Positions 1 to 64,000 of a stretch of 64,000 nucleotides of DNA are shown in pieces. The stretch comes from Falsirhodobacter deserti (GTDB taxonomy: Bacteria > Pseudomonadota > Alphaproteobacteria > Rhodobacterales > Rhodobacteraceae), in the NCBI RefSeq assembly GCF_004015795.1, contig NZ_ML137218.1:1020311-1084310 (forward strand), read 5' to 3'. The notes below the pieces were generated by a model. The model was not told the origin of the DNA. It did not search any database and saw nothing but the letters and a program-made list of their open reading frames with translations. The number at the start of each line of letters is the position of its first letter. Position 1 is the first letter of the stretch. A program made the position numbers and the translations under genes.

Positions 1-203
1 TGCTGCTTCCCATGCGTGCCGATGGCGCGGGGGAGCCGCGCATCACCTTGTCTGCGCGGCCGCTGAAGCAGGCAATGTCCTCGCACCTTCTGATCACGGG
101 GCTGGAAAAGCGCGAGGCGCTGGAGCGTGCCGCGAAGCTGTCGCCTCTGGAAGCGCCCGTCCGCGCCTTCCTGAACGAAACGGTGGTCCACTGGGCCGAA
201 TAA
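1..203 (+). CDS. pgl: 6-phosphogluconolactonase, C-terminal part (cut by window edge)
   Basis: Only the last 66 or so codons are present, read in frame from base 3 to the TAA at 201-203. The tail contains [11 protein letters not shown], a [15 protein letters not shown] stretch and PVRAFL..VVHWAE, which match the C-terminal end of Pgl (SugarP_isomerase/NagB fold). The enzyme hydrolyses 6-phosphogluconolactone in the oxidative pentose phosphate or Entner-Doudoroff route in the cytoplasm. It sits 10 bp upstream of pgi on the same strand, as in the zwf-pgl-pgi operon of Rhodobacteraceae; zwf would lie just outside the window. The start is not visible. Confidence 0.9.
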
Positions 204-213
204 GGAGGATTTC

Positions 214-1803
214 ATGAACGACTGGCAGGCTCTGCGCGACCATCAACGGATGGTTGCGAACCGCCCCATACTGACCCTGTTCGACGAAGATCGCGCTGCC
301 GGCTTCTCGGCACGGGCAGACGGGCTGCTGTTCGACTTTTCGAAGACGAACATCTGCCAGACCGGGCTGGACCTTCTGATCCGGCTGGCCGAGGGCGCAG
401 ATCTGCCGGTGAAGCGGGACGCGATGTTCAACGGCGCCCGCATCAACGAGACCGAGAACCGCGCCGTTCTTCACACCACCCTGCGCAACATGGATGCGCC
501 CGTTCTGGTGAACGAACAGGATGTGACCGGCCCGCTGCGTCAGACCCATGGCCGGATGCAGGCCTTCGCGCGGGAGGTGCGGGATGGCACCTTTGCCGGG
601 CAAGGCGGGCGCATCACGGATGTGGTGAATATCGGCATCGGCGGCTCCGACCTCGGCCCCGCGATGGCCTGCATCGCGCTGTCACCTTACGCCGACGGCC
701 CGCGCTGCCATTTCGTGTCGAACGTGGACGGCGCGCATATCGCCGATGTTCTGGCAGGGCTGAATCCGGAAACGACACTGGTCATCGTCGCCTCCAAGAC
801 CTTCACGACCATTGAAACCATGACCAACGCCGAAACGGCGAAAGCATGGATGGCAAAGGCTGTGAAAGAACCGGCAGCGCAGTTTGCTGCCGTTTCCACC
901 GCAGCCGACAAGACCGCCGCCTTCGGCATCGACGCCTCGCGCGTGTTCGGGTTCGAGGATTGGGTCGGTGGCCGCTATTCCATGTGGGGGCCGATCGGGC
1001 TGGCGTTGATGCTGGCCATCGGGCCAGAGGATTTCGACCAGTTCCTGGCGGGTGGTGCGGCAATGGATGCCCATTTCCGGCAGACGGACCTGCGCCAGAA
1101 CCTTCCGGTTTTGCTGGCGCTGGTGGGCATCTGGCACAACCAGATCTGCGATTACGCCACCCGCGCGGTGCTTCCTTATGAACAGCGCCTGTCGCGCCTT
1201 CCGGCCTATCTTCAGCAGCTGGAGATGGAATCGAACGGCAAGCGCGTGTCGATGGATGGTGCCGATCTGGCGATCCATTCAGGTCCCGTCGTTTGGGGGG
1301 AGCCGGGAACCAATGGCCAGCACGCTTTCTATCAGCTGATCCATCAAGGCACCCGGGTGATCCCGTGCGAGTTCCTTGTTGGCCGCGAGGGGCACGAGCC
1401 GGATCTGGCGCATCAACACCGTCTGCTGGTTGCCAACTGCCTTGCCCAGTCCGAGGCGCTGCTGCGCGGCCGCACACTGGAGCAGGCAACCGACATCATG
1501 CGCAAGAAGGGGCTGGAGGGGGCCGAGCTGGAACGTCAGGCGCGCCACCGCGTCTTCCCCGGCAACCGTCCGTCCACCACGCTGTGCTATCCCAAGCTGA
1601 CGCCGTTCGTGCTGGGGCAGATCATCGCGCTTTACGAACATCGCGTGTTCGTGGAAGGCGTGATCCTTGGCATCAACTCCTTCGATCAGTGGGGGGTGGA
1701 GCTTGGGAAGGAACTGGCGCTGGCCCTGCAGCCGATCCTTGAGGGTGCTTCGGCCGAGGGCAAGGACGGGTCCACCCGTCAGCTGGTCGATTACCTGCGC
1801 TGA
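214..1803 (+). CDS. pgi: Glucose-6-phosphate isomerase
   Basis: The protein has 529 residues, within the usual range for bacterial Pgi. It interconverts glucose-6-phosphate and fructose-6-phosphate. Visible signatures are the sugar-phosphate site [10 protein letters not shown] near residue 143, the family motif [13 protein letters not shown] near 252, and the C-terminal [14 protein letters not shown] signature near 488. An AAGGAGG ribosome site lies just before the ATG, and pgl ends 10 bp upstream, so the two are probably cotranscribed. The 3' end overlaps the convergent lipoprotein gene by 13 bp. A GC-rich inverted repeat at about 1809-1838 could act as its terminator. Confidence 0.97.
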
Positions 1804-2294
1804 TCGGCTCCCTCGTCGCCGTCCAGCGGTGGCGAGGGGGGAAGCGATCCACGCGCGCGGGCCGCATAGGCGACGCATCCATCAACGATGGGTGCGCAGA
1901 CACCATTGATCGTGCGCACGGTGTTGTTGTCACCGGAGAACTCCACCTGCGTGACACGCTCTCCTTCAAACCTGACCTGCGCACTGCAGGATCCGGCGGA
2001 ATTGACGCCAATGGCGCCTGCGCTGCCTTGCAGCGGCCCCGTCGCAATTTGCGGCAGGTTCAGGTTGAAGTTGCCGCGGGCCCGCGCCAGATCGAATGTC
2101 CAGATCGTGCCACCGGGAACATCGGCCTCGTCCGTTGGAAAGCCGGCGCACATCAGGACATCTGCCTTGTCCATGCCAGTCATCGCCTCGCGTGCGCGGG
2201 AAACGGACCGGTTTTCCGATGCCCAGGGGCTCAGATCATCAGGGCGGGCACAGCTTAGCAGGGCCAGCGGCAGAAGGGTAAAGATCGCGCGCAT
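1791..2294 (-). CDS. Putative lipoprotein of unknown function
   Basis: The 167-residue protein starts with a short lipoprotein signal peptide ([15 protein letters not shown]), with a lipobox LLSC placing the lipidated cysteine at residue 15. After it come a segment with a cysteine ([11 protein letters not shown]) resembling the start of SmpA/OmlA-like domains, a predicted beta-rich region with [19 protein letters not shown], and a disordered acidic tail. I do not recognise a named family with certainty. It is probably anchored in the envelope. The gene converges on pgi with a 13 bp overlap and lies about 57 bp downstream of ccmG on the same strand, so read-through from the ccm cluster is possible. 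Confidence 0.75.
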
Positions 2295-2351
2295 GGTGCA
2301 GATGGTAAGCGCCTGCCGCGATGCGGCAAGCCGTAGCCGGTCACCTGCGCG

Positions 2352-2876
2352 TTATTGCGCCGCCTGCATGGCGGGCCGCAGCGTGTTCTGCAAGGCCGAG
2401 GATGTGACAGGCCCGGCAATGCGCGCAAGAATGGTGCCATCGCCATCCACCACGAAGGTTTCCGGCACGCCATAAAGGCCCCAGTTCAAGCCCATCCGGC
2501 CCGTTTCATCGGCACCCTTCACTGCGAACGGATCGCCCAGATCGTTCAGGAAGCCGAGCGCATTTGCCGCCTGGTCCTTGTAGTTGATGCCGACAATCGC
2601 CACCCCTTCATCGGCCAAGGCTTCAAGCATCGGGTGCTCCTGGCGGCAAGGGGCGCACCAGCTTGCCCAGAAGTTCACCAGCTTCACCTTGCCGTCGCGC
2701 AGCGTGGCATCCGTGGGCGGGGCATCCGGCCCAAGCTGCGTGGCGGTAACGGACGGCGCTGCCTTGCCCGCGAATGCCGTAGGAAGTGCGTCGGGATCCG
2801 TGCGCATCATGCCAAAATAGAACAGGACACCAAGACCGGCGAACAGCACCGGCGGTATCAGGATCAGCGGCTTCAT
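2352..2876 (-). CDS. ccmG: Cytochrome c biogenesis thiol:disulfide oxidoreductase CcmG/DsbE
   Basis: The protein has 174 residues. An N-terminal membrane anchor (about residues 3-22) is followed by a TlpA-like thioredoxin fold with active site WASWCAPC near residues 73-80 and the cis-proline region GVPETFVVDGDG. It keeps apocytochrome c haem-binding cysteines reduced on the periplasmic side for System I maturation. The ATG at 2874-2876 overlaps the ccmD stop as ATGA, which fixes the start and indicates translational coupling. It is the last gene of the ccmABCDG run. Confidence 0.95.
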   Translation of the reverse strand: MKPLILIPPVLFAGLGVLFYFGMMRTDPDALPTAFAGKAAPSVTATQLGPDAPPTDATLRDGKVKLVNFWASWCAPCRQEHPMLEALADEGVAIVGINYKDQAANALGFLNDLGDPFAVKGADETGRMGLNWGLYGVPETFVVDGDGTILARIAGPVTSSALQNTLRPAMQAAQ

Positions 2877-3025
2877 TCCTTCACCCGCTCCTCCACATCC
2901 CGCAAGCGATCCCGCATCCGCGTCGCCTGCCGCAGTGACAGCACCACTAGGCCAACGATCAACAGGATCGCCAGGGCATATGCCCCCAGAACGGTGGCGG
3001 CATATTTTCCAAGCTCGGGCAGCAT
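2873..3025 (-). CDS. ccmD: Haem exporter protein CcmD
   Basis: This small protein has 50 residues. One hydrophobic helix (about residues 9-30) is followed by a highly charged C-terminal tail (RMRDRLRDVEERVKE), the normal layout of CcmD. CcmD links haem-loaded CcmE to the CcmABC complex in the inner membrane. It overlaps ccmC at its start (ATGA) and ccmG at its end (ATGA), the usual order in alphaproteobacteria. Confidence 0.9.
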   Translation of the reverse strand: MLPELGKYAATVLGAYALAILLIVGLVVLSLRQATRMRDRLRDVEERVKE

Positions 3026-3753
3026 CAGGCCATCCTTTCCCGCAGCAGCAGCGCCTGAAGCCGCCGCGCCCGGATTTCCGTACGTGTGCGCAACAAAAGA
3101 AGCGCAACGAACAGCAGAACGAAGCCGCCCATGCAAACGATCAGCGGGAACCAGAACACGTTCGAGATGTGCTGCGTCTTGTCCATCGACAGGCTTGCAC
3201 CCTGATGCAGCCCCTGGTTCCAGAACAACACGGCATAGCGTGACAGGATCGCGAAGACCGACCCGACCATGCAAAGAACTGACGTCAGATCGGCTGCCGT
3301 GTCCGGATCCTCGATCGCATGCCACAGGGCGATATAGCCCAGATAAAACAGGAACAGGATCATGAACGAGGTCAGCCGTGGGTCCCATGCCCACCACGTG
3401 CCCCACATCGGCTGCCCCCAGATCGCGCCGGTGACCAGCGCGATCAGCGTCATCGTCATGCCGATGGGCGCTGCAGCCTTTGCCGAAAGCGCCGAAACAT
3501 GATGGCGGCGGATCAGCCAGATCAACGAGGCGACCAGCATCATCAGCCATCCATTGATCGCCATAAGCGCTGCGGGAACATGCAAGAAGATGATCTTGAC
3601 CGTCGCACCCTGCCGGTAATCCGCGGGGGTGAAGAAGAAACCCCAGATCAGCCCGACAACCAGCGCGATAGCCGCCAGCCCGGTGACCCAAGGCAGCAGC
3701 AGGCCGGAGGTCTGCATGAACTTCTTCGGATTTGCATATTCCCAGATCGACAT
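3025..3753 (-). CDS. ccmC: Haem transporter / haem lyase subunit CcmC
   Basis: The protein has about 242 residues and six hydrophobic segments. The tryptophan-rich haem-handling motif WGTWWAWD sits in a periplasmic loop, with histidines in KIIFLHVP and in AIEDPD..NQGLHQG. CcmC loads haem onto CcmE. I chose the ATG at 3753 (MSIWEYANP), which matches the family start; an in-frame TTG at 3777 would add eight residues. The gene overlaps ccmD and lies 36 bp after ccmB. Confidence 0.95.
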   Translation of the reverse strand: MSIWEYANPKKFMQTSGLLLPWVTGLAAIALVVGLIWGFFFTPADYRQGATVKIIFLHVPAALMAINGWLMMLVASLIWLIRRHHVSALSAKAAAPIGMTMTLIALVTGAIWGQPMWGTWWAWDPRLTSFMILFLFYLGYIALWHAIEDPDTAADLTSVLCMVGSVFAILSRYAVLFWNQGLHQGASLSMDKTQHISNVFWFPLIVCMGGFVLLFVALLLLRTRTEIRARRLQALLLRERMA

Positions 3754-3789
3754 GCCGGTTGCTTCAGCCTTTTTCAAAAGATGTGCAAG

Positions 3790-4446
3790 TCATCTTAGAT
3801 TGATCCGCAGGACGAGGGCCGAGGCAAAAGGAAGCAGGGCGATGCTTCCCATGGTGACCGCCAGAAGCAGTGCCAGCGGCACGCCAATGGCCAGATCTTC
3901 CGCGCCGCGCCGCGCAACCTCGGCGCCGAAAACAAGCGTCGGGATGTAAAGCGGCAGGACCAGCAAGCTCAGTAGCAGGCCGCCCCGTTTCAGGCCGACC
4001 GTCAGTGCCGCACCAAAGGTTCCGATCACCGAAAGCGCCGGCGTTCCCGCCAGAAGCGACAGGAAAAGCCACAGATACCCATCCGGGGGCAGGTTCAGCA
4101 GCACGCCAAGCGCAGGTGCCAGAACCGTCAGCGGCAGGCCTGTCACCAGCCAATGCGTCAGTGCCTTCACCGCGGCCACTCCCTCCAGCGGAATGGGCGA
4201 GGTAGCAAGAAGATCAAGCGAGCCGTCCTCGTGATCCAAGGCAAAGATCCGGTCCAGCGACAGAAGGCAGGACAGCAAGGCGCCAAGCCACAGGATGCCC
4301 GCGGCAATACGCGCATGCAGATCGGCCTGCGGCCCGACAGCCAATGGAACCAGAACTGCCACCAGCAGGAAAAAGGCCAAACCCAAACCGAAACCGCCGC
4401 CAGAACGGACGGCAAGGCGCAGATCGCGGATCAGCAGAACGATCAC
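3790..4446 (-). CDS. ccmB: Haem ABC exporter permease CcmB
   Basis: The 218-residue protein has six predicted membrane spans, the normal size for CcmB. The segment [13 protein letters not shown] between helices matches the conserved cytoplasmic loop that contacts the CcmA ATPase. It is the membrane subunit of the CcmAB complex that releases holo-CcmE. Translation starts at a GTG that overlaps the ccmA stop codon (GTGA), so the two are coupled. Confidence 0.95.
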
Positions 4447-5057
4447 AGGAAGGCCTCTTCAAAACCGGCTTGCGGAACGCTGTGCTGCGCACGAAAGGGG
4501 CTGATATCCAGAACATCCGCCTTGATCCCCAAGTCGATATGCGTCGCGATCAGCGCCATGCCACCATCCGCCAGATGGCCCCGCAGCACATCGCCGAATA
4601 GCGCGACCGATGCTGCATCAAGCGAAACGGTCGGCTCGTCCAGCAGCCAGATCGGACGGCCAGTCACAAGAAGCCGCGCAAGGCCCAGACGGCGCTTCTG
4701 ACCAGCTGAAAGCGACTGCGCCGGACGATCCGCCAAAACCTGCAAGTTCATGCGCTGCAACACGTCGCCCATGTGACGGCGGTAAATGCGCGCCCAGAAC
4801 TGAAGATTTTCGCGCACGGTCAGCGTGGCCTTCAGCCCATCCTGATGCGCTGCGTAGGCGATGGAATCCTCGGGCGCGTCGATGGTTCCGGTGATGGGCT
4901 TCTGAAGATCCCCGATAGTTCGCAGCAACGTCGTCTTTCCGGCACCGTTCGGCCCGCGCAGAAGCAACGCCTGTCCCGCCCGCAGCTGCAGGCATACGTC
5001 CTGAAGGACGATCATGCCACCACGGGCACAGGCAAGATCCGTCACGCGAAGTTCCAT
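4443..5057 (-). CDS. ccmA: Haem ABC exporter ATP-binding protein CcmA
   Basis: The 204-residue ABC ATPase has Walker [10 protein letters not shown] near residue 35, signature LSAGQKRR near 127 and Walker [13 protein letters not shown] near 147. The short length and the C-terminal [13 protein letters not shown] segment fit CcmA rather than a general transporter. It powers release of haem-loaded CcmE. It is the first gene of the leftward ccmABCDG cluster. The acnA gene lies upstream on the same strand, separated by 108 bp and a strong hairpin terminator. Confidence 0.94.
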
Positions 5058-5136
5058 GCCTTCGCGTAGCGCATCGACCGGCAGGGCGGAAGCCGGTTTC
5101 GAACCAATGTTCGGTGGGGGGCGGACGATAGGAAAA

Positions 5137-5158
5137 GGCCCCGGATCACTCCGGGGCC
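5137..5158 (-). terminator. Rho-independent terminator of acnA
   Basis: A perfect 8 bp stem, GGCCCCGG / CCGGGGCC, surrounds a 6 nt loop. On the minus strand TTTT follows directly. It starts 7 bp after the acnA stop and separates acnA from ccmA. Confidence 0.85.
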
Positions 5159-5165
5159 AGTCGTC

Positions 5166-7871
<2,706 letters not shown>

Positions 7872-8075
7872 TTCGGGCCTCCTGGCACTGGCTCGGGTTG
7901 TGGCGCTGCATCCGTGATGCCAGTCGCGGCGGCACGGTGCAAGACTCGCCTGATACGGTATGCGAATGTATGCCGCAATGCCAGAGGGAAAGTGGGGCCG
8001 GCATCTCGCAAATCATTGATTGGCAGAGGGGCGCTTGCGTGTCTAAAACCTGTGGCGCAAGGGAAGGAAACGATC

Positions 8076-8774
8076 ATGCAGCGAGTGTTCGGCACCATCT
8101 GCGGCCTTGGTATCGGGCTGGCCGGCGGCGCGTGGGCGCAGTCCACCCCCGTTGTGGTGGTGGAACTGTTCACCTCTCAGGGTTGTTCGGCCTGTCCGCC
8201 CGCCGACGGGCAGCTTGCGGAACTGGCTGACGACCCGCGCGTCATCGCGCTGGCCCTTCATGTGGATTACTGGGACTACATCGGGTGGAAAGACCGCTTC
8301 GGCCAGCCCGCCTTCACCCAACGGCAGAAGGCCTATGCCCGCGCTGCCGGAAGCCGGATGCTTTACACGCCGCAATTCATCATCGACGGAAGCGAGCGGG
8401 TTGAAGGAAACCAGCCCGACCGCGTTCGTTCGCTTGTGCGGGCCCATACGGCAGCGGTATCGTCGCCTCAGCTGACGCTGGACCGGATGGGGGAAGCGGT
8501 GACCATCAAGGCCCCTGCGGCGGCGCTTGCCGCGCCGGTGACCGTTCAGGTCGTTCGATATCACCCGAGCATGACGATTGATATCGAGACGGGCGAGAAT
8601 GCCGGCCGGACCATCGCGTATCGCAACATCGTCACGTCATGGCAAACGCTTCAGGACTGGACGGGGGAGGAGCCACTGGAAATGACGGTTCCGGCCACGG
8701 GCGAGGATGAATTTGTGGTGATCCTTCAGGAGCCCGGACCGGGCAGTATCGTCGCGGCAGCGCAGCTGAACTAA
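8076..8774 (+). CDS. DUF1223 secreted thioredoxin-like protein
   Basis: The protein has 232 residues. A signal peptide ends near AWAQ (residue 22). The mature part begins VVVVELFTSQGCSACPPAD, the hallmark of DUF1223 proteins, with a CxxC pair in a thioredoxin-like position, followed by LALHVDYWDYIGWKDRF and RMLYTPQFIIDG. The location is probably periplasmic and the function unproven; a redox role is plausible from the CxxC. A GGAAGGAA ribosome site precedes the ATG at 8076. It is divergent from acnA, as in many Rhodobacteraceae, and its last 4 bp overlap the convergent acyltransferase gene. Confidence 0.9.
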   Translation: MQRVFGTICGLGIGLAGGAWAQSTPVVVVELFTSQGCSACPPADGQLAELADDPRVIALALHVDYWDYIGWKDRFGQPAFTQRQKAYARAAGSRMLYTPQFIIDGSERVEGNQPDRVRSLVRAHTAAVSSPQLTLDRMGEAVTIKAPAAALAAPVTVQVVRYHPSMTIDIETGENAGRTIAYRNIVTSWQTLQDWTGEEPLEMTVPATGEDEFVVILQEPGPGSIVAAAQLN

Positions 8775-9655
8775 CGCCGCATCGCTGCCTTCCAGCGCCG
8801 GTGGATCCAGAACCACTGGTCAAGATGCTGGCGCACCAGCGCCTCCAACGAGTCGTTCAGGGCCTGCGTCATCGTTTCCGGGTCCGTATGCGGGATCGGA
8901 TCTTCCATGATTATCTTGAAGTTGAGGCCGTCAGGTTGCCGGACCGCATAGGTCGGCACCAGAAGTGCATCGTATTTCAACGCAAGTTCGGCAGCCGAAA
9001 GGGCAGTCATTGCCGTTTCGCCGAAAAAGGTCAGCGGGGCGCCGTCATACATGTGCAGGTCGATCAGCATCCCCAGCATGCCGCCCGCGCGAAGGTGCCG
9101 CAGCATCCCGCCCAGCCCCTGCCGCCCGCGCGGAAAGGCAGGCTTGCCCAAAGCCTCCATCGCCGCCACGTAATGTTCGTTGAAGTAACGGTTGTTCATC
9201 GGGCGATACAGAACCCCGACGGTATAGCCACGGGCAGACATCGCTGCGCGGCTGGCCTCATAGTTTCCGAAGTGTCCCGTCAGGAAGATGACGGGGCGCT
9301 TGGTGGCGCGGGCCTCCTCCACCGTGGCCAGGCCGGGGCCGGTGACGGGGCTTTCACCCGCGCGGCGCAGGAACTCCTTGCCGGAATAGGCCTCGATCAC
9401 GGTGCGACCAGCGTTGTCGGGCACTTTCATGACAAGCCGGCGGACCTCTTCCTCGGGCAGGTCGGGCAGGACCAGCGCAAGGTTGTCGCGGATGCGCTTC
9501 CGATATCCGGCCAGCGGCGCGATCACGCGGCTCATCACCCAGCCGCACAGCGGCACGCGGCGCTCATACGGCAGCAGGAGGAGCCCGCCGATCAGCGTAC
9601 GCAGAACCGCATTTTCAACCCAATCCGCGACGCGGCTTCTATTCTTCTTCGCCAT
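8771..9655 (-). CDS. LpxL/HtrB-family lysophospholipid or lipid A acyltransferase
   Basis: The protein has 294 residues. The catalytic HX4E motif is seen as GHFGNYE near residue 127, followed by the acyl-acceptor block YRPMNNRYFNEH and the C-terminal DQWFWIHRRWK typical of LpxL/LpxM enzymes. One hydrophobic stretch near the N-terminus suggests inner-membrane association. It probably transfers a secondary acyl chain to lipid A or a related lipid. It is the last gene of a leftward run after pqiAABC, with a 69 bp gap to pqiC, so it may be cotranscribed with that lipid-transport system. Confidence 0.88.
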   Translation of the reverse strand: MAKKNRSRVADWVENAVLRTLIGGLLLLPYERRVPLCGWVMSRVIAPLAGYRKRIRDNLALVLPDLPEEEVRRLVMKVPDNAGRTVIEAYSGKEFLRRAGESPVTGPGLATVEEARATKRPVIFLTGHFGNYEASRAAMSARGYTVGVLYRPMNNRYFNEHYVAAMEALGKPAFPRGRQGLGGMLRHLRAGGMLGMLIDLHMYDGAPLTFFGETAMTALSAAELALKYDALLVPTYAVRQPDGLNFKIIMEDPIPHTDPETMTQALNDSLEALVRQHLDQWFWIHRRWKAAMRR

Positions 9656-9724
9656 CAGCCCTTCCGTGTCTGCGTGCGCCTGACATAAAACTGCCGGGGC
9701 CCATTCACAAGCAGGCAGGATGCC

Positions 9725-10279
9725 TCAGCGTGAAACCGATCGGGCGATCTGGGCGGCAAGCTGCGCAACGGCGGCTGATTGCGCCGCGGCGATCTGGGCA
9801 GGATCCTCGCCTTCCAGCGGGACCGTAATCGCGAAATCGCGTGACGTGGCGCCAAGCTGCACGCCCTCGGCCCGGACATAGTAGATGCCGTCGAGGTGGA
9901 AGTTGCCGTCAGCGGCTGCAAGGATGCGGTCAACGCGTACGTCAATCTCTCCGTCCGGCAGGCCGGAAAGAGGCCAGGGTTCTGGCGCGACGGTGGCAGA
10001 AAGGCCCGCGTTCAGTTGTCGTGCCAGTGCCAGTGTTACCGCACGCGGCTGAAGATCGGCCCAGCGAACGCGCGACATCACCTGCACGGCGCCGCTTGCA
10101 TCCTGCCGCGCCATTTCGTCGTCGGTGGCGTAATCGGGCATCGACACCTCGCGCACCATGATGCTGCGGGCATTGGTGGTCAGCTTCTGCGCCACCGGCT
10201 GCGTTTGAAGCTGATAGGCGGGCGAGGTGCCGCAGGCGGCCAGCGCCGCGACCAGAAGCAGGGGAAGGACGGGTTTCAT
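9725..10279 (-). CDS. pqiC: PqiC-like outer-membrane lipoprotein (ABC_trans_aux/DUF330)
   Basis: The 184-residue lipoprotein has signal MKPVLPLLLVAALAAC and the lipidated cysteine at residue 16 (lipobox LAAC). The fold segments YQLQTQPVAQ and SIMVREVSMPDYATDDEMA..., WADLQPRAVTLALARQL match the PqiC/YmbA family. In E. coli PqiC sits at the outer membrane and receives the PqiB tunnel. Here it follows pqiB by 15 bp, which supports the assignment. Confidence 0.88.
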   Translation of the reverse strand: MKPVLPLLLVAALAACGTSPAYQLQTQPVAQKLTTNARSIMVREVSMPDYATDDEMARQDASGAVQVMSRVRWADLQPRAVTLALARQLNAGLSATVAPEPWPLSGLPDGEIDVRVDRILAAADGNFHLDGIYYVRAEGVQLGATSRDFAITVPLEGEDPAQIAAAQSAAVAQLAAQIARSVSR

Positions 10280-10294
10280 CTGGCTGTCTCCTGA

Positions 10295-12385
10295 TTAGCG
10301 GCCGAGGATGAGGGAGTTGGGGTTGCGCTGGATCGAACGTGCAAGCGAGCTGACGGCGTTAGACGCCTCTTGCAGGCTGCGCAGTGCGGTCACCAGTTCC
10401 ACATTGAAGCGCGAGTCGCTTCCATAGCCCGATACGGTGGTGCCGGCCTGATCGACAAGGCGGGCGATACGACCGGCAAGATCGGGCAGGTCGCTGACAG
10501 CTTCGCTTACGCTGTTGGCAGCGGCCTGCGCGGCGGCAATGGCATCGTTGGCATTGCCGATGGCACCGCCTTCGCGAACTTCGGCCAGCACCTGCGCAAC
10601 CTCGTCAAGGGCGTCGGATACTGCCCCGGGAACGCGCTGCGTGTCGGGGTTGGACAGCAGAACATCGGCGCTTTGCAGCAGGCTGTCGGCCGAATTCGCC
10701 AGCTCCTCGATCTGCAGGCGATTGGCCTTGGCCGAAAGCTCGCGCAGTTGCTGGGCGATCTGCGGGAATTCAGCGGCGGCGCCTTCGACGCCCGTAAGCG
10801 CGTTGTTGGCCTTTTCGATCGACGCAATCAGGTTGGAGACAGCCTGACCTTCCTCGATCTGCTCGCCGATCCGGCGCAGGCTGTCGGTCGTCTGGCGCAG
10901 GTTGTCGATGATGCCTGTCACATCCTCTCCCGACAGCAGGGACCGCGCATCCGCCAGAAGGCTTGCCGCCTCATAGGGAACGCGGCGGGTTTCGGGATCG
11001 CCCGCCAAGGCCTGAATGCTGTTCAGCGCACCGATGGCCGATCGCATCAGGTCTTCGATCGGCAGGCCGCCGATGCGGTTGATCACGCCCTGGGCCGTGG
11101 TCTGGAATTCGGTGATGGCAGGCGGGGCAATGGGCACCAGCGGGAAGGGCTGGTGCGTTTCATCCAGCGTTGCGCCGGGATCATCGGGCTGCTCCACGAA
11201 TTCCACCATGAGGGAGCCTGTGAACAGTGACGCCGTGGCAAGGCGGGCCCGCAGGTTGTCGCGTTCGACAAGCTGCGCGAAAAAGTCCTGCGCATCCTGC
11301 ACTGTCGATCCGTCGGGCAAGCCCAGCGATCCGACGTCGATCTGAAGGTTCGCCAGCATGCGGATCTCGGGGTGATCTTCATCCATGTCGGCAATCGCCC
11401 CGATATCGGTGACGCGTCCGATGGTTGCGCCACGATATCGCACATCTGCCCCTTCCGTCAGGCCTGCGATGGACCCGTCGAAGATGATCGACAGCGGAAG
11501 CTCTGCTTCCGAGGCCGAGGTGAAGACGGAGCTGCGGGCATCGGCCTCGTCCGGATAAACGAAGAAGCTTGCGCCCGGTTCGATCGCCTCGCCGCCCGAA
11601 ACGACGGTGTCGAAATTGATGCCGCCCGCGATCAGTGCGGCAAGGGAACGGACATCAAGCTGGATGCCGCCGGTGCCAAGGCTTACATCGAAACCGGAGG
11701 CATCCCAGAAGCGGGAATTGGTGGTCATCATCTTGTCGTAAGGGGCTTCGATCACCGCATCCAGCAGAACCGTGTTGCCATCCTCGCCAAGGCGGGGGGC
11801 GCCGACACTGCCGACCTCGATCCCCTTGTGGAGGATGGGAGCGCCTGCCGAGATCTGGTTGCCGTCGCGCAGCCGCAACGTGATCTGCGTGCCGTTCTGC
11901 GACTGCAGGGGGGCAACCTCCAGCCCCTCGAACTTCGTCCGCTCTCCGGAGGGAATATTGTCCCATGTGCCCGAGATATACGCACCTGACAGCACCGTAT
12001 CGAGGCCGCTGATCCCGCGAACCGAAATCTCGGGGCGGACCACCCAAAACTTCGCCTCGCCGTCGATATAGCGGGCAATGTCGCTGGCCACCCGCACGCC
12101 CACGACAACCTTGCCCAGATCGGGGGCGAAGTTCACCGTTTCCACCACGCCGATATTGACGTCCCGATAGCGCAGGGTCGTCTGGCCTGCCTCGATCCCG
12201 CTGGCGTTGGTGAAGGAGATGTGGATCAGCGTGCCCCGGTTGGCGTAGCTTTGAGCTGCAACGCCGACGGCCACGACCAGCGCAACCAGCGGCACCAGCC
12301 AGATGATCGAGATGCGCCGCCACCACCTGCGGCGAGGCGGGCGGATCTCCATTTCGGCGGGTCGGGGCGGAGGTGTGTCGGTCAA
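10295..12385 (-). CDS. pqiB: Intermembrane transport protein PqiB (MCE domains)
   Basis: The protein has 696 residues. An N-terminal positive patch (RRRWWRR) and one membrane anchor (about 26-48) are followed by three MCE/MlaD repeats, each recognisable by a YRD or YRG strand and IG.V motif: TTLRYRDVNIGVVE near 68, ILHKGIEVGSVG near 184, VRYRGATIGRVT near 316. A long C-terminal alpha-helical coiled-coil region rich in Ala/Asn/Leu likely forms the needle-like barrel. It carries lipids between the membranes. The track start is a TTG 3 bp after the pqiA stop; an ATG at 12352 (MEIRPPRRRW) is the alternative. It is longer than E. coli PqiB (about 546). Confidence 0.92.
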   Translation of the reverse strand: MTDTPPPRPAEMEIRPPRRRWWRRISIIWLVPLVALVVAVGVAAQSYANRGTLIHISFTNASGIEAGQTTLRYRDVNIGVVETVNFAPDLGKVVVGVRVASDIARYIDGEAKFWVVRPEISVRGISGLDTVLSGAYISGTWDNIPSGERTKFEGLEVAPLQSQNGTQITLRLRDGNQISAGAPILHKGIEVGSVGAPRLGEDGNTVLLDAVIEAPYDKMMTTNSRFWDASGFDVSLGTGGIQLDVRSLAALIAGGINFDTVVSGGEAIEPGASFFVYPDEADARSSVFTSASEAELPLSIIFDGSIAGLTEGADVRYRGATIGRVTDIGAIADMDEDHPEIRMLANLQIDVGSLGLPDGSTVQDAQDFFAQLVERDNLRARLATASLFTGSLMVEFVEQPDDPGATLDETHQPFPLVPIAPPAITEFQTTAQGVINRIGGLPIEDLMRSAIGALNSIQALAGDPETRRVPYEAASLLADARSLLSGEDVTGIIDNLRQTTDSLRRIGEQIEEGQAVSNLIASIEKANNALTGVEGAAAEFPQIAQQLRELSAKANRLQIEELANSADSLLQSADVLLSNPDTQRVPGAVSDALDEVAQVLAEVREGGAIGNANDAIAAAQAAANSVSEAVSDLPDLAGRIARLVDQAGTTVSGYGSDSRFNVELVTALRSLQEASNAVSSLARSIQRNPNSLILGR

Positions 12386-12388
12386 CGG

Positions 12389-12991
12389 TCAGTCATCCCA
12401 GATGGTGCGCGGGTCGAAGGCGAGGGCCGCTTTCATGGTGAAGATCACGGAAAGCGCGAAGCAGATGGCGGCGATGCCGGGGTTGATGGATGCCACGAAG
12501 CTGAACTGCACCAGCGAGGCAAGGATTGCCACCACGAACACGTCGATCATGGACCATCGGCCGATGAATTCCACCACTTCGAACAGGCGGTGCTGCGCGT
12601 GTACGGACATGAAGCGGCGCTTGTTTATCGACATGGCCAGAAAGGCGATGGCAAGGAATTTCCCCACAGGGATCACGATCGAGGCTGCAAACACGATAAG
12701 CGCGACGGGCAGATCCCCATGTGCCCAAAGCTCCACCACGCCGCCAAGGATGGTGGAGCGTGTGCGCGTGCCGAGCGTGTTCGTCAGCAGCATCGGGTAA
12801 AGATTGGCCGGGATATAGACGATCAGGCCCGCGATCCACCATGCCCAGACGCGTTGCAGGCTGTGCCTGTCGCGGCTGACAAGCGGTGCACCGCAACGGG
12901 TGCAGTTTTGTGTTCGGGGTGTGTGGACAAGGCCGCAGCGGGTGCAGGCCACAAGGCCAGCCTCGCGCGCTGTCAGGATGCGCTCGCTCAC
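12389..12991 (-). CDS. pqiA: Paraquat-inducible protein A, second half-size copy
   Basis: The 200-residue protein has two CxxC pairs at the N-terminus (CTRCGLVH and CTRCGAPL), a likely zinc ribbon, followed by four hydrophobic helices of a single PqiA domain, with the family segments YIPANLYPMLLTNTLG and VEFIGRWSMIDVFVVAIL. PqiA is the inner-membrane partner of PqiB. The GTG start overlaps the stop of the upstream pqiA copy (GTGA). E. coli PqiA carries two such domains in one chain; here they are two separate proteins. Confidence 0.9.
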   Translation of the reverse strand: MSERILTAREAGLVACTRCGLVHTPRTQNCTRCGAPLVSRDRHSLQRVWAWWIAGLIVYIPANLYPMLLTNTLGTRTRSTILGGVVELWAHGDLPVALIVFAASIVIPVGKFLAIAFLAMSINKRRFMSVHAQHRLFEVVEFIGRWSMIDVFVVAILASLVQFSFVASINPGIAAICFALSVIFTMKAALAFDPRTIWDD

Positions 12992-13662
12992 GCGGTGTTC
13001 GCGGTGCGGCTGCCGCGATGCAGGGCCGACCAGACCTGTTCACGATCCACGAAGCTGTCTTGCCAGATCATCATGATCACGAGGATGCAGAAGCTCCAGA
13101 AGGCGATGCCCGGCGTGACCGAGGCCATGCCGGCGATCTTCACCAGCGCGACGGCAACGCCGATCACGAAAATCTCGGCCATGGACCAAGGGCGCAGGGC
13201 CTCGGCAAGGCGGAATGCGCCGGCGGCGTGGATGCCAGCGGGCCGTCCCCGCGCCAAAGGCACGAGGGTATAGACGATCAAGCCGAGCCGAAGCGCCGGG
13301 ATCACGATGATGAAGGCCACGACGGCGATCGACAGCGGTGCCATCATGCCATCCGAGAACGCCATAGCGGTATCCCAGATCGAGGCATTGGAGTGCATGC
13401 CCGCCGCCGAAAGATCAAGAAACGGTGTAAAAAGCGCGATTGTCAGCAGGATCAGCGCAGCCACCGACAGGGCGATGATGCGGGTGAATGCGAACGCACG
13501 GGGGGCGATCAACACTGTTCCGCAGCGTTTGCAGGCCGCCCGTTCGCGCGGCTGGACAGGCTGAAGATGGTAAAGCGCATCACATTGCGGACATGCCCGC
13601 ATCCGGTCCAGCGGAACCTCCACGAAATCATCCTGCATGTCGATGTCTTTCATCAGCGACAT
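12988..13662 (-). CDS. pqiA: Paraquat-inducible protein A, first half-size copy
   Basis: The protein has 224 residues. Two CxxC pairs (ACPQCDALY and ACKRCGTVL, residues about 13-43) precede four membrane helices of one PqiA domain, including LRLGLIVYTLVPLARGR and LRPWSMAEIFVIGVAVALVKI. It is the first gene of the leftward pqiA-pqiA-pqiB-pqiC-acyltransferase run. The start is uncertain: ATGs at 13662, 13653 and 13638 are in frame and none has a clear ribosome site. The 129 bp upstream is shared with the divergent siderophore-uptake operon. Confidence 0.9.
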   Translation of the reverse strand: MSLMKDIDMQDDFVEVPLDRMRACPQCDALYHLQPVQPRERAACKRCGTVLIAPRAFAFTRIIALSVAALILLTIALFTPFLDLSAAGMHSNASIWDTAMAFSDGMMAPLSIAVVAFIIVIPALRLGLIVYTLVPLARGRPAGIHAAGAFRLAEALRPWSMAEIFVIGVAVALVKIAGMASVTPGIAFWSFCILVIMMIWQDSFVDREQVWSALHRGSRTANTA

Positions 13663-13707
13663 TTTAAGGCATCGTGAGGTGGCGTCAACGTGCGGGTGAT
13701 GTTTACA

Positions 13708-13722
13708 ATATTACTCGGATAT
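13708..13722 (+). promoter_or_regulatory. IscR / Iron-Rhodo-box-like site before the siderophore ABC operon
   Basis: The sequence ATATTACTCGGATAT has matching ATAT ends and contains ACTCGGATAT, one base from the IscR half-site consensus AGTCRRSTAT. The same core, ACTCGGGTAT, occurs at 19518-19527 before the TonB receptor gene. The site is about 70 bp upstream of the binding-protein start, in an AT-rich stretch. Known: Rhodobacterales iron genes carry a so-called Iron-Rhodo-box attributed to IscR. That this site is one is my inference. Confidence 0.5.
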
Positions 13723-13791
13723 GATGAATGACGGAAACTGTCGCATGCCAGCCGGGGCCAGCCTTGGCGACTCGTCATTGTGGGGAACAAG

Positions 13792-14715
13792 ATGCGTGAT
13801 GTAGTAAGACATTTGGTTTCGGGGATCTGCCTTGCTTCTGTGGCGGCGTTGTCGGCGGGCGCCCAGGAGGTGACGATCAAGCATCAGCAGGGCGAAGTGA
13901 CGCTTCCTGCCACGCCCGAAAAGGTTCTGGTGCTTGACTGGGCCACTGTGGACACGCTGGATGCGATGGGTGTTTCCGTGGCAGGTGTGCCCGGCGCGAA
14001 TGCCCCAAGCTATCTGGCGAAATATGAAAGCGACGATTACCTGAAGATCGGCTCACTGTTCGAGCCGGACGTGGAAGCCGTGGCTGCAGCCGATGCCGAC
14101 CTGATGATCGTGGCCGCCCGTTCACGTGAGGCGCAGCCGCAACTGAATGGCATCCTGCCGACGATTGACCTGTCGATCGACAACGGCAACTTCATCGACA
14201 GCGTGGAGGCGAACATCGCCGAGCTTGGCCGCATCTTCGACAAGGAAGACCGCGCGGCCGAGATGACGGCGGAGCTGGATGCGAAGGTGGAACGCCTGCG
14301 CGAGGCTGCCCAAGGGCAGGGGCGTGCCCTTACGCTGGTGGTCAGCGGCAGCAAGATCGGTGTTTACGGGCCCGATTCCCGCACCGGATGGCTGCACAAC
14401 GAAATCGGCTTCCCGTCAGTCATGGATGATGTGGATGACCGTTCGGACCGTGGCGATGCGGCCAGCTATGAATTCATTCTGGACAAGAACCCCGACTGGA
14501 TGTTCGTGGTCGACCGTGATGCCGCCGTCGGCAACGAAGGTGCTTCGCCTGCCAAGGCTGTTCTGGACAACGAACTTGTCCGTCAGACGAACGCCTGGAA
14601 GAACGGCCAAGTCGTTTATCTGAACCCTGAGGAAGCCTATGTCGTCATGAACGGCTATCAGGCGCTGACGGGCCTTCTGGATCAGGTTTACGAAGCCGTG
14701 ACGGCGGATAACTGA
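13792..14715 (+). CDS. Siderophore ABC transporter substrate-binding protein (FatB/CeuE/YclQ type)
   Basis: The protein has about 307 residues. A signal peptide ends near SAGAQ (about residue 25 from the chosen start). The mature protein shows the class III binding-protein pattern: ATPEKVLVLDWATVDTLDAMGV, then LKIGSLFEPDVEAVAAADADLMIVAAR and NPDWMFVVDRDAA. This subgroup binds catecholate or related Fe-siderophores in the periplasm. I chose the ATG at 13792 because GGGGA lies 6 nt before it; a GTG at 13780 is also in frame. It is the first gene of a four-gene importer. Confidence 0.9.
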   Translation: MRDVVRHLVSGICLASVAALSAGAQEVTIKHQQGEVTLPATPEKVLVLDWATVDTLDAMGVSVAGVPGANAPSYLAKYESDDYLKIGSLFEPDVEAVAAADADLMIVAARSREAQPQLNGILPTIDLSIDNGNFIDSVEANIAELGRIFDKEDRAAEMTAELDAKVERLREAAQGQGRALTLVVSGSKIGVYGPDSRTGWLHNEIGFPSVMDDVDDRSDRGDAASYEFILDKNPDWMFVVDRDAAVGNEGASPAKAVLDNELVRQTNAWKNGQVVYLNPEEAYVVMNGYQALTGLLDQVYEAVTADN

Positions 14716-14722
14716 GACTGCA

Positions 14723-15685
14723 ATGCGCCTGACGATCGGACTGTGCATCACCCTGGCTTTGGCGATGATCAGCCTGTTCGTCGGCGTGACCAGCATCTCA
14801 CCCCTTGATCTGCTGCGCGGCAACGTGGATGCGCAGCAGCTTCAGATCATGATGGCCAGCCGCGTTCCGCGCACGCTTGCGCTTGTGCTTGCAGGCGCTT
14901 CGACCGCCGTCGCGGGCCTTGTGATGCAGATGATCGTCCGTAACCGCTTTGTCGAACCATCAACTGCCGGCACGATGGAGTCTGCCTCGCTTGGCCTTCT
15001 TCTTGTGACGCTTGTGGCGCCGGGAATGGCGCTGATGGGCAAGATGCTGGTGGCTGCCGCATTTGCGCTGGCGGGAACGGCGTTGTTCCTGCGCATCCTT
15101 CGGATGGTGCCGCTGCGCGATGTTCTGATGGTGCCGCTGGTCGGGATCATGCTGGGCGGGGTCATCGGGGCGGTAAGCACTTTCATCGCATATCGCTACG
15201 GCCTGATCGCCTCGCTGGGGGCGTGGTCGATGGGCGATTTTTCGGGGGTTCTGCGTGGCCGGTACGAACTTCTTTGGATCGTGGGGCTTCTGGCACTTGC
15301 CGCTTATCTTGCCGCCGACCGCCTGACGCTGGCGGCAATGGGCAAGGACTTCACGACCAATCTTGGCCTGAACTATCGTGCGACGGTGGCGCTTGGCCTG
15401 GTGATCGTGTCGCTTGTCAGTGCCGTGGTTCTGGTGACGGTCGGGTCGATCCCGTTCCTTGGGCTGATCGTGCCGAACGTGGTCAGCATGATGATCGGGG
15501 ACAACCTGCGCCGTGCCGTTCCATGGGTCGCGCTGATGGGGGCTGGTTTCGTGCTGGCTTGCGACATCCTTGGGCGCACGTTGCGCGCCCCGTACGAGAT
15601 CCCGATAGCCACCATGCTGGGGCTGATCGGCAGTGTCATCTTCCTGTATCTTCTTCTGCGGCAGAGGCATCATGCTGCAGCGTAA
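14723..15685 (+). CDS. Siderophore ABC transporter permease (FecCD family, first subunit)
   Basis: The 320-residue membrane protein has eight to ten hydrophobic helices of the FecCD/BtuC family. The segment PRTLALVLAGASTAVAGLVMQ and the later GSIPFLGLIVPNVVSMMIGDNLRR (cytoplasmic coupling region) are diagnostic. It lies 7 bp after the binding-protein gene, and the second permease starts before it ends, so it belongs to one operon. It pairs with the second permease to form the translocation channel for a ferric siderophore. Confidence 0.93.
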   Translation: MRLTIGLCITLALAMISLFVGVTSISPLDLLRGNVDAQQLQIMMASRVPRTLALVLAGASTAVAGLVMQMIVRNRFVEPSTAGTMESASLGLLLVTLVAPGMALMGKMLVAAAFALAGTALFLRILRMVPLRDVLMVPLVGIMLGGVIGAVSTFIAYRYGLIASLGAWSMGDFSGVLRGRYELLWIVGLLALAAYLAADRLTLAAMGKDFTTNLGLNYRATVALGLVIVSLVSAVVLVTVGSIPFLGLIVPNVVSMMIGDNLRRAVPWVALMGAGFVLACDILGRTLRAPYEIPIATMLGLIGSVIFLYLLLRQRHHAAA

Positions 15686-16631
15686 CCGTCCTGCGATTGT
15701 TCTTATTATACTGGGCCTTATGGCTGTATCTTCAATCGTCGCATTCATGACACTTGGTGTGCGGGGGAATTGGGGCTTTGTGCTGGAATACCGCGGTCGC
15801 AAGGTGCTGGGGCTGTGCCTTGTCGCCTATTCCATTGCCGTATCGACCGTGCTGTTCCAGACCGTCACCGGCAACCGCATCCTGACGCCGTCGATCATGG
15901 GGTTCGACGCGCTGTTCATCCTGATCCGCACCACCATCGCATTCTTCTTCGGCTTCGGCTTTCTGGTGCAACTTCCCCTGCAGGCGCAGTTCGCGGCCGA
16001 GGTCATCGTCATGACGGGCTTTGCCGCGCTGCTGTTCAACTGGCTGTTCCTGCGCGGGCAGCGCAGCCTGCACCTGATGGTGCTGGTCGGGATCGTATTC
16101 GGAGTCCTGTTCCGCAACCTATCGGGCTTCATGCAGCGCATGATGGACCCGGTGGAGTTTCAAAGCCTTCAGGACAGCTTCTTCGCCCGGTTCGGACAAA
16201 TCGATCCGGCCTTGCTTGGGATTTCCTGCGTTATCATCACAGTGGCCAGCATCGTTGCATGGCGGATATCGCACAGTTTCGACGTGCTGATCCTGGGGCG
16301 TAGCCAAGCCATCAGCCTTGGTGTTCCTTATCGCCGGCGCGTGGCGGTGATCCTTGGGATCATTGCCGTGCTGGTGTCGGTGTCCACGGCACTGGTGGGT
16401 CCGGTCACGTTCTTCGGCCTGCTGGTTGTCAGCCTTGCGCATGTGCTGTGTGGCGACGGGCGGCATCGTCATATCCTGCCGGCCTCGGTTCTTCTGGGCA
16501 TCATCTGCCTTGTGGGCGGCCAGACCGTGCTGGAGCGGGTGTTCGCCTTCAACACGGCCCTGTCGATCATCATCGAGTTTCTGGGCGGGCTGATCTTCAT
16601 CATTCTTCTGATACGCGGGGCCGCAAGATGA
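15672..16631 (+). CDS. Siderophore ABC transporter permease (FecCD family, second subunit)
   Basis: The 319-residue FecCD-type permease shows RKVLGLCLVAYSIAVSTVLFQTVTGNRILTPSIMG near the start (shown here only as a pattern; about residues 33-67) and the coupling region VGPVTFFGLLVVSLAH near residue 239. The ATG at 15672 lies inside the 3' end of the previous permease gene (14 bp overlap); this start matches the family and gives a positively charged N-terminus. Its stop overlaps the ATPase start (ATGA). Confidence 0.92.
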   Translation: MLQRNRPAIVLIILGLMAVSSIVAFMTLGVRGNWGFVLEYRGRKVLGLCLVAYSIAVSTVLFQTVTGNRILTPSIMGFDALFILIRTTIAFFFGFGFLVQLPLQAQFAAEVIVMTGFAALLFNWLFLRGQRSLHLMVLVGIVFGVLFRNLSGFMQRMMDPVEFQSLQDSFFARFGQIDPALLGISCVIITVASIVAWRISHSFDVLILGRSQAISLGVPYRRRVAVILGIIAVLVSVSTALVGPVTFFGLLVVSLAHVLCGDGRHRHILPASVLLGIICLVGGQTVLERVFAFNTALSIIIEFLGGLIFIILLIRGAAR

Positions 16632-17386
16632 TCGTTATCGAGAATCTCAGCAAGAAATATGCTGATTTCCCTTGCGTCGATAATGTCAGCCTGACCATCG
16701 CGGGGGGCGGTGTCACATCGATCATCGGGCCCAACGGGGCGGGAAAGTCCACGCTGTTGTCGCTGATCGCGCGGCTGCTGGATTTTGATCGCGGCAGCGT
16801 CAGCGTTGACGGGCTGGATGTGACAAAGACGAAAAGCGATGTGCTGGCGCAGCGACTTTCGATCCTGCGGCAGGACAACCATATCGCCTCGCGGCTGACG
16901 GTGCGCGATCTGGTCAGCTTCGGGCGCTATCCCTATTCGCGCGGGCGCCTGACGGACCATGATCATGCCAAGGTGGAAGAAGCCATCGGCTTCCTGCATC
17001 TGGATGACCTTGCCGAACGTTTCCTGGACGAGCTTTCGGGCGGCCAGCGCCAGCGCGCCTATATTGCGATGGTGCTGTGTCAGGACACGGATTATGTCCT
17101 GTTGGACGAACCGCTGAACAACCTCGACATGAAACACGCGCGGAACATGATGCAGCTCATCCGCCGCGCGGCGGATGAGCTGGGAAAGACCATCGTGCTG
17201 GTCATGCACGATATCAACTTCGCCTCGTGGTATTCTGACCATATCGTGGCCATGCGCGAAGGGCGGGTGGCCCATGCCGGTGCCTGCCATGACATCATGC
17301 AGCCCGAGGTCCTGTCGTCGGTCTATGATATGGAGATCGAGGTGCAGGAGATCGCGGGAAAACGTATCAGCCTGTTCTATGCCTAG
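16628..17386 (+). CDS. Siderophore ABC transporter ATP-binding protein
   Basis: The 252-residue ATPase has Walker A GPNGAGKST near residue 35, the Q-loop LRQDNH near 82, the signature LSGGQRQRAYIAM near 136 and Walker B YVLLDEPLNNLDMKHA near 157. The spacing and the GRYPYSRGRLT segment fit the FepC/FecE/YclP subfamily. ATGA coupling to the upstream permease places it as the last gene of the importer. A short hairpin overlaps its stop codon. Confidence 0.94.
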   Translation: MIVIENLSKKYADFPCVDNVSLTIAGGGVTSIIGPNGAGKSTLLSLIARLLDFDRGSVSVDGLDVTKTKSDVLAQRLSILRQDNHIASRLTVRDLVSFGRYPYSRGRLTDHDHAKVEEAIGFLHLDDLAERFLDELSGGQRQRAYIAMVLCQDTDYVLLDEPLNNLDMKHARNMMQLIRRAADELGKTIVLVMHDINFASWYSDHIVAMREGRVAHAGACHDIMQPEVLSSVYDMEIEVQEIAGKRISLFYA

Positions 17387-17405
17387 GGCGCCCCGCAGGG
17401 CGCCC
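17386..17405. terminator. Bidirectional hairpin between the siderophore ATPase and TonB receptor genes
   Basis: GGGCGCC and GGCGCCC form a 7 bp stem with a 6 nt loop. It starts at the last base of the ATPase stop codon and ends 11 bp before the receptor stop, so it could serve both convergent genes. No long T tract follows on either side. Confidence 0.6.
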
Positions 17406-17416
17406 TTGCTGCTGTC

Positions 17417-19489
17417 TTAGAAGTTGGCTGTCAGGCCCAGCCACAGGCGGCGGCCTTCCTGAACGGTGTTGAATTCGGCTTCGGTGATTTCTTCGTCGAA
17501 GACGTTATAGATCGCGGCTTTCACCGTGGCCGTATCGTTGATGACATAGCTGCCACCGATATCGACAGTGGTATAAGGCGAATATTTCCGCCCGCTTGCG
17601 CCGTTGATCGTGACGGGCGATCCGTTGGTGCCGATACGAAGCCCCGACGCGATTTCGCTGCCGTGGTAGTTGGCGCTGACCCAGCTGTCGAGGCCGGTAA
17701 CCGGCGTCTGCCAGTCAAAGCGCAGGCTGGCCATATGCTCGGGTGTGCGGGCAAGGGGGAAGCCTTCGAAGTCACCCGTGCGCTGTTCGCTGTCGGTATA
17801 GGTATAGGACGCGCGCATCGAGAGCGTGTTCGTCATGTCCCAGTTGCCCGTCAGCTCCACCCCCTGAACGACGGCTTCATCCACGTTGTAGTTGCGGAAG
17901 ATGTCATAATACTGCGGATTGCCGTTGCTGTCGGTATATTGCGGGCCATCCAGCCACTTTTCGTCCGTGCGGATCTGCTGAAGCTTGTTCTTGAATTTCG
18001 TGTGGAAGATCGTCGCGCCAAGGGAGTATCCGAGGCCTTCATAGATCGCCCCAAGCTCCACATTCGTGGTTTCTTCCGGTTCCAGATCCGCATTGCCAAG
18101 GATCACCCCGCAGGATGGCGGGCTGTTGCTGGCGCATCCGCCGCCGCCGGTCGTATAGGCATAATTGGGCGTGATGGAGCGGATGTCGGGCGCGCGGAAA
18201 CCGGTGGAAATGCCACCCTTGATCGTCAGGGCATCCGAAACGTCCCAAACGCCATAGATGCGGGGGGTGATGTGGCCGCCATATGCCTCATGCTCGTTAT
18301 ACCGCAGGCCCAGCGTCAGCGCGAAATCGTCACGCAGCTGCCATTCGTCTTCCGCAAAAAGTGCCCACTGGTACAGGCTGAACTTCTCGTCGAAGCGTTC
18401 CGCTGAGGGAAGCTGCGCCTGCGCTCCGGGGTTCTGGTCGCTCACTTCGGTTTTGAGGTACTGTCCGCCGAAGGTCAGCCGGTGTTGGCCATGAAAATCG
18501 ACCGGCGTCGTAACCTTGGCGTCCAGGACCGAGTTCTTCACCTTGGGGGAACGCAGATCTTCGGTGAAGCCGCTGGCATCATCGATCCGGCTGTAATTCG
18601 TCCGCTCTCCTGTTTCCTGCGTAAAGCTCAGCTCGGTATTCGTCAGGCCGTATTGGCCATTATGGGTCAACGACCAGTGGTCGCGGTCATGGTCGCGATA
18701 GCTTTGATCGCCAAGCTCCTTTGCCGTGACGCGGGTGCGGCCGGCTTCGAACAGAATGTCGTTGTTCGGATCGACCTGCCATGACAGGCGCCCCGTCAGG
18801 TCGAAATCGTCCGAGCCGCTGGGGCCGCCTTCGACAGTGGAAGCATCCTGATCGAATTTCCGGCCCCAGACCTGCAGGCCAAGACGATCCTGAGTCAGCG
18901 GGCCGGACACATAGAAGGACTGCTGCTGGCTGTTTTCAAACCCCGCATCGTCCTGAAGCGTCGTCTCGACAGTGACAGAACCGCCCCATGTATCGGCGAC
19001 GGGCTTCGTGATGACGTTGATGACCCCGCCCATCGCATCCGACCCGTAAAGCGATGACATCGGCCCGCGCACGACCTCGATCCGCTCGATCGCCTGGATC
19101 GGGGGAATGAAGCTTTGCTCATAACCGGAACTGCCATTGGTGCGCGAATCGCGCGTGTTCTGGCGTTTGCCATCCACGAGGATCAGCGTGTACTGGCCGG
19201 GAAGGCCACGGATGAAGATATCCTGCTCATCCGCGATACCCGTTACCGACACGCCCTGAACTTCGCGCAGCGCATCGGTCAGGTTGGTGAAGCTGCCCTT
19301 CTCCAGCTCCTCGGACGTGATGACGGTAACGCTGGCCGGTGCTTCGCGGACGGTTTGTTCGAAACCAGAGGCTGTGACGACGATTTCTGGAAGTGCCATA
19401 ACATCTTGCGCCATCGCCGGACTGGTCAGTGCCGCTGTTGCCATCAACATTGCCATGGTGGCGCTGCGGCGCCTTGGTTTCATCTTCAT
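17417..19489 (-). CDS. TonB-dependent outer-membrane siderophore receptor (FepA/IroN-like)
   Basis: The protein has 690 residues from the chosen start. Signal peptide ends near PAMAQ. A plug domain (about residues 40-160) carries ALPEIVVTASGFEQ (TonB box region), LREVQGVSVTG and IEVVRGPMSSLYGSDAMGGVINVITK. The beta-barrel ends in WLGLTANF, with the terminal aromatic used for outer-membrane insertion. Similar to catecholate-type receptors. The ATG at 19489 (MKMKPRRR) has GGGG about 8 nt upstream; a start 20 codons earlier is possible but would spoil the signal peptide. It converges on the ABC importer, so the two likely form one uptake route. Confidence 0.93.
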   Translation of the reverse strand: MKMKPRRRSATMAMLMATAALTSPAMAQDVMALPEIVVTASGFEQTVREAPASVTVITSEELEKGSFTNLTDALREVQGVSVTGIADEQDIFIRGLPGQYTLILVDGKRQNTRDSRTNGSSGYEQSFIPPIQAIERIEVVRGPMSSLYGSDAMGGVINVITKPVADTWGGSVTVETTLQDDAGFENSQQQSFYVSGPLTQDRLGLQVWGRKFDQDASTVEGGPSGSDDFDLTGRLSWQVDPNNDILFEAGRTRVTAKELGDQSYRDHDRDHWSLTHNGQYGLTNTELSFTQETGERTNYSRIDDASGFTEDLRSPKVKNSVLDAKVTTPVDFHGQHRLTFGGQYLKTEVSDQNPGAQAQLPSAERFDEKFSLYQWALFAEDEWQLRDDFALTLGLRYNEHEAYGGHITPRIYGVWDVSDALTIKGGISTGFRAPDIRSITPNYAYTTGGGGCASNSPPSCGVILGNADLEPEETTNVELGAIYEGLGYSLGATIFHTKFKNKLQQIRTDEKWLDGPQYTDSNGNPQYYDIFRNYNVDEAVVQGVELTGNWDMTNTLSMRASYTYTDSEQRTGDFEGFPLARTPEHMASLRFDWQTPVTGLDSWVSANYHGSEIASGLRIGTNGSPVTINGASGRKYSPYTTVDIGGSYVINDTATVKAAIYNVFDEEITEAEFNTVQEGRRLWLGLTANF

Positions 19490-19507
19490 TCTGTGTGCCC
19501 CAAATTC

Positions 19508-19527
19508 ATACCTATTCACTCGGGTAT
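19508..19527 (-). promoter_or_regulatory. IscR / Iron-Rhodo-box-like site before the TonB receptor gene
   Basis: The sequence ATACCTATTCACTCGGGTAT has inverted ends ATACCT / GGGTAT (one mismatch) and contains ACTCGGGTAT, close to the IscR half-site AGTCRRSTAT. The core recurs at 13713-13722 before the partner ABC operon. It sits 19 bp upstream of the receptor start, which fits repression by an iron-sensing regulator. The link to IscR is inference. Confidence 0.55.
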
Positions 19528-19538
19528 TATTGGAGACA

Positions 19539-19553
19539 AAAGTTGTCAACTTT
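19539..19553. promoter_or_regulatory. Perfect 15 bp palindrome, candidate operator
   Basis: AAAGTTG-T-CAACTTT is a perfect inverted repeat around a single central base in the 120 bp between the receptor gene and mmcB. It lies 50 bp upstream of the receptor start. The binding protein is unknown. Confidence 0.4.
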
Positions 19554-19609
19554 AAGCGAGCAATTCAGGTGATATGGACATTCGTTCATGTTTCGTTCAT
19601 TTTGTTGGT

Positions 19610-20071
19610 ATGGACGAGCTTCAGGATATCGATGCACTGCAACCCGGCTTCCGCCTTGCAAGGGGTGTGGCGCGGCATCTGCGCAGTCATGACTTCGTCA
19701 GCGTGACGGAGTTGGTGCCATGCGCAGGATTACGGGTTGATGTGATGGCCCTTGGCCCGAGGGGAGAGATCTGGATCGTGGAATGCAAGTCCGGGCGGGC
19801 TGATTTCCTGTCGGACCGGAAGTGGCACAACTACCTGGAATGGTGCGACCGTTTCTTTTGGGCAGTCGATGCGGATTTTCCCGTTGATCTGTTGCCCGAG
19901 GATACCGGCCTGATCCTTGCCGATGCCTATGATGCCGAGATCATGCGAATGGCGCCGGAGTCCAAGCTTCCTCCGGCGCGGCGCAAGTCGATGGTGCAAT
20001 GTTTTGCGCGCCATGCCGCACAGCGCCTGCAAGGGCTGCGCGATCCTGACTTTCTGCGCGGAAGGTCCTAG
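19610..20071 (+). CDS. mmcB: MmcB-like DNA repair protein
   Basis: The protein has 153 residues from this ATG. PGFRLARGVARHLRSH, LVPCAGLRVDVMALGPRGEIWIVECKSG and DFLSDRKWHNYLEWCDRFFWAVD carry the D..E.K-type core of a restriction-endonuclease-like fold, matching the MmcB family (SOS-linked, near imuB function in Caulobacter). An upstream ATG at 19574 has AGGTG before it and would add 12 residues that do not look conserved, so the start is open. It overlaps the convergent DUF6324-like gene by 4 bp. Confidence 0.8.
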   Translation: MDELQDIDALQPGFRLARGVARHLRSHDFVSVTELVPCAGLRVDVMALGPRGEIWIVECKSGRADFLSDRKWHNYLEWCDRFFWAVDADFPVDLLPEDTGLILADAYDAEIMRMAPESKLPPARRKSMVQCFARHAAQRLQGLRDPDFLRGRS

Positions 20072-20292
20072 CGCTTCTTCTTGCCTGTGGGTGCGGGGGC
20101 AGGAGTGTCGGCCATCAGCCGCGCCCGTTCGGCTGCGGCGCGCAGTTCTTCGGCAATTTCGTCCGCTTCGTCCGGATCGAAATCGAGGGGCAGATCCACG
20201 CCCTCCGCTTCGATATAGATGCGGACCATGCCAAGCGTGGTCGGCCCGATCTGCAGATTGGCGGCAATGTCGCTTTGTTTGTCGATGCTCAT
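20068..20292 (-). CDS. DUF6324-like small protein
   Basis: The 74-residue soluble protein contains IGPTTLGMVRIYIEAEGVDLPLDFDPDEADEIAEEL (shown by pattern, residues about 15-50), which I recognise as a small family common in Rhodobacteraceae, and a lysine-rich tail GKKKR. Function unknown. GGAG lies 8 nt before the ATG at 20292, which decides the start. It converges on mmcB with a 4 bp overlap. Confidence 0.75.
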   Translation of the reverse strand: MSIDKQSDIAANLQIGPTTLGMVRIYIEAEGVDLPLDFDPDEADEIAEELRAAAERARLMADTPAPAPTGKKKR

Positions 20293-20396
20293 GGCATGTG
20301 CTCCTTCTTGCGGAGGGGGTAGTGCCGCAAACAAAATGATGCAAGAGCTTGAAGGGGGTTGCAATCCCCAGAACGTGGGGGTAAATGCCCCCCAGT

Positions 20397-20473
20397 GCCG
20401 GCTTAGCTCAGTAGGTTAGAGCACCAGATTGTGGATCTGGGGGTCCCCCGTTCGAGCCGGGGAGTCGGTACCA
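20397..20473 (+). tRNA. tRNA-His (GTG)
   Basis: A 77 nt cloverleaf including encoded CCA. Acceptor GCCGGCT pairs with AGTCGGT; D arm GCTC/GAGC; anticodon stem CCAGA/TCTGG around TTGTGGA, anticodon GTG; T arm CCCCG/CGGGG with TTCGAGC. The base before position 1 is T, not G, and the discriminator is A73. The lack of a genomic G-1 is a known feature of many alphaproteobacterial tRNA-His genes. Confidence 0.95.
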
Positions 20474-20725
20474 TCATTATCAGGAAGATAACGGACTTTT
20501 AGTCACACGGCTTTCCGAAGCTGCTTGTAAGTTGTGTGATGTTGCGCGGCAGGATCGACCGTGACCGGGCAGCATTTTTCCTGGCTATCAGCTACCGGTC
20601 TTTTCACGATCTGCGCGAACATGGCAGGAATGGCGGGCGGCGACTTGGTCCCGCGCCGCATGCAAGGTGGATCAGCACGAACACTTCTCGACATGATTGC
20701 GTGAAGCATAGTTTTGATGATCGGC

Positions 20726-20938
20726 CTATCGCATAGCGCATATCAGGGCGACGAAGGCGGTGCGGGCCTGCTCTTGCGGTCCCAGCCCCGTAACCGCGCT
20801 GAAGACGTGGATATATGCAGCGTTACGCTCCTTGACGGGAAGCGATCTCCACTTGCTTTCGATGAAGTCCAGCGCGTCCTTGGCATTTCTGATGGTGCAG
20901 GCCTGTTGTGATCCGACACCTACGGGTTCCCATGACAT
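20726..20938 (-). CDS. DUF982 domain protein
   Basis: The 70-residue protein fits DUF982: a short beta start (ACTIRNAKDALDFIESKW), then YIHVFSAVTGLGPQEQARTAFVALICAM, with the conserved AR.AF block near the C-terminus. Function unknown; these proteins are frequent and often multicopy in Rhizobiales and Rhodobacterales. The gene stands alone after tRNA-His, with AGGGG about 11 nt upstream of the ATG. The 250 bp between it and the tRNA contains nothing I can identify. Confidence 0.7.
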   Translation of the reverse strand: MSWEPVGVGSQQACTIRNAKDALDFIESKWRSLPVKERNAAYIHVFSAVTGLGPQEQARTAFVALICAMR

Positions 20939-21133
20939 GATGCTCTCTGCCCCTTTTTTTGGTTCTTATCTGGAACAGACGACTGAGCTGAAAAGCTGTT
21001 CCAGATGATGTCGGACAGTGACGCCACGTCATCAGGAACGCTGTTCGGAATGCAACGCCGGCAATGGGAACCGGCGCAGCCAGCTTTGCATGATCGCGAC
21101 CCTCCAACGGTCGGAATATCGGCGGAGAAGGAT

Positions 21134-22357
21134 TCAGCGCTTGCTGCGCGGCGTTTCGACCGGAACCGGGGCAGGAACGAAAGGCACCGGAGGCATGGAT
21201 GGCCCCTGCTTCCACCGCTCGACGATGAGGGCAGGGACGAACAGCAGCGCGAACACGGTGATGATAGCCAGATCGCTCGGCCACCCTTCAAGCGGCAGAA
21301 TTGCCCGGTCGACATATCGCAGCGAGTAAATCAGCAGAACGTGCCAGATATACGTCAGCAGCGAATGCCGCCCCAGACACACGATAAGCGGAAGCGAAAC
21401 GAGGTGGTGCAGGCCGGCCGTCACCATGCCCAACGCTCTCGAGGAGATTTCGGGCCCGCGTGTCAGCAGCCAGCCAAGAAGCCAGGCTGCCGCGATGAAG
21501 TTCAGCAGATATACCGGGCCGAAATTGGACCGTCTCTCCATCACCACGAAGGTTTTGATTACCTCATTGTCCATCCAGCCATGAGCGGTGATTACTCGCA
21601 GCGGAATGAAGAACATAAGAACCGCAAGCGCGGCGATGGGCCACGCAGCGCCGGGGGGAAATAGCGACGCGGTTCGAAGATCACCCCGCCGCCACAAGGC
21701 GCCGAAGATCACGCCCGACAGGAACAGCAACTGCCAGCCCATCGGGTCGAACGCCATCCGCAGGCCTTGCCTGTCCGTCGTGGTGAACAGCTGGTCAACG
21801 ATCCGAGACACGGGCGTCATCAAGCCAAGCTGCGCCGCCATCCAGCAGATAACGGCCAAAGCCGCCACCACCGGCCACCACCCCTTCCTGATGAAGATCA
21901 GAACGGCGGGTGCCAGCAGAAGGTAAAGGATGTATTGCGGCAGGATATCCAGGAATGTCGGTTGAAAAGTGAGCAGGATAACCGCTGCCACCCGCGTCAG
22001 GTCATGCAGGCCGGTGACGCCCAGCCAGTTCCGGAACACGTCCATCCCGAACGGCAGAACGTCCCGGCACGCCAGCAGGAAGAAGGTAAGCGACACCGTC
22101 GCGACCCACAGCGTCGCGGCACGCCGCAAGGAAGAGCGCCAGACAAACGGCATGCCTTTCGTCTCGATGCGCCTGAACTGGACGATTCCGAAAAGCAGGC
22201 CCGAGATGAAGATGAATCCTTGGGCACTTTCGACGAACATGATGTGCCGAAAATGAACCTTGGAAATCCAGTGATCTTGCCGAAGCACCAGATGACTCAG
22301 AGTCATGGTGATGAGAAACCAGCCGCGCAGGCCGTCGAGAGATGATATTCGCGACAT
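21134..22357 (-). CDS. opgC: OpgC-type membrane acyltransferase
   Basis: The 407-residue integral membrane protein has about ten hydrophobic segments. It opens with RISSLDGLRGWFLITMTLSHL and continues with FVESAQGFIFISGLLFG, the pattern of the OpgC_C family, whose E. coli-type namesake succinylates periplasmic glucans. A proline-rich cytoplasmic tail (PPVPFVPAPVPVE) ends the chain. It probably O-acylates an envelope glycan; the substrate is not visible. No opgGH genes are nearby. The start ATG at 22357 is the first of the family motif. Confidence 0.8.
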   Translation of the reverse strand: MSRISSLDGLRGWFLITMTLSHLVLRQDHWISKVHFRHIMFVESAQGFIFISGLLFGIVQFRRIETKGMPFVWRSSLRRAATLWVATVSLTFFLLACRDVLPFGMDVFRNWLGVTGLHDLTRVAAVILLTFQPTFLDILPQYILYLLLAPAVLIFIRKGWWPVVAALAVICWMAAQLGLMTPVSRIVDQLFTTTDRQGLRMAFDPMGWQLLFLSGVIFGALWRRGDLRTASLFPPGAAWPIAALAVLMFFIPLRVITAHGWMDNEVIKTFVVMERRSNFGPVYLLNFIAAAWLLGWLLTRGPEISSRALGMVTAGLHHLVSLPLIVCLGRHSLLTYIWHVLLIYSLRYVDRAILPLEGWPSDLAIITVFALLFVPALIVERWKQGPSMPPVPFVPAPVPVETPRSKR

Positions 22358-22541
22358 CGGCGTTCTCTATGCTGACCAGAGTGGGCGCGTCGAGAGACAT
22401 CTTTCACCGGTTGAAGCGATGAGCGATTTTCTGACAGGCCGGCTGCACGCTGCATGTCGGCTTGAACTGGCCCTTCGGGACGCCCCGGCAAGAGAGGATC
22501 GAGATTAACCCGCCTTCGGCTGCCTTGGCAAAGCGAGGCAA

Positions 22542-23405
22542 TCAGCCTTTTCGCCGGGCGCTTTGCGTCACGGCGACGACGCTTGCGAAGATAAGAACGG
22601 CGCCGATCCAGGTCGATAGTCCCGCAACCTCGCCGAAGCAGGCCCAGGCCAGCAGCGCCACCGCCGGCAGGCGCATAAAGTCCAGCGGGCCGACAAAGCT
22701 TGCATGCGAAATCCTCATCGCCTTTGTGATCAGTGCCTGATTGGCGACGCCAAGGACGCCTTGAAGAAGAAGAAACGCCAGTTGCAGCATCGTGGGCGCT
22801 TTCCAAACGAGAACCGCAAGAATCGCGCTGAGAATCGACATGGCAAAAAGGTTCCATGCCACGAGCCGATCTGCTGCATCATGCGCCGCCATGCGCTTCA
22901 ACATCAACTGGATTACCGCCGTCAGGACAGCTCCGGCCAACGCATAGAAAAGGGCAGGATCAAACCCATCGCGTCCCGGCTGGATGATCACCAACATCCC
23001 GACCAGCCCCGCGAGAAGCGCGACGACATGAGCGCCGCCTATCGCCTCGCCCAGGAACACCCACGCGCCAATCATGACGAACAGCGGCAAGGAAAACACG
23101 ATCGCAGTTGCATCCGGCAGCGATGCCCGTTGATAGGCGATGAACAATGCGATCAACGATGCAAGCTTCAACGCGGCCCGAAGGAAGTGCATCCAGAAAT
23201 AGGGCGAGGCCCCCATTGTCACCCGTCGCAGGATCCACGGAAGCATGAACAGGAACCCGAACAGCGCGCGAAAGAAGGCAATGATGAAGGCATGAACCTC
23301 GCCGGCAAGAAGGCGCACGATCACAGCATCAACAGCATTCAGCAATGCCACGACAGCCATCATCAGCACAGTCAGAACCGCGTTGGACGGCAGCGTCTTG
23401 CCCAT
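22542..23405 (-). CDS. EamA/DMT-family transporter
   Basis: The 287-residue protein has ten predicted helices in two EamA repeats (about residues 8-137 and 148-280). The segments FFRALFGFLFMLPW and SHASFVGPLDFMRLPAVALLAWACFGE are typical of RhaT/YdcZ-like drug/metabolite exporters. The substrate cannot be told. It is upstream of opgC on the same strand with a 185 bp gap, so separate transcription is likely. Confidence 0.88.
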   Translation of the reverse strand: MGKTLPSNAVLTVLMMAVVALLNAVDAVIVRLLAGEVHAFIIAFFRALFGFLFMLPWILRRVTMGASPYFWMHFLRAALKLASLIALFIAYQRASLPDATAIVFSLPLFVMIGAWVFLGEAIGGAHVVALLAGLVGMLVIIQPGRDGFDPALFYALAGAVLTAVIQLMLKRMAAHDAADRLVAWNLFAMSILSAILAVLVWKAPTMLQLAFLLLQGVLGVANQALITKAMRISHASFVGPLDFMRLPAVALLAWACFGEVAGLSTWIGAVLIFASVVAVTQSARRKG

Positions 23406-24094
23406 GTGAATCCCTCATCCCGAAGGCAATAGAGCCGACGGGGCGGGCGGCTGCAACCACAACCGCAAACCGAGTTCAAGCGATCTGCTTGTGCCTTTGG
23501 GGCAGGGCCCGAACGTACGTCCGGGCCCCCACTCGTAACCCATGACACTCGTTAAGGTTGTATTCTACGACGTCTCCCGGGCATGTATTCGATTACTTCT
23601 GTGCAGAGGCTGGTAGATGACTGTGCAGCAGGCGCGGAGTCGAGAGGCATGATGACCGACGCTGATCAGCGTTTTGCGGTTCCAACTGGTTGCACAATCT
23701 TGGATCGTGCCGATACGGCGCACGTTTGGAAAGCTGAAGGGGAGCGCAAGGTTTTGACGATCCACCTCGTGTTGAAACGTAAAAATGCTTCTTTACCGGA
23801 AGCTTACGACGATGCACCACAACGCCAACGGTCATGATCCTTGTTGCGGCATCGTGCGGGGATGTTTTCCCAATCACTCAACACTGACCATAAAACAGCG
23901 GTCGCATTAACCATTTATTAACCATTTGACATTAGTTCTTAGAGAAAGAACGCTTAGTAAATTACGCGGTTACCGAAACTTACGGTCAGTTAAATGCGTC
24001 GTGGAAAATCTGCGACATGCTATCATTCACAGTCATGACCGAAGGTACGGCCACCAATGGTATGGTCGCAACCGAGGTCCATAGGACATCTACC
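23406..24094. other. 689 bp stretch without a confident gene
   Basis: The left half is of normal GC content, the right half (about 23880-24015) is AT-rich. A reading frame at 23583-23837 (plus) has no recognisable domain and an opposing frame overlaps it, so I do not call it. The AT-rich part holds a CtrA-type site, a TTGACA hexamer at 23926-23931 and a short inverted repeat GTTCTT/AAGAAC at 23935-23951, so it is probably the control region of the small membrane protein gene that follows. Confidence 0.5.
23907..23922 (+). promoter_or_regulatory. CtrA-type binding site
   Basis: TTAA-CCATTTA-TTAAC is an exact match to the CtrA full-site pattern TTAA-N7-TTAAC, inside the direct repeat TTAACCAT-TTA... 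It is 172 bp upstream of the small membrane protein start and directly before a TTGACA hexamer. CtrA controls motility, cell-cycle or gene-transfer-agent genes in alphaproteobacteria; whether it acts here is inference. Confidence 0.55.
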
Positions 24095-24280
24095 ATGGCT
24101 ATTTGGACCATTGCGCTGCTCGTATACCTTTCTCTGTCGGTTATTGCCTTTGCAGTCACCATGTGCATGCTCATACTAAGCGCGCGGTCCGATCAGGGGG
24201 CTGCAGCATCTGAACCGGAGGCTGCAGCGCAGCCTTTGTCAGAGCCGGATGGTCAGAAATATCAATTGGCAACCGCCTGA
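24095..24280 (+). CDS. Small single-span membrane protein
   Basis: The 61-residue protein has one long hydrophobic helix (residues about 2-30, AIWTIALLVYLSLSVIAFAV and following) and a short charged tail rich in Ala, Glu and Pro (DQGAAASEPEAAAQPLSEPDG). AGGAC lies about 8 nt before this ATG. In-frame upstream ATGs at 24017 and 24035 would add a segment that does not look like protein. No family is recognised. The CtrA-type site upstream suggests regulated expression. Confidence 0.5.
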   Translation: MAIWTIALLVYLSLSVIAFAVTMCMLILSARSDQGAAASEPEAAAQPLSEPDGQKYQLATA

Positions 24281-24420
24281 TCATAACGAGCTTCGCCTGA
24301 TGCATTGCCACGCCCAGTGTGGTGTTTGCTGGAATCTCTTCAGAATCATGCCATGCGGAAGGCGGCCCCGGACCGAAGCCGCTGCACCAACTCTCTTCAA
24401 CTTCATCGTTTCGACCGTAA

Positions 24421-24495
24421 AGATTATCCGCCGAAGGCCCTTCAGCGTGACGGATAATCTTCAAAGCGCGGGTGAGTGGATCATCCCGCGCTTTT
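24421..24495. terminator. Two tandem stem-loops
   Basis: First: AAGATTATCCG (24421-24431) pairs perfectly with CGGATAATCTT (24452-24462), with GAAGG/CCTTC nested inside. Second: AAAGCGCGGG (24464-24473) pairs perfectly with CCCGCGCTTT (24486-24495), loop 12 nt, with TTTT at its plus-strand end. The second lies 5 bp beyond the stop of the minus-strand gene 24500-24625 and could be its terminator, or a bidirectional one. Confidence 0.55.
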
Positions 24496-24499
24496 CGGT

Positions 24500-24625
24500 T
24501 CAACGGCCCTTCGAGATCGCCTTGGACACTGCGTCCTTGGTGCTGGGTGCCGCGGCGATAACCTTCGGCACTTCCTTCTTGGGCTTCTTCTCGTCGCGCT
24601 TACGCTTGTTCATGCCCTTGGCCAT
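24500..24625 (-). CDS. Short lysine-rich conserved protein
   Basis: The 41-residue, very basic protein begins MAKGMNKRKRDEKKPKKE and ends with a short Ala/Ser/Lys stretch. It resembles small basic proteins beginning MAKG..K..KKPKK that are seen in many alphaproteobacteria and have no known function. GGAG lies 8 nt before the ATG at 24625, a strong start signal. It may bind nucleic acid, but only charge suggests that. Confidence 0.65.
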   Translation of the reverse strand: MAKGMNKRKRDEKKPKKEVPKVIAAAPSTKDAVSKAISKGR

Positions 24626-24990
24626 GGTCTGGCTCCTGTATGGTCCGCCGAATATCGACGGGTTACACAACCTACGCTTTTTGCAATACAATAGATAGAC
24701 AATTCACATGGGTGGAAGCTGGTTCCGCCTTGGTTGCCCTTTGGTCGGTGCTGTAGGGGATGGGGCTTCTTGTCGGGCCATAAGCGTTAGGCGCTACATG
24801 GCGTACAGCATTCTCCCGAGCGCAGACGCGCTCGTGACTCCTGTAGAAGAACCGACGCGATATCGGCCTGGTGGAGTTGATCCCCACCGCCACGCTCATA
24901 TGAAGCGCGGTCCTCCCGTGGCGAACCGGAGGTGCCGAGGGTTCAGCCTTCCGGCCGTTCGTTCCAAAACAAGTATCGTCCGAGAGACGT
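24626..24990. other. 365 bp stretch with nothing recognised
   Basis: No open frame shows family features or a good ribosome site. There are short inverted repeats (for example CGAGCGCAGACGCGCTCG at about 24819-24836), so a small RNA is possible but I have no motif to support one. Confidence 0.4.
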
Positions 24991-25064
24991 TGGAGCGGGT
25001 GAAGGGAATCGAACCCTCGTCGTAAGCTTGGGAAGCTTCTGCTCTACCATTGAGCTACACCCGC
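24991..25064 (-). tRNA. tRNA-Gly (CCC)
   Basis: A 74 nt cloverleaf on the minus strand including CCA. Acceptor GCGGGTG/CACCCGC, D arm GCTC/GAGC, anticodon loop TTCCCAA giving anticodon CCC, T arm AGGG with TTCGATT, discriminator T then CCA. Confidence 0.93.
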
Positions 25065-25098
25065 ATGCGCATCGGATTACGCCAGCACTGTCCCTTCG

Positions 25099-25560
25099 TC
25101 AATAGGCGGGATAGATCACCGAACCGACGGCGTGAACAACACCATTTGACTGCATGATATCGGTGCGGGTCAGTCGGTGCTGACGTCCTGCATCATCGCG
25201 CACCACGATCCCGTCCGCTGTTCTGCGCACCCAAAGGCGGCATCCGCCAACGGGGCGCACGACGGCCTCGGTGCCAGGGGAAAGCGTACTGGTCAGCACG
25301 CGCGATGGGGTCATGTGGCAGGTTAGAATCTGCACCAGTTTCTCCCGGTCGAGCCCTTGGGGCAGGGAGGTTAGGGCCGCATCATCCGGCGCGAAGATGG
25401 TATAAGGGCCGCGGTTGCCGAGCGCCTTGTCAATGCCCGTCTGCTGCATGAGAGAGGCAAAACGACCATAGCCGGGCGTTTCTTCTGCGAATTCGTATAC
25501 ATTGGCCGCCATCGCCGGTGTCGACATGAGGCAGGCGATGCAAAAAGCGATCCAGCGCAT
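25099..25560 (-). CDS. Secreted fasciclin-domain protein
   Basis: The 153-residue protein has a signal peptide MRWIAFCIACLMSTPAMA and one FAS1 domain, with the H1/H2-type blocks YTIFAPDDAALTSLP and NGVVHAVGSVIYP and the YH-like core. Two cysteines in the mature part (LTCHMTP, VGGCRLW) may pair. Probably periplasmic or extracellular; FAS1 domains mediate adhesion or matrix contacts, the role here is unknown. GGAGG 7 nt upstream decides the ATG at 25560 over the ATG at 25572. It lies between tRNA-Gly and a divergent ppx/gppA gene. Confidence 0.88.
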   Translation of the reverse strand: MRWIAFCIACLMSTPAMAANVYEFAEETPGYGRFASLMQQTGIDKALGNRGPYTIFAPDDAALTSLPQGLDREKLVQILTCHMTPSRVLTSTLSPGTEAVVRPVGGCRLWVRRTADGIVVRDDAGRQHRLTRTDIMQSNGVVHAVGSVIYPAY

Positions 25561-25674
25561 GGCACCCTCCATGGTAACGACGAGGTAACGCTGTAATGAC
25601 GCGCAGGTTCCCCCACCTTGCGCTTCACCTGCATGCATCTTATTGTGGGATTAACCGAATTGGAGGGCGATTCA

Positions 25675-26784
25675 ATGGCGCCCGAGCGTCCCAGGGGTGC
25701 GGACGCGATCTCCGCAGAACCTCTGCGGATCGAACCTTCCGTCACCTCGCCCGGGCCGGCGCTTTATGCGGCGCTGGACCTTGGCACGAACAGTTGTCGC
25801 ATGCTGATTGCCGAGCCGAGGGGCAGTCACTTTCAGGTCGTGGACAGTTTTTCCAAGACCGTGCAGCTTGGCCTTGGGCTGGAGGCATCCGGCCGGCTTT
25901 CGCGTGCCTCGATGGGGCGCACGGTGCAGGCATTGCGCATTTGCCAGAAGAAGATCGAACAGCATCGCGTTCGCCGGATGCGGCTGGTTGCGACCGAGGC
26001 GTGTCGCCGTGCCCGCAATTCGCGTGATTTCATCCGGATGGTGCGGCGCGAAACGGGGCTTCAGCTAGAAATCATCAAGCCCGAGGAAGAAGCCCGGCTT
26101 GCCGTGATCTCGTGCGCGCCTCTGGTCAGCCCTAAGACGGAACAGCTGCTGGTGATCGATATCGGCGGCGGCTCCACGGAATTGGTCTGGATCGACCTGT
26201 CGGATGTGGCACCGGAAAACCGCGCCCGGTCGATCATGGCGCTGCATACCGGGTTCAAGCCGCGCAAGGGCGCGGCGCGGGTGGTGGATTGGATTTCCGT
26301 TCCGCTGGGTGTTGCCACGCTGAAAGACCAGTTCATGGACGTGGAGGACGATGCCGCACGTTTCGCCCTGATGAGCTGGTTCTTCGAGGAGAACCTGTCG
26401 AGCTTCTCCCCCTACAGTGCCGTGAACAAGCGCGAAGGGTTCCAGATCGTCGGCACCTCTGGCACCATCACGACAGTGGCCGCATCCTTTCTTGGGCTGC
26501 GGCGATATGACCGGACGAAGGTGGACGGGTTGCACATGACCTCGGACCAGATCGATCAGGTGATCCGCGACTATCTGGCGCTTGGGCCGGACGGGCGGCG
26601 GCTGGACCCCCAGATCGGGCGGGACCGGCACAGTCTGATCATGTCGGGTGCGGCCATCTTGCAGGCGCTGATGCGGATCTGGCCGACCGACAGGCTTTCC
26701 GTAGCTGATCGCGGCCTGCGTGAAGGGCTGCTTTATCAACAAATGAACGCGGATGGCGTTCTGGAAGACGGACCACTGAAATGA
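25675..26784 (+). CDS. ppx: Exopolyphosphatase / guanosine pentaphosphatase (Ppx/GppA family)
   Basis: The 369-residue protein has the ASKHA-fold phosphate motifs: [17 protein letters not shown] near residue 31, [13 protein letters not shown] near 160 and [14 protein letters not shown] near 258. It degrades polyphosphate or pppGpp; the two activities cannot be separated by sequence here. It is shorter than E. coli Ppx (513) because it lacks the C-terminal HD-like domains, as is common in alphaproteobacteria. GGAGG 8 nt upstream selects the ATG at 25675. Its stop overlaps the rlmE start (ATGA), a pairing common in Rhodobacteraceae. Confidence 0.92.
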
Positions 26785-27494
26785 CAGAAAAGAAGACCTC
26801 CGGCCGTGGCCAGCGCGACCTGCGCGTGCGGGTGAAAACGGCAAAGGGGCGCAAGCTGTCCTCGACGCTTTGGCTGGAGCGGCAGCTGAACGACCCTTAC
26901 GTGCAGCGCGCCAAGCGCGAGGGCTTTCGCGGACGTGCGGCATTCAAGATCCTGGAACTGGATGACAAGTTCGGTTTCCTGAAACCTGGCGCACGGGTGG
27001 TCGATCTTGGCTGCGCCCCTGGCGGCTGGTGCCAGGTGGCGGTTCAACGCGTGAACGCGCTTGGCCAGAGAGAGGGCAAGCCCATCGGAACGGTTCTGGG
27101 CGTGGATCTTCAGGAAGTCGAACCGATCTCGGGCGCCGAGGTTCACCAGCTTGATTTTCTTGACGAAGACGCCGATGCAAAGGTTAAGGAGTGGCTTGGC
27201 GGCGCTGCGGATGTCGTGATGAGTGACATGGCCGCTTCCGCCTCGGGGCACAAAGGCACGGACCACCTGCGCATCATCACCTTGTGCGAAGCGGCGGCCG
27301 AGTTTGCTTTCGATGTGCTGGAAGAAGGGGGAACCTTCGTTGCCAAGGTTCTTGCCGGCGGGGCCGAGAATGAGCTTCAAACGATCCTGAAGCGCAACTT
27401 CACGAAGGTGGCAAACGTCAAGCCGCCAGCTTCGCGTGCAGATTCGTCGGAGAAATTCGTGGTGGCGATGGGGTTCCGCGGCCGCCGTGCGTAG
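26781..27494 (+). CDS. rlmE: 23S rRNA 2'-O-methyltransferase RlmE (FtsJ/RrmJ)
   Basis: The 237-residue Rossmann-fold methyltransferase shows the SAM site [15 protein letters not shown] near residue 73 and the catalytic K-D-K-E set seen as [26 protein letters not shown] and EKFVVAMGF. It methylates U2552 of 23S rRNA on the 50S subunit. A basic N-terminal extension ([18 protein letters not shown]) is usual in alphaproteobacteria. ATGA overlap couples it to ppx; a hairpin covers its stop. Confidence 0.95.
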
Positions 27495-27510
27495 GGTGCC
27501 TCAGGCACCC
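27494..27510. terminator. Hairpin overlapping two convergent stop codons
   Basis: GGGTGCC-TCA-GGCACCC, a 7 bp perfect stem with a 3 nt loop. It starts at the last base of the rlmE stop, and its loop is the DUF882 stop codon (read on the minus strand). It lacks a T tract. Confidence 0.5.
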
Positions 27511-28067
27511 CAATGACGAACGGGACCGCAATCCATGTGTACGAAGTTGGAGCCGGAATAGCGTCCGACGCCGCCAGAGGAGCAAGCCTCCGCTGCCCGT
27601 GCCATCTGCGAGACCGAGCGCGACTTCAGCCGCACATCGGCTGCCTTGCCGGTCATGTGAAGCGAGTTGCGCGCGACGCCACCCGAACGGGCGCGCAGCA
27701 TCGCGTTCGTCTTGGGTGAACGATAGCCGGACAGCAGCATGTACGGTTCCGTCACATCCATCAGGCGGTGCGATGCGGCAAGAATATCAAGCGTGCGGGC
27801 ATCGAACTGGATCATCTCGTTCGTGCGCCAGTCGCGGGTGAAGCGGTTCACGTCCTGCAGCGCTTCGGGAATGTATTCGCCTTCGATCCAATAGATCGTA
27901 TCCAACGATTCACCCGTACGGCCGTTATACATGCGGATGCGGCGGATATCACCTGCGCCCCGCAGGAAGCCAAACGCATTGGAGGCGGTAGGGGCCGCCG
28001 CGACCACCGTTGCCGCAAAAATACCCAGCATGCCACGCCGAGTTACTGCCGGAAGCTGTCCTGCCAT
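27501..28067 (-). CDS. DUF882 / YcbK-like peptidase M15-fold protein
   Basis: The 188-residue protein begins with a twin-arginine-like signal (TRRGMLGIFAATVVAAAP). The catalytic zinc motif of the YcbK/peptidase_M15_3 group is visible as NSLHMTGKAADV and the C-terminal SNFVHMDCGPVRHWG, with GVGRY between. These proteins are probably periplasmic metallopeptidases acting on peptidoglycan. It converges on rlmE with only 6 bp between stops. Confidence 0.88.
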   Translation of the reverse strand: MAGQLPAVTRRGMLGIFAATVVAAAPTASNAFGFLRGAGDIRRIRMYNGRTGESLDTIYWIEGEYIPEALQDVNRFTRDWRTNEMIQFDARTLDILAASHRLMDVTEPYMLLSGYRSPKTNAMLRARSGGVARNSLHMTGKAADVRLKSRSVSQMARAAEACSSGGVGRYSGSNFVHMDCGPVRHWGA

Positions 28068-28311
28068 CAGTCTGCCTGTCCACTTTCTGTCACTGCCGCC
28101 ATTTTTATCTGCGGCTTTGTGTTCGACAGGTTAATGTATGGCCCAGCGGATCCAAAAAATCCAAAGGAAAATGCCGCAAAGTTCCCGCCGCAGGTTTCCG
28201 GTCGGCGCGAATTTGCGCATGAAGCGGATGCGCAACATGGTGTGGCTTCTGCGCTTCAGGGTGGAAATCCAGAAAAGCTTTGGCTACATGGGCACAAAGA
28301 CGGAGGGCGAC

Positions 28312-29403
28312 ATGCCACACACCATCCGCGACATCGCCGACGCCATTGGGGCGCAGGCCGAGGGCGATCTTGATATCATCATCAATGGCGTAGCCGAACC
28401 TGCATCCGCCGGGGCGGAGGATCTGGCGCTTGCGATGGATCCGAAATACGCAGGTGGCCTGGCAAAGGGTACGGCGCGCGCCGCCATGGTCTGGAAGGGC
28501 GCTGAATGGCGGGAAATGGGGCTTCAGGCCGCAATTTTCGCGCCGCGCGGACGCCTCGCGATGGCGGGCTTGTCAAAGATGATGGATCCGGGACCGATGA
28601 TCGGGCCTGGTATCCATCCGATGACGGTGATCGATCCGTCCGCCACCATCGGCGAAGGCGCAGCCATTGGTCCGTTCGTGACCATCGGCCCGGATGTCGT
28701 GATCGGGAACCGGGCGCGGATCGCCTCGCATGTGTCCATTGCGGAAGGCGCGCAGATCGGGGATGACGCCCTCATCCTCAACCATGCGACCATCGGCGCA
28801 CGGGTCGTGATCGGTGATCGCTTCATCGCACAACCCGGCTGCGCCATCGGCAATGACGGGCTCAGCTTTGTGACGCCGGAAAAATCCGGCATCGAGGAAA
28901 TCCGCGAAACGCTTGGCAAACGGGACGAGATCCGCAAGCAGCAATGGGTGCGCATCCACTCGCTCGGCTCCGTCACGATCGGTGACGATGTGGAGGTGGG
29001 CGCAAACACCACCATCGACCGCGGCACCATCCGAGACACACAGGTCGGGTCGGGTACCAAGCTCGATAACCTTGTGCACCTGGCGCATAACGTGATCGTT
29101 GGGCGTGATTGCCTGATGGCCGCGCTGGTCGGCATCGCGGGATCGACCCGCATCGGTGACCGCGTTGTTCTGGGCGGGCAGGTGGGCGTGTCCGACAACA
29201 TCTTCATCGGCGATGACGTGATCGCCGGCGGTGGCACCAAGATCCTGACCAATGCGCCCGCAGGCCGCGTGCTTCTCGGCTATCCCGCCGTAAAGATGGA
29301 AACGCATATCGAGATGCAGAAGGCGCTGCGCCGTTTGCCGCGCCTTTCGGCCACTGTTGCGGAAATTCAAAAATCTGTTTCAAAGTCAGGGCAGGAAGGC
29401 TAG
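28312..29403 (+). CDS. lpxD: UDP-3-O-acylglucosamine N-acyltransferase LpxD
   Basis: The 363-residue enzyme has an N-terminal LpxD domain (about 1-100) followed by a left-handed beta helix made of hexapeptide repeats ([21 protein letters not shown], then many IG/VIG repeats). The histidine in [13 protein letters not shown] near residue 258 is the catalytic base region. It adds the second hydroxyacyl chain in lipid A synthesis, using an acyl-ACP donor. CGGAGG lies 6 nt before the ATG at 28312; an upstream in-frame extension is not conserved. It is followed 28 bp later by its own ACP gene. Confidence 0.96.
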
Positions 29404-29431
29404 ACCTTTCGCAGGACAGACAGGAGGCGGC

Positions 29432-29695
29432 ATGGACGCCGTTCAAGACAGGGTCATCCGGATCATCGCCGAACAAGCGCTGCTTGATCCGGCCGACGTG
29501 ACCCCGCAATCGACGTTGGAGGAGTTGGGCATCGACAGCCTTGGGCTGGTGGAATCCATCTTTGCCATCGAAGAAGCGTTCGACATCTCGATTCCGTTCA
29601 ACGCCAACGATCCATCGGCCAGCAACTTCGACATCTCTTCCGTTGGCAGCATCACGGCTGCGATCGAGGATCTGGTGGCGCAGAAGACGGCATGA
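29432..29695 (+). CDS. Acyl carrier protein (dedicated copy)
   Basis: The 87-residue ACP has the phosphopantetheine site GIDSLGL, with Ser36. It differs from the housekeeping AcpP in the Phe/Asn-rich helix region (FNANDPSASNFDISSVGSI, residues about 60-78) and in length. AGGAGG precedes the ATG. It lies between lpxD and a ketoacyl synthase, whose start overlaps its stop (ATGA), so it probably serves a special fatty acid for lipid A or a related lipid. The parallel is AcpXL of rhizobia, but the other acpXL cluster genes are absent. Confidence 0.9.
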   Translation: MDAVQDRVIRIIAEQALLDPADVTPQSTLEELGIDSLGLVESIFAIEEAFDISIPFNANDPSASNFDISSVGSITAAIEDLVAQKTA

Positions 29696-30900
29696 AGCGC
29701 GTCGTGATTACCGGGGCCGGCACGATCAACGCGCTGGCCCACGATGTGAAGGGCACGTTCGAGGCGTTTCGCGAAGGACGCTCGGGCATTACCGATCTTG
29801 TGATCCGCGACAGGGACCGGCTTGGAATCCAGATCGGCGGCCAGGTGCATGACTGGGATCCCGAAACGCGATTCAACCGTCAGCAGATCGCATTGTATGA
29901 CAAGTTCACCCAATTCACGCTTCTGGCCGCGCGCGAAGCGGTTGCCCAATCCGGCCTGAATTTCGACGGGCGCCTAGGATATGAGGCGGGCGTTGTTCTT
30001 GGAACGGCCGCGGGTGGCGTGAACACCTGGGATGAAAACTATCGCACGGTTTACGAGGAGGGGAAGAACCGCGTTCATCCCTTTGTTGTGCCCAAGCTGA
30101 TGAACAATGCCGCTGCCAGCCATCTTTCGGTGGAGTTCAACCTGAAAGGCCCTGCCTTCACGGTGGCGACGGCTTGCGCCAGTTCCAACCACGCGATGGG
30201 GCAGGCGTTCCACATGATCCGTTCGGGCATGACGCAGGTCATGCTGACGGGGGGATCGGAATCGATGCTGTGCTTTGGCGGGATCAAGGCGTGGGAAGGA
30301 CTGCGCGTGATGTCCCGCGACGCCTGCCGCCCATTCAGTCTGAACCGCAACGGAATGGTGCAGGGTGAAGGCGCAGCCGTTTTCGTGTTCGAGGAGTATG
30401 AACACGCCCGCCAGCGCGGGGCCGAGATTTTGGCAGAAGTGTCAGGTTTCGCCATGACATCTGACGCCTCGGACATCGTCATGCCGAACAAGCAGGGTGC
30501 CGCGCGGGCAATCTCCGGTGCGCTGCGCGATGCGCGCCTGAACGGCGAGGAAGTGGGGTACATCAACGCCCACGGCACTGGCACGGCGGCCAACGACAAG
30601 ACCGAATGCGCGGCCGTGGCGGATGTTTTCGGCCATCACGCCGACAGTCTGATGATCTCCTCCACCAAGTCGATGCATGGCCACCTGATCGGCGGCACCG
30701 GCGCGGTGGAGCTTCTGGCATGCATCATGGCGCTGCGCGACGGCGTGATCGCACCCACGATCGGGTATGAAGAGCCGGATCCGGAATGCGCGCTTGACGT
30801 GGTGCCGAATACGGCACGGGATGCGAAGGTGGATGTCGTCTTGTCAAACGCATTCGCCTTCGGCGGGCTGAACGCCGTTCTGGCGCTTCGCAAGGTTTGA
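29692..30900 (+). CDS. Beta-ketoacyl-ACP synthase (FabF/KAS II-like)
   Basis: The 402-residue thiolase-fold enzyme has the Cys-His-His triad: Cys162 (VATACASSNHAM), His294 (INAHGTGTAANDKTE) and His331 (STKSMHGHLIGGTG), plus the usual lysine at 326. It extends acyl-ACP by two carbons. ATGA coupling to the special ACP gene and the upstream lpxD suggest a small pathway for the acyl donors of lipid A. It is not the main fabF by context, since no fabD, fabG or acpP is near. Confidence 0.92.
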   Translation: MKRVVITGAGTINALAHDVKGTFEAFREGRSGITDLVIRDRDRLGIQIGGQVHDWDPETRFNRQQIALYDKFTQFTLLAAREAVAQSGLNFDGRLGYEAGVVLGTAAGGVNTWDENYRTVYEEGKNRVHPFVVPKLMNNAAASHLSVEFNLKGPAFTVATACASSNHAMGQAFHMIRSGMTQVMLTGGSESMLCFGGIKAWEGLRVMSRDACRPFSLNRNGMVQGEGAAVFVFEEYEHARQRGAEILAEVSGFAMTSDASDIVMPNKQGAARAISGALRDARLNGEEVGYINAHGTGTAANDKTECAAVADVFGHHADSLMISSTKSMHGHLIGGTGAVELLACIMALRDGVIAPTIGYEEPDPECALDVVPNTARDAKVDVVLSNAFAFGGLNAVLALRKV

Positions 30901-30905
30901 AGAAA

Positions 30906-30927
30906 GCCCCGGCAGCGATGCCGGGGC
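30906..30927. terminator. Bidirectional rho-independent terminator
   Basis: A perfect 8 bp stem GCCCCGGC/GCCGGGGC with a 6 nt loop, followed by CTTTT on the plus strand and CTTTCTT on the minus strand. It ends the lpxD-acp-synthase operon and probably ialB, which stops 8 bp further right. Confidence 0.85.
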
Positions 30928-30934
30928 CTTTTCG

Positions 30935-31543
30935 TCAATCGGCGTTCGCGGCCACGACAGCATCGTATCCTGCGGTGAAGCCAGCCAGCGAAAGATCAAG
31001 GGTCACCTTTTCGTCCGGCGCGACAACCGGCACGATCGTCAGTTCGGCCTTGGAGCCGCCCTTCAGCGCATCCACTTCAGCTTGCGTGAAACCGACACGG
31101 GCAACGCAGCCAACGGTGCTGCACCATGTGAAGGGATACACCTTGGCCTGCGCGCTATCGACCTTCATCGACAGGTTGGCGGTCAGAAGCGTTTCCAGCG
31201 GAACGATGATCGTGGCGCCGGCGGCGGCCTGTTGGCCTTCGGGCAGGTTGAACAGGCTGAACTCGGCAACGTTGTTGCCCTCATCGTCCTGAAGCAGCTG
31301 GTACAGCTGGCAACGGTCGTTGCCCTGCTGGTCGTTGATGCAGCGCTGCTCCCACTGCTCGAACTCCGCCTCCACGCGCATGGCGCCGGGTGCATTCGGA
31401 TCCTGCTCGGCCTCGCCCATGCTGAGGCCCTGCGTCGTTGCATCATCGGCTTGCGGGGCGGCGGGGGCATCCTGCGCCAGAACGGGCTGGGCAAGCGCCA
31501 GGCCAAGGGTCAGGGCAAGAAGGCTGGAAAAGGTCTTGGACAT
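30935..31543 (-). CDS. IalB family protein (invasion-associated locus B-like)
   Basis: The 202-residue secreted protein has signal peptide MSKTFSSLLALTLGLALAQPVLAQ and an IalB domain with paired cysteines (QRCINDQQGNDRCQLYQ and FTWCSTVGCVARVGF) and the PLE..LTANLSMKVD strand. IalB proteins are periplasmic or outer-membrane proteins, named from Bartonella but common and unstudied in free-living alphaproteobacteria. A Gln/Pro/Ala-rich linker follows the signal peptide. It stands alone, closed by the shared terminator at its 3' end. Confidence 0.88.
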   Translation of the reverse strand: MSKTFSSLLALTLGLALAQPVLAQDAPAAPQADDATTQGLSMGEAEQDPNAPGAMRVEAEFEQWEQRCINDQQGNDRCQLYQLLQDDEGNNVAEFSLFNLPEGQQAAAGATIIVPLETLLTANLSMKVDSAQAKVYPFTWCSTVGCVARVGFTQAEVDALKGGSKAELTIVPVVAPDEKVTLDLSLAGFTAGYDAVVAANAD

Positions 31544-31631
31544 TCGTATGGGTCCTCAAGTGGTTCCGAAACCGGGCTTAGCATGACGCAAAGCGGCTGT
31601 CAGGACAATTTTCCGGCTGGGTTAAAAAGCG

Positions 31632-31659
31632 AAAGGACCGATGTTGCCATCGGCCCTTT
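31632..31659 (-). terminator. Rho-independent terminator of the xerD run
   Basis: AAAGGACCGATG and CATCGGCCCTTT pair at 11 of 12 positions around a TTGC loop. On the minus strand CGCTTTTT follows. It lies about 100 bp past the xerD stop and ends the three-gene run from 34315 to 31757. Confidence 0.75.
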
Positions 31660-31756
31660 CTTTTGCCCCCTGTCGGACCGGCCGACTTATTTGATCTGAG
31701 CGTATGGCCCGCAGCCACCTGCGTCAACTGCCAAATGTGACGGGAAGTTGAACAAG

Positions 31757-32680
31757 TTAGTCCTGCGCAAGTGGATGATGTTTCAGCACCAGATCCTTCA
31801 ATTTTTCATCCAGCACGTGGGTATATATTTCCACGGTGCCAATATCGGCGTGGCCCAGCATCATCTGGATCGCCCGCAGATCCGCCCCGCCAGCAAGCAG
31901 ATGGGTGGCAAAGGCATGGCGCAGCTTGTGCGGCGTCACGCGCGAAGGCGGAATGCCCGCGTCGACGCCGATGGACTGCACGAGCCGGAAGAAATATTCA
32001 CGCGTCAGATGGCCCAGCTTGCCGTTGCCGGGGAACAGAAAGCGCGAGGCAGACTTCCCGCGCTTTTCATTTTCCGCTTCCCCGGCATCGCGAATTTTCA
32101 GCCAGTTTGCCAAAGCTTCCCGCGCGGGCGGGGAAAGGGGAACCAGCCGTTCCTTTCCACCCTTTCCGCGCACCAGAAGCATCTGCGGGTCACCCCGCGC
32201 TGCCGCCACGGGCAGGCCCACCAGTTCCGAAACACGCATTCCGGTGGCGTAAAGCAGCTCCAGCAGGCAGCGGTTTCGCACCTGTATCTCATCGTTGCGG
32301 CCCCGGTCGCGGGCGCTTTCCAGCAGGCGATCCACATCCTCGATGGAAAGGGCGTCGGGCAGGCGGCGGTCATGCCCCGGACCCTTGATACGGATGGCCG
32401 GATTGTCGGCGCGCAACCCTTCTTCGTGCAGGAAGCGATAGAATTGGCGAACCGAAACCAGGCGGCGCGCCCGCGTTGCTTTCGATAGGCCCTGCGCGTC
32501 GCAGAAGATCAGGTAATCCTCGACCGTCGTGCGGGTGGCGCGGGTGAAATCACTGTCATGCCGTGCAAGCCAGGCGGCGAAATCCTTCAGGTCCCGGCCA
32601 TAGGCCAGCAAGGTGTTTCGTGCCGCGCCCACATCGGCAGCCTGGGCATCGAGGAAAAGCGATATCCACCTTTCGGACAT
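31757..32680 (-). CDS. xerD: Tyrosine recombinase XerD
   Basis: The 307-residue recombinase has an N-terminal SAM-like core-binding domain (about 1-90) and a catalytic domain with Arg149 (TGMRVSELVGL), Lys in VRGKGGKERLVPL, His251 and Arg254 (HKLRHAFATHLL), His277 (LGHAD) and nucleophile Tyr286 (VEIYTHV). It resolves chromosome dimers at dif with XerC. The insert EAENEKRGKSA near 200 is modest. It lies 2 bp after a 501-residue envelope protein gene, an arrangement near aroK that recurs in Rhodobacteraceae, which supports xerD rather than a mobile integrase. Confidence 0.93.
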   Translation of the reverse strand: MSERWISLFLDAQAADVGAARNTLLAYGRDLKDFAAWLARHDSDFTRATRTTVEDYLIFCDAQGLSKATRARRLVSVRQFYRFLHEEGLRADNPAIRIKGPGHDRRLPDALSIEDVDRLLESARDRGRNDEIQVRNRCLLELLYATGMRVSELVGLPVAAARGDPQMLLVRGKGGKERLVPLSPPAREALANWLKIRDAGEAENEKRGKSASRFLFPGNGKLGHLTREYFFRLVQSIGVDAGIPPSRVTPHKLRHAFATHLLAGGADLRAIQMMLGHADIGTVEIYTHVLDEKLKDLVLKHHPLAQD

Positions 32681-32682
32681 GA

Positions 32683-34188
32683 TCAGCCCTGCCGTTCCAG
32701 TATCATCAGTTGAAGCGCCACGCGGCGCGCCGCCGTTTGCAGCCCCACAACCCTTAACGTGGCCAGCCCTTCGGTCACGGCCCGCAGATCGCCGCTTGCA
32801 CCGCGCGAAAGATGGTCCATCGCCAGCATCACCGCCTCGCCCGTCCGTTGCTGTGCCAACAGGGGCTCAACCTCGGATGGGGCGGCGTGATCACGGAAAC
32901 CTTCGGCGATGGCGCGCGACAGCGCATCGCCCGCCGTGGCGTGAACCGGATCGCCCTGCGCCAGCGCCAGCAGAAAATCATCCTCCGCATTGGGGGCGGT
33001 GCGTTCTGCGGCCGCTTCGGCATAAAGGCCCGCGACAAGGCCAAGGCGGAACGCCAGCCGCGCCGCATCCCCCGTAAGCGGCAGGGCCAGAAGCTGGGAG
33101 GCATATATGCGGGCGAATGGCACCTCGATTTCGGCATGGGTCATCCGGTCCCACGCGATGGGAAGCGCTTGTTCAACAGCCTGCACATCAGCGGCGCTTA
33201 CGGCCTGATCCAGTGCCTGCACGGCGGCAACCCGGTCCCATACCCCACCCGACGCGGCAGGCCTTTGCAACGTGTAAAGGCCAAGCAGCTGGTTCGGATC
33301 CAGAACGCCCGCGCGGGCAAGCCGTTCGGCCGCATCAAGCTGCGCTTTCCATCCCGAAGAAACACGCAGCTCTGCATGGGCGAAGGCAAGGGGCAGGGTA
33401 TAGGTTGGCAAGGGCTGGCCGATCGCCTCGAACATGCGCCATTCCAGCGGGGTCGGGCGGGCAGGCGGCGGCAGGGGCGGCTCCCCCTCGAACAGGTCGG
33501 GATCAAGGAAGCGGGAAATCAGCGCATCCTCTTCCGGCGTCACAAGGGAAAGTGCCTGCGCCGTATGCAGCACCACCACCGCCGCCGGCCAATCGCCCGA
33601 CCGTGCAAGGCAGAAGATGCGCGCAGGATAAGTGGGGGCAAGCTGCGGCGCTGCATCCAGCACTTCGCAGGCGCGATCCTCGGTTCCCTGCAGCAGCGCG
33701 ATGTCGAACTGGCGGCGGAACGCCTGCAAACCGGAAGCACCGGCCGCATCCAGCAGCGCCTGCGCCTGATCCAGCGCCCCAAGGGCCAGAAGCTTGTCCA
33801 TCCGCGCAAAGAACACCAGCCCGTCATCGCCGCCCCCTGGCGGGCGCGATTCCGTCAGCAGCAGGTTCATCGACAATTCTTCCAGCGCCGGGATGGAATT
33901 CGCCTGCATCGCGGTGATCTGTGCCGCGATCTCGTGCGGGTCCCCATTTCCCCAAAGGTTTCGGGGCAGGCCGGTCTGGCGCGGCGTCAGCAAACCTGCG
34001 GCATCGACGATTGGCGCATCGGGCAGCGGCGCGCTTGTCCCGCCTTCAGGCCTCTCCGGCGGCGAGGCAGGCGCAACCGGCGCCGTGATGGAGCGCGAAA
34101 GCCAGTCGATCGCAGAAAGCGGCGCCTCGGCCAAAGCCGGCGCCGGCATGATCACAAGCGCAAGCGCAAGAAGCCGCCTAGTTGCCAT
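32683..34188 (-). CDS. Conserved exported protein of unknown function
   Basis: The 501-residue protein has a signal peptide MATRRLLALALVIMPAPALA, a Pro-rich linker (about 35-65) and a long alpha-helical Ala/Leu-rich body that looks like tetratricopeptide- or Sel1-type helical repeats (for example LGALDQAQALLDAAGASGL, FCLARSGDWPAAVVVLHTA). I do not recognise a named family. It lies between aroK (divergent) and xerD (2 bp downstream) and overlaps the small membrane-protein gene in front of it by 11 bp, so the three minus genes are likely cotranscribed. Confidence 0.8.
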   Translation of the reverse strand: MATRRLLALALVIMPAPALAEAPLSAIDWLSRSITAPVAPASPPERPEGGTSAPLPDAPIVDAAGLLTPRQTGLPRNLWGNGDPHEIAAQITAMQANSIPALEELSMNLLLTESRPPGGGDDGLVFFARMDKLLALGALDQAQALLDAAGASGLQAFRRQFDIALLQGTEDRACEVLDAAPQLAPTYPARIFCLARSGDWPAAVVVLHTAQALSLVTPEEDALISRFLDPDLFEGEPPLPPPARPTPLEWRMFEAIGQPLPTYTLPLAFAHAELRVSSGWKAQLDAAERLARAGVLDPNQLLGLYTLQRPAASGGVWDRVAAVQALDQAVSAADVQAVEQALPIAWDRMTHAEIEVPFARIYASQLLALPLTGDAARLAFRLGLVAGLYAEAAAERTAPNAEDDFLLALAQGDPVHATAGDALSRAIAEGFRDHAAPSEVEPLLAQQRTGEAVMLAMDHLSRGASGDLRAVTEGLATLRVVGLQTAARRVALQLMILERQG

Positions 34189-34315
34189 CCAGCGTCACCG
34201 GCGCCGTCACTTCTGCCTGCGGGGGCGTCAGGTCGCCCAGATACGCATAACCCGCCAGCCCGATGAAGATCAGCACCGCCAGCACCAGCACCGCCTTGAC
34301 AATAAGACCCATCAT
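34178..34315 (-). CDS. Short single-span membrane protein
   Basis: The 45-residue protein is one hydrophobic helix (GLIVKAVLVLAVLIFIGLAGYAYLG, given as residues 3-27) with a short acidic-to-neutral tail. AAGGA lies about 6 nt before the first of two adjacent ATGs. Its stop overlaps the start of the 501-residue protein by 11 bp and it is divergent from aroK. The same kind of tiny gene occurs beside aroK in related genomes as far as I recall; function unknown. Confidence 0.65.
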   Translation of the reverse strand: MMGLIVKAVLVLAVLIFIGLAGYAYLGDLTPPQAEVTAPVTLDGN

Positions 34316-34451
34316 CCCGTCCTTCTGCCCCTGTGCCGCTTCGGCATCTTTCGCATTTATGTATGGCAATCGCCCATCTATCACGCCATTACCGCATAAA
34401 GACGCGCACGACCAGCGCGCGATGAGGCAAACCGGCGGAGATGGCAGGAAC

Positions 34452-34991
34452 GTGACGCGACTGAAGAAGACGGTGGTTCTGGTGGGTATGATGGGCGCCG
34501 GCAAAACGGCCGTCGGCACGCAGTTGGCCCGTCAGATAGGCGTGCCCTTCATCGATACCGATCACGAGATCGAACGCGCAGCGGCCCGCACCATCCCCGA
34601 GATCTTCGCCCGTGATGGAGAAGCGTTCTTTCGCGGCAAGGAAACGCAGGTGCTGGAACGGTTGCTGCAAGGCCCGCCGGCCATTCTTTCCACGGGCGGC
34701 GGCGCGTTTCTTTCTGAGATCAACCGCGAGACGATTTCCCGGCACGGCATTTCCGTCTGGTTGCGCGCGGATGCCGATACGCTTTGGCAGCGCGTGAAGT
34801 CGCGCGGCAACCGCCCGCTTTTGCAAACCACCGATCCTCGCCGTACGTTGGCCGATATTCTTGCCGCACGCGAAGGCACCTATGCCCTGGCGCATCTGAC
34901 CGTGGACAGCCATCCCGGCCTTTCGGTGGAACGGATGGCCTATCAGGTGCATCAGGCGCTGGCAGCCTTTCCCGACATTCTGGAGGAGTGA
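34452..34991 (+). CDS. aroK: Shikimate kinase
   Basis: The 179-residue P-loop kinase has Walker A GMMGAGKTAVG near residue 12, DTDHEIE (shikimate and Mg binding) near 37, FRGKETQVLE near 62 and the GGGAF motif near 83. It phosphorylates shikimate at O3. I chose the GTG at 34452, with GCAGGA 5 nt before it; an ATG at 34422 lacks a ribosome site. aroB follows by 1 bp, so the two form an operon. It is divergent from the small membrane protein gene. Confidence 0.93.
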   Translation: MTRLKKTVVLVGMMGAGKTAVGTQLARQIGVPFIDTDHEIERAAARTIPEIFARDGEAFFRGKETQVLERLLQGPPAILSTGGGAFLSEINRETISRHGISVWLRADADTLWQRVKSRGNRPLLQTTDPRRTLADILAAREGTYALAHLTVDSHPGLSVERMAYQVHQALAAFPDILEE

Positions 34992-34992
34992 G

Positions 34993-36090
34993 ATGAAAAC
35001 CGTATCCGTCGCCCTTGGTGCGCGCAGCTATGACGTACGGATCGGACAAGGGCTGATCGCCGGCGCTGCCGAACAGATCAAGCCCCTGCTGCGCCGCCCG
35101 CGCATCGTTGTCATCACCGATGAGAATGTCGCCGGGACGCAGCTTCCGGCACTTCAGGCATCGCTTGAGGCTGAAGGCATTGCGGTGGAAGCGCTGATCC
35201 TGCCCGCGGGCGAGGGCACAAAGGGCTGGCCGCAGTTCACCCGCACTGTCGAATGGCTGCTGGACCGGAAGGTGGAGCGTCGGGATATCGTCATCGCGCT
35301 TGGCGGCGGCGTGATCGGCGATCTGGCGGGCTTTGCCTCGGCCGTTCTGCGGCGCGGGGTGCGCTTCGTGCAGATCCCGACCTCGCTTCTGGCGATGGTG
35401 GACAGTTCTGTCGGCGGCAAGACGGGCATCAACACGGCGCAGGGCAAGAACCTTGTGGGGGCGTTCCATCAGCCGTCCCTTGTGCTGGCCGATATCTGGG
35501 CGCTTGCAACCCTGCCAGAGCGGGAATTTCTGGCCGGCTATGGCGAGGTTGTGAAATACGGGCTTCTGGGCGATGCGACGTTCTTTGAATGGCTTGAAAA
35601 GAACGCACCCGCAATGGCCGAAGGCGATGATGCCCTGCGGCTGGAGGCTGTTGCCCATTCCGTTGCCATGAAAGCCGCCATCGTCGAACGTGATGAAACC
35701 GAGGAGGGGGAGCGCGCGCTCCTCAATCTTGGTCATACCTTCTGTCATGCGCTGGAAAAGGCGACCGGATATTCGGACCGGCTGTTGCACGGCGAAGGCG
35801 TGGCGATCGGCTGCCTCATGGCGATGGAGCTGAGCCGGAAGCTGAACCTCGTGCCGCAAGAAGCGCCGTCACGCCTTGCTGCGCATCTGCGCGGGATGGG
35901 AATGAAAACAACCCTTCAGGACATTCCCGGGGGGCTGCCCGACGCTGCGGCGCTGCTGCACCTGATGGGGCAGGACAAGAAGGTTCAGGATGGCCAGCTG
36001 CGCTTCATCCTGATGAAGGATATCGGCGACGCCTTCATCGCCGATGATGTGCCATCGGATCTGGTGATCGAGGTTCTTGAAGGCCGCTGA
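34993..36090 (+). CDS. aroB: 3-dehydroquinate synthase
   Basis: The 365-residue enzyme has the NAD site GGGVIGDLAGFASAVLRRGV, the PTSLLAMVDSSVGGKTGIN block near 130, and metal ligands in E..KYG and NLGHTFCHALEK, the latter two around 185-250, plus the GEGVAIG histidine region. It converts DAHP to 3-dehydroquinate in the shikimate pathway. A GAGTGAG site precedes the ATG, and aroK ends 1 bp upstream. A hairpin covers its stop. Confidence 0.96.
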   Translation: MKTVSVALGARSYDVRIGQGLIAGAAEQIKPLLRRPRIVVITDENVAGTQLPALQASLEAEGIAVEALILPAGEGTKGWPQFTRTVEWLLDRKVERRDIVIALGGGVIGDLAGFASAVLRRGVRFVQIPTSLLAMVDSSVGGKTGINTAQGKNLVGAFHQPSLVLADIWALATLPEREFLAGYGEVVKYGLLGDATFFEWLEKNAPAMAEGDDALRLEAVAHSVAMKAAIVERDETEEGERALLNLGHTFCHALEKATGYSDRLLHGEGVAIGCLMAMELSRKLNLVPQEAPSRLAAHLRGMGMKTTLQDIPGGLPDAAALLHLMGQDKKVQDGQLRFILMKDIGDAFIADDVPSDLVIEVLEGR

Positions 36091-36100
36091 GGCGGCCTTC
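36079..36100. terminator. Hairpin spanning the aroB stop and the convergent reductase stop
   Basis: GAAGGCCGC and GCGGCCTTC form a perfect 9 bp stem with a 4 nt loop (TGAG). The aroB stop TGA lies in the loop, and the first bases of the reductase stop are at its right edge. Weak T tract. Confidence 0.6.
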
Positions 36101-37322
36101 AATGTGCAACCGGTGCCGCGGTCTTCGCAGCCTGACGCAGATCATAATCGCAGGCTGCCAGTACAGCTGACGGGGTGGCGATCAGGCGGCGCGCCGACAT
36201 GTGGATGGCAGGGGCGTTGATCGTTTCCACCGCCGCAAGGCATCCTTCCTTGAACAGCAGAATGACAGGCTCTCCCGTTGGTTGGGGAAGGACGATGCAG
36301 TCATCGGCATCGGTCGCAAGTCCCGCGATCTGCAACTTGTGCTTGCCCTGGTCGGACCAGAACCACGGAACCGAGGCATAGGGCTGCGGCGCGGGTCTCA
36401 TCAGCCGGCGGGCAATGTGACGGGCGTGATCCACGGCTGCCTGAACGGATTCCAGCCTGACATGCCGACCAAGCGGGCCCGGGAATGCCGCAACATCCCC
36501 AAGGGCGGAAATGGCCGGATCATCCGTCAGAAGCGATCCGTCCACCACGATGCCGTTCCGGCAGGTCAGCCCCGCCTCGGCAGCCAATTCGACATTGGGG
36601 CGAACGCCGGTTGCGATCAGTACAAGATCGCCCGCAACCTCCCGCCCATCGGCGAGGGTGATGCCCGCGGCATTTCCATCCGCATCCGTCATCACGGCGG
36701 CGGCCATCGTGCCCAGCAAGATTTCAGTCCCCATCGACCAGTGAAGCTTCAGGAACAGGTCCGACATCTGCGGCGACACCGCTCGCGCCATCAGCCGGGG
36801 CGCGGCCTCGATCACTGTTACGCTAACATTCGCGGCACGGGCCATCGCGGCGAATTCCAGCCCGATGAACCCGCCGCCCACCACCACGGCGTGGCGGGTG
36901 TGCGCAAGCCGGCGGCGGATGCTTTCGGCATCGGCAAGCGTCCGAAGCTCTGCCACCCCCGGCGCATCAAGGTTGGGCAGGGGCGGGCGGAAGTTGCGTG
37001 CCCCCGTCGCAAGGATCAGGTGGTCATAGCCGTGGCGGGCGCCATCTTCCGTCTCCACCTCTTGCGCGGTGCGGTCGATGCGTGCGGCGCGGGTGCCATC
37101 GCGCAGGATGATCGACGACCGTTCATAGAAGGCGGCAGGCTTCAGCAGAAGCGCATCGGCATCGCCGCTGGCCATATAGGCCTTGGAAAGCGGCGGGCGC
37201 TGGTAGGGCAAGCCCGGCTCGTCCCCGATCATGAGGATTTCCCCCGCGAACCCTTCCTGACGCAGGCTTGTTGCGGCCTGTTGCCCGCCTTGGCCGGTTC
37301 CGATGATGACAATGCGCTGCAT
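36099..37322 (-). CDS. NAD(P)H:ferredoxin reductase of the P450 system (putidaredoxin/palustrisredoxin reductase type)
   Basis: The 407-residue FAD protein has an N-terminal FAD motif IVIIGTGQGGQQAA (GxGxxG) near residue 4, LPYQRPPLSKAYM near 44, an NAD motif VVVGGGFIGLEFA near 144 and the FAD-binding SALGDVA.F near 270. The C-terminal domain fits the putidaredoxin-reductase family. It passes electrons from NADH to the [2Fe-2S] ferredoxin encoded 10 bp upstream. GGAG 8 nt before the ATG at 37322 selects the start. It is the last gene of the ten-gene aromatic-uptake/P450 run. Confidence 0.93.
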   Translation of the reverse strand: MQRIVIIGTGQGGQQAATSLRQEGFAGEILMIGDEPGLPYQRPPLSKAYMASGDADALLLKPAAFYERSSIILRDGTRAARIDRTAQEVETEDGARHGYDHLILATGARNFRPPLPNLDAPGVAELRTLADAESIRRRLAHTRHAVVVGGGFIGLEFAAMARAANVSVTVIEAAPRLMARAVSPQMSDLFLKLHWSMGTEILLGTMAAAVMTDADGNAAGITLADGREVAGDLVLIATGVRPNVELAAEAGLTCRNGIVVDGSLLTDDPAISALGDVAAFPGPLGRHVRLESVQAAVDHARHIARRLMRPAPQPYASVPWFWSDQGKHKLQIAGLATDADDCIVLPQPTGEPVILLFKEGCLAAVETINAPAIHMSARRLIATPSAVLAACDYDLRQAAKTAAPVAH

Positions 37323-37332
37323 GTCCGCTCCT

Positions 37333-37653
37333 TCAAAGCTGGGATTCGGGCAGGTGGATGACGACACCCTCCAGTTCGGCGCTCATCCTGATTTGGCAGG
37401 ACAGCCTGCTGGTCGGTCGCACTTCCGAGGCGGCGCAATCCAGCAGATCGCTTTCCCCATCCTCCTGCTGGCCGGTGGCGTCGGCCCATGCCTCATCGAC
37501 ATAGCAGTGGCAGGTCGCGCACATCATCGATCCCCCACATTCGCCGATGATCCCGTCCACGTCGTTGCGCACGGCCGCACGCATGATGCTCTCGCCTTCG
37601 GCCGCGTCCACGGCAGTTTCGGTGCCATCTGCGGCGATGAACGTGATTTTCAT
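37333..37653 (-). CDS. [2Fe-2S] ferredoxin (putidaredoxin/palustrisredoxin type)
   Basis: The 106-residue ferredoxin has ligands Cys39, Cys45, Cys48 (GECGGSMMCATCHCYV) and Cys86 (TSRLSCQI), the CX5CX2CX37C spacing of vertebrate-type/putidaredoxin ferredoxins. It shuttles electrons from the reductase next door to the P450s. It lies 24 bp after the second P450 gene and 10 bp before the reductase gene, the expected set for a class I P450 system. Confidence 0.95.
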   Translation of the reverse strand: MKITFIAADGTETAVDAAEGESIMRAAVRNDVDGIIGECGGSMMCATCHCYVDEAWADATGQQEDGESDLLDCAASEVRPTSRLSCQIRMSAELEGVVIHLPESQL

Positions 37654-37677
37654 GATGCTCTCCTTGCTTTTGCTGGG

Positions 37678-38862
37678 TCAGCCGAGTTTCACGGGCAGGT
37701 TGATCGGGCCGCGGAAACCGAAGCCGCGCCACAGCACGGCCTGCGGATCGGGAAGGGTCATGTTCGGAAACCGTTCGAACAACGCCTCCAGCATGATGGC
37801 GCCGACGGTGCGGCGGGCGATATGGGCGCCGCCGCAGTGATGCGGACCGGACCCGAACGACTGGTGCGGGTTCTTCGTGCGGAACACGTCGAAGCGTTCG
37901 GGATGGTCGAACAGATCCTCGTCATGGTTGGCCGAGGCCTGGATGGTCATGACCGTATCGCCCTTGGGGATGCGGAAGCCGCGGATCTCCACATCCTCCA
38001 GCACGAGGCGCGACGAGGCCTGGATGGGCGCCACCCAGCGCACGCCTTCCTCGAATGCCTGTCCCCACTTGCCGGTCCGCCGGGTTTCCTCCAGCTGTTC
38101 AGGTTCGGTCAGGAAGCCGTAGATGATGGTGGACAGCGCGTCGCGCGGCTCGTTGATGCCGCCGCCGATCGCGATCTTGATGTTGGCCACGATCTGGCTC
38201 ATCGCGATCGGGTTTTCGGAATTGACCATGACCGACAGCGCGGATCGGTCAGGCTGTGCGCGCACCCTTTCCACGGCGCGGGCCAGCATCGCATCCATCT
38301 CGGCATTGGCACGGTCCGAGATTTCGAAAAGGTCGGGCCGCCAGCCGAAATTGCCGGCCCCGTCGATCAGCGCCTGCGACCAGAAGCTCATCTGCGCATC
38401 CGTCGCTTCGGGGATGCCAAGAATATGGGCAAGGATGCGGGCGGCGATGGGTTCGGACAGCAGGACGTGCAGATCCACAACCTCCCCCTTCGGCAGACGG
38501 TCGAGGTATTCGTCAACGAACTGCCGGTATAGCGGGGCCCATACCTCCTGTATCGTCTTGGGCATAAGGGCGGGGGCCATTGCCATGCGTTCGGCCATAT
38601 GTTCCGGGCCGTCCTTGCGCATCAGGGTATGGGCAAGGAAGGCACGCTTCATCGGCGTGTTCGGATCGTTGGAGGAAAAGATCTCCGGCGTGTCCTTGAC
38701 GTATTTGCAGTCCTCCGCCTTTGTCAGGAACGTCCGGCCTACCGATTTCACACGCAGCACGGGCGCTTCGGCCCGCAGCCGCCGATAGATGGGATAGGGC
38801 GCAACGGTCAGATCGTCGATGCTGATCGTGTCGTCCAACGGTGCAAGTCTGTGATCCAGCAT
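37678..38862 (-). CDS. Cytochrome P450 with an atypical I-helix
   Basis: The 394-residue soluble P450 has the K-helix EGVR (272-275) and haem-binding FGSGPHHCGG with the thiolate Cys343. The I-helix reads GGGINEPRD (233-241), so the usual acid-alcohol pair (E/D-T) is E-P, with no threonine beside the acid. I cannot assign a CYP family. The gene lies 10 bp after the CYP199A-like P450 and 24 bp before the ferredoxin and so shares their promoter and probably their electron supply. Substrate unknown; an aromatic or related acid is inferred from context. Confidence 0.93.
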   Translation of the reverse strand: MLDHRLAPLDDTISIDDLTVAPYPIYRRLRAEAPVLRVKSVGRTFLTKAEDCKYVKDTPEIFSSNDPNTPMKRAFLAHTLMRKDGPEHMAERMAMAPALMPKTIQEVWAPLYRQFVDEYLDRLPKGEVVDLHVLLSEPIAARILAHILGIPEATDAQMSFWSQALIDGAGNFGWRPDLFEISDRANAEMDAMLARAVERVRAQPDRSALSVMVNSENPIAMSQIVANIKIAIGGGINEPRDALSTIIYGFLTEPEQLEETRRTGKWGQAFEEGVRWVAPIQASSRLVLEDVEIRGFRIPKGDTVMTIQASANHDEDLFDHPERFDVFRTKNPHQSFGSGPHHCGGAHIARRTVGAIMLEALFERFPNMTLPDPQAVLWRGFGFRGPINLPVKLG

Positions 38863-38872
38863 GGCGGTATCC

Positions 38873-40063
38873 TCAGATCAGTCGCATGGGCAGGGAGGCC
38901 AGTCCCCGCAGTGTATTGTTGTAGGAACGGACAGGATCGCCCGTGATTTCCAGCCGCGTCACGTGGCGGGCCAGTGCATGCAGCACGGCCTCCCCCTCCA
39001 GCCGCGCCAGAAGCTGGCCGACGCACATGTGGATGCCTGCGCCAAAGCCCACATGTCCGCTGGTTTTGCGGGTGATGTCATAATCATCGGGCCGGTCCCA
39101 TCGGCGCGGGTCGCGATTGGCCGCGGCAAGGAACATCAGCACCTTCGCACCTTCGGGAATGGCGGCGCCGCCCAGTTCCGCGTCGCAGGTCGTGGTGCGG
39201 AAGAAGGTCTGCACCGGGCTTTCGAAACGCACCGCCTCCTCGAACGCGTTGCGGGCAAGGGACGGATCGGCACGAAGCGCGGCGAACTGGTCGGGAAAGC
39301 GACCAAGGCAGTAGAGTGCAGCGCCGATGCCGTTCACCGTCGTGTCGATGCCCGCTGTCAGAAGGGAACGGACAAGCAGCGTTGCTTCGTCGCCCGTCAC
39401 CTCGCCCGTGACGGCAGCGGCATGGACGCGCGCGCCCAACCCGTCCGGCGACAGGTTTTCCCGGCGGCATTGCTCGTTGACCCATGCGATATGGGGGGCG
39501 GCCCGTTCCATCGCCGTGCGGCGCAGCTCGTTATCAGGGCCGAAGGCGTTGAAGGCCAGGCCCGCATAGGGAAGCAGATGCTCTCGCCCCTCGTGCCGCA
39601 GGCCGATCCGGTCAGGAAACACCGACAGGGGGAAGGCCTGCGCCAGATCCGCCACCCCGTCGATCTCCCTCCCGACAAGGCTGCGGATCAGCCTGTCTGC
39701 GGCCTCCATGAAGCCGTCGCGCAGATCCCGCATCGTGACGGGGGACAGAACGCGGGCCAGCACCTTGCGGGCGCGGTCATGTTCCGGCGGATCGGTTTCC
39801 AGCACGAGGCTGGGCGGACGCCAAGGCTTTTCGCGGCTGAAATCCTGCAGGCCCACCCCGCGCGAGGAGCAGAAGGTGCGCCAGTCGTTCAGAACGTGAT
39901 GCACCTCGTCATAGCGGGCGACACCATAGACGCCGTAGCGTTCGATCCAGACGACAGGGCCGGCCTGCCGCAGCCGTTCATGTTCGGGATAGGGGTTGTC
40001 GAAAAAGGCGGTGCCGAACGGGTCCAGATCGGAGGGCGGGATCGGGGGAAGATCAAGGCTCAT
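38873..40063 (-). CDS. Cytochrome P450, CYP199A-like (4-methoxybenzoate O-demethylase type)
   Basis: The 396-residue P450 has I-helix AGIDTT (237-242), K-helix EAVR (276-279) and haem-binding FGAGIHMCVG with Cys347. Long stretches such as GVGLQDFSREKPWRPPS, LLPYAGLAFNAFGP and FEEAVRFESPVQTFFRTTT are very close to what I recall of CYP199A2/A4 of Rhodopseudomonas palustris, which oxidise para-substituted benzoates and O-demethylate 4-methoxybenzoate. Family-level assignment is from memory and needs alignment. It overlaps livF by 4 bp, tying it to the transporter genes. Confidence 0.93.
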   Translation of the reverse strand: MSLDLPPIPPSDLDPFGTAFFDNPYPEHERLRQAGPVVWIERYGVYGVARYDEVHHVLNDWRTFCSSRGVGLQDFSREKPWRPPSLVLETDPPEHDRARKVLARVLSPVTMRDLRDGFMEAADRLIRSLVGREIDGVADLAQAFPLSVFPDRIGLRHEGREHLLPYAGLAFNAFGPDNELRRTAMERAAPHIAWVNEQCRRENLSPDGLGARVHAAAVTGEVTGDEATLLVRSLLTAGIDTTVNGIGAALYCLGRFPDQFAALRADPSLARNAFEEAVRFESPVQTFFRTTTCDAELGGAAIPEGAKVLMFLAAANRDPRRWDRPDDYDITRKTSGHVGFGAGIHMCVGQLLARLEGEAVLHALARHVTRLEITGDPVRSYNNTLRGLASLPMRLI

Positions 40064-40779
40064 GCGGCGGCTCCTTTCGCGATGGCGCCGAGGTGTTGTT
40101 CCAGCGGGCGCGGGTCGGCCAGCAGGCTGGCACTGGCGGCGTCATGGACCACCTCGCCCCGATCAAGGATGATGGCGCGGTCGGTCACCTTCAGGATCTT
40201 GCGGGCGTGCTGCTCGACGATGATCGTGGCGATCCCTTCTTCGCGGATGATCCTGCGGATCTGCGCCAGAAGCTGTTCGACGATGATCGGGGCCAGCCCC
40301 TCGGTCGGTTCGTCCAGCAGAAGGATGCGCGGGTTCAGCATCAGGGCACGCCCGATGGCCAGCATCTGCTGTTCGCCCCCCGAAAGCTGGCTGCCCATGT
40401 TGGTGCGGCGTTCCTCCAGCCGCGGAAACATCTCGTAGACGCGGCGCAGCGTGCAGGGGCCGGGACGGGCGGTGGCGGTCAGGTTCTCCTCCACGGTGAG
40501 GGACCGGAAGATGTCGCGCTGCTGGGGCACCCAGCCGATGCCGGCGGCCGCGCGCCCTTCGGGCGACAGGGCGCTGATGTCGCGCCCGTCCACCGCCAGC
40601 CGGCCGCCGAAGCGGCGGGTGACGCCGATGATGCTGTCCAGCAGCGTCGTCTTGCCCACGCCGTTGCGGCCCAGCACGGCCAGCGCCTCGCCGCTGGCAA
40701 TCCGCAGCGACAGGTCTGGGATCACCACCGCCTCGCCATAACCGGCACGCAGGTTCTCGATCGTCAGAAGATCAGGCAT
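40060..40779 (-). CDS. livF: Branched-chain-amino-acid-type ABC transporter ATPase LivF
   Basis: The 239-residue ATPase has Walker A GRNGVGKTT near 37, the Q-loop VPQQRDIF near 87, the signature LSGGEQQMLAIGRAL near 133 and Walker B ILLLDEPTEGLAP near 155, ending in the short LivF-type tail. The ATG at 40779 lies 8 bp inside the livG end. In this setting the importer likely takes up an aromatic acid or other carboxylate rather than amino acids, as in known HAAT-family aromatic transporters. Confidence 0.93.
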   Translation of the reverse strand: MPDLLTIENLRAGYGEAVVIPDLSLRIASGEALAVLGRNGVGKTTLLDSIIGVTRRFGGRLAVDGRDISALSPEGRAAAGIGWVPQQRDIFRSLTVEENLTATARPGPCTLRRVYEMFPRLEERRTNMGSQLSGGEQQMLAIGRALMLNPRILLLDEPTEGLAPIIVEQLLAQIRRIIREEGIATIIVEQHARKILKVTDRAIILDRGEVVHDAASASLLADPRPLEQHLGAIAKGAAA

Positions 40780-41524
40780 GTTCCTCGCTCCCCAGGTAAA
40801 CCTGCTGCACGCTGGGATCGGACATGATCTGCTGCGGGCTGCCTTCGGCGAAATGCGCACCGTTAACCAGAACGGTGATCCGGTCCGCGAAAGAAAAGAC
40901 CAGGTCCATGTCGTGTTCGATCAGCAGGATCGACACGTCGCGCGGCAGTTCGGCCAGCGTTTGCAGAAGCTCCGCGCGTTCCGCTTCGGGCACGCCGGCT
41001 GCAGGTTCGTCCAGCAGCAGAACGCGCGGATTGGAGGCCAGCGCCAGCGCAATTTCCAGCAGACGCTGCTTGCCATATGGCAGCAGGTGCGTCGGCTGGT
41101 CCATCACCTCGGTCAGGCGGAAACGGTCGATCAGGCCCGCAATCTCGTTCATGATATCGGCGCGGGTGCCGATGCCGCGCCAGAAATCGCCCCCGCCGCC
41201 CATCCGCTCGGACACGGCGAGGCCGATGCTTTCCACCGGCGTCATGGCTCCGAAAAGCTGGTTGATCTGGAAGGTGCGGCCAAGCCCCATGCGGGCGCGC
41301 TGGATCTGGCTTTTGCGGGTGATGTCGACGCCGTCCAGCAGGATCTGGCCGCCATTCGTGGGCAGAACACCTGTCAGAAGGTTCACGAAGGTGGTCTTCC
41401 CCGCGCCGTTGGGACCGATCAGCGCGTGGCGCGCGCCATGCGCCAGTGTCAGTGAAACCTTGTCGGTGGCCACAAGCCCGCCGAACCGCTTTTCCAGCGC
41501 GATGGTTTGCAAGGCTGCGGTCAT
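40772..41524 (-). CDS. livG: ABC transporter ATPase LivG
   Basis: The 250-residue ATPase shows Walker [17 protein letters not shown] near 38, the LivG-type ITRKSQIQRARMGLGRTFQINQLF block (residues about 66-90), signature LLPYGKQRLLEIALALAS near 147 and Walker B VLLLDEPAAGV near 168, with the C-terminal VLVNGAHFAEGSP tail. It overlaps livM by 4 bp at its start and livF by 8 bp at its end. Confidence 0.93.
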   Translation of the reverse strand: MTAALQTIALEKRFGGLVATDKVSLTLAHGARHALIGPNGAGKTTFVNLLTGVLPTNGGQILLDGVDITRKSQIQRARMGLGRTFQINQLFGAMTPVESIGLAVSERMGGGGDFWRGIGTRADIMNEIAGLIDRFRLTEVMDQPTHLLPYGKQRLLEIALALASNPRVLLLDEPAAGVPEAERAELLQTLAELPRDVSILLIEHDMDLVFSFADRITVLVNGAHFAEGSPQQIMSDPSVQQVYLGSEEHA

Positions 41525-42552
41525 GTCCGGCCCTCCTTGCGGAAGCGGGCCAGCAGGGTGCGGGGCAGGGCGTTCAGGTTCTCGCGCCCGATCAGCACGA
41601 CGACCAGAAGAACAAGGCCCATCCAGAACATCCAGTATTGCGGCGTGATGGCGGAAAACCAGTCCTGAAGCAGCTTGAACCCGATTGCGCCCAGCAGTCC
41701 GCCGTAAAGATAGCCGACGCCTCCCAGAACGAGGATCAGCAGCACATCCGCCGAACGGTGAAAGGCCAGCACGTCAAGCGACACGAACATCGTGGTCTGT
41801 GTCAGAAGCGCCCCGGCAGCGCCGGCTATCAAAGCCGAAAAGGCATAAAGCCCCAGGATGCGCCGCCCCACCGGGATGCCCATGCTGCGGGCGCGCAGCG
41901 GGTTGTCGCGGATCGCGCGCAGCGACAGCCCATAGGGCGAGGTCACGACGCGCCGCGCAATAAGAAAGAAGGCAAAGGTGACGATCAGGCAATAGGCATA
42001 GCCGGTGGTGCCGAAAAGATCGAATTCGAACCGGCCCAGCAGCGGGTCGATCATCACGCCCGTCAGCCCGTCGGCGCCGCCTGTCAGCCACGCCGCTTGG
42101 TTTGCGCCTTCAAGCACCAGCATCGCCACGCCCAGCGTCACCATCAGCCGCGTCAGGTCCGAAGCGCGCAGAAGCAGAAGCGGCCCCGTCGCCAGTCCCA
42201 GCAGCCCTGCCGCCAGCGCCGCAAGAACAAGGCCGGTCAGTGGCTCCCCCGTCAGGTGGATGGAGGTGAGGCCCGCGACATAGGCCCCCAGCCCGAAGAA
42301 CGCGCCATGCCCCAGCGACACCACACCGGCATAGCCGATGATCAGGTCCAGAGAGAGGGCGAAGAGCCCGAGGATCGCGATCTCGGACAGCAGCAGGTGG
42401 CGGTCCGGCAGGAAGAAAAAGCTTGCGGCCACGATCAGCCAGAAGACGAATTCTGCAGGCTTCCAGCGGCCCCGGCGCAAAAGGTCGCGGCTGACCCGTT
42501 CATTCGGACGGGGGGAGGCAAGAAGAGGCGACAGGCTTGTATCGGTCATCAT
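41521..42552 (-). CDS. livM: ABC transporter permease LivM
   Basis: The 343-residue permease has about ten hydrophobic spans and LivM features, LIIGYAGVVSLGHGAFFGLGAY near 68, SPYGLSLRAIRDNPLRARSMGI near 205 (coupling region) and LGGVGYLYGGLLGAIG near 295. I place the start at the second ATG (42552), six bases after AAGG; ATGs at 42558 and 42549 are possible. It follows livH by 9 bp. Confidence 0.92.
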   Translation of the reverse strand: MMTDTSLSPLLASPRPNERVSRDLLRRGRWKPAEFVFWLIVAASFFFLPDRHLLLSEIAILGLFALSLDLIIGYAGVVSLGHGAFFGLGAYVAGLTSIHLTGEPLTGLVLAALAAGLLGLATGPLLLLRASDLTRLMVTLGVAMLVLEGANQAAWLTGGADGLTGVMIDPLLGRFEFDLFGTTGYAYCLIVTFAFFLIARRVVTSPYGLSLRAIRDNPLRARSMGIPVGRRILGLYAFSALIAGAAGALLTQTTMFVSLDVLAFHRSADVLLILVLGGVGYLYGGLLGAIGFKLLQDWFSAITPQYWMFWMGLVLLVVVLIGRENLNALPRTLLARFRKEGRT

Positions 42553-42561
42553 TGGCATCCT

Positions 42562-43416
42562 TTAGCGTGCGGGGGCGATCAGGCCCTGCGGGCGCAGGAT
42601 CAGAAGGACGATCATCAGCAGATAGATGAGGAAGGCCCCAAGCTCGGGGACGTAGTACTTGCCCGCCACATCGGCGGTTCCGATGATCAGGGCGGCAAGG
42701 AAGGGGCCGGTCAGGCTGGCCGTGCCGCCGATGGTCACCACGATCAGCACGTAAACGAGGATCTTCAGCGGGAAGGTGGGATCAAGGCCCATGATCTCGA
42801 TCCCCAGCGCCCCGCCGAGGCCGGCAAGGCCAGATCCGGTGGCAAATGTCAGCGCGAAGATGCGGTTCACGTTGATGCCAAGGCCCCGCGCCGCCCGCTG
42901 ATCATCGACCGAGGCGCGAAGCCGTGCGCCGAACCGGGTTCCGGCCAAAACCATCTGAAGCACGATGACCAGCGCGGCACATACGACGATCAGGAACGCG
43001 CGGTATCGACCGATACCCACACCCAGAACCTCGAACCGGCCCTGAAGCCACGGGGGCAGGGTGATCAGCATCTGGCTGGACCCAAGAAGCCAATCCGCCC
43101 CCGCGATGGACATGAAGACCAGCGCGATGGAAAACAGCACGTGGTCCAGGTGGCTGCGCCGGTACATCCGCACGTAAAGCGTGCGTTCCGCCACCAATCC
43201 CACCAGCGCGGGGATCAGGAAGGCGAAGGGCAGAGTCAGCAGGAACGGAACGCCCAGCCGGTTCATCGCCAAGGCGGTGACATAGCCGCCAATCATGGCA
43301 AATGCACCATGGGCAAGGTTCACGAAGTTCATCAGCCCCAGCGTCACCGCCAGCCCAAGGGCCATGACGAAGAGCAGCATTCCATAGGCGATCCCGTCGA
43401 TCAGGATGGTCAGCAT
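42562..43416 (-). CDS. livH: ABC transporter permease LivH
   Basis: The 284-residue permease starts MLTILIDGIAYGMLLFVMALGL and carries the LivH blocks LGLMNFVNLAHGAFAMIGGY, GTRFGARLRASVDDQRAARGLGINV (coupling region) and GGTASLTGPFLAALIIG. CGGGA lies 6 nt before the ATG at 43416; an ATG 15 bp upstream is also possible. It forms the channel with LivM. Confidence 0.92.
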   Translation of the reverse strand: MLTILIDGIAYGMLLFVMALGLAVTLGLMNFVNLAHGAFAMIGGYVTALAMNRLGVPFLLTLPFAFLIPALVGLVAERTLYVRMYRRSHLDHVLFSIALVFMSIAGADWLLGSSQMLITLPPWLQGRFEVLGVGIGRYRAFLIVVCAALVIVLQMVLAGTRFGARLRASVDDQRAARGLGINVNRIFALTFATGSGLAGLGGALGIEIMGLDPTFPLKILVYVLIVVTIGGTASLTGPFLAALIIGTADVAGKYYVPELGAFLIYLLMIVLLILRPQGLIAPAR

Positions 43417-43495
43417 GGTGTTTCCCGGCATGAGGGTTCCGGCCCCGCGCCGAAGGTCCGGCGCAGGTCACTGTCCGTTGCGATGGCTGGGGTGG

Positions 43496-44671
43496 TTACG
43501 ATCCGGTCTTGCCGGGATCCTTCACCGCCTCAAACGTCTGAAACTCGATATTCCAGAGCTGGTCGTCCTGACGTTCCACCCGTCGCAGATAGACGTTCTG
43601 CACGATGTCGCGGGTTTCGGGGTCGATGCTGACAGGGCCGCGGGGGCTTTCCCATGACATGCCCTTCATCGCGTCCATCATCGCCTCGCCGCCCTCGCCG
43701 CCGGTTTCCTCCAGTGCGGCATAGATCAGGTGCATCCCGTCATAGCCGCCAACGGCCATGAAGTTCGGGCGCATCCCGTTCGTCGCTTCCTGGAACGCCT
43801 GCACGAATTCGTCGTTTTTGGCGCTGTCATGCGCAGCAGAATAGTGGAAGCCCGTGATGGCGGCCAAAGCCGGATCGCCCATGCCGTTCAGGATGTCGTC
43901 ATCCGTGATCCCGCCATCGGCCAGCAGCTTGATGCCGGATTTATCAAGCCCCCGTTCGACATATTGCTTCATGAACTGGGCGCCCACGCCCGAAGGCACG
44001 AAGACGAAGATCGCGTCGGGCTGCGCGTCGGCCACCTTTTGGAGGAAGGGGGAGAAGTCAGGGTTTTGCAGCGGGACGCGCAAGGTGTCCGTCACCTCGC
44101 CGCCCGCATTGCCGAAGGTGGAAACGAAGGTCTTCTCCGCATCGATGCCGGGGCCATAGTCCGACACGACGGTCACGACCTTGGTCATCCCTTCAGAGGC
44201 GGCCCATTCGGCGATCTTCGAGGTCACCTGCGGTGTGGTATAGCTGGTGCGGACGATGAACGGCGATTGTTCGGTGATCGAGGATGTGGCGGCGGCCATC
44301 ACCACGGTGGGTGTCTGGCCGCGGGTGGAAAGCGGTGCCGTTGCCATTGCCAGCGGCGTCAGGCCGAAGCCGGCCAGTGCGCCGACCTTATCCCGCACGA
44401 TCAGTTCCTGCGCCAGGCGCTTGGTGGTGTCGGCGACACCGGCATCGTCTTTCAGGATAAGCTCGATCTTCTGACCGCCTGCCTCATCCCCGTGCTGGGC
44501 CATGTACAGCCGCGCCGCAGCCTCGATCTGCCGACCGGTCGACGCGAAGGGCCCCGTCATCGGCAGGATCAGCCCGATCTTGAACGTGCCGTCCTGTGCC
44601 AGTGCCGGTACACCCGCGATCGCGGTCGAGAGCCCCAAAGCAGCGCCCATAAGCATGTGTCTTCTTTTCAT
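43496..44671 (-). CDS. livK: ABC transporter substrate-binding protein (LivK/HAAT family)
   Basis: The 391-residue protein has a signal peptide MKRRHMLMGAALGLSTAIAGVPALAQ and a two-lobe Peripla_BP_6 fold: FKIGLILPMTGPFASTGRQIEAAARLY near 30, IVRTSYTTPQVTSKIAEWA near 137 and the C-terminal YAALEETGGEGGEAMMDAMKGM. In place of the amino-acid-binding residues it could bind an aromatic acid; the ligand cannot be told by eye. It lies 54 bp after the regulator gene and 79 bp before livH. Confidence 0.92.
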   Translation of the reverse strand: MKRRHMLMGAALGLSTAIAGVPALAQDGTFKIGLILPMTGPFASTGRQIEAAARLYMAQHGDEAGGQKIELILKDDAGVADTTKRLAQELIVRDKVGALAGFGLTPLAMATAPLSTRGQTPTVVMAAATSSITEQSPFIVRTSYTTPQVTSKIAEWAASEGMTKVVTVVSDYGPGIDAEKTFVSTFGNAGGEVTDTLRVPLQNPDFSPFLQKVADAQPDAIFVFVPSGVGAQFMKQYVERGLDKSGIKLLADGGITDDDILNGMGDPALAAITGFHYSAAHDSAKNDEFVQAFQEATNGMRPNFMAVGGYDGMHLIYAALEETGGEGGEAMMDAMKGMSWESPRGPVSIDPETRDIVQNVYLRRVERQDDQLWNIEFQTFEAVKDPGKTGS

Positions 44672-44725
44672 CGGGTCTCCTCCCCCGTTTTTGGCTGGCG
44701 GCAGCCTCCCCGCTGCCGCTGACTT

Positions 44726-45496
44726 TCACGTCTCGCTGACCTCCTCCTGCGGTTGCAGGATCAGGCTTGCCCCTCGGAACCCTTCGGGCAGGCTGCCCAG
44801 CCCAAGGGCGCGATCCAGATTGCGTTGCGACAGGCGGGCATGTTCGCGCATGATGGCCTCGGCCCGCGTTCCCTGCCGCCCGGCAATGGATTCCAGTACG
44901 GCGCGGTGATGCTCCTGTCCAATCAGCAGATGATCGTGCGCGTCGCGATCATGTTCGTACATCCCGACCAGGGCGCTGGACGACGCGAAGGGGCGATTGT
45001 TTGCCCGCGCGATCTCCTGGCAGAGAAGGGCGCTTCCGGTGGCGGCGGTCAACCCGTCATGGAACTGCGCGTTCAGTCGTTCGTATCGCGGAAGATCGGA
45101 TCGGGCGAAACTGTCCGCATTCAGCAGGGCATGAATCCGGTCAGAGATTTGCACAAGATCCTGCAGGGCCTTCCGGTCGATGCCACGTTCCGCAAGCCAG
45201 CGCGCGGCCAGACCTTCAAGCGTGCCGCGCAATTCGATGGTATCGGCAATCTCGCTTGGAAGAAGGCGGCGGATGGCATAGCCGCCCCCCGGCATCGGCA
45301 TCAGCAACCCTTCATCGGTCAGCCGCTGAAGCGCGGCCCGGATCGGGGTGCGCGACATCGACAGCATCTCGGCCAGTTGCACTTCGGTATAGCGGGTGTC
45401 GGATGTCAGCTGGTTGCCGACGATCATGTCACGCAAGGTCATTGCCGCGCGTGCGGTTTGCGTCTGTCCGTTTCTAATGATGCTGTCATCATTCAT
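44726..45496 (-). CDS. GntR-family (FCD) transcriptional regulator
   Basis: The 256-residue regulator has an N-terminal winged helix (QLAEMLSMSRTPIRAALQRLTDEGLL, about residues 40-70) and a C-terminal FCD ligand-binding domain with metal-site-like residues in YERLNAQFHDGL and HDHLLIGQEHHRAVLESI. FCD regulators usually sense small organic acids. The chosen ATG at 45496 has GGAG 9 nt before it. It is the first gene of the leftward run ending at 36099 and probably controls that operon and itself. Confidence 0.9.
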   Translation of the reverse strand: MNDDSIIRNGQTQTARAAMTLRDMIVGNQLTSDTRYTEVQLAEMLSMSRTPIRAALQRLTDEGLLMPMPGGGYAIRRLLPSEIADTIELRGTLEGLAARWLAERGIDRKALQDLVQISDRIHALLNADSFARSDLPRYERLNAQFHDGLTAATGSALLCQEIARANNRPFASSSALVGMYEHDRDAHDHLLIGQEHHRAVLESIAGRQGTRAEAIMREHARLSQRNLDRALGLGSLPEGFRGASLILQPQEEVSET

Positions 45497-45520
45497 AGCA
45501 GAGCGCTCCTCTGCAGTCAG

Positions 45521-45528
45521 TGTATACA
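45521..45528 (-). promoter_or_regulatory. Candidate GntR operator, site 1
   Basis: TGTATACA, a perfect palindrome, 25 bp upstream of the gntR start. A second TGTATAC lies at 45595-45601. Many FCD regulators bind TTGTATACAA-like sites, so autoregulation is plausible. Confidence 0.5.
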
Positions 45529-45594
45529 CACAAAACGATTCGGTGACATTTTTTTGTCGAACTTTGAAGTTTTCCTGCATTGCGCTCGTCGTAT

Positions 45595-45601
45595 TGTATA
45601 C
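45595..45601 (-). promoter_or_regulatory. Candidate GntR operator, site 2
   Basis: TTGTATACCC contains TGTATAC, the same core as site 1, 74 bp away (about seven helical turns), in the gap between gntR and the divergent lipoprotein gene. Confidence 0.45.
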
Positions 45602-45727
45602 CCACGCCTTTCGGCATATGGGGCTGCGGCGAGGCGATATGCGCGTTGCGTGGATAAGGCTTCAACTTCTTCGGGAAACGGATCAAGAAAGCCGCCGAAG
45701 CTCTGCAGCGAAAAAGGAAGACGCCTC

Positions 45728-45898
45728 ATGATCCGGTCCGCCCGTCTTGTACTATGTATGGTGACTGCCGCAGCCGTATGCGGTTGTGGTGCCGTGGCGC
45801 TGCCACTCCGGGCAACCAGCGCCGTGGTGAAGGTGGTTCCAGTGGCTGGTAACGTGGTGGCGGCCCCGCTGGATGTAACAGCAGGCGTTATCGACTGA
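45728..45898 (+). CDS. Small DUF6726-like lipoprotein
   Basis: The 56-residue protein has a signal peptide ending in a lipobox VCGC, and a short mature part of the pattern GAVALPLRATSAVVKVVPVAGN..AAPLDVTAGVID, matching the DUF6726 family of short Rhodobacteraceae lipoproteins. Function unknown. It is divergent from gntR. An AAGGAAG site lies about 10 nt before the ATG. Confidence 0.7.
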   Translation: MIRSARLVLCMVTAAAVCGCGAVALPLRATSAVVKVVPVAGNVVAAPLDVTAGVID

Positions 45899-46221
45899 TC
45901 CATCCCGGCGATGGGGCCAGCATCATACCGCTTTCCGAACGCCAGCAGGCAGCCCCGCCTTCATGCGAAGCTTGCACGGCAGCCCGAGTGCGACCAGCGG
46001 CTGTTCTAGCGTGCCGTTGATGTCGCATATGTGGCAGCGTTCTGACAGCGGAACTGCAAGGCCGCGCGTATCGATGCCTGTCCTTCATAAAGGGACCATC
46101 ACCATAGGCCGAGGGTGGAGACGCTTTCATGCCCTTCTCGCGACGAAAGAGGCGTCGCTTCAGCATTGACGCCCATGTCATATCGCTGAACAAGGGTGGT
46201 TGAATCGAGGGGGAGGACATC
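45899..46221. other. 323 bp without a confident gene
   Basis: On the minus strand a frame of about 50 codons runs to a stop near 45926 and includes RCHICDINGTLEQPLVALGL, which looks protein-like, but a stop codon sits directly upstream and no start is available. It may be the end of a degraded gene. The tctC promoter must be in the right part. Confidence 0.35.
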
Positions 46222-47205
46222 ATGATCGGCAACTTCAAACATATCGGCATCGCAACCGTTGCCGCGACACTTCTTGCGCAGGGTGCAGCGCATGCGCAGG
46301 ACTGGCCGTCCGAACCGGTCCATGTTTTTGTCGGCTTTCCCGCCGGCTCGTCGCCTGACACCATTGCGCGCCTTGTGGCCGAGCCGCTTTCCCAAGCTTT
46401 GGGTCAGCCCGTCGTGGTCGAAAACAAGCCGGGCGCGGGCGGCGTCATCGGCGTTCAGCAGATGCTTTCGCAGGCGGACACCGGTCACAGCTTCGGCGTT
46501 ACGATCAACGGGCCGCTGACCACATCTCAACGGCTGGTGCCGGATCTGAGCTATGAGACGGCAAGCGACATCGCACCTGTCGCGCTGATCGCGACCAGCC
46601 CGCTTGCGCTGACGGTGCCCGCCGATTTTCCGGCCGATGACGCCGCCGCTTTCATCGAGGAGGCGAAGGCCAATCCCGGCGATATTGCCTACGGTTCAGT
46701 CGGGCAGGGTTCCGGTGCACATCTGACGGCAGAGCTTTTCGCCGACGCCGCGGGGATCGAGCTGTTCCACATCCCGTTCCAAAGCTATGCCGAGGTGACG
46801 ACCTCCATGCTGGCCGGAGAGATCGATGCAGGCTTCATGGCCCCCTCTGCCGCGCTGCCTTTCGTGGAGGCGGGGCAGCTGAAGATGCTTGGCCTTACTT
46901 CGGCAAAGCCGTTCCCGCAGGCACCCGATGTGCCGGTGCTGGCAGGTCAGGCCGGTATTCCGGATGATTTCCGCGCTGAACTGTGGAACGCCTTCATCGC
47001 TCCGGCTGGAACCGATCCCGCGATCATCGAGCGGCTGAACACCGAGATCAACACGATCCTTGCCGATGAGGCGTTGCAGCAGAAACTGCTGGCAACGGGC
47101 TGGAACGTCGCGCCCGGAACGACCGCTGATCTGGCGGCACGGATCGAGGCCGATACCGCCCTTTGGGGCAAGGCCATCGACCTAGTCGAGGCGAAGGACC
47201 AGTAA
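46222..47205 (+). CDS. tctC: Tripartite tricarboxylate transporter substrate-binding protein (TctC/Bug)
   Basis: The 327-residue protein has a signal peptide ending AAHAQ and the Bug fold: WPSEPVHVFVGFPAGSSPD, VVENKPGAGGVIG, GDIAYGSVGQGSGAHLTAELF and VPYRS-like IPFQSYAEVTTSMLAGEIDAGF. It binds a carboxylate in the periplasm and delivers it to TctAB. GGAGGA precedes the ATG. tctB begins 6 bp after it. Confidence 0.92.
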   Translation: MIGNFKHIGIATVAATLLAQGAAHAQDWPSEPVHVFVGFPAGSSPDTIARLVAEPLSQALGQPVVVENKPGAGGVIGVQQMLSQADTGHSFGVTINGPLTTSQRLVPDLSYETASDIAPVALIATSPLALTVPADFPADDAAAFIEEAKANPGDIAYGSVGQGSGAHLTAELFADAAGIELFHIPFQSYAEVTTSMLAGEIDAGFMAPSAALPFVEAGQLKMLGLTSAKPFPQAPDVPVLAGQAGIPDDFRAELWNAFIAPAGTDPAIIERLNTEINTILADEALQQKLLATGWNVAPGTTADLAARIEADTALWGKAIDLVEAKDQ

Positions 47206-47211
47206 GCGTCC

Positions 47212-47655
47212 ATGCAGCGCGATCACGACGACATCATGTGGGGCGCGATCCTTGCCCTGCTGGGGCTTGGGGTCGCGGCCTATGCCGCTGCCTGCTATGA
47301 CATGGGCAGCCTGAGGCGGATGGGGCCGGGCTTCTTCCCGGTCATGCTGGGGATCGTTCTTGCGGTTCTGGGCGCGGCCATCGCCGTTCCCGCATGGTGG
47401 CGCAAGGGCGTCGCGCGTCCTCTTTACTGGCGGGAGGCATTGGGCGTGACCGCTTCGCTGATGCTGTTCAGCGTGCTGATGGGAACGGCGGGGATCGTGG
47501 TGGCGACCGTGGTCACGACGCTGGTGGCCAGTTCCGTCGCGCCGCGTGGCGGCACCCTGTGGCGCGTGGTTCTGGCCGTTGTGGTGGCTGCGCTGACATG
47601 GCTGATCTTCATCGCCGGCCTTTCCATGTCGATCCCCGTCTGGCCGTGGAGCTGA
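47212..47655 (+). CDS. tctB: Tripartite tricarboxylate transporter small membrane subunit TctB
   Basis: The 147-residue protein has four hydrophobic segments and the start pattern MGSLRRMGPGFFPVMLGIVLAVLG, typical of TctB (MGPGxFP). It is the small subunit of the TctAB channel. It is placed between tctC (6 bp) and tctA (1 bp). Confidence 0.9.
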   Translation: MQRDHDDIMWGAILALLGLGVAAYAAACYDMGSLRRMGPGFFPVMLGIVLAVLGAAIAVPAWWRKGVARPLYWREALGVTASLMLFSVLMGTAGIVVATVVTTLVASSVAPRGGTLWRVVLAVVVAALTWLIFIAGLSMSIPVWPWS

Positions 47656-47656
47656 A

Positions 47657-49141
47657 ATGACAACGCTTGAAGGCCTTGCGCACGGGCTGTTGGTTGCGCT
47701 GCAACCTTCGATCCTGATCTACAGCCTGCTGGGCGCTGTTCTGGGCACGCTGGTGGGCGTTCTGCCGGGCATCGGGGCGATGGCGGCAATCACGCTGCTT
47801 CTGCCGATCACCTACCACATTTCGTCCGAGGCGGCGCTGGTCATGCTGGCGGGGGTTTATTACGGCGCGCAATATGGCGGGGCCGTGGCTTCGATCCTGC
47901 TGCGGCTGCCCGGAACCCCGCAATCGGCAGTTACCACGCTTGATGGTTATCCGATGGCGCAGCAGGGCAGGGCAGGCGTTGCGCTGTTTACCTCGATGGT
48001 GTCGTCCTTCGCAGGGGCGATGCTGGGCATTCTGATCCTTGTGGTGCTTTCCGGCTGGCTGGCTGGAATGGCAACATCATTCGGCGCGGCCGATTATGCG
48101 GCGATGATGGTCATGGGGCTGGTCGCAGCCTCGACCATCGGCAACAGCCGCCCCGTGAAAAGCCTTGCGATGGTCGTGGTGGGGCTGATCGCAGGCTGCA
48201 TCGGCACCGACGTGAATTCGGGCGTGCAGCGGCTGACCTTCGGGCAAACCCAACTTCTTGACGGCATCAACCTTGTCGCGCTGGCAATGGGCCTGTTCGG
48301 CGTGGCTGAGGTGATCGCCAATATACAAGGGGCGGATCGCCACGGCCCACCCAGCCGTGTAAGTTTGCGCCAGTTGATCCCGACCCGCGACGATGTGCGC
48401 CGGATGGTTGGCCCGATCCTGCGCGGCACGGGCCTTGGCGGTCTGTTCGGCGCCTTGCCCGGAACCGGTTCCACGATCTCGTCCTTCCTCGCCTATGGGT
48501 TGGAGCGGCGGATCGCACGAAAGCCCGAACGCTTCGGCAATGGGGCGATCGAGGGGGTCGCAGCGCCGGAATCCGCTAACAATTCCGCCTCCATCACCGC
48601 TTTCGTGCCGACGCTGACGCTGGGCATTCCAGGCGATCCCATCATGGCCCTGATGTTGGGCGCGCTGGTGATCCACGGCATCCAGCCGGGACCAACGCTG
48701 CTGACAAGCCATCCGGACATGTTCTGGGGCCTCGTGGTCAGCTTCGGTATCGGCAACCTGTTCCTTCTGGTGCTGAACCTGCCGCTGATCGGCATTTGGG
48801 TGTCGATCCTGCGGATCCCGTTTCGCTGGCTGTATCCGGCGATCATCGTGTTCATCTGCCTTGGTGTCTATTCCGTGCGCGGGTCGACCTTCGACATCTT
48901 CATGGTCGGTGGCATCGGCATCACCGGCTATGCCCTGACAAGGGCCGCCTTCAGTCCTGCGCTGCTGCTTCTGGGCTTCGTTCTTGGACCGCTGATCGAG
49001 ACGAACCTGCGCCGTGCCATGCTTGTTTCGCGCGGCGACGCGATGATCTTCCTCGAGCGGCCCGTCGCCTGTGCCTTCGTTGTCGCGACCGTGTTGCTGC
49101 TGATCTGGCCAGTTGTGAAGCGGATCATCCCCAAGCGCTGA
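47657..49141 (+). CDS. tctA: Tripartite tricarboxylate transporter large membrane subunit TctA
   Basis: The 494-residue permease has about twelve spans and the TctA hallmarks LGTLVGVLPGIGAMAAITLLLP near 37, YYGAQYGGAVASILLRLPGTPQS near 76, and GALPGTGSTISSFLAYGLERR with APESANNSASITAFVPTLTLGIPG. The ligand is a carboxylate of unknown kind. The gene ends 6 bp before the left end of a MITE-like element. A glycerate kinase gene lies beyond on the other strand and hints at a C3-C4 hydroxyacid. Confidence 0.94.
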   Translation: MTTLEGLAHGLLVALQPSILIYSLLGAVLGTLVGVLPGIGAMAAITLLLPITYHISSEAALVMLAGVYYGAQYGGAVASILLRLPGTPQSAVTTLDGYPMAQQGRAGVALFTSMVSSFAGAMLGILILVVLSGWLAGMATSFGAADYAAMMVMGLVAASTIGNSRPVKSLAMVVVGLIAGCIGTDVNSGVQRLTFGQTQLLDGINLVALAMGLFGVAEVIANIQGADRHGPPSRVSLRQLIPTRDDVRRMVGPILRGTGLGGLFGALPGTGSTISSFLAYGLERRIARKPERFGNGAIEGVAAPESANNSASITAFVPTLTLGIPGDPIMALMLGALVIHGIQPGPTLLTSHPDMFWGLVVSFGIGNLFLLVLNLPLIGIWVSILRIPFRWLYPAIIVFICLGVYSVRGSTFDIFMVGGIGITGYALTRAAFSPALLLLGFVLGPLIETNLRRAMLVSRGDAMIFLERPVACAFVVATVLLLIWPVVKRIIPKR

Positions 49142-49147
49142 CGTTCC

Positions 49148-49373
49148 TGACAGGCTGCTGAAGAAGTGGGTGTCCAAGACCATTCATCGCTTCGTTGGAC
49201 GGATGCGATTGCGAGTGATCCTCGCTTTCGTGACCCACCACCTCGCCCGGCTTAAGGCCGCGGTCTGCAGGACGATGAGAAACGACGGCCTCCCGCATCG
49301 GGCGACGCGACGTAGGACGCCGACAGCGCGAGGGAAACCGCTCCGGACTGCAGACTTCTTCAGCAGCCCGTCA
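49148..49373. mobile_element. MITE-like element with 20 bp inverted ends
   Basis: The left end TGACAGGCTGCTGAAGAAGT (49148-49167) and the right end at 49354-49373, read in reverse complement, agree at 19 of 20 bases. There is no reading frame for a transposase inside the 226 bp. The ends match those of the IS5-family copy at 59112-60478 (CAGGCCGCTGAAGAAGTCG) at 16 of the first 17 bases, so a related element could move it. The outer TGA of the right end is the stop codon of the glycerate kinase gene. Confidence 0.6.
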
Positions 49374-50624
49374 AAGAACGAGGACTGCCCGGAAATCGTT
49401 GACGTTGGTAAGCGTGGGGCCAGTTTGGACAAGATCGCCCACAGCTTGAAAGAAGCTGTAGCTGTCATTCCGCCGCAGTGCGTCCGACGGGTCAAGGCCG
49501 GCAGCAATTGCGCGGGTCAGCGTACTGGGCGTGACAATCGCGCCGGCCGCGTCTTCCGTTCCATCAATGCCGTCAGTGTCCGCGGCCAGCGCGAACCCTC
49601 CCTCCATGCCTTCCAGCGCACGTGCCATTGCCAGCGCGAATTCTGTGTTGCGCCCGCCACGACCGCTGGCATCTGCACGCAAGGTGACAGTGGTTTCACC
49701 GCCGGAAAGAAGAACCACCGGCGCGGGATGCGGCAGGCCATGGGTCAAGCAACTGCGGGCAATGCCAGCCATCGTGCGGCCCATCTCCCTCGCTTCTCCT
49801 TCCAGGGCGTCGCCCAGGATCAACGGATGGATACCGGCCTGTTCGGCAACCCGTGCTGCAGCAGCAAGTGCCATCATCGGCGTGGCGATAAGCCGATAAT
49901 CGGCAGCGAATGGCGGGATCTTCTGGGGGCGTGCTTCCAGTAATGTTCGGGCAGCGGCTGGAAGCTGATCGCCAAGGGCCTTCACCACGTCCGAAAGATC
50001 CACATCGGCCAGCGGATCGAATATCGTCGGGCCCGAGGCAATGGTCTGCGGGTCATCCCCCGGCACGTCCGAGATGGCAAGAGTGACAACCCGTGCCGGT
50101 GCCGCCGCCGCAAGTTTGCCGCCCTTGATCCCCGAAAGCCGTCTGCGCACCTGGTTCATCATCGAAATCGGCAATCCAGAGGCCAGCAACAGCCGGTTCA
50201 CCTCGATCTTGTCCTGCAGCGTGATCCCGGGTGCGGGCATGGTCATCAAGGATGATCCCCCGCCGGAGATCAGCGCCAACACAAGATCATCCGGCCCCGC
50301 AGACCGGACGGCGCCAAGAATGCGGCCGGCTGCACGTTCGTTTTGGGCATCCGGCACGGGGTGAGATGCTTCGATAACCTCGATCCGGTCCGTAGGGACT
50401 GCGTGACCATATCTGGTCACGACAACGCCGCCCAGATCCACATCCGGCCATGCCAGTTCCACCGCTCGCGCCATTGATGCAGAAGCCTTGCCGGCCCCGA
50501 CCACTACGACACGCCCCTTCGGTTTTTCCGGCAGATGCTGCGCCAATACCTGAAGCGGATCCGCGCTTCGGACGGCCGCATGGAACATGTCGATCAGCAG
50601 TTGCCGTGCGTTCGTTTCATCCAT
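49371..50624 (-). CDS. ttuD: Glycerate 2-kinase (MOFRL family, TtuD/GckA)
   Basis: The 417-residue protein has an N-terminal glycerate kinase domain (VVVVGAGKASASMARAVE near 40, LALISGGGSSLMTMPAPG near 111, QVRRRLSGIKGGKLA near 163) and a C-terminal MOFRL domain (PVVLLSGGETTVTL..GRGGRNTEFALAMA near 330). It phosphorylates glycerate at O2 in hydroxypyruvate/tartronate or glyoxylate routes; many copies are labelled hydroxypyruvate reductase by history. Its stop lies inside the MITE-like element end. It converges on tctCBA, which may supply a related hydroxyacid. Confidence 0.92.
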   Translation of the reverse strand: MDETNARQLLIDMFHAAVRSADPLQVLAQHLPEKPKGRVVVVGAGKASASMARAVELAWPDVDLGGVVVTRYGHAVPTDRIEVIEASHPVPDAQNERAAGRILGAVRSAGPDDLVLALISGGGSSLMTMPAPGITLQDKIEVNRLLLASGLPISMMNQVRRRLSGIKGGKLAAAAPARVVTLAISDVPGDDPQTIASGPTIFDPLADVDLSDVVKALGDQLPAAARTLLEARPQKIPPFAADYRLIATPMMALAAAARVAEQAGIHPLILGDALEGEAREMGRTMAGIARSCLTHGLPHPAPVVLLSGGETTVTLRADASGRGGRNTEFALAMARALEGMEGGFALAADTDGIDGTEDAAGAIVTPSTLTRAIAAGLDPSDALRRNDSYSFFQAVGDLVQTGPTLTNVNDFRAVLVL

Positions 50625-50729
50625 CCCATCCCCCGCCGCATGGATGCTTTACGATGAACCCAAGGCGCCGTGGCGGCAAGGCTTGAACGCAAGTCGCAGC
50701 GTGAATCCGGATGCCAAAGGACCAGAGAA

Positions 50730-50957
50730 CTATTCCCCGGGCTTCCCCTTGATCGCACGTAGCGGAACGTCCGTGGTCGCCTTGGAATGGCCGTCATCGC
50801 GCGTGTTATACTTGGACGATGCTGCGCTTGCATCGTTGTCACCGGCAGGCATGCTTCCGGGTTGCTTTGACTGATCGTCGGGACGTTCATCCTTGAAGCT
50901 GGTTTGTTTAGAGGCCGGATCATGCCGGATCTGGCGTTGGTCGATCTTGTTGGTCAT
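50730..50957 (-). CDS. Small hydrophilic protein of unknown function
   Basis: The 75-residue protein is highly charged and likely disordered (MTNKIDQRQIRHDPASKQTS..., with DQSKQPGSMPAGDNDASAAS). No domain is recognised. GGAGG lies 7 nt before the ATG at 50957, strong support for a real gene. It is isolated between the glycerate kinase and an acyltransferase gene. Composition recalls small stress-related hydrophilic proteins, but that is only a resemblance. Confidence 0.65.
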   Translation of the reverse strand: MTNKIDQRQIRHDPASKQTSFKDERPDDQSKQPGSMPAGDNDASAASSKYNTRDDGHSKATTDVPLRAIKGKPGE

Positions 50958-51027
50958 GGCTTCCTCCGTTTCCTGACCAACGAACGGCGGCGCGATATTG
51001 TTTCCTTCGCGCCGGTGTCCCCCTCGC

Positions 51028-51957
51028 TCAACCGGTGATCAGCTTGCCAAAGCGCCCCGTGCGGTTCCAGATGCCCATGATAAAGGCGAAGCACAGGATC
51101 GGAACGCAGAGCCAGATGACAAGATAGGCGGCGGGAAACTGAAGAAACTCCACGTCCGCATAAAGCGCCCCGACATAGTAGAACATGATCCCGTGGGACA
51201 GGAAAAACGGGAAGGCGAAGCGGTCAAGGTTCGAGAGCCTTGCAGCCCGTTCCGCCAGTATGAGCGCAATTGCCCAGAACCCGAGGGAGGTGACCGGCCT
51301 GCGGATCAGGTTGTCGAAGTAGTCGTTCAGGGTCAGTTGCGGGAAACTCGCGATCAGAATGCACAAGGCGGCCAACGCTGCGATGGCAAATACTTTCCAG
51401 CCTGCGGGCATTTTGATCGGGTTCACGGCGATCAGAACGCCCATGCAGTAAAAGAACAGGATCTGCGGTCGCAGAACCAGAATGGACGAGATGTCCGCAA
51501 CGTAAACCACTGCCGCCCCAGCAAACAGCAATGCAGGCAGCTTGCGGGCGAGGAACAGGAGAAGCGGCGTCATGAGAGACATGACGAACAGGTCCCGCAG
51601 GAAAGTGAGGTAGATCAGCTTGCTCGTTTCTGTCAGGCCCAGAATGTCGTTCAGACCCGACCAGCCCCATAACATCACCGCGATGCTGTTCCAGATGATC
51701 ATCGGAACGATCAATGCCCGCGCCCTTTGCGTCGCCGCTTCACGATAATCGCGCTTGCTGAAAAAGCCGACCATGAGAAAGCCCGAAATCACCGAAAGAA
51801 GCGGCACGCTCGACCGGCCAAGCGTATCTACGACGATCGCGCGTATGGCCGTGAAATCAGTGCCCGGCAGGTCGAAGAAATGCAGGTGAACATAGCTCAT
51901 GCAGAGGATGCAGAGGACGCGGGTAATACGGATGGCATCGGACGTTACGCGATCCAT
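51028..51957 (-). CDS. Acyltransferase family 3 membrane protein
   Basis: The 309-residue protein has about nine to ten hydrophobic spans. The start ITRVLCILCMSYVHLHFF and SSVPLLSVISGFLMVGFFSKR match the Acyltransferase_3 family, where the His in the first helix region is catalytic. It likely O-acylates a cell-surface polysaccharide. It is shorter than usual (about 340-380). It is not the same subfamily as OpgC at 21-22 kb. Confidence 0.82.
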   Translation of the reverse strand: MDRVTSDAIRITRVLCILCMSYVHLHFFDLPGTDFTAIRAIVVDTLGRSSVPLLSVISGFLMVGFFSKRDYREAATQRARALIVPMIIWNSIAVMLWGWSGLNDILGLTETSKLIYLTFLRDLFVMSLMTPLLLFLARKLPALLFAGAAVVYVADISSILVLRPQILFFYCMGVLIAVNPIKMPAGWKVFAIAALAALCILIASFPQLTLNDYFDNLIRRPVTSLGFWAIALILAERAARLSNLDRFAFPFFLSHGIMFYYVGALYADVEFLQFPAAYLVIWLCVPILCFAFIMGIWNRTGRFGKLITG

Positions 51958-52280
51958 GAAAGCTTACAACCTGGTTCTTGTTTTGGCAGTCTTCGGGCGA
52001 AGGGGTGCAATGGCAGTACGGACGGTTCCGCCCCAAGATGTTCGACGGTCAGGGACTGACACGGCTGTCCGGAATCCACAACCCAGAGGGATAGTAAAAT
52101 GCGGCGTTTACTTCCACGTGCGTACAGGAACGGCATGAATGTTGCTTGAGTGCGGGCCATCTGAACCGGCCTGCAGCGACCTTGAGCAGTCCTTTTACAT
52201 GAAACTGCATTCCATTTTATCAGGATTGGCGTTTTATTGGATTCGCCGCAGGGAGAGCGGCGGGTTTGGGAGGAAACATC
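51958..52280. other. 323 bp intergenic region upstream of the oligogalacturonate lyase gene
   Basis: Divergent promoter region, with an AT-rich part near 52195-52245 (CATTTTATCAGG, GTTTTATTGG). No gene, repeat or recognisable operator could be identified. Confidence 0.4.
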
Positions 52281-53594
52281 ATGAACAAGCGGCAATTCAT
52301 GGGACTGGGCTTGGCGACCGGCATCGGGGCCATGGCCGCGCCGGGCCTGCTTCGGCAGGCCAGTGCGGCGACGGACGGTATTCCCACTGACTGGCGGGAT
52401 GGAGAAACTGGCTATCGCATCGTTCGCCTGTCCCGGCAGGACGATTCCCGTTCCTTGTATTTTCACGACAATGCCTTCACGGCAGACGGCCGCTGGATGG
52501 TGTTCGAACGTCACGACGGTCTGTCCCTGATCGATTTCACCACGATGAAACCGCAGCCCCTGATCGAGGGGCAGTTCAAGGTGCTGATGGTCTCGCGCAC
52601 GAAACCTGTGCTTTATGCCGAACGCCTGAAGGGCGAGGGGGTTGAAGGGGGGCGGGATTATGTTTCGATCACGATCCCTGATGGCAGCGTCACCGATATC
52701 GCAACGAACGTGGACGGCCGCATCTATTCCGTGAATGCCGACGATACGCTTCTGCTGGGCACGTGGGCCGAACGGCATTACGAACTTCAGCCGGGGCCGA
52801 AGGTTGCCAATACCGATGGCGGTTACAATGCCGTCGGGCCGGATGGAAAGCCGCTAACCTTTCAGGCGGCGAAGGAGGTGCGTCTGGCAGAACGCCTGAA
52901 CCAGCGCATCCCGATGGAGATCTTTACCCTGAACATGCAGGGACAGGACCGGCAGGTCATCACCGGATCGACGGACTGGCTGAATCACGTGCAATTCTCA
53001 CCCGCCGATCCGAAGCAGATTATGTATTGCCACGAAGGGCCGTGGCACGGTGTCGACCGCATCTGGATCGCGCGAACGGATGGGGGCGAGCCGCAGCGCG
53101 TTCATCAGCGAATGATGAACATGGAAATCGCGGGACACGAGTTCTTTTCCTATGACGGAAAGACGATCTGGTACGACCTTCAAACCCCGCGGGGGGAGGA
53201 TTTCTGGCTGTCGAGCTATGACCTTGCCTCGGGCAAGCGCATCTGGCGCCACATGGACCGTGACGCGTGGTCGGTGCACTTCCAGATCTCGCGCGATGGA
53301 TCGCTGCTGGCAGGCGATGGCGGGGACGAGACGATGGTGGCCCGCGCCAAGAACGGTAAGTGGCTGTATCTGTATGACGAGGAGATCATCGAGGATCTTG
53401 GTGTTTCCGCGCCGAATGCCAATGACCTTGTCCGGCCGGCCGTGTTGCATCCCAAACGGATCGCGGATCTTCGCAATCATGATTATCGTGTGGAACCGAA
53501 CATCCAGTTTTCCCCCGACAACCGCTGGCTGGTTTTCCGTTCGAACATGCACGGGCCGATCCACGTCTATGCGGTGGACCTGACCTCGGTGTAG
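52281..53594 (+). CDS. Oligogalacturonate lyase family protein (PL22) with signal peptide
   Basis: The 437-residue beta-propeller protein closely follows the PL22 pattern: FHDNAFTADGRWMVFERHDG, LNHVQFSPADPKQIMYCHEGPW..VDRIWI, MNMEIAGHEFFSYDGKTIWYDLQTPRGEDFW and IQFSPDNRWLVFRSN, including the metal-binding His/Gln positions of the family. PL22 cleaves unsaturated digalacturonate. A signal peptide (KRQFMGLGLATGIGAMAAPGL, about residues 3-23, ending near ASAA) is present, whereas classical Ogl is cytoplasmic. GGAGG precedes the ATG. No other pectin genes lie nearby. Confidence 0.88.
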   Translation: MNKRQFMGLGLATGIGAMAAPGLLRQASAATDGIPTDWRDGETGYRIVRLSRQDDSRSLYFHDNAFTADGRWMVFERHDGLSLIDFTTMKPQPLIEGQFKVLMVSRTKPVLYAERLKGEGVEGGRDYVSITIPDGSVTDIATNVDGRIYSVNADDTLLLGTWAERHYELQPGPKVANTDGGYNAVGPDGKPLTFQAAKEVRLAERLNQRIPMEIFTLNMQGQDRQVITGSTDWLNHVQFSPADPKQIMYCHEGPWHGVDRIWIARTDGGEPQRVHQRMMNMEIAGHEFFSYDGKTIWYDLQTPRGEDFWLSSYDLASGKRIWRHMDRDAWSVHFQISRDGSLLAGDGGDETMVARAKNGKWLYLYDEEIIEDLGVSAPNANDLVRPAVLHPKRIADLRNHDYRVEPNIQFSPDNRWLVFRSNMHGPIHVYAVDLTSV

Positions 53595-53599
53595 CCCGA

Positions 53600-54079
53600 T
53601 CAGTTCATTCCGACGCTGATCGTGCCGTCGCTTTCAAGGATCATGTACGATACGTCCGAGATGTCGCGCGCGCCAGAGGCGCGGGCGGCGCTCAATGCTT
53701 CATCCTCGGTGATGCGTTCCTGCTTCATTGCCGCATGGCATAACTGGCCGTCGCGGGCCAGAAGCTTGGGTTCCGACCGCACGGTTCGCGCAAACCAGTT
53801 GGAGCGGACAGAGAGGAACGTCACCACGAACTGCAGCATCACCAGAAGCAGGAACGCGGTGGCGCCTTCCGCCAGCGCAACGGATTCCTGCAGCAGGGTG
53901 GAGGCAAGCGTCGACCCCAGCGCAACCGTAACGACAAGGTCGAAGGCATTCAGCTTGGCCAGTGTTCGTTTTCCCGAGACACGCAGGAAAAACACCAGAA
54001 GTATGTAAGCTAGTGTGCCAACGATGATGGTCCGGACAATGCCTTGCCAGTTTTGAAAGAACATGTCGGCCCAGTTCAT
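53600..54079 (-). CDS. DUF421 (YetF-like) membrane protein
   Basis: The 159-residue protein has three N-terminal spans (about residues 14-35, 46-66, 68-88) with VSGKRTLAKLNAFDLVVTVALGSTLAS, the DUF421 core, and a C-terminal soluble domain with LLARDGQLCHAAMKQERITEDEALSAAR. GGAG 9 nt upstream fits the ATG at 54079; an upstream ATG six codons earlier is less likely. Function unknown. It converges on the oligogalacturonate lyase gene with 5 bp between. Confidence 0.87.
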   Translation of the reverse strand: MNWADMFFQNWQGIVRTIIVGTLAYILLVFFLRVSGKRTLAKLNAFDLVVTVALGSTLASTLLQESVALAEGATAFLLLVMLQFVVTFLSVRSNWFARTVRSEPKLLARDGQLCHAAMKQERITEDEALSAARASGARDISDVSYMILESDGTISVGMN

Positions 54080-54140
54080 CAGGGCTCCTTGCTTCAAGAT
54101 GGGGGGCGCGCACCGGCAAAGCCGATGCGCGTAACATGGA

Positions 54141-54650
54141 TCAGTTCAGGCTTTGGCTGATGCCGCGCAGCATGGCGAGGTGCGTATTGATCGAGGGCAC
54201 CCCGACCATTGAAGCGCCGCGCGCCATCGGGTCGCTGCCATTTTCGGCATAATCCGAATGGATTGCACGCAGTTCTTCATGGCCGGCGATCTGGCCGTCG
54301 ATATACATGCGATCGAATTCGGGACCGGCCGGTGCAGCCTGAAGTTCTTCCAGCATCGTCGCATGTTTCTGGGAAACCCCGCCTGCGCCAGGCTCTGCGC
54401 CGAAGGCCATGGCCGTTGCTTCCTGTTCGGCCACTTCCAGCGTTGCAAAGGTGCGAACGCTTTCATTGGTGGCTTTTTCCTGCGCGATGCGGCTGCTCAG
54501 CAGGGCAAAGTTGCCGCCAAGCAGGGCAGGCTGTTTCTGCGGGTCTTCCGCAACAGCAGCGGGCGCCGCGGCGGGCGTCTGTGCATAGCTTGCGATGGGC
54601 ATTGCGGCCATAAGGGCGGCACTTGCGGCAAAGATCATTCTGCGGTTCAT
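54141..54650 (-). CDS. DUF4142 secreted protein
   Basis: The 169-residue protein has signal peptide MNRRMIFAASAALMAAMPIASYAQ and a four-helix DUF4142 (ferritin-like) domain: FALLSSRIAQEKATNESVRTFATLEVAEQEATAMA and MYIDGQIAGHEELRAIHSDY, with a conserved His-Glu region. Probably periplasmic. Function unknown; such proteins are often stress-related. GGAG lies 7 nt before the ATG. A small membrane protein gene lies 76 bp upstream on the same strand. Confidence 0.87.
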   Translation of the reverse strand: MNRRMIFAASAALMAAMPIASYAQTPAAAPAAVAEDPQKQPALLGGNFALLSSRIAQEKATNESVRTFATLEVAEQEATAMAFGAEPGAGGVSQKHATMLEELQAAPAGPEFDRMYIDGQIAGHEELRAIHSDYAENGSDPMARGASMVGVPSINTHLAMLRGISQSLN

Positions 54651-54726
54651 GTCATTCTCCTGGTAATGATGTTCCGCCAACCATTCGCCGCAGCAATGGT
54701 TCCAGCCGGCTCTTCTATCCGGCGGA

Positions 54727-54918
54727 TTACTGCAGCGGCTGCTCTTGCTGCGGTTCGCCCGAGGGGGTTTGCCCCTGTTCCTGCGCCTCTTCCATTTCCG
54801 AGCCGTGCCAGATGTTCCGGCCGACGAAAAAGAACGCGGCGAGAGCGAACATAAGTGCAGCAAGGATGATGACGACGATTGGAGGCCTTTTGGGTCCCAT
54901 TCTCCGGAAGTTGGCCAT
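54727..54918 (-). CDS. Small membrane protein with a Gln/Glu-rich tail
   Basis: The 63-residue protein has a basic start (FRRMGPKRPP), one membrane helix (IVVIILAALMFALAAFFFVG, about 14-33) and a tail rich in Glu, Gln and Pro. GGAGAGA precedes the ATG at 54918. No family is recognised. It is upstream of the DUF4142 gene on the same strand and may be cotranscribed with it. Confidence 0.65.
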   Translation of the reverse strand: MANFRRMGPKRPPIVVIILAALMFALAAFFFVGRNIWHGSEMEEAQEQGQTPSGEPQQEQPLQ

Positions 54919-55410
54919 GTCTCTCTCCGATCCGCTGGTTGTCGCGAAGGCGGTGACGCCGCCTTATACAACCAAACGGTCAGTAACGGGGCAAGGTTCC
55001 GTCCCGCTGCTTCGAGCGCGCGGCCAAGGGGTGGCTCTTGGACCGCATTCTGACGATCAGTGTTTCAGGAGCGAACGGGAACACCGTGTTCAACCTGATG
55101 CTGATCTTATAGGCTAGTCACCATCAGCGGGGGCTCCATCTACCGATCTGAGATGCGGAGCTGGAAACTTGGCCGCGCTGGACGACTTGATCGCCGCGCA
55201 GGAACGCGATACCTGCGCGAAATGGCCGCGTTTTGTGCGGATACCCAACCTTGAACTGAGAACCGCCTGAACTGAACCCTGCTACGATCCGCATCGGCAG
55301 GCGCTACGGAGCAGAACGTCTCGCTGATGGCGGAGGACCTCGATGAAGGGGCCGGCTTCGCGGTCCGTGCTCACGGATCTGCCATCGGTGGTGGCGTCGC
55401 CATGGAGGGG
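54919..55410. other. 492 bp of likely decayed accessory DNA
   Basis: No intact frame is present. A stretch at about 55169-55265 reads LAALDDLIAAQERDTCAKWPR in one frame and looks like a coding remnant, origin unknown. The right part runs into an IS3-family remnant. I take this as the decayed interior of the island scar next to dusA. Confidence 0.45.
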
Positions 55411-55588
55411 GCCAGGATGTGGGGCTGGCAGACCTGATGATGAAAGAGAAAGCCGCAGTTTCGGCTGCTGAGTGCTCTCGACGACTACAACGGTGAGGGT
55501 CCGGCCATCGAAGTCGGCGTCATGATCTGGTTCGTGTGGTCCATGACCTGAACCAGATCATCGACTGGCGCAGCAAGCCTAGGTCGAC
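55411..55588 (+). pseudogene. IS3-family transposase (OrfB) fragment
   Basis: One frame gives ARMWGWQT, three TGA stops, then KRKPQFRLLSALDDYNGEGPAIEV; after a one-base shift it continues VVHDLNQIIDWRSKP. This follows the integrase-core pattern FRLLN.LDDFNREGL.IEVD...VVR.LNQIIEWRGKP of IS3-family OrfB proteins. The gene is broken by stops, a frameshift and loss of both ends. Confidence 0.7.
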
Positions 55589-55747
55589 ATGGCCATCTAC
55601 ACCCTGCGCAACAGGGTCGAGCGCTGTTTCAACAAGCTGAAGAACAGCCGTCGGCTGGCCACACGCTATGACAAAACCGCAAGCAGTTTCCTGGGCTTCG
55701 TCGATATCTCATGCATCAGGCTATGGCTGCGCTATTTGTCAACATGA
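55589..55747 (+). pseudogene. IS5-family transposase C-terminal fragment
   Basis: About 52 codons remain to a TGA: IYTLRNRVERCFNKLKNSRRL, ATRYDKTASSFLGFVDISC, IRLWLRYL. This matches the C-terminal block RNxIERCFNKLKxxRRxATRYDK with the DDE glutamate of IS5-family (IS427/IS1031-like) transposases. It is fused directly to the IS3 fragment, so one element was inserted into or recombined with the other before decay. It differs from the intact IS5-family copy at 59-60 kb. Confidence 0.75.
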
Positions 55748-55919
55748 CCTAGTGCGACTGGTCGCGGTGCCGAACGGCTGGCCAAGCGAATACAGGTGGT
55801 CTTGGGGCCGTTGGTGTCTCTGGTGGATCGGGGGGGCGGCGGCGCGGGCGGCGCTGGTGGAAATGGGACAGAAACAACCGCAGGGGTCGCAGGTCTTGGC
55901 GTTCTTCTGGGCTGGATCG

Positions 55920-56075
55920 CCACTTCTCACGCTTCTTGCCCCATGCGTCTGCGGCCTTCTTGCTGGTGAAGGTGCGGGACGCCTGCTAGACGACCGCGCC
56001 CTTGGCGCATTTGATGATCTGAGCAACGTAGGATATGGTGCCATCCTTACGTTCACGGGCGACGATGGATGCCAT
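55920..56075 (-). pseudogene. Tyrosine integrase N-terminal fragment (dusA island type)
   Basis: From the ATG at 56075 the frame reads MASIVARERKDGTISYVAQI, IKCAKGAVV, a TAG stop at 55986-55988, then QASRTFTSKKAADAWGKKRE. This is the arm-binding N-terminus of phage/island tyrosine integrases (MASIxxRxRKDGTxxYxAQI...SRTFxxxKxAxAWxKKRE). The core and catalytic domains are gone. It starts 105 bp from dusA, divergent from it, the place where dusA-integrating islands carry their integrase. Confidence 0.75.
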
Positions 56076-56179
56076 GTATGACCCGCTTCCGAGTATGATT
56101 GTCGAGGCACACACCATTCGGAAACGGGCGAAAATGGACCGAAAGCACACCAAAATGGGCAGGATTGCAGGGCGCTGAA

Positions 56180-57181
56180 ATGGAAGAAAAGATAGCTACA
56201 ACAACAACATCCGATCTTCCCAAGCTTGCCGTGGCCCCGATGATCGATTGGACGGATCGTCACTGCCGGTTCTTCCATCGCCAGATAACCCGGCGCAGCA
56301 TGGTGTATACGGAAATGATCGTGGACCGCGCGATCATCCACGGGCCCCGGGCACGGCTGCTGCGCCGTGACGCGGCAGAGCATCCGGTGGCGCTGCAAGT
56401 TGGCGGGTCCGACCCGGCCACGCTGGCGCAGGCGGTGCAATTGGCAGCACCGTTCGGCTATGACCAGATCAACCTGAACGTGGGGTGCCCGTCCGACAGG
56501 GTGCAGTTGGGATGTTTCGGTGCCGTCTTGATGAAGGACCCGGCACTTGTTGCGCGGTGCCTATCATCAATGATCGAGGTGGCCGAAGTTCCTGTAACTG
56601 TCAAATGCCGCATCGGTGTCGACGATCAGGACCCCGAGGTGATACTGCCGGATTTCCTGTCTCGGGTTCAGGATGCAGGGGTAACGCAGGTCACGATCCA
56701 TGCGCGCAAAGCCTGGCTGCAAGGCCTGTCACCGAAGGAAAATCGCGACATCCCGCCGCTGGACTATGACCTCGTGCTGCGGATGAAGGCGCGCTTTCCC
56801 GATATCCAGATCGCGTTGAACGGGGGCGTCAAGACGCTGGCTGAGGCGCAGGATTTGCTGGGGCAGGGGCTTGACGGCGTCATGGTGGGACGTGCCGCTT
56901 ATCACGAGCCGATGGCGGTGCTGGGCGGGGCGGATGCCCTTTGGGGTGAGGATCATGCACCCGATGCCTTCGGCGTCGTTCAGGCGATGCGCCCCTATAT
57001 CGCGGCCCATCTGGCGGATGGCGGGAAGCTCAACCAGATCACGCGCCACATGCTTGGCCTCTTTGCGGGGCGGCCCGGAGCGCGCACATGGCGGCGGATG
57101 CTTTCCGAAGGCGCGGCACGCCCCGGTGCGGATCTTGACCTTCTGGATGCCGCGCTGGAGGAGATGACGGCGGCGGCCTAA
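56180..57181 (+). CDS. dusA: tRNA-dihydrouridine(20/20a) synthase DusA
   Basis: The 333-residue flavoenzyme has [20 protein letters not shown] near residue 13, the catalytic cysteine in [20 protein letters not shown] near 100 and the FMN-binding [22 protein letters not shown] and [11 protein letters not shown]...[12 protein letters not shown] blocks. It reduces U20/U20a in tRNA. I chose the ATG at 56180; the ribosome site is weak. The 5' end is a known integration site for islands, and an integrase remnant lies just upstream. Its 3' end overlaps ruvX by 4 bp. Confidence 0.95.
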
Positions 57182-57630
57182 AGATGCCGCATCCGATCGA
57201 GCGCGCCTTGCAGGATATATGCCGCCGCAACATGGTCGATCACTTCGGACCGGCGGCGGCGCGAAACATCTGCCTCCAATAGGGCGCGTTCTGCGGCGAC
57301 GGTGGAAAGCCGCTCGTCCCAGAAGGTCATGGGCAGCGGCGTCAGGCGCGACAGGTTACGCGCGAAAGCCCGCGTCTTCTGCACGCGCGGTCCTTCGGTT
57401 CCGTCCATGTTCAGGGGCAGGCCGAATACCATCCCGACAACGCCTCGCTTGGACAGCAGGTCCATCAGCGCCGCTGCATCCAGCGTGAACTTCACGCGCC
57501 GGATCGTCTGGATAGGCGTGGCAACGCCGCGAAAGGTGTCGGACAGCGCGACACCGATGGTCTTGTCACCCAGGTCCAGACCCGCAATCGGCCCGTGCTG
57601 GGGCAGGGCACCAGCAAAATCTTCGATCAT
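57178..57630 (-). CDS. ruvX: RuvX/YqgF-type RNase H-fold protein
   Basis: The 150-residue protein has the RNase H-like motifs [17 protein letters not shown] near 15, [19 protein letters not shown] near 64 and [22 protein letters not shown] near 101 with the DHVAAAYIL aspartate at the end. It is an essential family with a role in pre-16S rRNA processing and a proposed Holliday junction activity. The ATG at 57630 overlaps the ccmI stop (ATGA), so the two are coupled. Confidence 0.93.
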
Positions 57631-58802
57631 TCCATCACCCCAGCATCGATCGCGGCCTGCCTTACCACGGAAAGGTCCGGCTGCCCATCCAACACCACCT
57701 GTGCTTTCTGCCATGCCATTCTTGCATCATTAGCGCGGTTCAGAACACCATAGGCAGTGATGAGCCTTGCCCATTCCGCCGCACTGCCGCCCTGCGCCTC
57801 AAGCCGCCCGGCAAGACCCTCGACCAACTCCTGAGTTGCTTCGGCGCGATCTGCGGCCGGCAGATCTGAAATGGCGCCCATAACCGTAGGGGCGGTCCAC
57901 CGGGCGCCGGCACGCATTGCAATTTCGGGCATTGCCTGAAGAACTGACTGCTGCCACGGCGCCGCTGCAGGCGAGACGTCGAGTGCCTTTTTCCAGTAGT
58001 GGAAAGCAAGATCCTCACGTCCGCCCTGTGCCATCATCAACCCCGAAAGATACAGTGCAAGCGGCTGATCGGCATCATGCGCCAGCGCCTGTTCCAGCGC
58101 CGCTTCCCCTTCGGGAGAAACGTAGCCACCGGCAGAAATGGCCAGAAGTTCGGCCAGATGGGCATATTCTGTGGCTGATGGGCTGTCCTGCAAAGCGATG
58201 ACCTGCTTTTGCGCAGCGGCAGCTTGCCTGAAGTTGCCAAGCGCGGCCTCGTTGCGGGCAAGCAACTGCTGGCCGCGCAAATCGTCGGGATTCCGTGAAA
58301 CCGCATCGCGAAGCTGGTCCACCAATTCTATGAAATCGGCGTCCGCCGCCGGGGCAGGTGGGGCAGGTGAAAGACCTTCGGCTTCGGCCTGTGATGGCCG
58401 GGCAGCCCGTGCTTCTTCCAGTGCCGCGATCCGGGCCTTCGCCGGAAGATCATCATATCCGGGCGCCCCGAGGCGCGAGTAAAACAAATATGCGGCGGCG
58501 ATGGCAGTAGCGATGATCGCCGCAGCCGCGATGGTGCTGCCACGGGCTGGGCTGTCGGCGCGACTTGCGTTGCGGTCGGCATCCAGAAGGCGGCGCGACA
58601 CTTCAATCCGCAGGCGCTCGGCTTCATCAGGGTCGAGGGTGCCACGAACAAGATCGCGTTCCACCTCGGCCAGCTGGTCACGGTAGATCTCAAGGTCCTG
58701 CGACGCAGCTTGCGCGGGTGCTGCCCGGCTTGCGCGGGCCAGCGTCAGGGCGACAACAAGCCCCATGAAACCCGAGACTGTCCAGAAAATCCAGTTGTCC
58801 AT
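57627..58802 (-). CDS. ccmI: c-type cytochrome biogenesis protein CcmI
   Basis: The 391-residue protein has an N-terminal membrane helix ([18 protein letters not shown]), a cytoplasmic loop with [37 protein letters not shown] (CcmI leucine-zipper loop), a second helix ([18 protein letters not shown]) and a periplasmic TPR domain ([30 protein letters not shown]). CcmI holds apocytochrome c for haem ligation. It lies about 54 kb from ccmABCDG in this window, as in other Rhodobacteraceae where ccmI is separate. GAGGTGGTG precedes the ATG. Confidence 0.93.
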
Positions 58803-58950
58803 CACCACCTCGCTTCCCTTGTCCATACGCTTATGCTGCGCACGGATAAAGCCCGCCCCGCGCCGGAAACACGGCATCGTGCGTGCGGCGGCGGGGAACC
58901 TCGACAGGGGCAGAGGTGTTTGTGTCTGCCCATTGCACAGGAGAATGGTC

Positions 58951-59112
58951 ATGACGGAAAAGAAATCGGGCAAGGACGCACGCGGCGGTCCGATGCGGAT
59001 CCTTTACACGATCATCATCGTCGGCATCATTGCCATCGTCGGCATCTCTGTCCTGTTCAACCGGGGTCCACAGGACACCGAAACGCCTGAGGCAACGCAA
59101 CCTGCCAATTAG
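58951..59112 (+). CDS. Small single-span membrane protein
   Basis: The 53-residue protein has a charged start (MTEKKSGKDARGGP), one helix (ILYTIIIVGIIAIVGISVLF, about 17-36) and an acidic tail. AGGAG lies 7 nt before the ATG at 58951. Its stop TAG uses the first base of the IS5-family element; without the element the sequence would read TAA at the same codon, so the protein is unchanged by the insertion. It is divergent from ccmI. No family is recognised. Confidence 0.65.
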   Translation: MTEKKSGKDARGGPMRILYTIIIVGIIAIVGISVLFNRGPQDTETPEATQPAN

Positions 59113-59131
59113 CAGGCCGCTGAAGAAGTCG
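59113..59131 (+). repeat. Left terminal inverted repeat of the IS5-family element
   Basis: CAGGCCGCTGAAGAAGTCG; identical, in reverse complement, to 60459-60477. Its first 17 bases differ at one position from the end of the MITE-like element at 49151. Confidence 0.85.
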
Positions 59132-59226
59132 CCGGGGCGGAACGGTTTTCTTCGGATGGGCCCGGCTGCATCGAGCTTCCGGCCTATCGGGGCGAAGGGT
59201 GTGCGCGGCTGATACCGCTTTTGGCT

Positions 59227-60402
59227 TCATGCGGTCAGCAATCGGGGCAGCCGTGCAAGGTTGTTGGCCGCCATCGTCAAAACGAAGCGGGAGCGCACTC
59301 GTTCGACGCCGCGATAAACAGTCTGAGCCATGCCGCCGACCGTCTTGGCCCACCCGAACGCCTCCTCGATCCGCTTCCGATGCTTGAGGGACAGGGCATA
59401 ACCCTTGTGCCGGGTGGTTCGCCTATCAATCGCTGAACAACGCGATTTCTGCGCGACATGCGGTGTCACGCAGGCCTGTCGCAGATCAGCGACAAACGTG
59501 GCGGCGTCATATCCCTTGTCCGCCCCAAGGGTCAGCCTGCGGGTCGATCCGGGAGAGTGGCGATGCACCATGTCGAGCGCGGCACGCCGTTCGGCTCGGC
59601 CGTCCGCTTCGGTCAGATCGCCCTGCACGATCAGGCCCGAGCGGTTCTCCATCAGAGCATGGCCGATGAAGCACAGTATCGCCCCGGTGCCGGGCGATTT
59701 CTTGTAGAGGCGGGCGTCCGGATCGGTGGTCGAGGCATGGGTGGCGTTCGAACGCTTCTCGCCCCGGAAGTTGATCTCAGCGTTGCGGTGCTGGCGGGTG
59801 GGGCGGGGCATCGCGTCTGTCCCTGTCTGGACCTGTTCAGGTTGGTCGGCGGCGGTCGTGGCTGGTGAAGGCGGGTCGCTCGGTCCCTCGTCATCAGGCC
59901 GGGAGATGTCCGGCTTGAGCTGGAAGCTCTTCATCGAGGCCCAGGCCTTGACCAGCGTGCCGTCAACCGAAAAATGTTCGTCCGACAGAAGCGGCGCGAC
60001 CTCCCGGTGCGCCAGGATCGCGGCCATCACCTTGCGCGACATCTCGGTCGTCAGCAGCCGGTCGCGGTTCTTCGTGAACACCGTCGGAACCCAGATCTGG
60101 TCGTCGATGCCGAGCCCCACGAACCACCGGAACAGCAGGTTATACTGCATCTGCTCCATCAGCTGCCGTTCAGAGCGGACCGAGAACAGGATCTGGAGCA
60201 GGCAGGCCCTGATCAGCCGCTCCGGTGCGATCGAGGGGCGACCGAAATCGGTATAGAGCGCTGCGAACTCGGCATCCAGGCTGGCCAGCGCCTCGTTCAC
60301 CACCTGCCTGATCTTGCGCAGCGGATGCCGTGCCGGAATGCGCGCATCGAGATCAACATAGCTGAACAGCGACCCGCTCGTGTCGTCAGTGCCGCGCATC
60401 AT
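59227..60402 (-). CDS. IS5-family DDE transposase
   Basis: The 391-residue transposase starts at one of two adjacent ATGs (60402). It shows the N-terminal DUF772-type domain (RHPLRKIRQVVNEALASL, RPSIAPERLIRACLLQILFSVRSERQL, LFRWFVGL) and DDE residues in DEHFSVDGTLVKAWASMKS, TLGADKGYDA and RIEEAFGWAKT. A 50-residue low-complexity Pro/Thr linker lies after the first Asp. The frame is intact, so the element may be mobile. Confidence 0.92.
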   Translation of the reverse strand: MMRGTDDTSGSLFSYVDLDARIPARHPLRKIRQVVNEALASLDAEFAALYTDFGRPSIAPERLIRACLLQILFSVRSERQLMEQMQYNLLFRWFVGLGIDDQIWVPTVFTKNRDRLLTTEMSRKVMAAILAHREVAPLLSDEHFSVDGTLVKAWASMKSFQLKPDISRPDDEGPSDPPSPATTAADQPEQVQTGTDAMPRPTRQHRNAEINFRGEKRSNATHASTTDPDARLYKKSPGTGAILCFIGHALMENRSGLIVQGDLTEADGRAERRAALDMVHRHSPGSTRRLTLGADKGYDAATFVADLRQACVTPHVAQKSRCSAIDRRTTRHKGYALSLKHRKRIEEAFGWAKTVGGMAQTVYRGVERVRSRFVLTMAANNLARLPRLLTA

Positions 60403-60458
60403 CACCCCCGCCTTGGTCCCCCGACGGTGAATCATGTTCCTCGGAGAAGGCCAAGGAT

Positions 60459-60477
60459 CGACTTCTTCAGCGGCCTG
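60459..60477 (-). repeat. Right terminal inverted repeat of the IS5-family element
   Basis: Reverse complement of CAGGCCGCTGAAGAAGTCG, a perfect 19 bp match to the left end. The rpe stop codon begins at the next base. Confidence 0.85.
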
Positions 60478-61170
60478 TTAAAGCAGTGCGGCTTCGGCCG
60501 CCATGCGGATTGCGCGGATATTGTCGCCATAAGCCTGCGGCTGCTGCGCAGACCCACCTTTGAAAACGGCTGAACCTGCCACCAGAACATCTGCGCCAGC
60601 AGCGGCCACCAGCGGCGCCGTTTCTGCCGTCACGCCGCCATCAATCTCGATATGGACGGGGCGATCGCCGATCAGCTTCCGAAGTGCCTCGATTTTCGCG
60701 ATTTGCGAGTGAATGAACTTCTGGCCGCCAAAGCCTGGGTTTACCGTCATCACGCAAACCAGATCGATCATGTCAAGAAGGTGCGCCACCGCATCAAGAC
60801 CCGTTCCGGGATTGAGGGCGAGGCCTGCCTTGCAACCCGCACCGCGAATGGCCTGAAGCGTCCGGTGGATATGAGGGCCAGCTTCGACATGTGCCGTGAT
60901 CACGTCAGCGCCAGCAGATGCGAAAGCCTCGATATAGGAATCCACAGGGGCAATCATCAGATGAACATCCATGACGCCCTTGATGTGCGGGCGGATGGCT
61001 GCACAGGTTGCGGGGCCGAACGTGATGTTCGGCACGAAGTGACCGTCCATCACGTCGACATGCACCCAATCGGCACCTTGCGCTTCAATGGCGCGGCACT
61101 CGGCGCCAAAGTCAGCGAAGTCCGCGGCAAGAATGGACGGTGCGATCTTGATGGCGCGGCTGAACGTCAT
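60478..61170 (-). CDS. rpe: Ribulose-phosphate 3-epimerase
   Basis: The 230-residue TIM-barrel enzyme has IAPSILAADFADFG near 8, WVHVDVMDGHFVPNITFGP near 33, LDMIDLVCVMTVNPGFGGQKFI near 136 and HIEIDGGVTAETAPLVAAAGADVLVAGSAVFKG near 176, covering the catalytic Asp and metal His/Asp sites. It interconverts ribulose-5-P and xylulose-5-P in the Calvin or pentose phosphate pathway. GGAG lies 6 nt before the ATG at 61170. The TAA stop is at the edge of the IS5-family element and may coincide with its target duplication; the protein looks full length. Confidence 0.95.
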   Translation of the reverse strand: MTFSRAIKIAPSILAADFADFGAECRAIEAQGADWVHVDVMDGHFVPNITFGPATCAAIRPHIKGVMDVHLMIAPVDSYIEAFASAGADVITAHVEAGPHIHRTLQAIRGAGCKAGLALNPGTGLDAVAHLLDMIDLVCVMTVNPGFGGQKFIHSQIAKIEALRKLIGDRPVHIEIDGGVTAETAPLVAAAGADVLVAGSAVFKGGSAQQPQAYGDNIRAIRMAAEAALL

Positions 61171-61366
61171 GGCAATCTCCTTTGTGATGCGGTCTGATAA
61201 ACGAGCTATCAATGCGATGGAAGGCTGTATTATGTCACATAATATTGCCTATTGGACTGGGGTGTTGCGGGTGGGCGGGTTCACTTTCATGCGTCACACG
61301 CCCCTACCTTAGTCACTTTTGCGGCTGTGGAAAATCCGACAGCTCATCTGGCGCTTTAGGAAAAAA
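61171..61366. other. Intergenic region upstream of rpe
   Basis: About 200 bp, AT-richer at 61180-61260 (TATGTCACATAATATTGCC). It must hold the rpe promoter and the 3' end of the flavoprotein gene. I see no clear terminator. Confidence 0.4.
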
Positions 61367-62527
61367 TCAGATGGCCTGTCCCGCAGCCCATCCTGACGAC
61401 CACGCCCATTGGAAGTTGTAGCCGCCCAGCCAGCCCGTAACATCCACAACCTCGCCGATCATGTGGAGGCCCGGAACTCGGCGGGATTCCAGGGTTCGCG
61501 CGTCCAGCTCGTCCGTATCGACGCCGCCAAGGGTCACTTCAGCCGTGCGGTATCCTTCGGTTCCGACCGGCTTCATCTGCCACGCGTGCACCTGTGCCTC
61601 GACCGCTTCCAGTGCCGCGTTCGACATGGCACCCAATGTGCCGCCGCCACATACCTCCTCCATCAGTCGCGCCAACTTATCAGGCAAGTGACGTGACAGC
61701 GCGGTTCGTAAGGCCAGCTTTGGCTGGTTGGCTCGCAAATCCCGCAGGTCACCTGCAATCTGCTTCCCTGGAAGAAGATCAACGACAACAGGTTCGCCTT
61801 CGCGCCAATAGCTGGAGGCCTGCAGGATCGCCGGCCCAGACAGGCCGCGATGCGTGAACAGCAAGGCTTCGTCAAAGCTGGCGCGGCTGCTGACACGGGC
61901 CTGAAGGGCAATGCCTGCCAGTTGGCGCAGCTTCTCCAGCTCCTGTTCGGCGAAGGTCAACGGAACAAGGGCCGGTCGGGGTTCGATCACCTCCAACCCG
62001 AACTGGGTGGCAAGCTGATAACCGAAACCCGTGGCACCCATCTTGGGGATGGATTTGCCCCCCGTCGCCACCACCAGTTTTTCCGCCTCCACGATCCCGC
62101 GCGAGGTAACGACGCGGAAGCCGGCTTCCACCTTCTCGATCCGCGTGTCCAGCCACAGCGTCACGCCTGCCTCTCGCATCTGGTCCGTCAGCATCCGGAC
62201 GATCTGCGTGGACGGACCATCGCAGAAAAGCTGCCCAAGGGTTTTTTCGTGCCAGGCGATGCCGGCCTCATCCACCCGTGCGATGAAATCCCACTGCGTA
62301 TAACGCTTCAGGGCCGACAGTGCGAAACGCGGATTGCGTGACAGGAACCTGTCCGCCGCAATGCCGGTATTGGTGAAGTTGCACCTGCCCCCGCCCGAGA
62401 TACGGATCTTCTCGCCCGCAGCGCGCGCATGATCGACAACCAGCACACGGCGACCGCGCCGGGCCGCCTCAATCGCGCAGAACATGCCGGCAGCGCCGGC
62501 GCCAAGGATAGCCACGTCTGTTTTCAT
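61367..62527 (-). CDS. HI0933/BaiN-family flavoprotein (TIGR03862-like)
   Basis: The 386-residue protein has the FAD motif VAILGAGAAGMFCAIEAARRGRRVLVVD (N-terminal Rossmann region), the family block KIRISGGGRCNFTN near 40, KLVVATGGKSIPKMGATGFGY near 149 and the C-terminal GEVVDVTGWLGGYNFQWAWSSG. These are putative FAD oxidoreductases without a firmly known substrate. It reads leftward ahead of rpe with a 196 bp gap. Confidence 0.92.
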   Translation of the reverse strand: MKTDVAILGAGAAGMFCAIEAARRGRRVLVVDHARAAGEKIRISGGGRCNFTNTGIAADRFLSRNPRFALSALKRYTQWDFIARVDEAGIAWHEKTLGQLFCDGPSTQIVRMLTDQMREAGVTLWLDTRIEKVEAGFRVVTSRGIVEAEKLVVATGGKSIPKMGATGFGYQLATQFGLEVIEPRPALVPLTFAEQELEKLRQLAGIALQARVSSRASFDEALLFTHRGLSGPAILQASSYWREGEPVVVDLLPGKQIAGDLRDLRANQPKLALRTALSRHLPDKLARLMEEVCGGGTLGAMSNAALEAVEAQVHAWQMKPVGTEGYRTAEVTLGGVDTDELDARTLESRRVPGLHMIGEVVDVTGWLGGYNFQWAWSSGWAAGQAI

Positions 62528-62632
62528 GCTCTGTCCCTAGCTGCGGGCAAGTATTTCGACAATCCACGATTTTTTCTTCGATACCCTCTTGCAGCCACTC
62601 AACGGTCCCGCTAAAAGCCGCTTCACACGAGT

Positions 62633-62707
<75 letters not shown>

Positions 62708-62732
62708 GTGTAATCTTCCTTACATAGCAGAC

Positions 62733-63743
62733 CGTTGAAGCTGGCGACCTTCAGCGTGCCGCCCACATCAGGGGCATCTTCGCGTGGCTTCCGCTGCTCC
62801 AGCTCTGTCTCGGGCCGGTAGGTGCGGTATTAGGCTCTTCGCTGGATGCAGCACCATCTTCCGAGAAGCTGACAACGCCGGTGATGTTCGTGTATACATC
62901 GCCCATGCGGAACTGGTCGCCCGCATTCAGCGTGTCATCTTCGCCAAACCCGGCACCAGGATTTCGTCTGGGTTCTGCGCGATGGAGCCGTCATCCAGAA
63001 CGATAGACCGCGCCGCCGTGTCCTTCAGATGCTGCTGGTAGCTTTCGACGCTGGGTACATTCACCTGCGTGAAGGTGTCGATCCGCCCATCGGGCGACAC
63101 GCGGATCGTGCCGAAGCGGTCAGTCTGGAACAGCTCGCCCACGGTCATTCGTGCTATACCGTGACAAGCATGCCCTCATAGGCTTCAAGGTTGGCAACGT
63201 AATCGCCCGCAGTACTGTCGCGGTCGGGAACGTGACCAGCGTTGCCTTGGGCAATTCGGCAACGCCGTCCACAGTTGCCCTTGCGGCAGTGATGCTCGTT
63301 TCGCCGCCAACTTCGCTCACGCGCCCTTCCACGGTTACCAGACCACCCGCATCAATACCTTCAAACGGCCCACGAACGAAGATGCCTTCCCAGCTCGAGG
63401 CATCCGCGTCGGCATCGGCGCCCTCTTCCTGAACGTAATATCCGCCCAGAGTGGGCATCACCTGCGTGACACCGGCCTGAATGCGAACATCTTGACCCAG
63501 CATCGGGCTTTCATCGGCACCGCCAAGCACGCCCAGCGGCAAGGCGGGTGTATTGATCGGGAGGGGCTTCGAAGTGCTGTCGTTGTTGTCCTGCCCGTCA
63601 TTCGCGTCCAGGCCCGAAAACGTCCATTGCGCGGCATTGAAGATCGGGTTGGGTACAGCACCGGGTTTGCGGACCGCCCAGCCATCAAGATAATCCCATG
63701 CGGTGCTGGTGCCGTCCTCATTAAGCTTTTGTCCCCCCCCCAT
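62733..63743 (-). pseudogene. ExeM/NucH-type extracellular endonuclease, truncated and frameshifted
   Basis: On the minus strand, pieces of one protein are spread over several frames: TSTAWDYLDGWAVRKPG and DVRIQAGVTQVMPTLGGYYVQEEG..SWEGIFVRGPFEGIDAGGLVTVEGRVSEVGGET (frame 1), STAGDYVANLEAYEGMLVTV then a stop (frame 2), MTVGELFQTDRFGTIRVSPDGRI..SIVLDDGSIAQNPDEILVPG (frame 3), and DAPDVGGTLKVASFN at the end. This order matches the middle of ExeM/NucH nucleases (OB-like region then start of the EEP nuclease domain). The lamin-tail N-terminus and the catalytic domain are missing. Confidence 0.75.
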
Positions 63744-63831
63744 CTACGGGTCATTGGTGTTTATGGTGACTTCCAAACGAAGCAGAAGTCACAAATCTGA
63801 GATAAACGCCGCAAAGTCTGCGGCACCCGCA

Positions 63832-64000
63832 TCATCCACGCATCGCCTTGGAAAAATATACCATGAGCGGCTGCGTCAGATAGGCAAGAGGCGTCTGTTC
63901 ACCCGTGCGGATATACGTTTCCACAGGCATGCCCGGAACAAGCTGCAACCCCTCAAGCTTGGCAAGCTCCTCCGGGCGCGGCTGCACCTCGACCCGATAA
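63832..64000 (-). CDS. Type I secretion membrane-fusion protein (HlyD family), C-terminal part (cut by window edge)
   Basis: About 55 codons to a TGA at 63832-63834 read YRVEVQPRPEELAKLEGL, QLVPGMPVETYIRTGEQT, PLAYLTQPLMVYFSKAMRG. The GMPVExxIRTGExTPLxYLxxPLxxYFxxAFRE pattern is the C-terminus of HlyD/PrtE-type periplasmic adaptors of type I secretion systems. The rest, and probably the ABC exporter gene, lie to the right of the window. The nuclease pseudogene downstream may be its former substrate. Confidence 0.85.
   Translation of the reverse strand, partial: YRVEVQPRPEELAKLEGLQLVPGMPVETYIRTGEQTPLAYLTQPLMVYFSKAMRG

What the first reader, a model, noticed from the sequence alone, without database searches (positions are those of the whole stretch)
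36099..45601. Ten-gene leftward operon pairing a solute importer with two P450s and one redox chain
Seen: gntR, livK, livH, livM, livG, livF, P450, P450, [2Fe-2S] ferredoxin and FAD reductase all run on the minus strand, with overlaps of 4-8 bp or gaps of at most about 80 bp. Known: CYP199A enzymes oxidise para-substituted benzoates and use a palustrisredoxin-type ferredoxin and reductase; HAAT-type importers can carry aromatic acids. Inference: a self-contained unit for uptake and O-demethylation (or other oxidation) of a methoxylated aromatic acid, with a second P450 acting on the product or on a different substrate. The combination of dedicated importer, two different P450s and one electron supply in one transcript is unusual and may be a new catabolic module.
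Basis: partly seen in the sequence, partly recalled or inferred. Interest (0 to 1): 0.75.

Follow-up and report, generated by a model that had tools for sequence, protein, structure and literature searches.

The report
Two-P450 operon for methoxybenzoate uptake, demethylation
Ten neighbouring genes in this bacterium appear to bring methoxylated plant-derived acids into the cell and strip their methyl groups one after the other with two different P450 enzymes sharing one electron supply; the parts are of known kinds, but the searches made here found no description of the combination.

Summary
Ten minus-strand genes (gntR-livKHMGF-P450-P450-ferredoxin-reductase) overlap or lie at most 64 bp apart. 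P450-1 is a CYP199A enzyme (69% identical to CYP199A4) with the carboxylate pocket kept, but Ala where CYP199A4 has Val181, a change proposed in PbdA to favour veratrate. P450-2 is 70% identical to the Ti-plasmid P450 that I take to be VirH2, a reported aromatic O-demethylase. LivK is 61% identical to a binding protein crystallised, as I recall, with 4-hydroxybenzoate, vanillate and protocatechuate. GntR is 40% identical to Atu1419, a repressor of vanillate demethylation, and the operon carries Atu1419's operator core: nine of ten operons (window included) have a GTATAC pair spaced about 6, 7 or 8 helical turns. The ten-gene order recurs in four other Paracoccus records; elsewhere CYP199 is moved or missing, so P450-2, importer and redox chain look like the core. 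The genome has pobA and pcaH but no VanA or LigM candidate was found. Best reading: import, then veratrate to vanillate (CYP199A), then vanillate to protocatechuate (VirH2-type P450). Nothing was tested biochemically.

The parts
44726..45496 (-). gntR: FCD (VanR-group) regulator, Atu1419-like
   Evidence: PF07729 FCD and PF00392 GntR; best solved relative 6z74, which is Atu1419; 88 of 220 identical, DNA-contact residues E34 R45 T46 R49 G66 kept
45521..45528 (.). candidate operator 1, TGTATACA, centre 28 bp before the gntR start
   Evidence: GTATAC pairs in 8 of 9 homologous operons
45595..45602 (.). candidate operator 2, TGTATACC on the + strand, centre 74 bp (7.05 turns) from operator 1
43496..44671 (-). 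livK: periplasmic solute-binding protein, aromatic-acid type
   Evidence: PF13458; 221 of 364 aligned positions identical to the 4ey3 chain
42562..43431 (-). livH permease (start may be the ATG at 43416)
   Evidence: PF02653
41521..42558 (-). livM permease
   Evidence: PF02653
40772..41524 (-). livG ATPase
   Evidence: PF00005 and PF12399
40060..40779 (-). livF ATPase
   Evidence: PF00005; start from overlap and homologues
38873..40063 (-). P450-1, CYP199A subfamily; predicted 4-O-demethylase of 4-methoxybenzoates, Ala at position 181
37678..38862 (-). P450-2, VirH2-type aromatic O-demethylase; predicted 3-O-demethylase of vanillate
   Evidence: 70% to the Ti-plasmid P450 taken as VirH2; tree; E-P I-helix motif shared with GcoA
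37333..37653 (-). [2Fe-2S] ferredoxin, presumed to serve both P450s
   Evidence: PF00111 Fer2
36099..37322 (-). FAD ferredoxin reductase
   Evidence: PF07992 and PF14759; best solved relative 3fg2, 317 bits
36077..36102 (.). 11-bp perfect inverted repeat (TTGAAGGCCGC-TGAG-GCGGCCTTCAA) across the converging stop codons of the reductase and aroB; terminator candidate without a T run
   Evidence: sequence read; not listed by the consensus scan

Best explanation
An operon for uptake and complete O-demethylation of methoxylated benzoates. LivKHMGF imports a para-oxygenated benzoate (veratrate, vanillate or 4-methoxybenzoate). CYP199A removes the 4-methyl group (veratrate to vanillate; 4-methoxybenzoate to 4-hydroxybenzoate). 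The VirH2-type P450 removes the 3-methyl group (vanillate to protocatechuate). One ferredoxin and one reductase serve both enzymes. Products enter the separately encoded pobA/pca pathway and the methyl groups leave as formaldehyde. The Atu1419-like GntR represses the operon by binding a phased pair of GTATAC-core sites; its inducer may be a C1-folate (5,10-methylene-tetrahydrofolate) made from that formaldehyde. SHOWN by sequence here: gene content and order, family membership, conserved pocket residues and motifs, conserved candidate operators, no VanA or LigM candidate found, pobA and pcaH present. INFERRED: substrates, reaction order, shared electron supply, repression and its inducer.
For: CYP199A4 identity 270 of 389; R92 S95 F182 F185 R243 S244 D251 T252 F298 kept. 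Ala at 181 in 7 of the 8 CYP199s seen in or beside such operons; the eighth (L042, other strand, other lineage), three CYP199s elsewhere and CYP199A4 have Val; PMC11530827 (passages) proposes that Ala at the PbdA equivalent avoids a clash with the 3-methoxy group. P450-2: 273 of 389 to the Ti-plasmid P450; VirH2 is called an O-demethylase, ferulate to caffeate (PMC6683767 passage). P450-2 shares the E-P I-helix motif with GcoA, 'aromatic O-demethylase'. LivK 61% to 4ey3; solute-binding proteins of R. palustris, among them proteins annotated for branched-chain amino acids, bind aromatic acids, and very few of the latter shift with leucine (PMC3223731 passages). The same operon without CYP199 follows a pca cluster in Sinirhodobacter; in G014 P450-2 lies one gene from pobA-pcaC-H-G. 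Own genome: no VanA_C match, only a 371-aa and a 266-aa frame match GCV_T, pobA and pcaH present. GntR and operator core match Atu1419.
Against: No biochemistry. VirH2 is reported on ferulate and other phenolics, so P450-2 may prefer another guaiacyl compound. Of nine P450-2 genomes, three have a strong VanA_C match (G015, G033, G047), three weaker ones (G052, G050, G011), three none (G000, G014, G045), so P450-2 is not simply a VanA replacement; three lack a pcaH match over the cut-off (G011, G015, G050). Only 4 of 80 P450-2 loci hold pob/pca genes, 12 of 80 pob/pca or a feruloyl-CoA-synthetase-like gene. Two Atu1419 effector-loop residues (K175, R183) are not conserved. The Ala181 argument is one residue in mostly related sequences, and CYP199A4, with Val, is itself reported to convert veratrate. 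The CYP199 tree leaves the operon copies and CYP199A4 unresolved. Ligands of 4ey3/4eyg/4eyk are recalled and LivK contact residues were not compared.
Confidence: 0.6

Rival explanations
1. Parallel rather than sequential use: CYP199A handles 4-methoxybenzoates and P450-2 handles an unrelated guaiacyl substrate such as ferulate (to caffeate) or other phenolics, as VirH2 does; they share only transporter and electrons.
For: VirH2 is described on ferulate. P450-2 homologues elsewhere lie near a feruloyl-CoA-synthetase-like gene in 9 of 80 loci (best model PRK12582, below its cut-off). Importer operons without CYP199 exist (L044, L128).
Against: LivK's closest solved relative is of the benzoate type (ligands recalled), and PMC3223731 separates benzoate-type from propenoid-type binders. 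Among operons of the window's type, L044 lies beside pca genes and L039 near pobA, none near the fcs-like gene. Ala181 would suit a 3-methoxy substrate.
Confidence: 0.22
2. Reversed order: P450-2 first removes the 3-methyl group of veratrate to give isovanillate, which CYP199A then converts to protocatechuate.
For: The CYP199A enzyme PbdA demethylates isovanillate (PMC11530827); VanAB can make isovanillate from veratrate (PMC10825196 passage).
Against: Operons without CYP199 (L044, L128, L046) would then stop at isovanillate; CYP199A4 is reported to convert veratrate to vanillate directly.
Confidence: 0.08
3. Detoxification or signal-quenching module rather than growth pathway, as suggested for VirH2.
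For: VirH2 role in detoxifying phenolics.
Against: A dedicated importer is hard to reconcile with detoxification; pobA and pcaH are present.
Confidence: 0.06
4. Chance neighbourhood: the amino-acid-type importer is unrelated to the P450 genes.
For: Automatic names are 'branched-chain amino acid' permease.
Against: Same order in five records with the window; in G045 a parallel cassette livKHMGF-CYP199-Fdx-FdR without P450-2; in Aurantimonas the same nine genes in permuted order.
Confidence: 0.02

Closest known systems
CYP199A4/HaPux/HaPuR of Rhodopseudomonas palustris HaA2 and PbdAB of Rhodococcus jostii RHA1
   Same: P450-1 is 69% identical to CYP199A4 with the same carboxylate pocket; ferredoxin and reductase supply as for CYP199A4
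   Different: Here CYP199A shares an operon with an importer and a second O-demethylase, and has Ala at 181 as reported for PbdA; PbdA works with a single reductase partner, PbdB
VirH2 (PinF2, recalled name) of Agrobacterium Ti plasmids
   Same: P450-2 is 70% identical over 389 residues and shares the GGGINEP motif; both are the second of two tandem P450 genes
   Different: On pTiC58 the pair has no annotated importer, ferredoxin or reductase gene in the 6.2 kb seen (incomplete gene table); its first P450 is only 33% identical to CYP199A here, over 207 residues
GcoAB guaiacol O-demethylase
   Same: P450-2 aligns full length (about 172 bits) and shares the E-P I-helix motif
   Different: GcoA uses a one-protein reductase (recalled); low similarity; substrates here are predicted to be acids
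Atu1419/Atu1420 vanillate module of A. fabrum (PMC7797058)
   Same: Regulator 40% identical, GTATAC-core operators in pairs, control of vanillate O-demethylation
   Different: There the demethylase is tetrahydrofolate-dependent; here it is a P450; pair spacing is 63-86 bp instead of 190
Engineered P. putida with CYP199A4-HaPux-HaPuR plus native VanAB (PMC10825196, passages)
   Same: Veratrate to vanillate to protocatechuate
   Different: Built by engineering with VanAB as second step; here a natural operon with a predicted P450 second step and its own importer

Membership tests
CYP199A | more than 55% identity to a subfamily member (convention recalled) | tested here: met
   270 of 389 = 69% to CYP199A4
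CYP199A | Arg and two Ser binding the carboxylate; Phe185; D251-T252; heme Cys | tested here: met
   R92 S95 S244 F185 D251 T252 C358 conserved; I97V and S247T differ
CYP199A | para-methoxybenzoate O-demethylation | not testable with these tools
   needs enzyme assay
VirH2-type P450 | high identity and common clade with VirH2 | tested here: met
   70%; same family branch in the tree. The Ti-plasmid gene is taken as virH2 because it is the second of two tandem P450 genes and C58 is said to carry virH1 and virH2 (PMC4051167 passage); the record gives no gene name
VirH2-type P450 | aromatic O-demethylase activity | not testable with these tools
   needs assay
HAAT importer for aromatic acids | five-gene liv set with SBP close to an aromatic-acid SBP | tested here: met
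   the ligands of that SBP's structures are recalled
HAAT importer for aromatic acids | ligand-contact residues or binding | not tested
   contact residues of 4ey3 were not available here
Class I P450 redox chain | [2Fe-2S] ferredoxin plus FAD reductase | tested here: met
   PF00111, PF07992 and PF14759
Atu1419-like GntR | FCD fold, DNA-contact residues, GTATAC-core operators | tested here: met
   9 of 10 operon loci have a site pair, L044 has none
Atu1419-like GntR | methylene-THF effector site | tested here: inconclusive
   R86 Y133 N137 H141 S169 H214 N221 kept, K175 and R183 not; the metal-binding His residues recur in other FCD proteins
Rieske (VanA) or LigM vanillate demethylase in own genome | VanA_C or GCV_T-type demethylase | tested here: not met
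   VanA_C 0 matches; two GCV_T matches in frames of 371 and 266 aa, neither the roughly 470 aa expected of LigM (length recalled)

The most novel reading that the evidence does not exclude
A natural two-P450 pathway for complete O-demethylation of dimethoxybenzoates, in which the second enzyme is a catabolic P450 vanillate O-demethylase and the repressor senses the reaction's C1 waste (methylene-tetrahydrofolate from formaldehyde) rather than the aromatic substrate, holding the promoter in a loop between two operators spaced by whole helical turns.
Probability: 0.25. Interest if true: 0.72.

Novelty: new variant of a known kind. Interest (0 to 1): 0.55.

Why it matters
O-demethylation is described as a rate-limiting step in converting lignin-derived aromatics (PMC11530827, passages), and the veratrate-vanillate-protocatechuate route has been assembled by engineering from CYP199A4 and VanAB (PMC10825196, passages). 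This operon would offer a natural, portable version with its own importer, one shared electron supply and its own sensor. It also links VirH2, known from plant infection, to catabolic relatives in other bacteria, and makes two questions directly testable: whether P450s serve as vanillate demethylases, and whether a C1-folate can be the signal for P450 O-demethylation.

Tried and rejected
Automatic names suggested urea or branched-chain amino acid transport; for the four liv proteins scanned (livH was not) the urea and Liv models listed all scored below their cut-offs (best 25 shown for the two ATPases), so those names were not adopted. P450-2 as a cyclodipeptide-, solanimycin- or pentalenolactone-type enzyme was rejected because those models scored far under cut-off. 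A resolved history of CYP199 was sought and not obtained: one well supported split only, bootstrap not settled. The idea that P450-2 always replaces VanA was rejected (3 of 9 carriers have strong VanA_C matches). A claim that P450-2 relatives generally sit in protocatechuate clusters was rejected: 4 of 80 loci. Ala181 as a mark of every operon CYP199 was rejected: L042 has Val.

Literature searches bearing on the module or its parts: (8 papers; CYP1232A24, none; none; 34, 20 listed; VirH2, 12; 2; 2; none; 2), 83 (3). None of the listings showed this operon; the library lacks most subscription journals. Papers seen: passages of PMC4086400, PMC6683767, PMC4051167, PMC6629968, PMC3866890, PMC3223731, PMC11530827, PMC10825196 and PMC7011507; abstract, sections 20, 23, 24, 27 and passages of PMC7797058. 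The primary VirH2 papers were not read. Structure prediction was not run because full-length sequence matches already placed the proteins in families. Recalled and not from a call: names of PDB entries 6g71 (CYP1232A24), 3fg2 (PuR); ligands of 4ey3/4eyg/4eyk; PinF2; part of the CYP199A4 pocket list (Arg, two Ser and Phe185 are confirmed).
Full report
WHAT IS THERE. The window lies in a 2.98-Mb, 7-contig genome at C1:1020311-1084310. Ten minus-strand genes run from gntR (45496) to a ferredoxin reductase (36099), with junctions of +54, +64, +3, -4, -8, -4, +10, +24 and +10 bp. Families. A consensus scan listed no promoter-like site on the minus strand and fewer terminator-like sites than shuffles (4 against 6.3), so a single transcript is likely though not shown. 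The last gene converges on aroB; an 11-bp inverted repeat (36077-36102) spans both stop codons (sequence).

WHERE IT COMES FROM. Of six same-genus genomes none has a close P450-2 or a CYP199 match at E 1e-60. In G002 and G003 aroB is followed directly by the homologue of the window's 61367 gene, and in G006 it lies about 9 kb on, in each case on aroB's strand; in the window that gene is on the other strand, 25 kb away. In G004 other window genes follow aroB, and in G001 and G005 none of the window genes matched downstream. The stretch from about 36 to 56 kb therefore looks like a genus-variable insertion with an inversion beside it. Elsewhere the operon is on large plasmids of Paracoccus sp. 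MA, P. yeei and Haematobacter massiliensis. Locus L044 (Sinirhodobacter ferrireducens) has a P450-2 identical to that of G052, on a contig of the same length, so G052, of the window's family, is probably that species.

P450-1. Best solved relative is CYP199A4 (615 bits); 270 of 389 aligned residues are identical, and R92, S95, L98, F182, F185, R243, S244, A248, D251, T252, F298 and the heme Cys are kept, while I97 is Val and S247 is Thr. PMC11530827 (passages) says that the family appears to have evolved to demethylate para-methoxybenzoates, that one Arg and two Ser hold the carboxylate, and that Ala174 of PbdA (Val in CYP199A2 and A4) may let the 3-methoxy group of veratrate fit. The window has Ala there, as do the CYP199s of six other operons (7 of the 8 seen in or beside such operons); the eighth, L042 on the other strand, three CYP199s elsewhere and CYP199A4 have Val, and the distant L124 has Thr. 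In the tree the seven with Ala and CYP199A4 fall on one side of a strong split and the four others on the other (100/100), so the contrast is not independent of descent. CYP199A4, with Val, is itself reported to convert veratrate.

P450-2. Best solved relatives are 6g71 (260 bits), then 8u09 and the aromatic O-demethylase GcoA (about 172 bits). All three share an E-P pair in the I helix where P450-1 has D-T. GGGINEP is present in 9 of 9 aligned orthologues, and GGG(I/L)NEPRD in 80 of 80 loci (77 preceded by Ile; the three Agrobacterium/Rhizobium pTi-type loci L071, L072, L075 by Val). In the plasmid collection 166 records match, 118 of them Agrobacterium. The match on pTiC58 is the second of two tandem P450 genes, which I take as virH2 (C58 is said to carry virH1 and virH2; PMC4051167 passage); identity is 273 of 389. 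VirH2 is described as an O-demethylase turning ferulate into caffeate (PMC6683767 passage) and as acting on several phenolics (PMC4086400 passage). In a quick tree of 101 rows the window falls in a group of 11 rows (SH-aLRT 99), all with the HAAT operon (two rows are the same Sinirhodobacter); the Ti-plasmid sequences lie in another branch of the same family.

OPERON VERSIONS. Of the 80 best loci out of 321, 7 have all five liv genes at 59% or more in one run with P450-2 (L039-L044, L046); L081 has five and L082 four more distant liv genes (26-41%) about 5-10 kb downstream; by my count 28 have the ferredoxin beside it. The ten-gene order of the window is found in L039, L040, L126 and L127. CYP199 lies upstream of gntR with a second livK in Haematobacter (L041; also L148), between livK and livH in Amaricoccus macauensis (L043), on the other strand as a 49% relative in A. 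solimangrovi (L042), and is absent beside the operon in Sinirhodobacter (L044) and Rhizobium sp. SSA_523 (L128). In G045 a parallel cassette livKHMGF-CYP199-Fdx-FdR lacks P450-2. Importer, P450 and redox chain thus form a cassette in which either P450 can sit, and the window has both. The earlier core is probably the P450-2 version, because the CYP199-free L044 is outermost in the operon group as drawn (inner fork 85); the root was not tested.

PATHWAY CONTEXT. In Sinirhodobacter the operon follows pcaD, pcaH, pcaG and pcaB (pcaH by model), with a LysR gene, pcaC and an IclR gene read by eye. In G014 P450-2 is one gene from pobA, pcaC, pcaH (models) and pcaG. Paracoccus sp. MA has pcaF and CoA-transferase genes about 5 kb downstream. 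Across the 80 loci, 4 hold pob/pca genes, 9 a feruloyl-CoA-synthetase-like gene, 12 either. Own genome: pobA (644 bits) and pcaH (352 bits) on C2; no VanA_C match; two GCV_T matches, in frames of 371 and 266 aa. So the genome probably uses protocatechuate and 4-hydroxybenzoate, but neither kind of vanillate demethylase looked for was found. Against exclusivity: among the nine P450-2 genomes, G015, G033 and G047 have strong VanA_C matches, G052, G050 and G011 weaker ones, and G000, G014 and G045 none; pcaH over cut-off is found in 6 of the 9 and pobA in 9 of 9.

IMPORTER. LivK matches 4ey3/4eyg/4eyk at 500 bits, 221 of 364 aligned positions identical. Their ligands (4-hydroxybenzoate, vanillate, protocatechuate) are recalled. 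PMC3223731 (passages) reports R. palustris solute-binding proteins that are strongly stabilised by 4-hydroxybenzoate, and that very few of 22 proteins annotated for branched-chain amino acids or amides responded to leucine, isoleucine or valine, several binding aromatic or fatty acids instead.

REGULATION. GntR's best solved relative is 6z74 (156 bits), which is Atu1419 (PMC7797058 section 27). Atu1419 represses genes for the vanillate part of ferulate degradation, binds ATGTATACAT, is a tetramer seen to loop DNA between two sites 190 bp apart, and is proposed to be released by methylene-THF. Identity is 88 of 220; five of five DNA-contact residues and seven of nine effector-site residues checked are kept, K175 and R183 not. 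Upstream of gntR, 9 of 10 operon loci (window included) have at least two GTATAC palindromes, with centres 63, 74 or 84-86 bp apart, that is 6.0, 7.05 and 8.0-8.19 turns at 10.5 bp; L039 and L126 have a third, 32 and 31 bp off (about 3 turns); L044 has none. TGTATACA occurs twice in the window against 0.03 expected, one of them (62891) with no link to the operon. In the 80 loci there are 20 TGTATACA sites in 1.54 Mb, about 0.7 expected by scaling that figure; 19 of 20 lie within 400 bp of a GntR hit, 13 of 16 loci with a GntR hit have one, and the only one outside is in L089, inside P450-2. Since P450 O-demethylation releases formaldehyde, which combines with tetrahydrofolate (established knowledge), the effector could report the reaction itself; this is inference.

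VERDICT. Components are known kinds; the two-P450 version with importer and this regulator was not seen in the listings, whose library lacks most subscription journals. New variant of a known kind.

Noticed in passing
46222-49141 (+): A tripartite tricarboxylate transporter set tctC-tctB-tctA lies divergent from gntR; none is listed beside the operon in Paracoccus sp. MA (incomplete gene table).
   Followed up: partly
59227-60435 (-) and L119:1521-2729: What looks like the same transposase (DUF772/DDE, 402 aa, same start of sequence) is found in the window and on C2 near the pca cluster.
   Followed up: no
62891-62898: A second perfect TGTATACA palindrome, between tRNA-Gln and the ORF at 63120, with no obvious link to the operon.
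   Followed up: no
L123:441-7642: Parallel cassette livKHMGF-CYP199-Fdx-FdR without P450-2 in genome G045, which also has P450-2-Fdx-FdR followed by what looks like a TRAP binding protein at another locus (L026).
   Followed up: partly
L046:9238-17666: Aurantimonas sp. CSK15Z-1 has gntR-P450-2-Fdx-FdR-livKHMGF: same nine genes, permuted order.
   Followed up: partly
L045:10001-13241: Tandem duplication of P450-2 plus ferredoxin in Aurantimonas sp. VKM B-3413.
   Followed up: no
L082, L084, L087, L108, L110: P450-2 homologues divergent from a GntR gene, with a single TGTATACA between them, each near a DctP-type binding protein (71-93% to that of L087).
   Followed up: partly
L091, L100, L101: TGTATACA sites also flank more distant GntR genes (31-33% to the window's) several kb from P450-2, so the operator core is wider than this operon.
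   Followed up: no
G000:C1:1515212-1515526: A third P450 gene in the genome, not examined.
   Followed up: no
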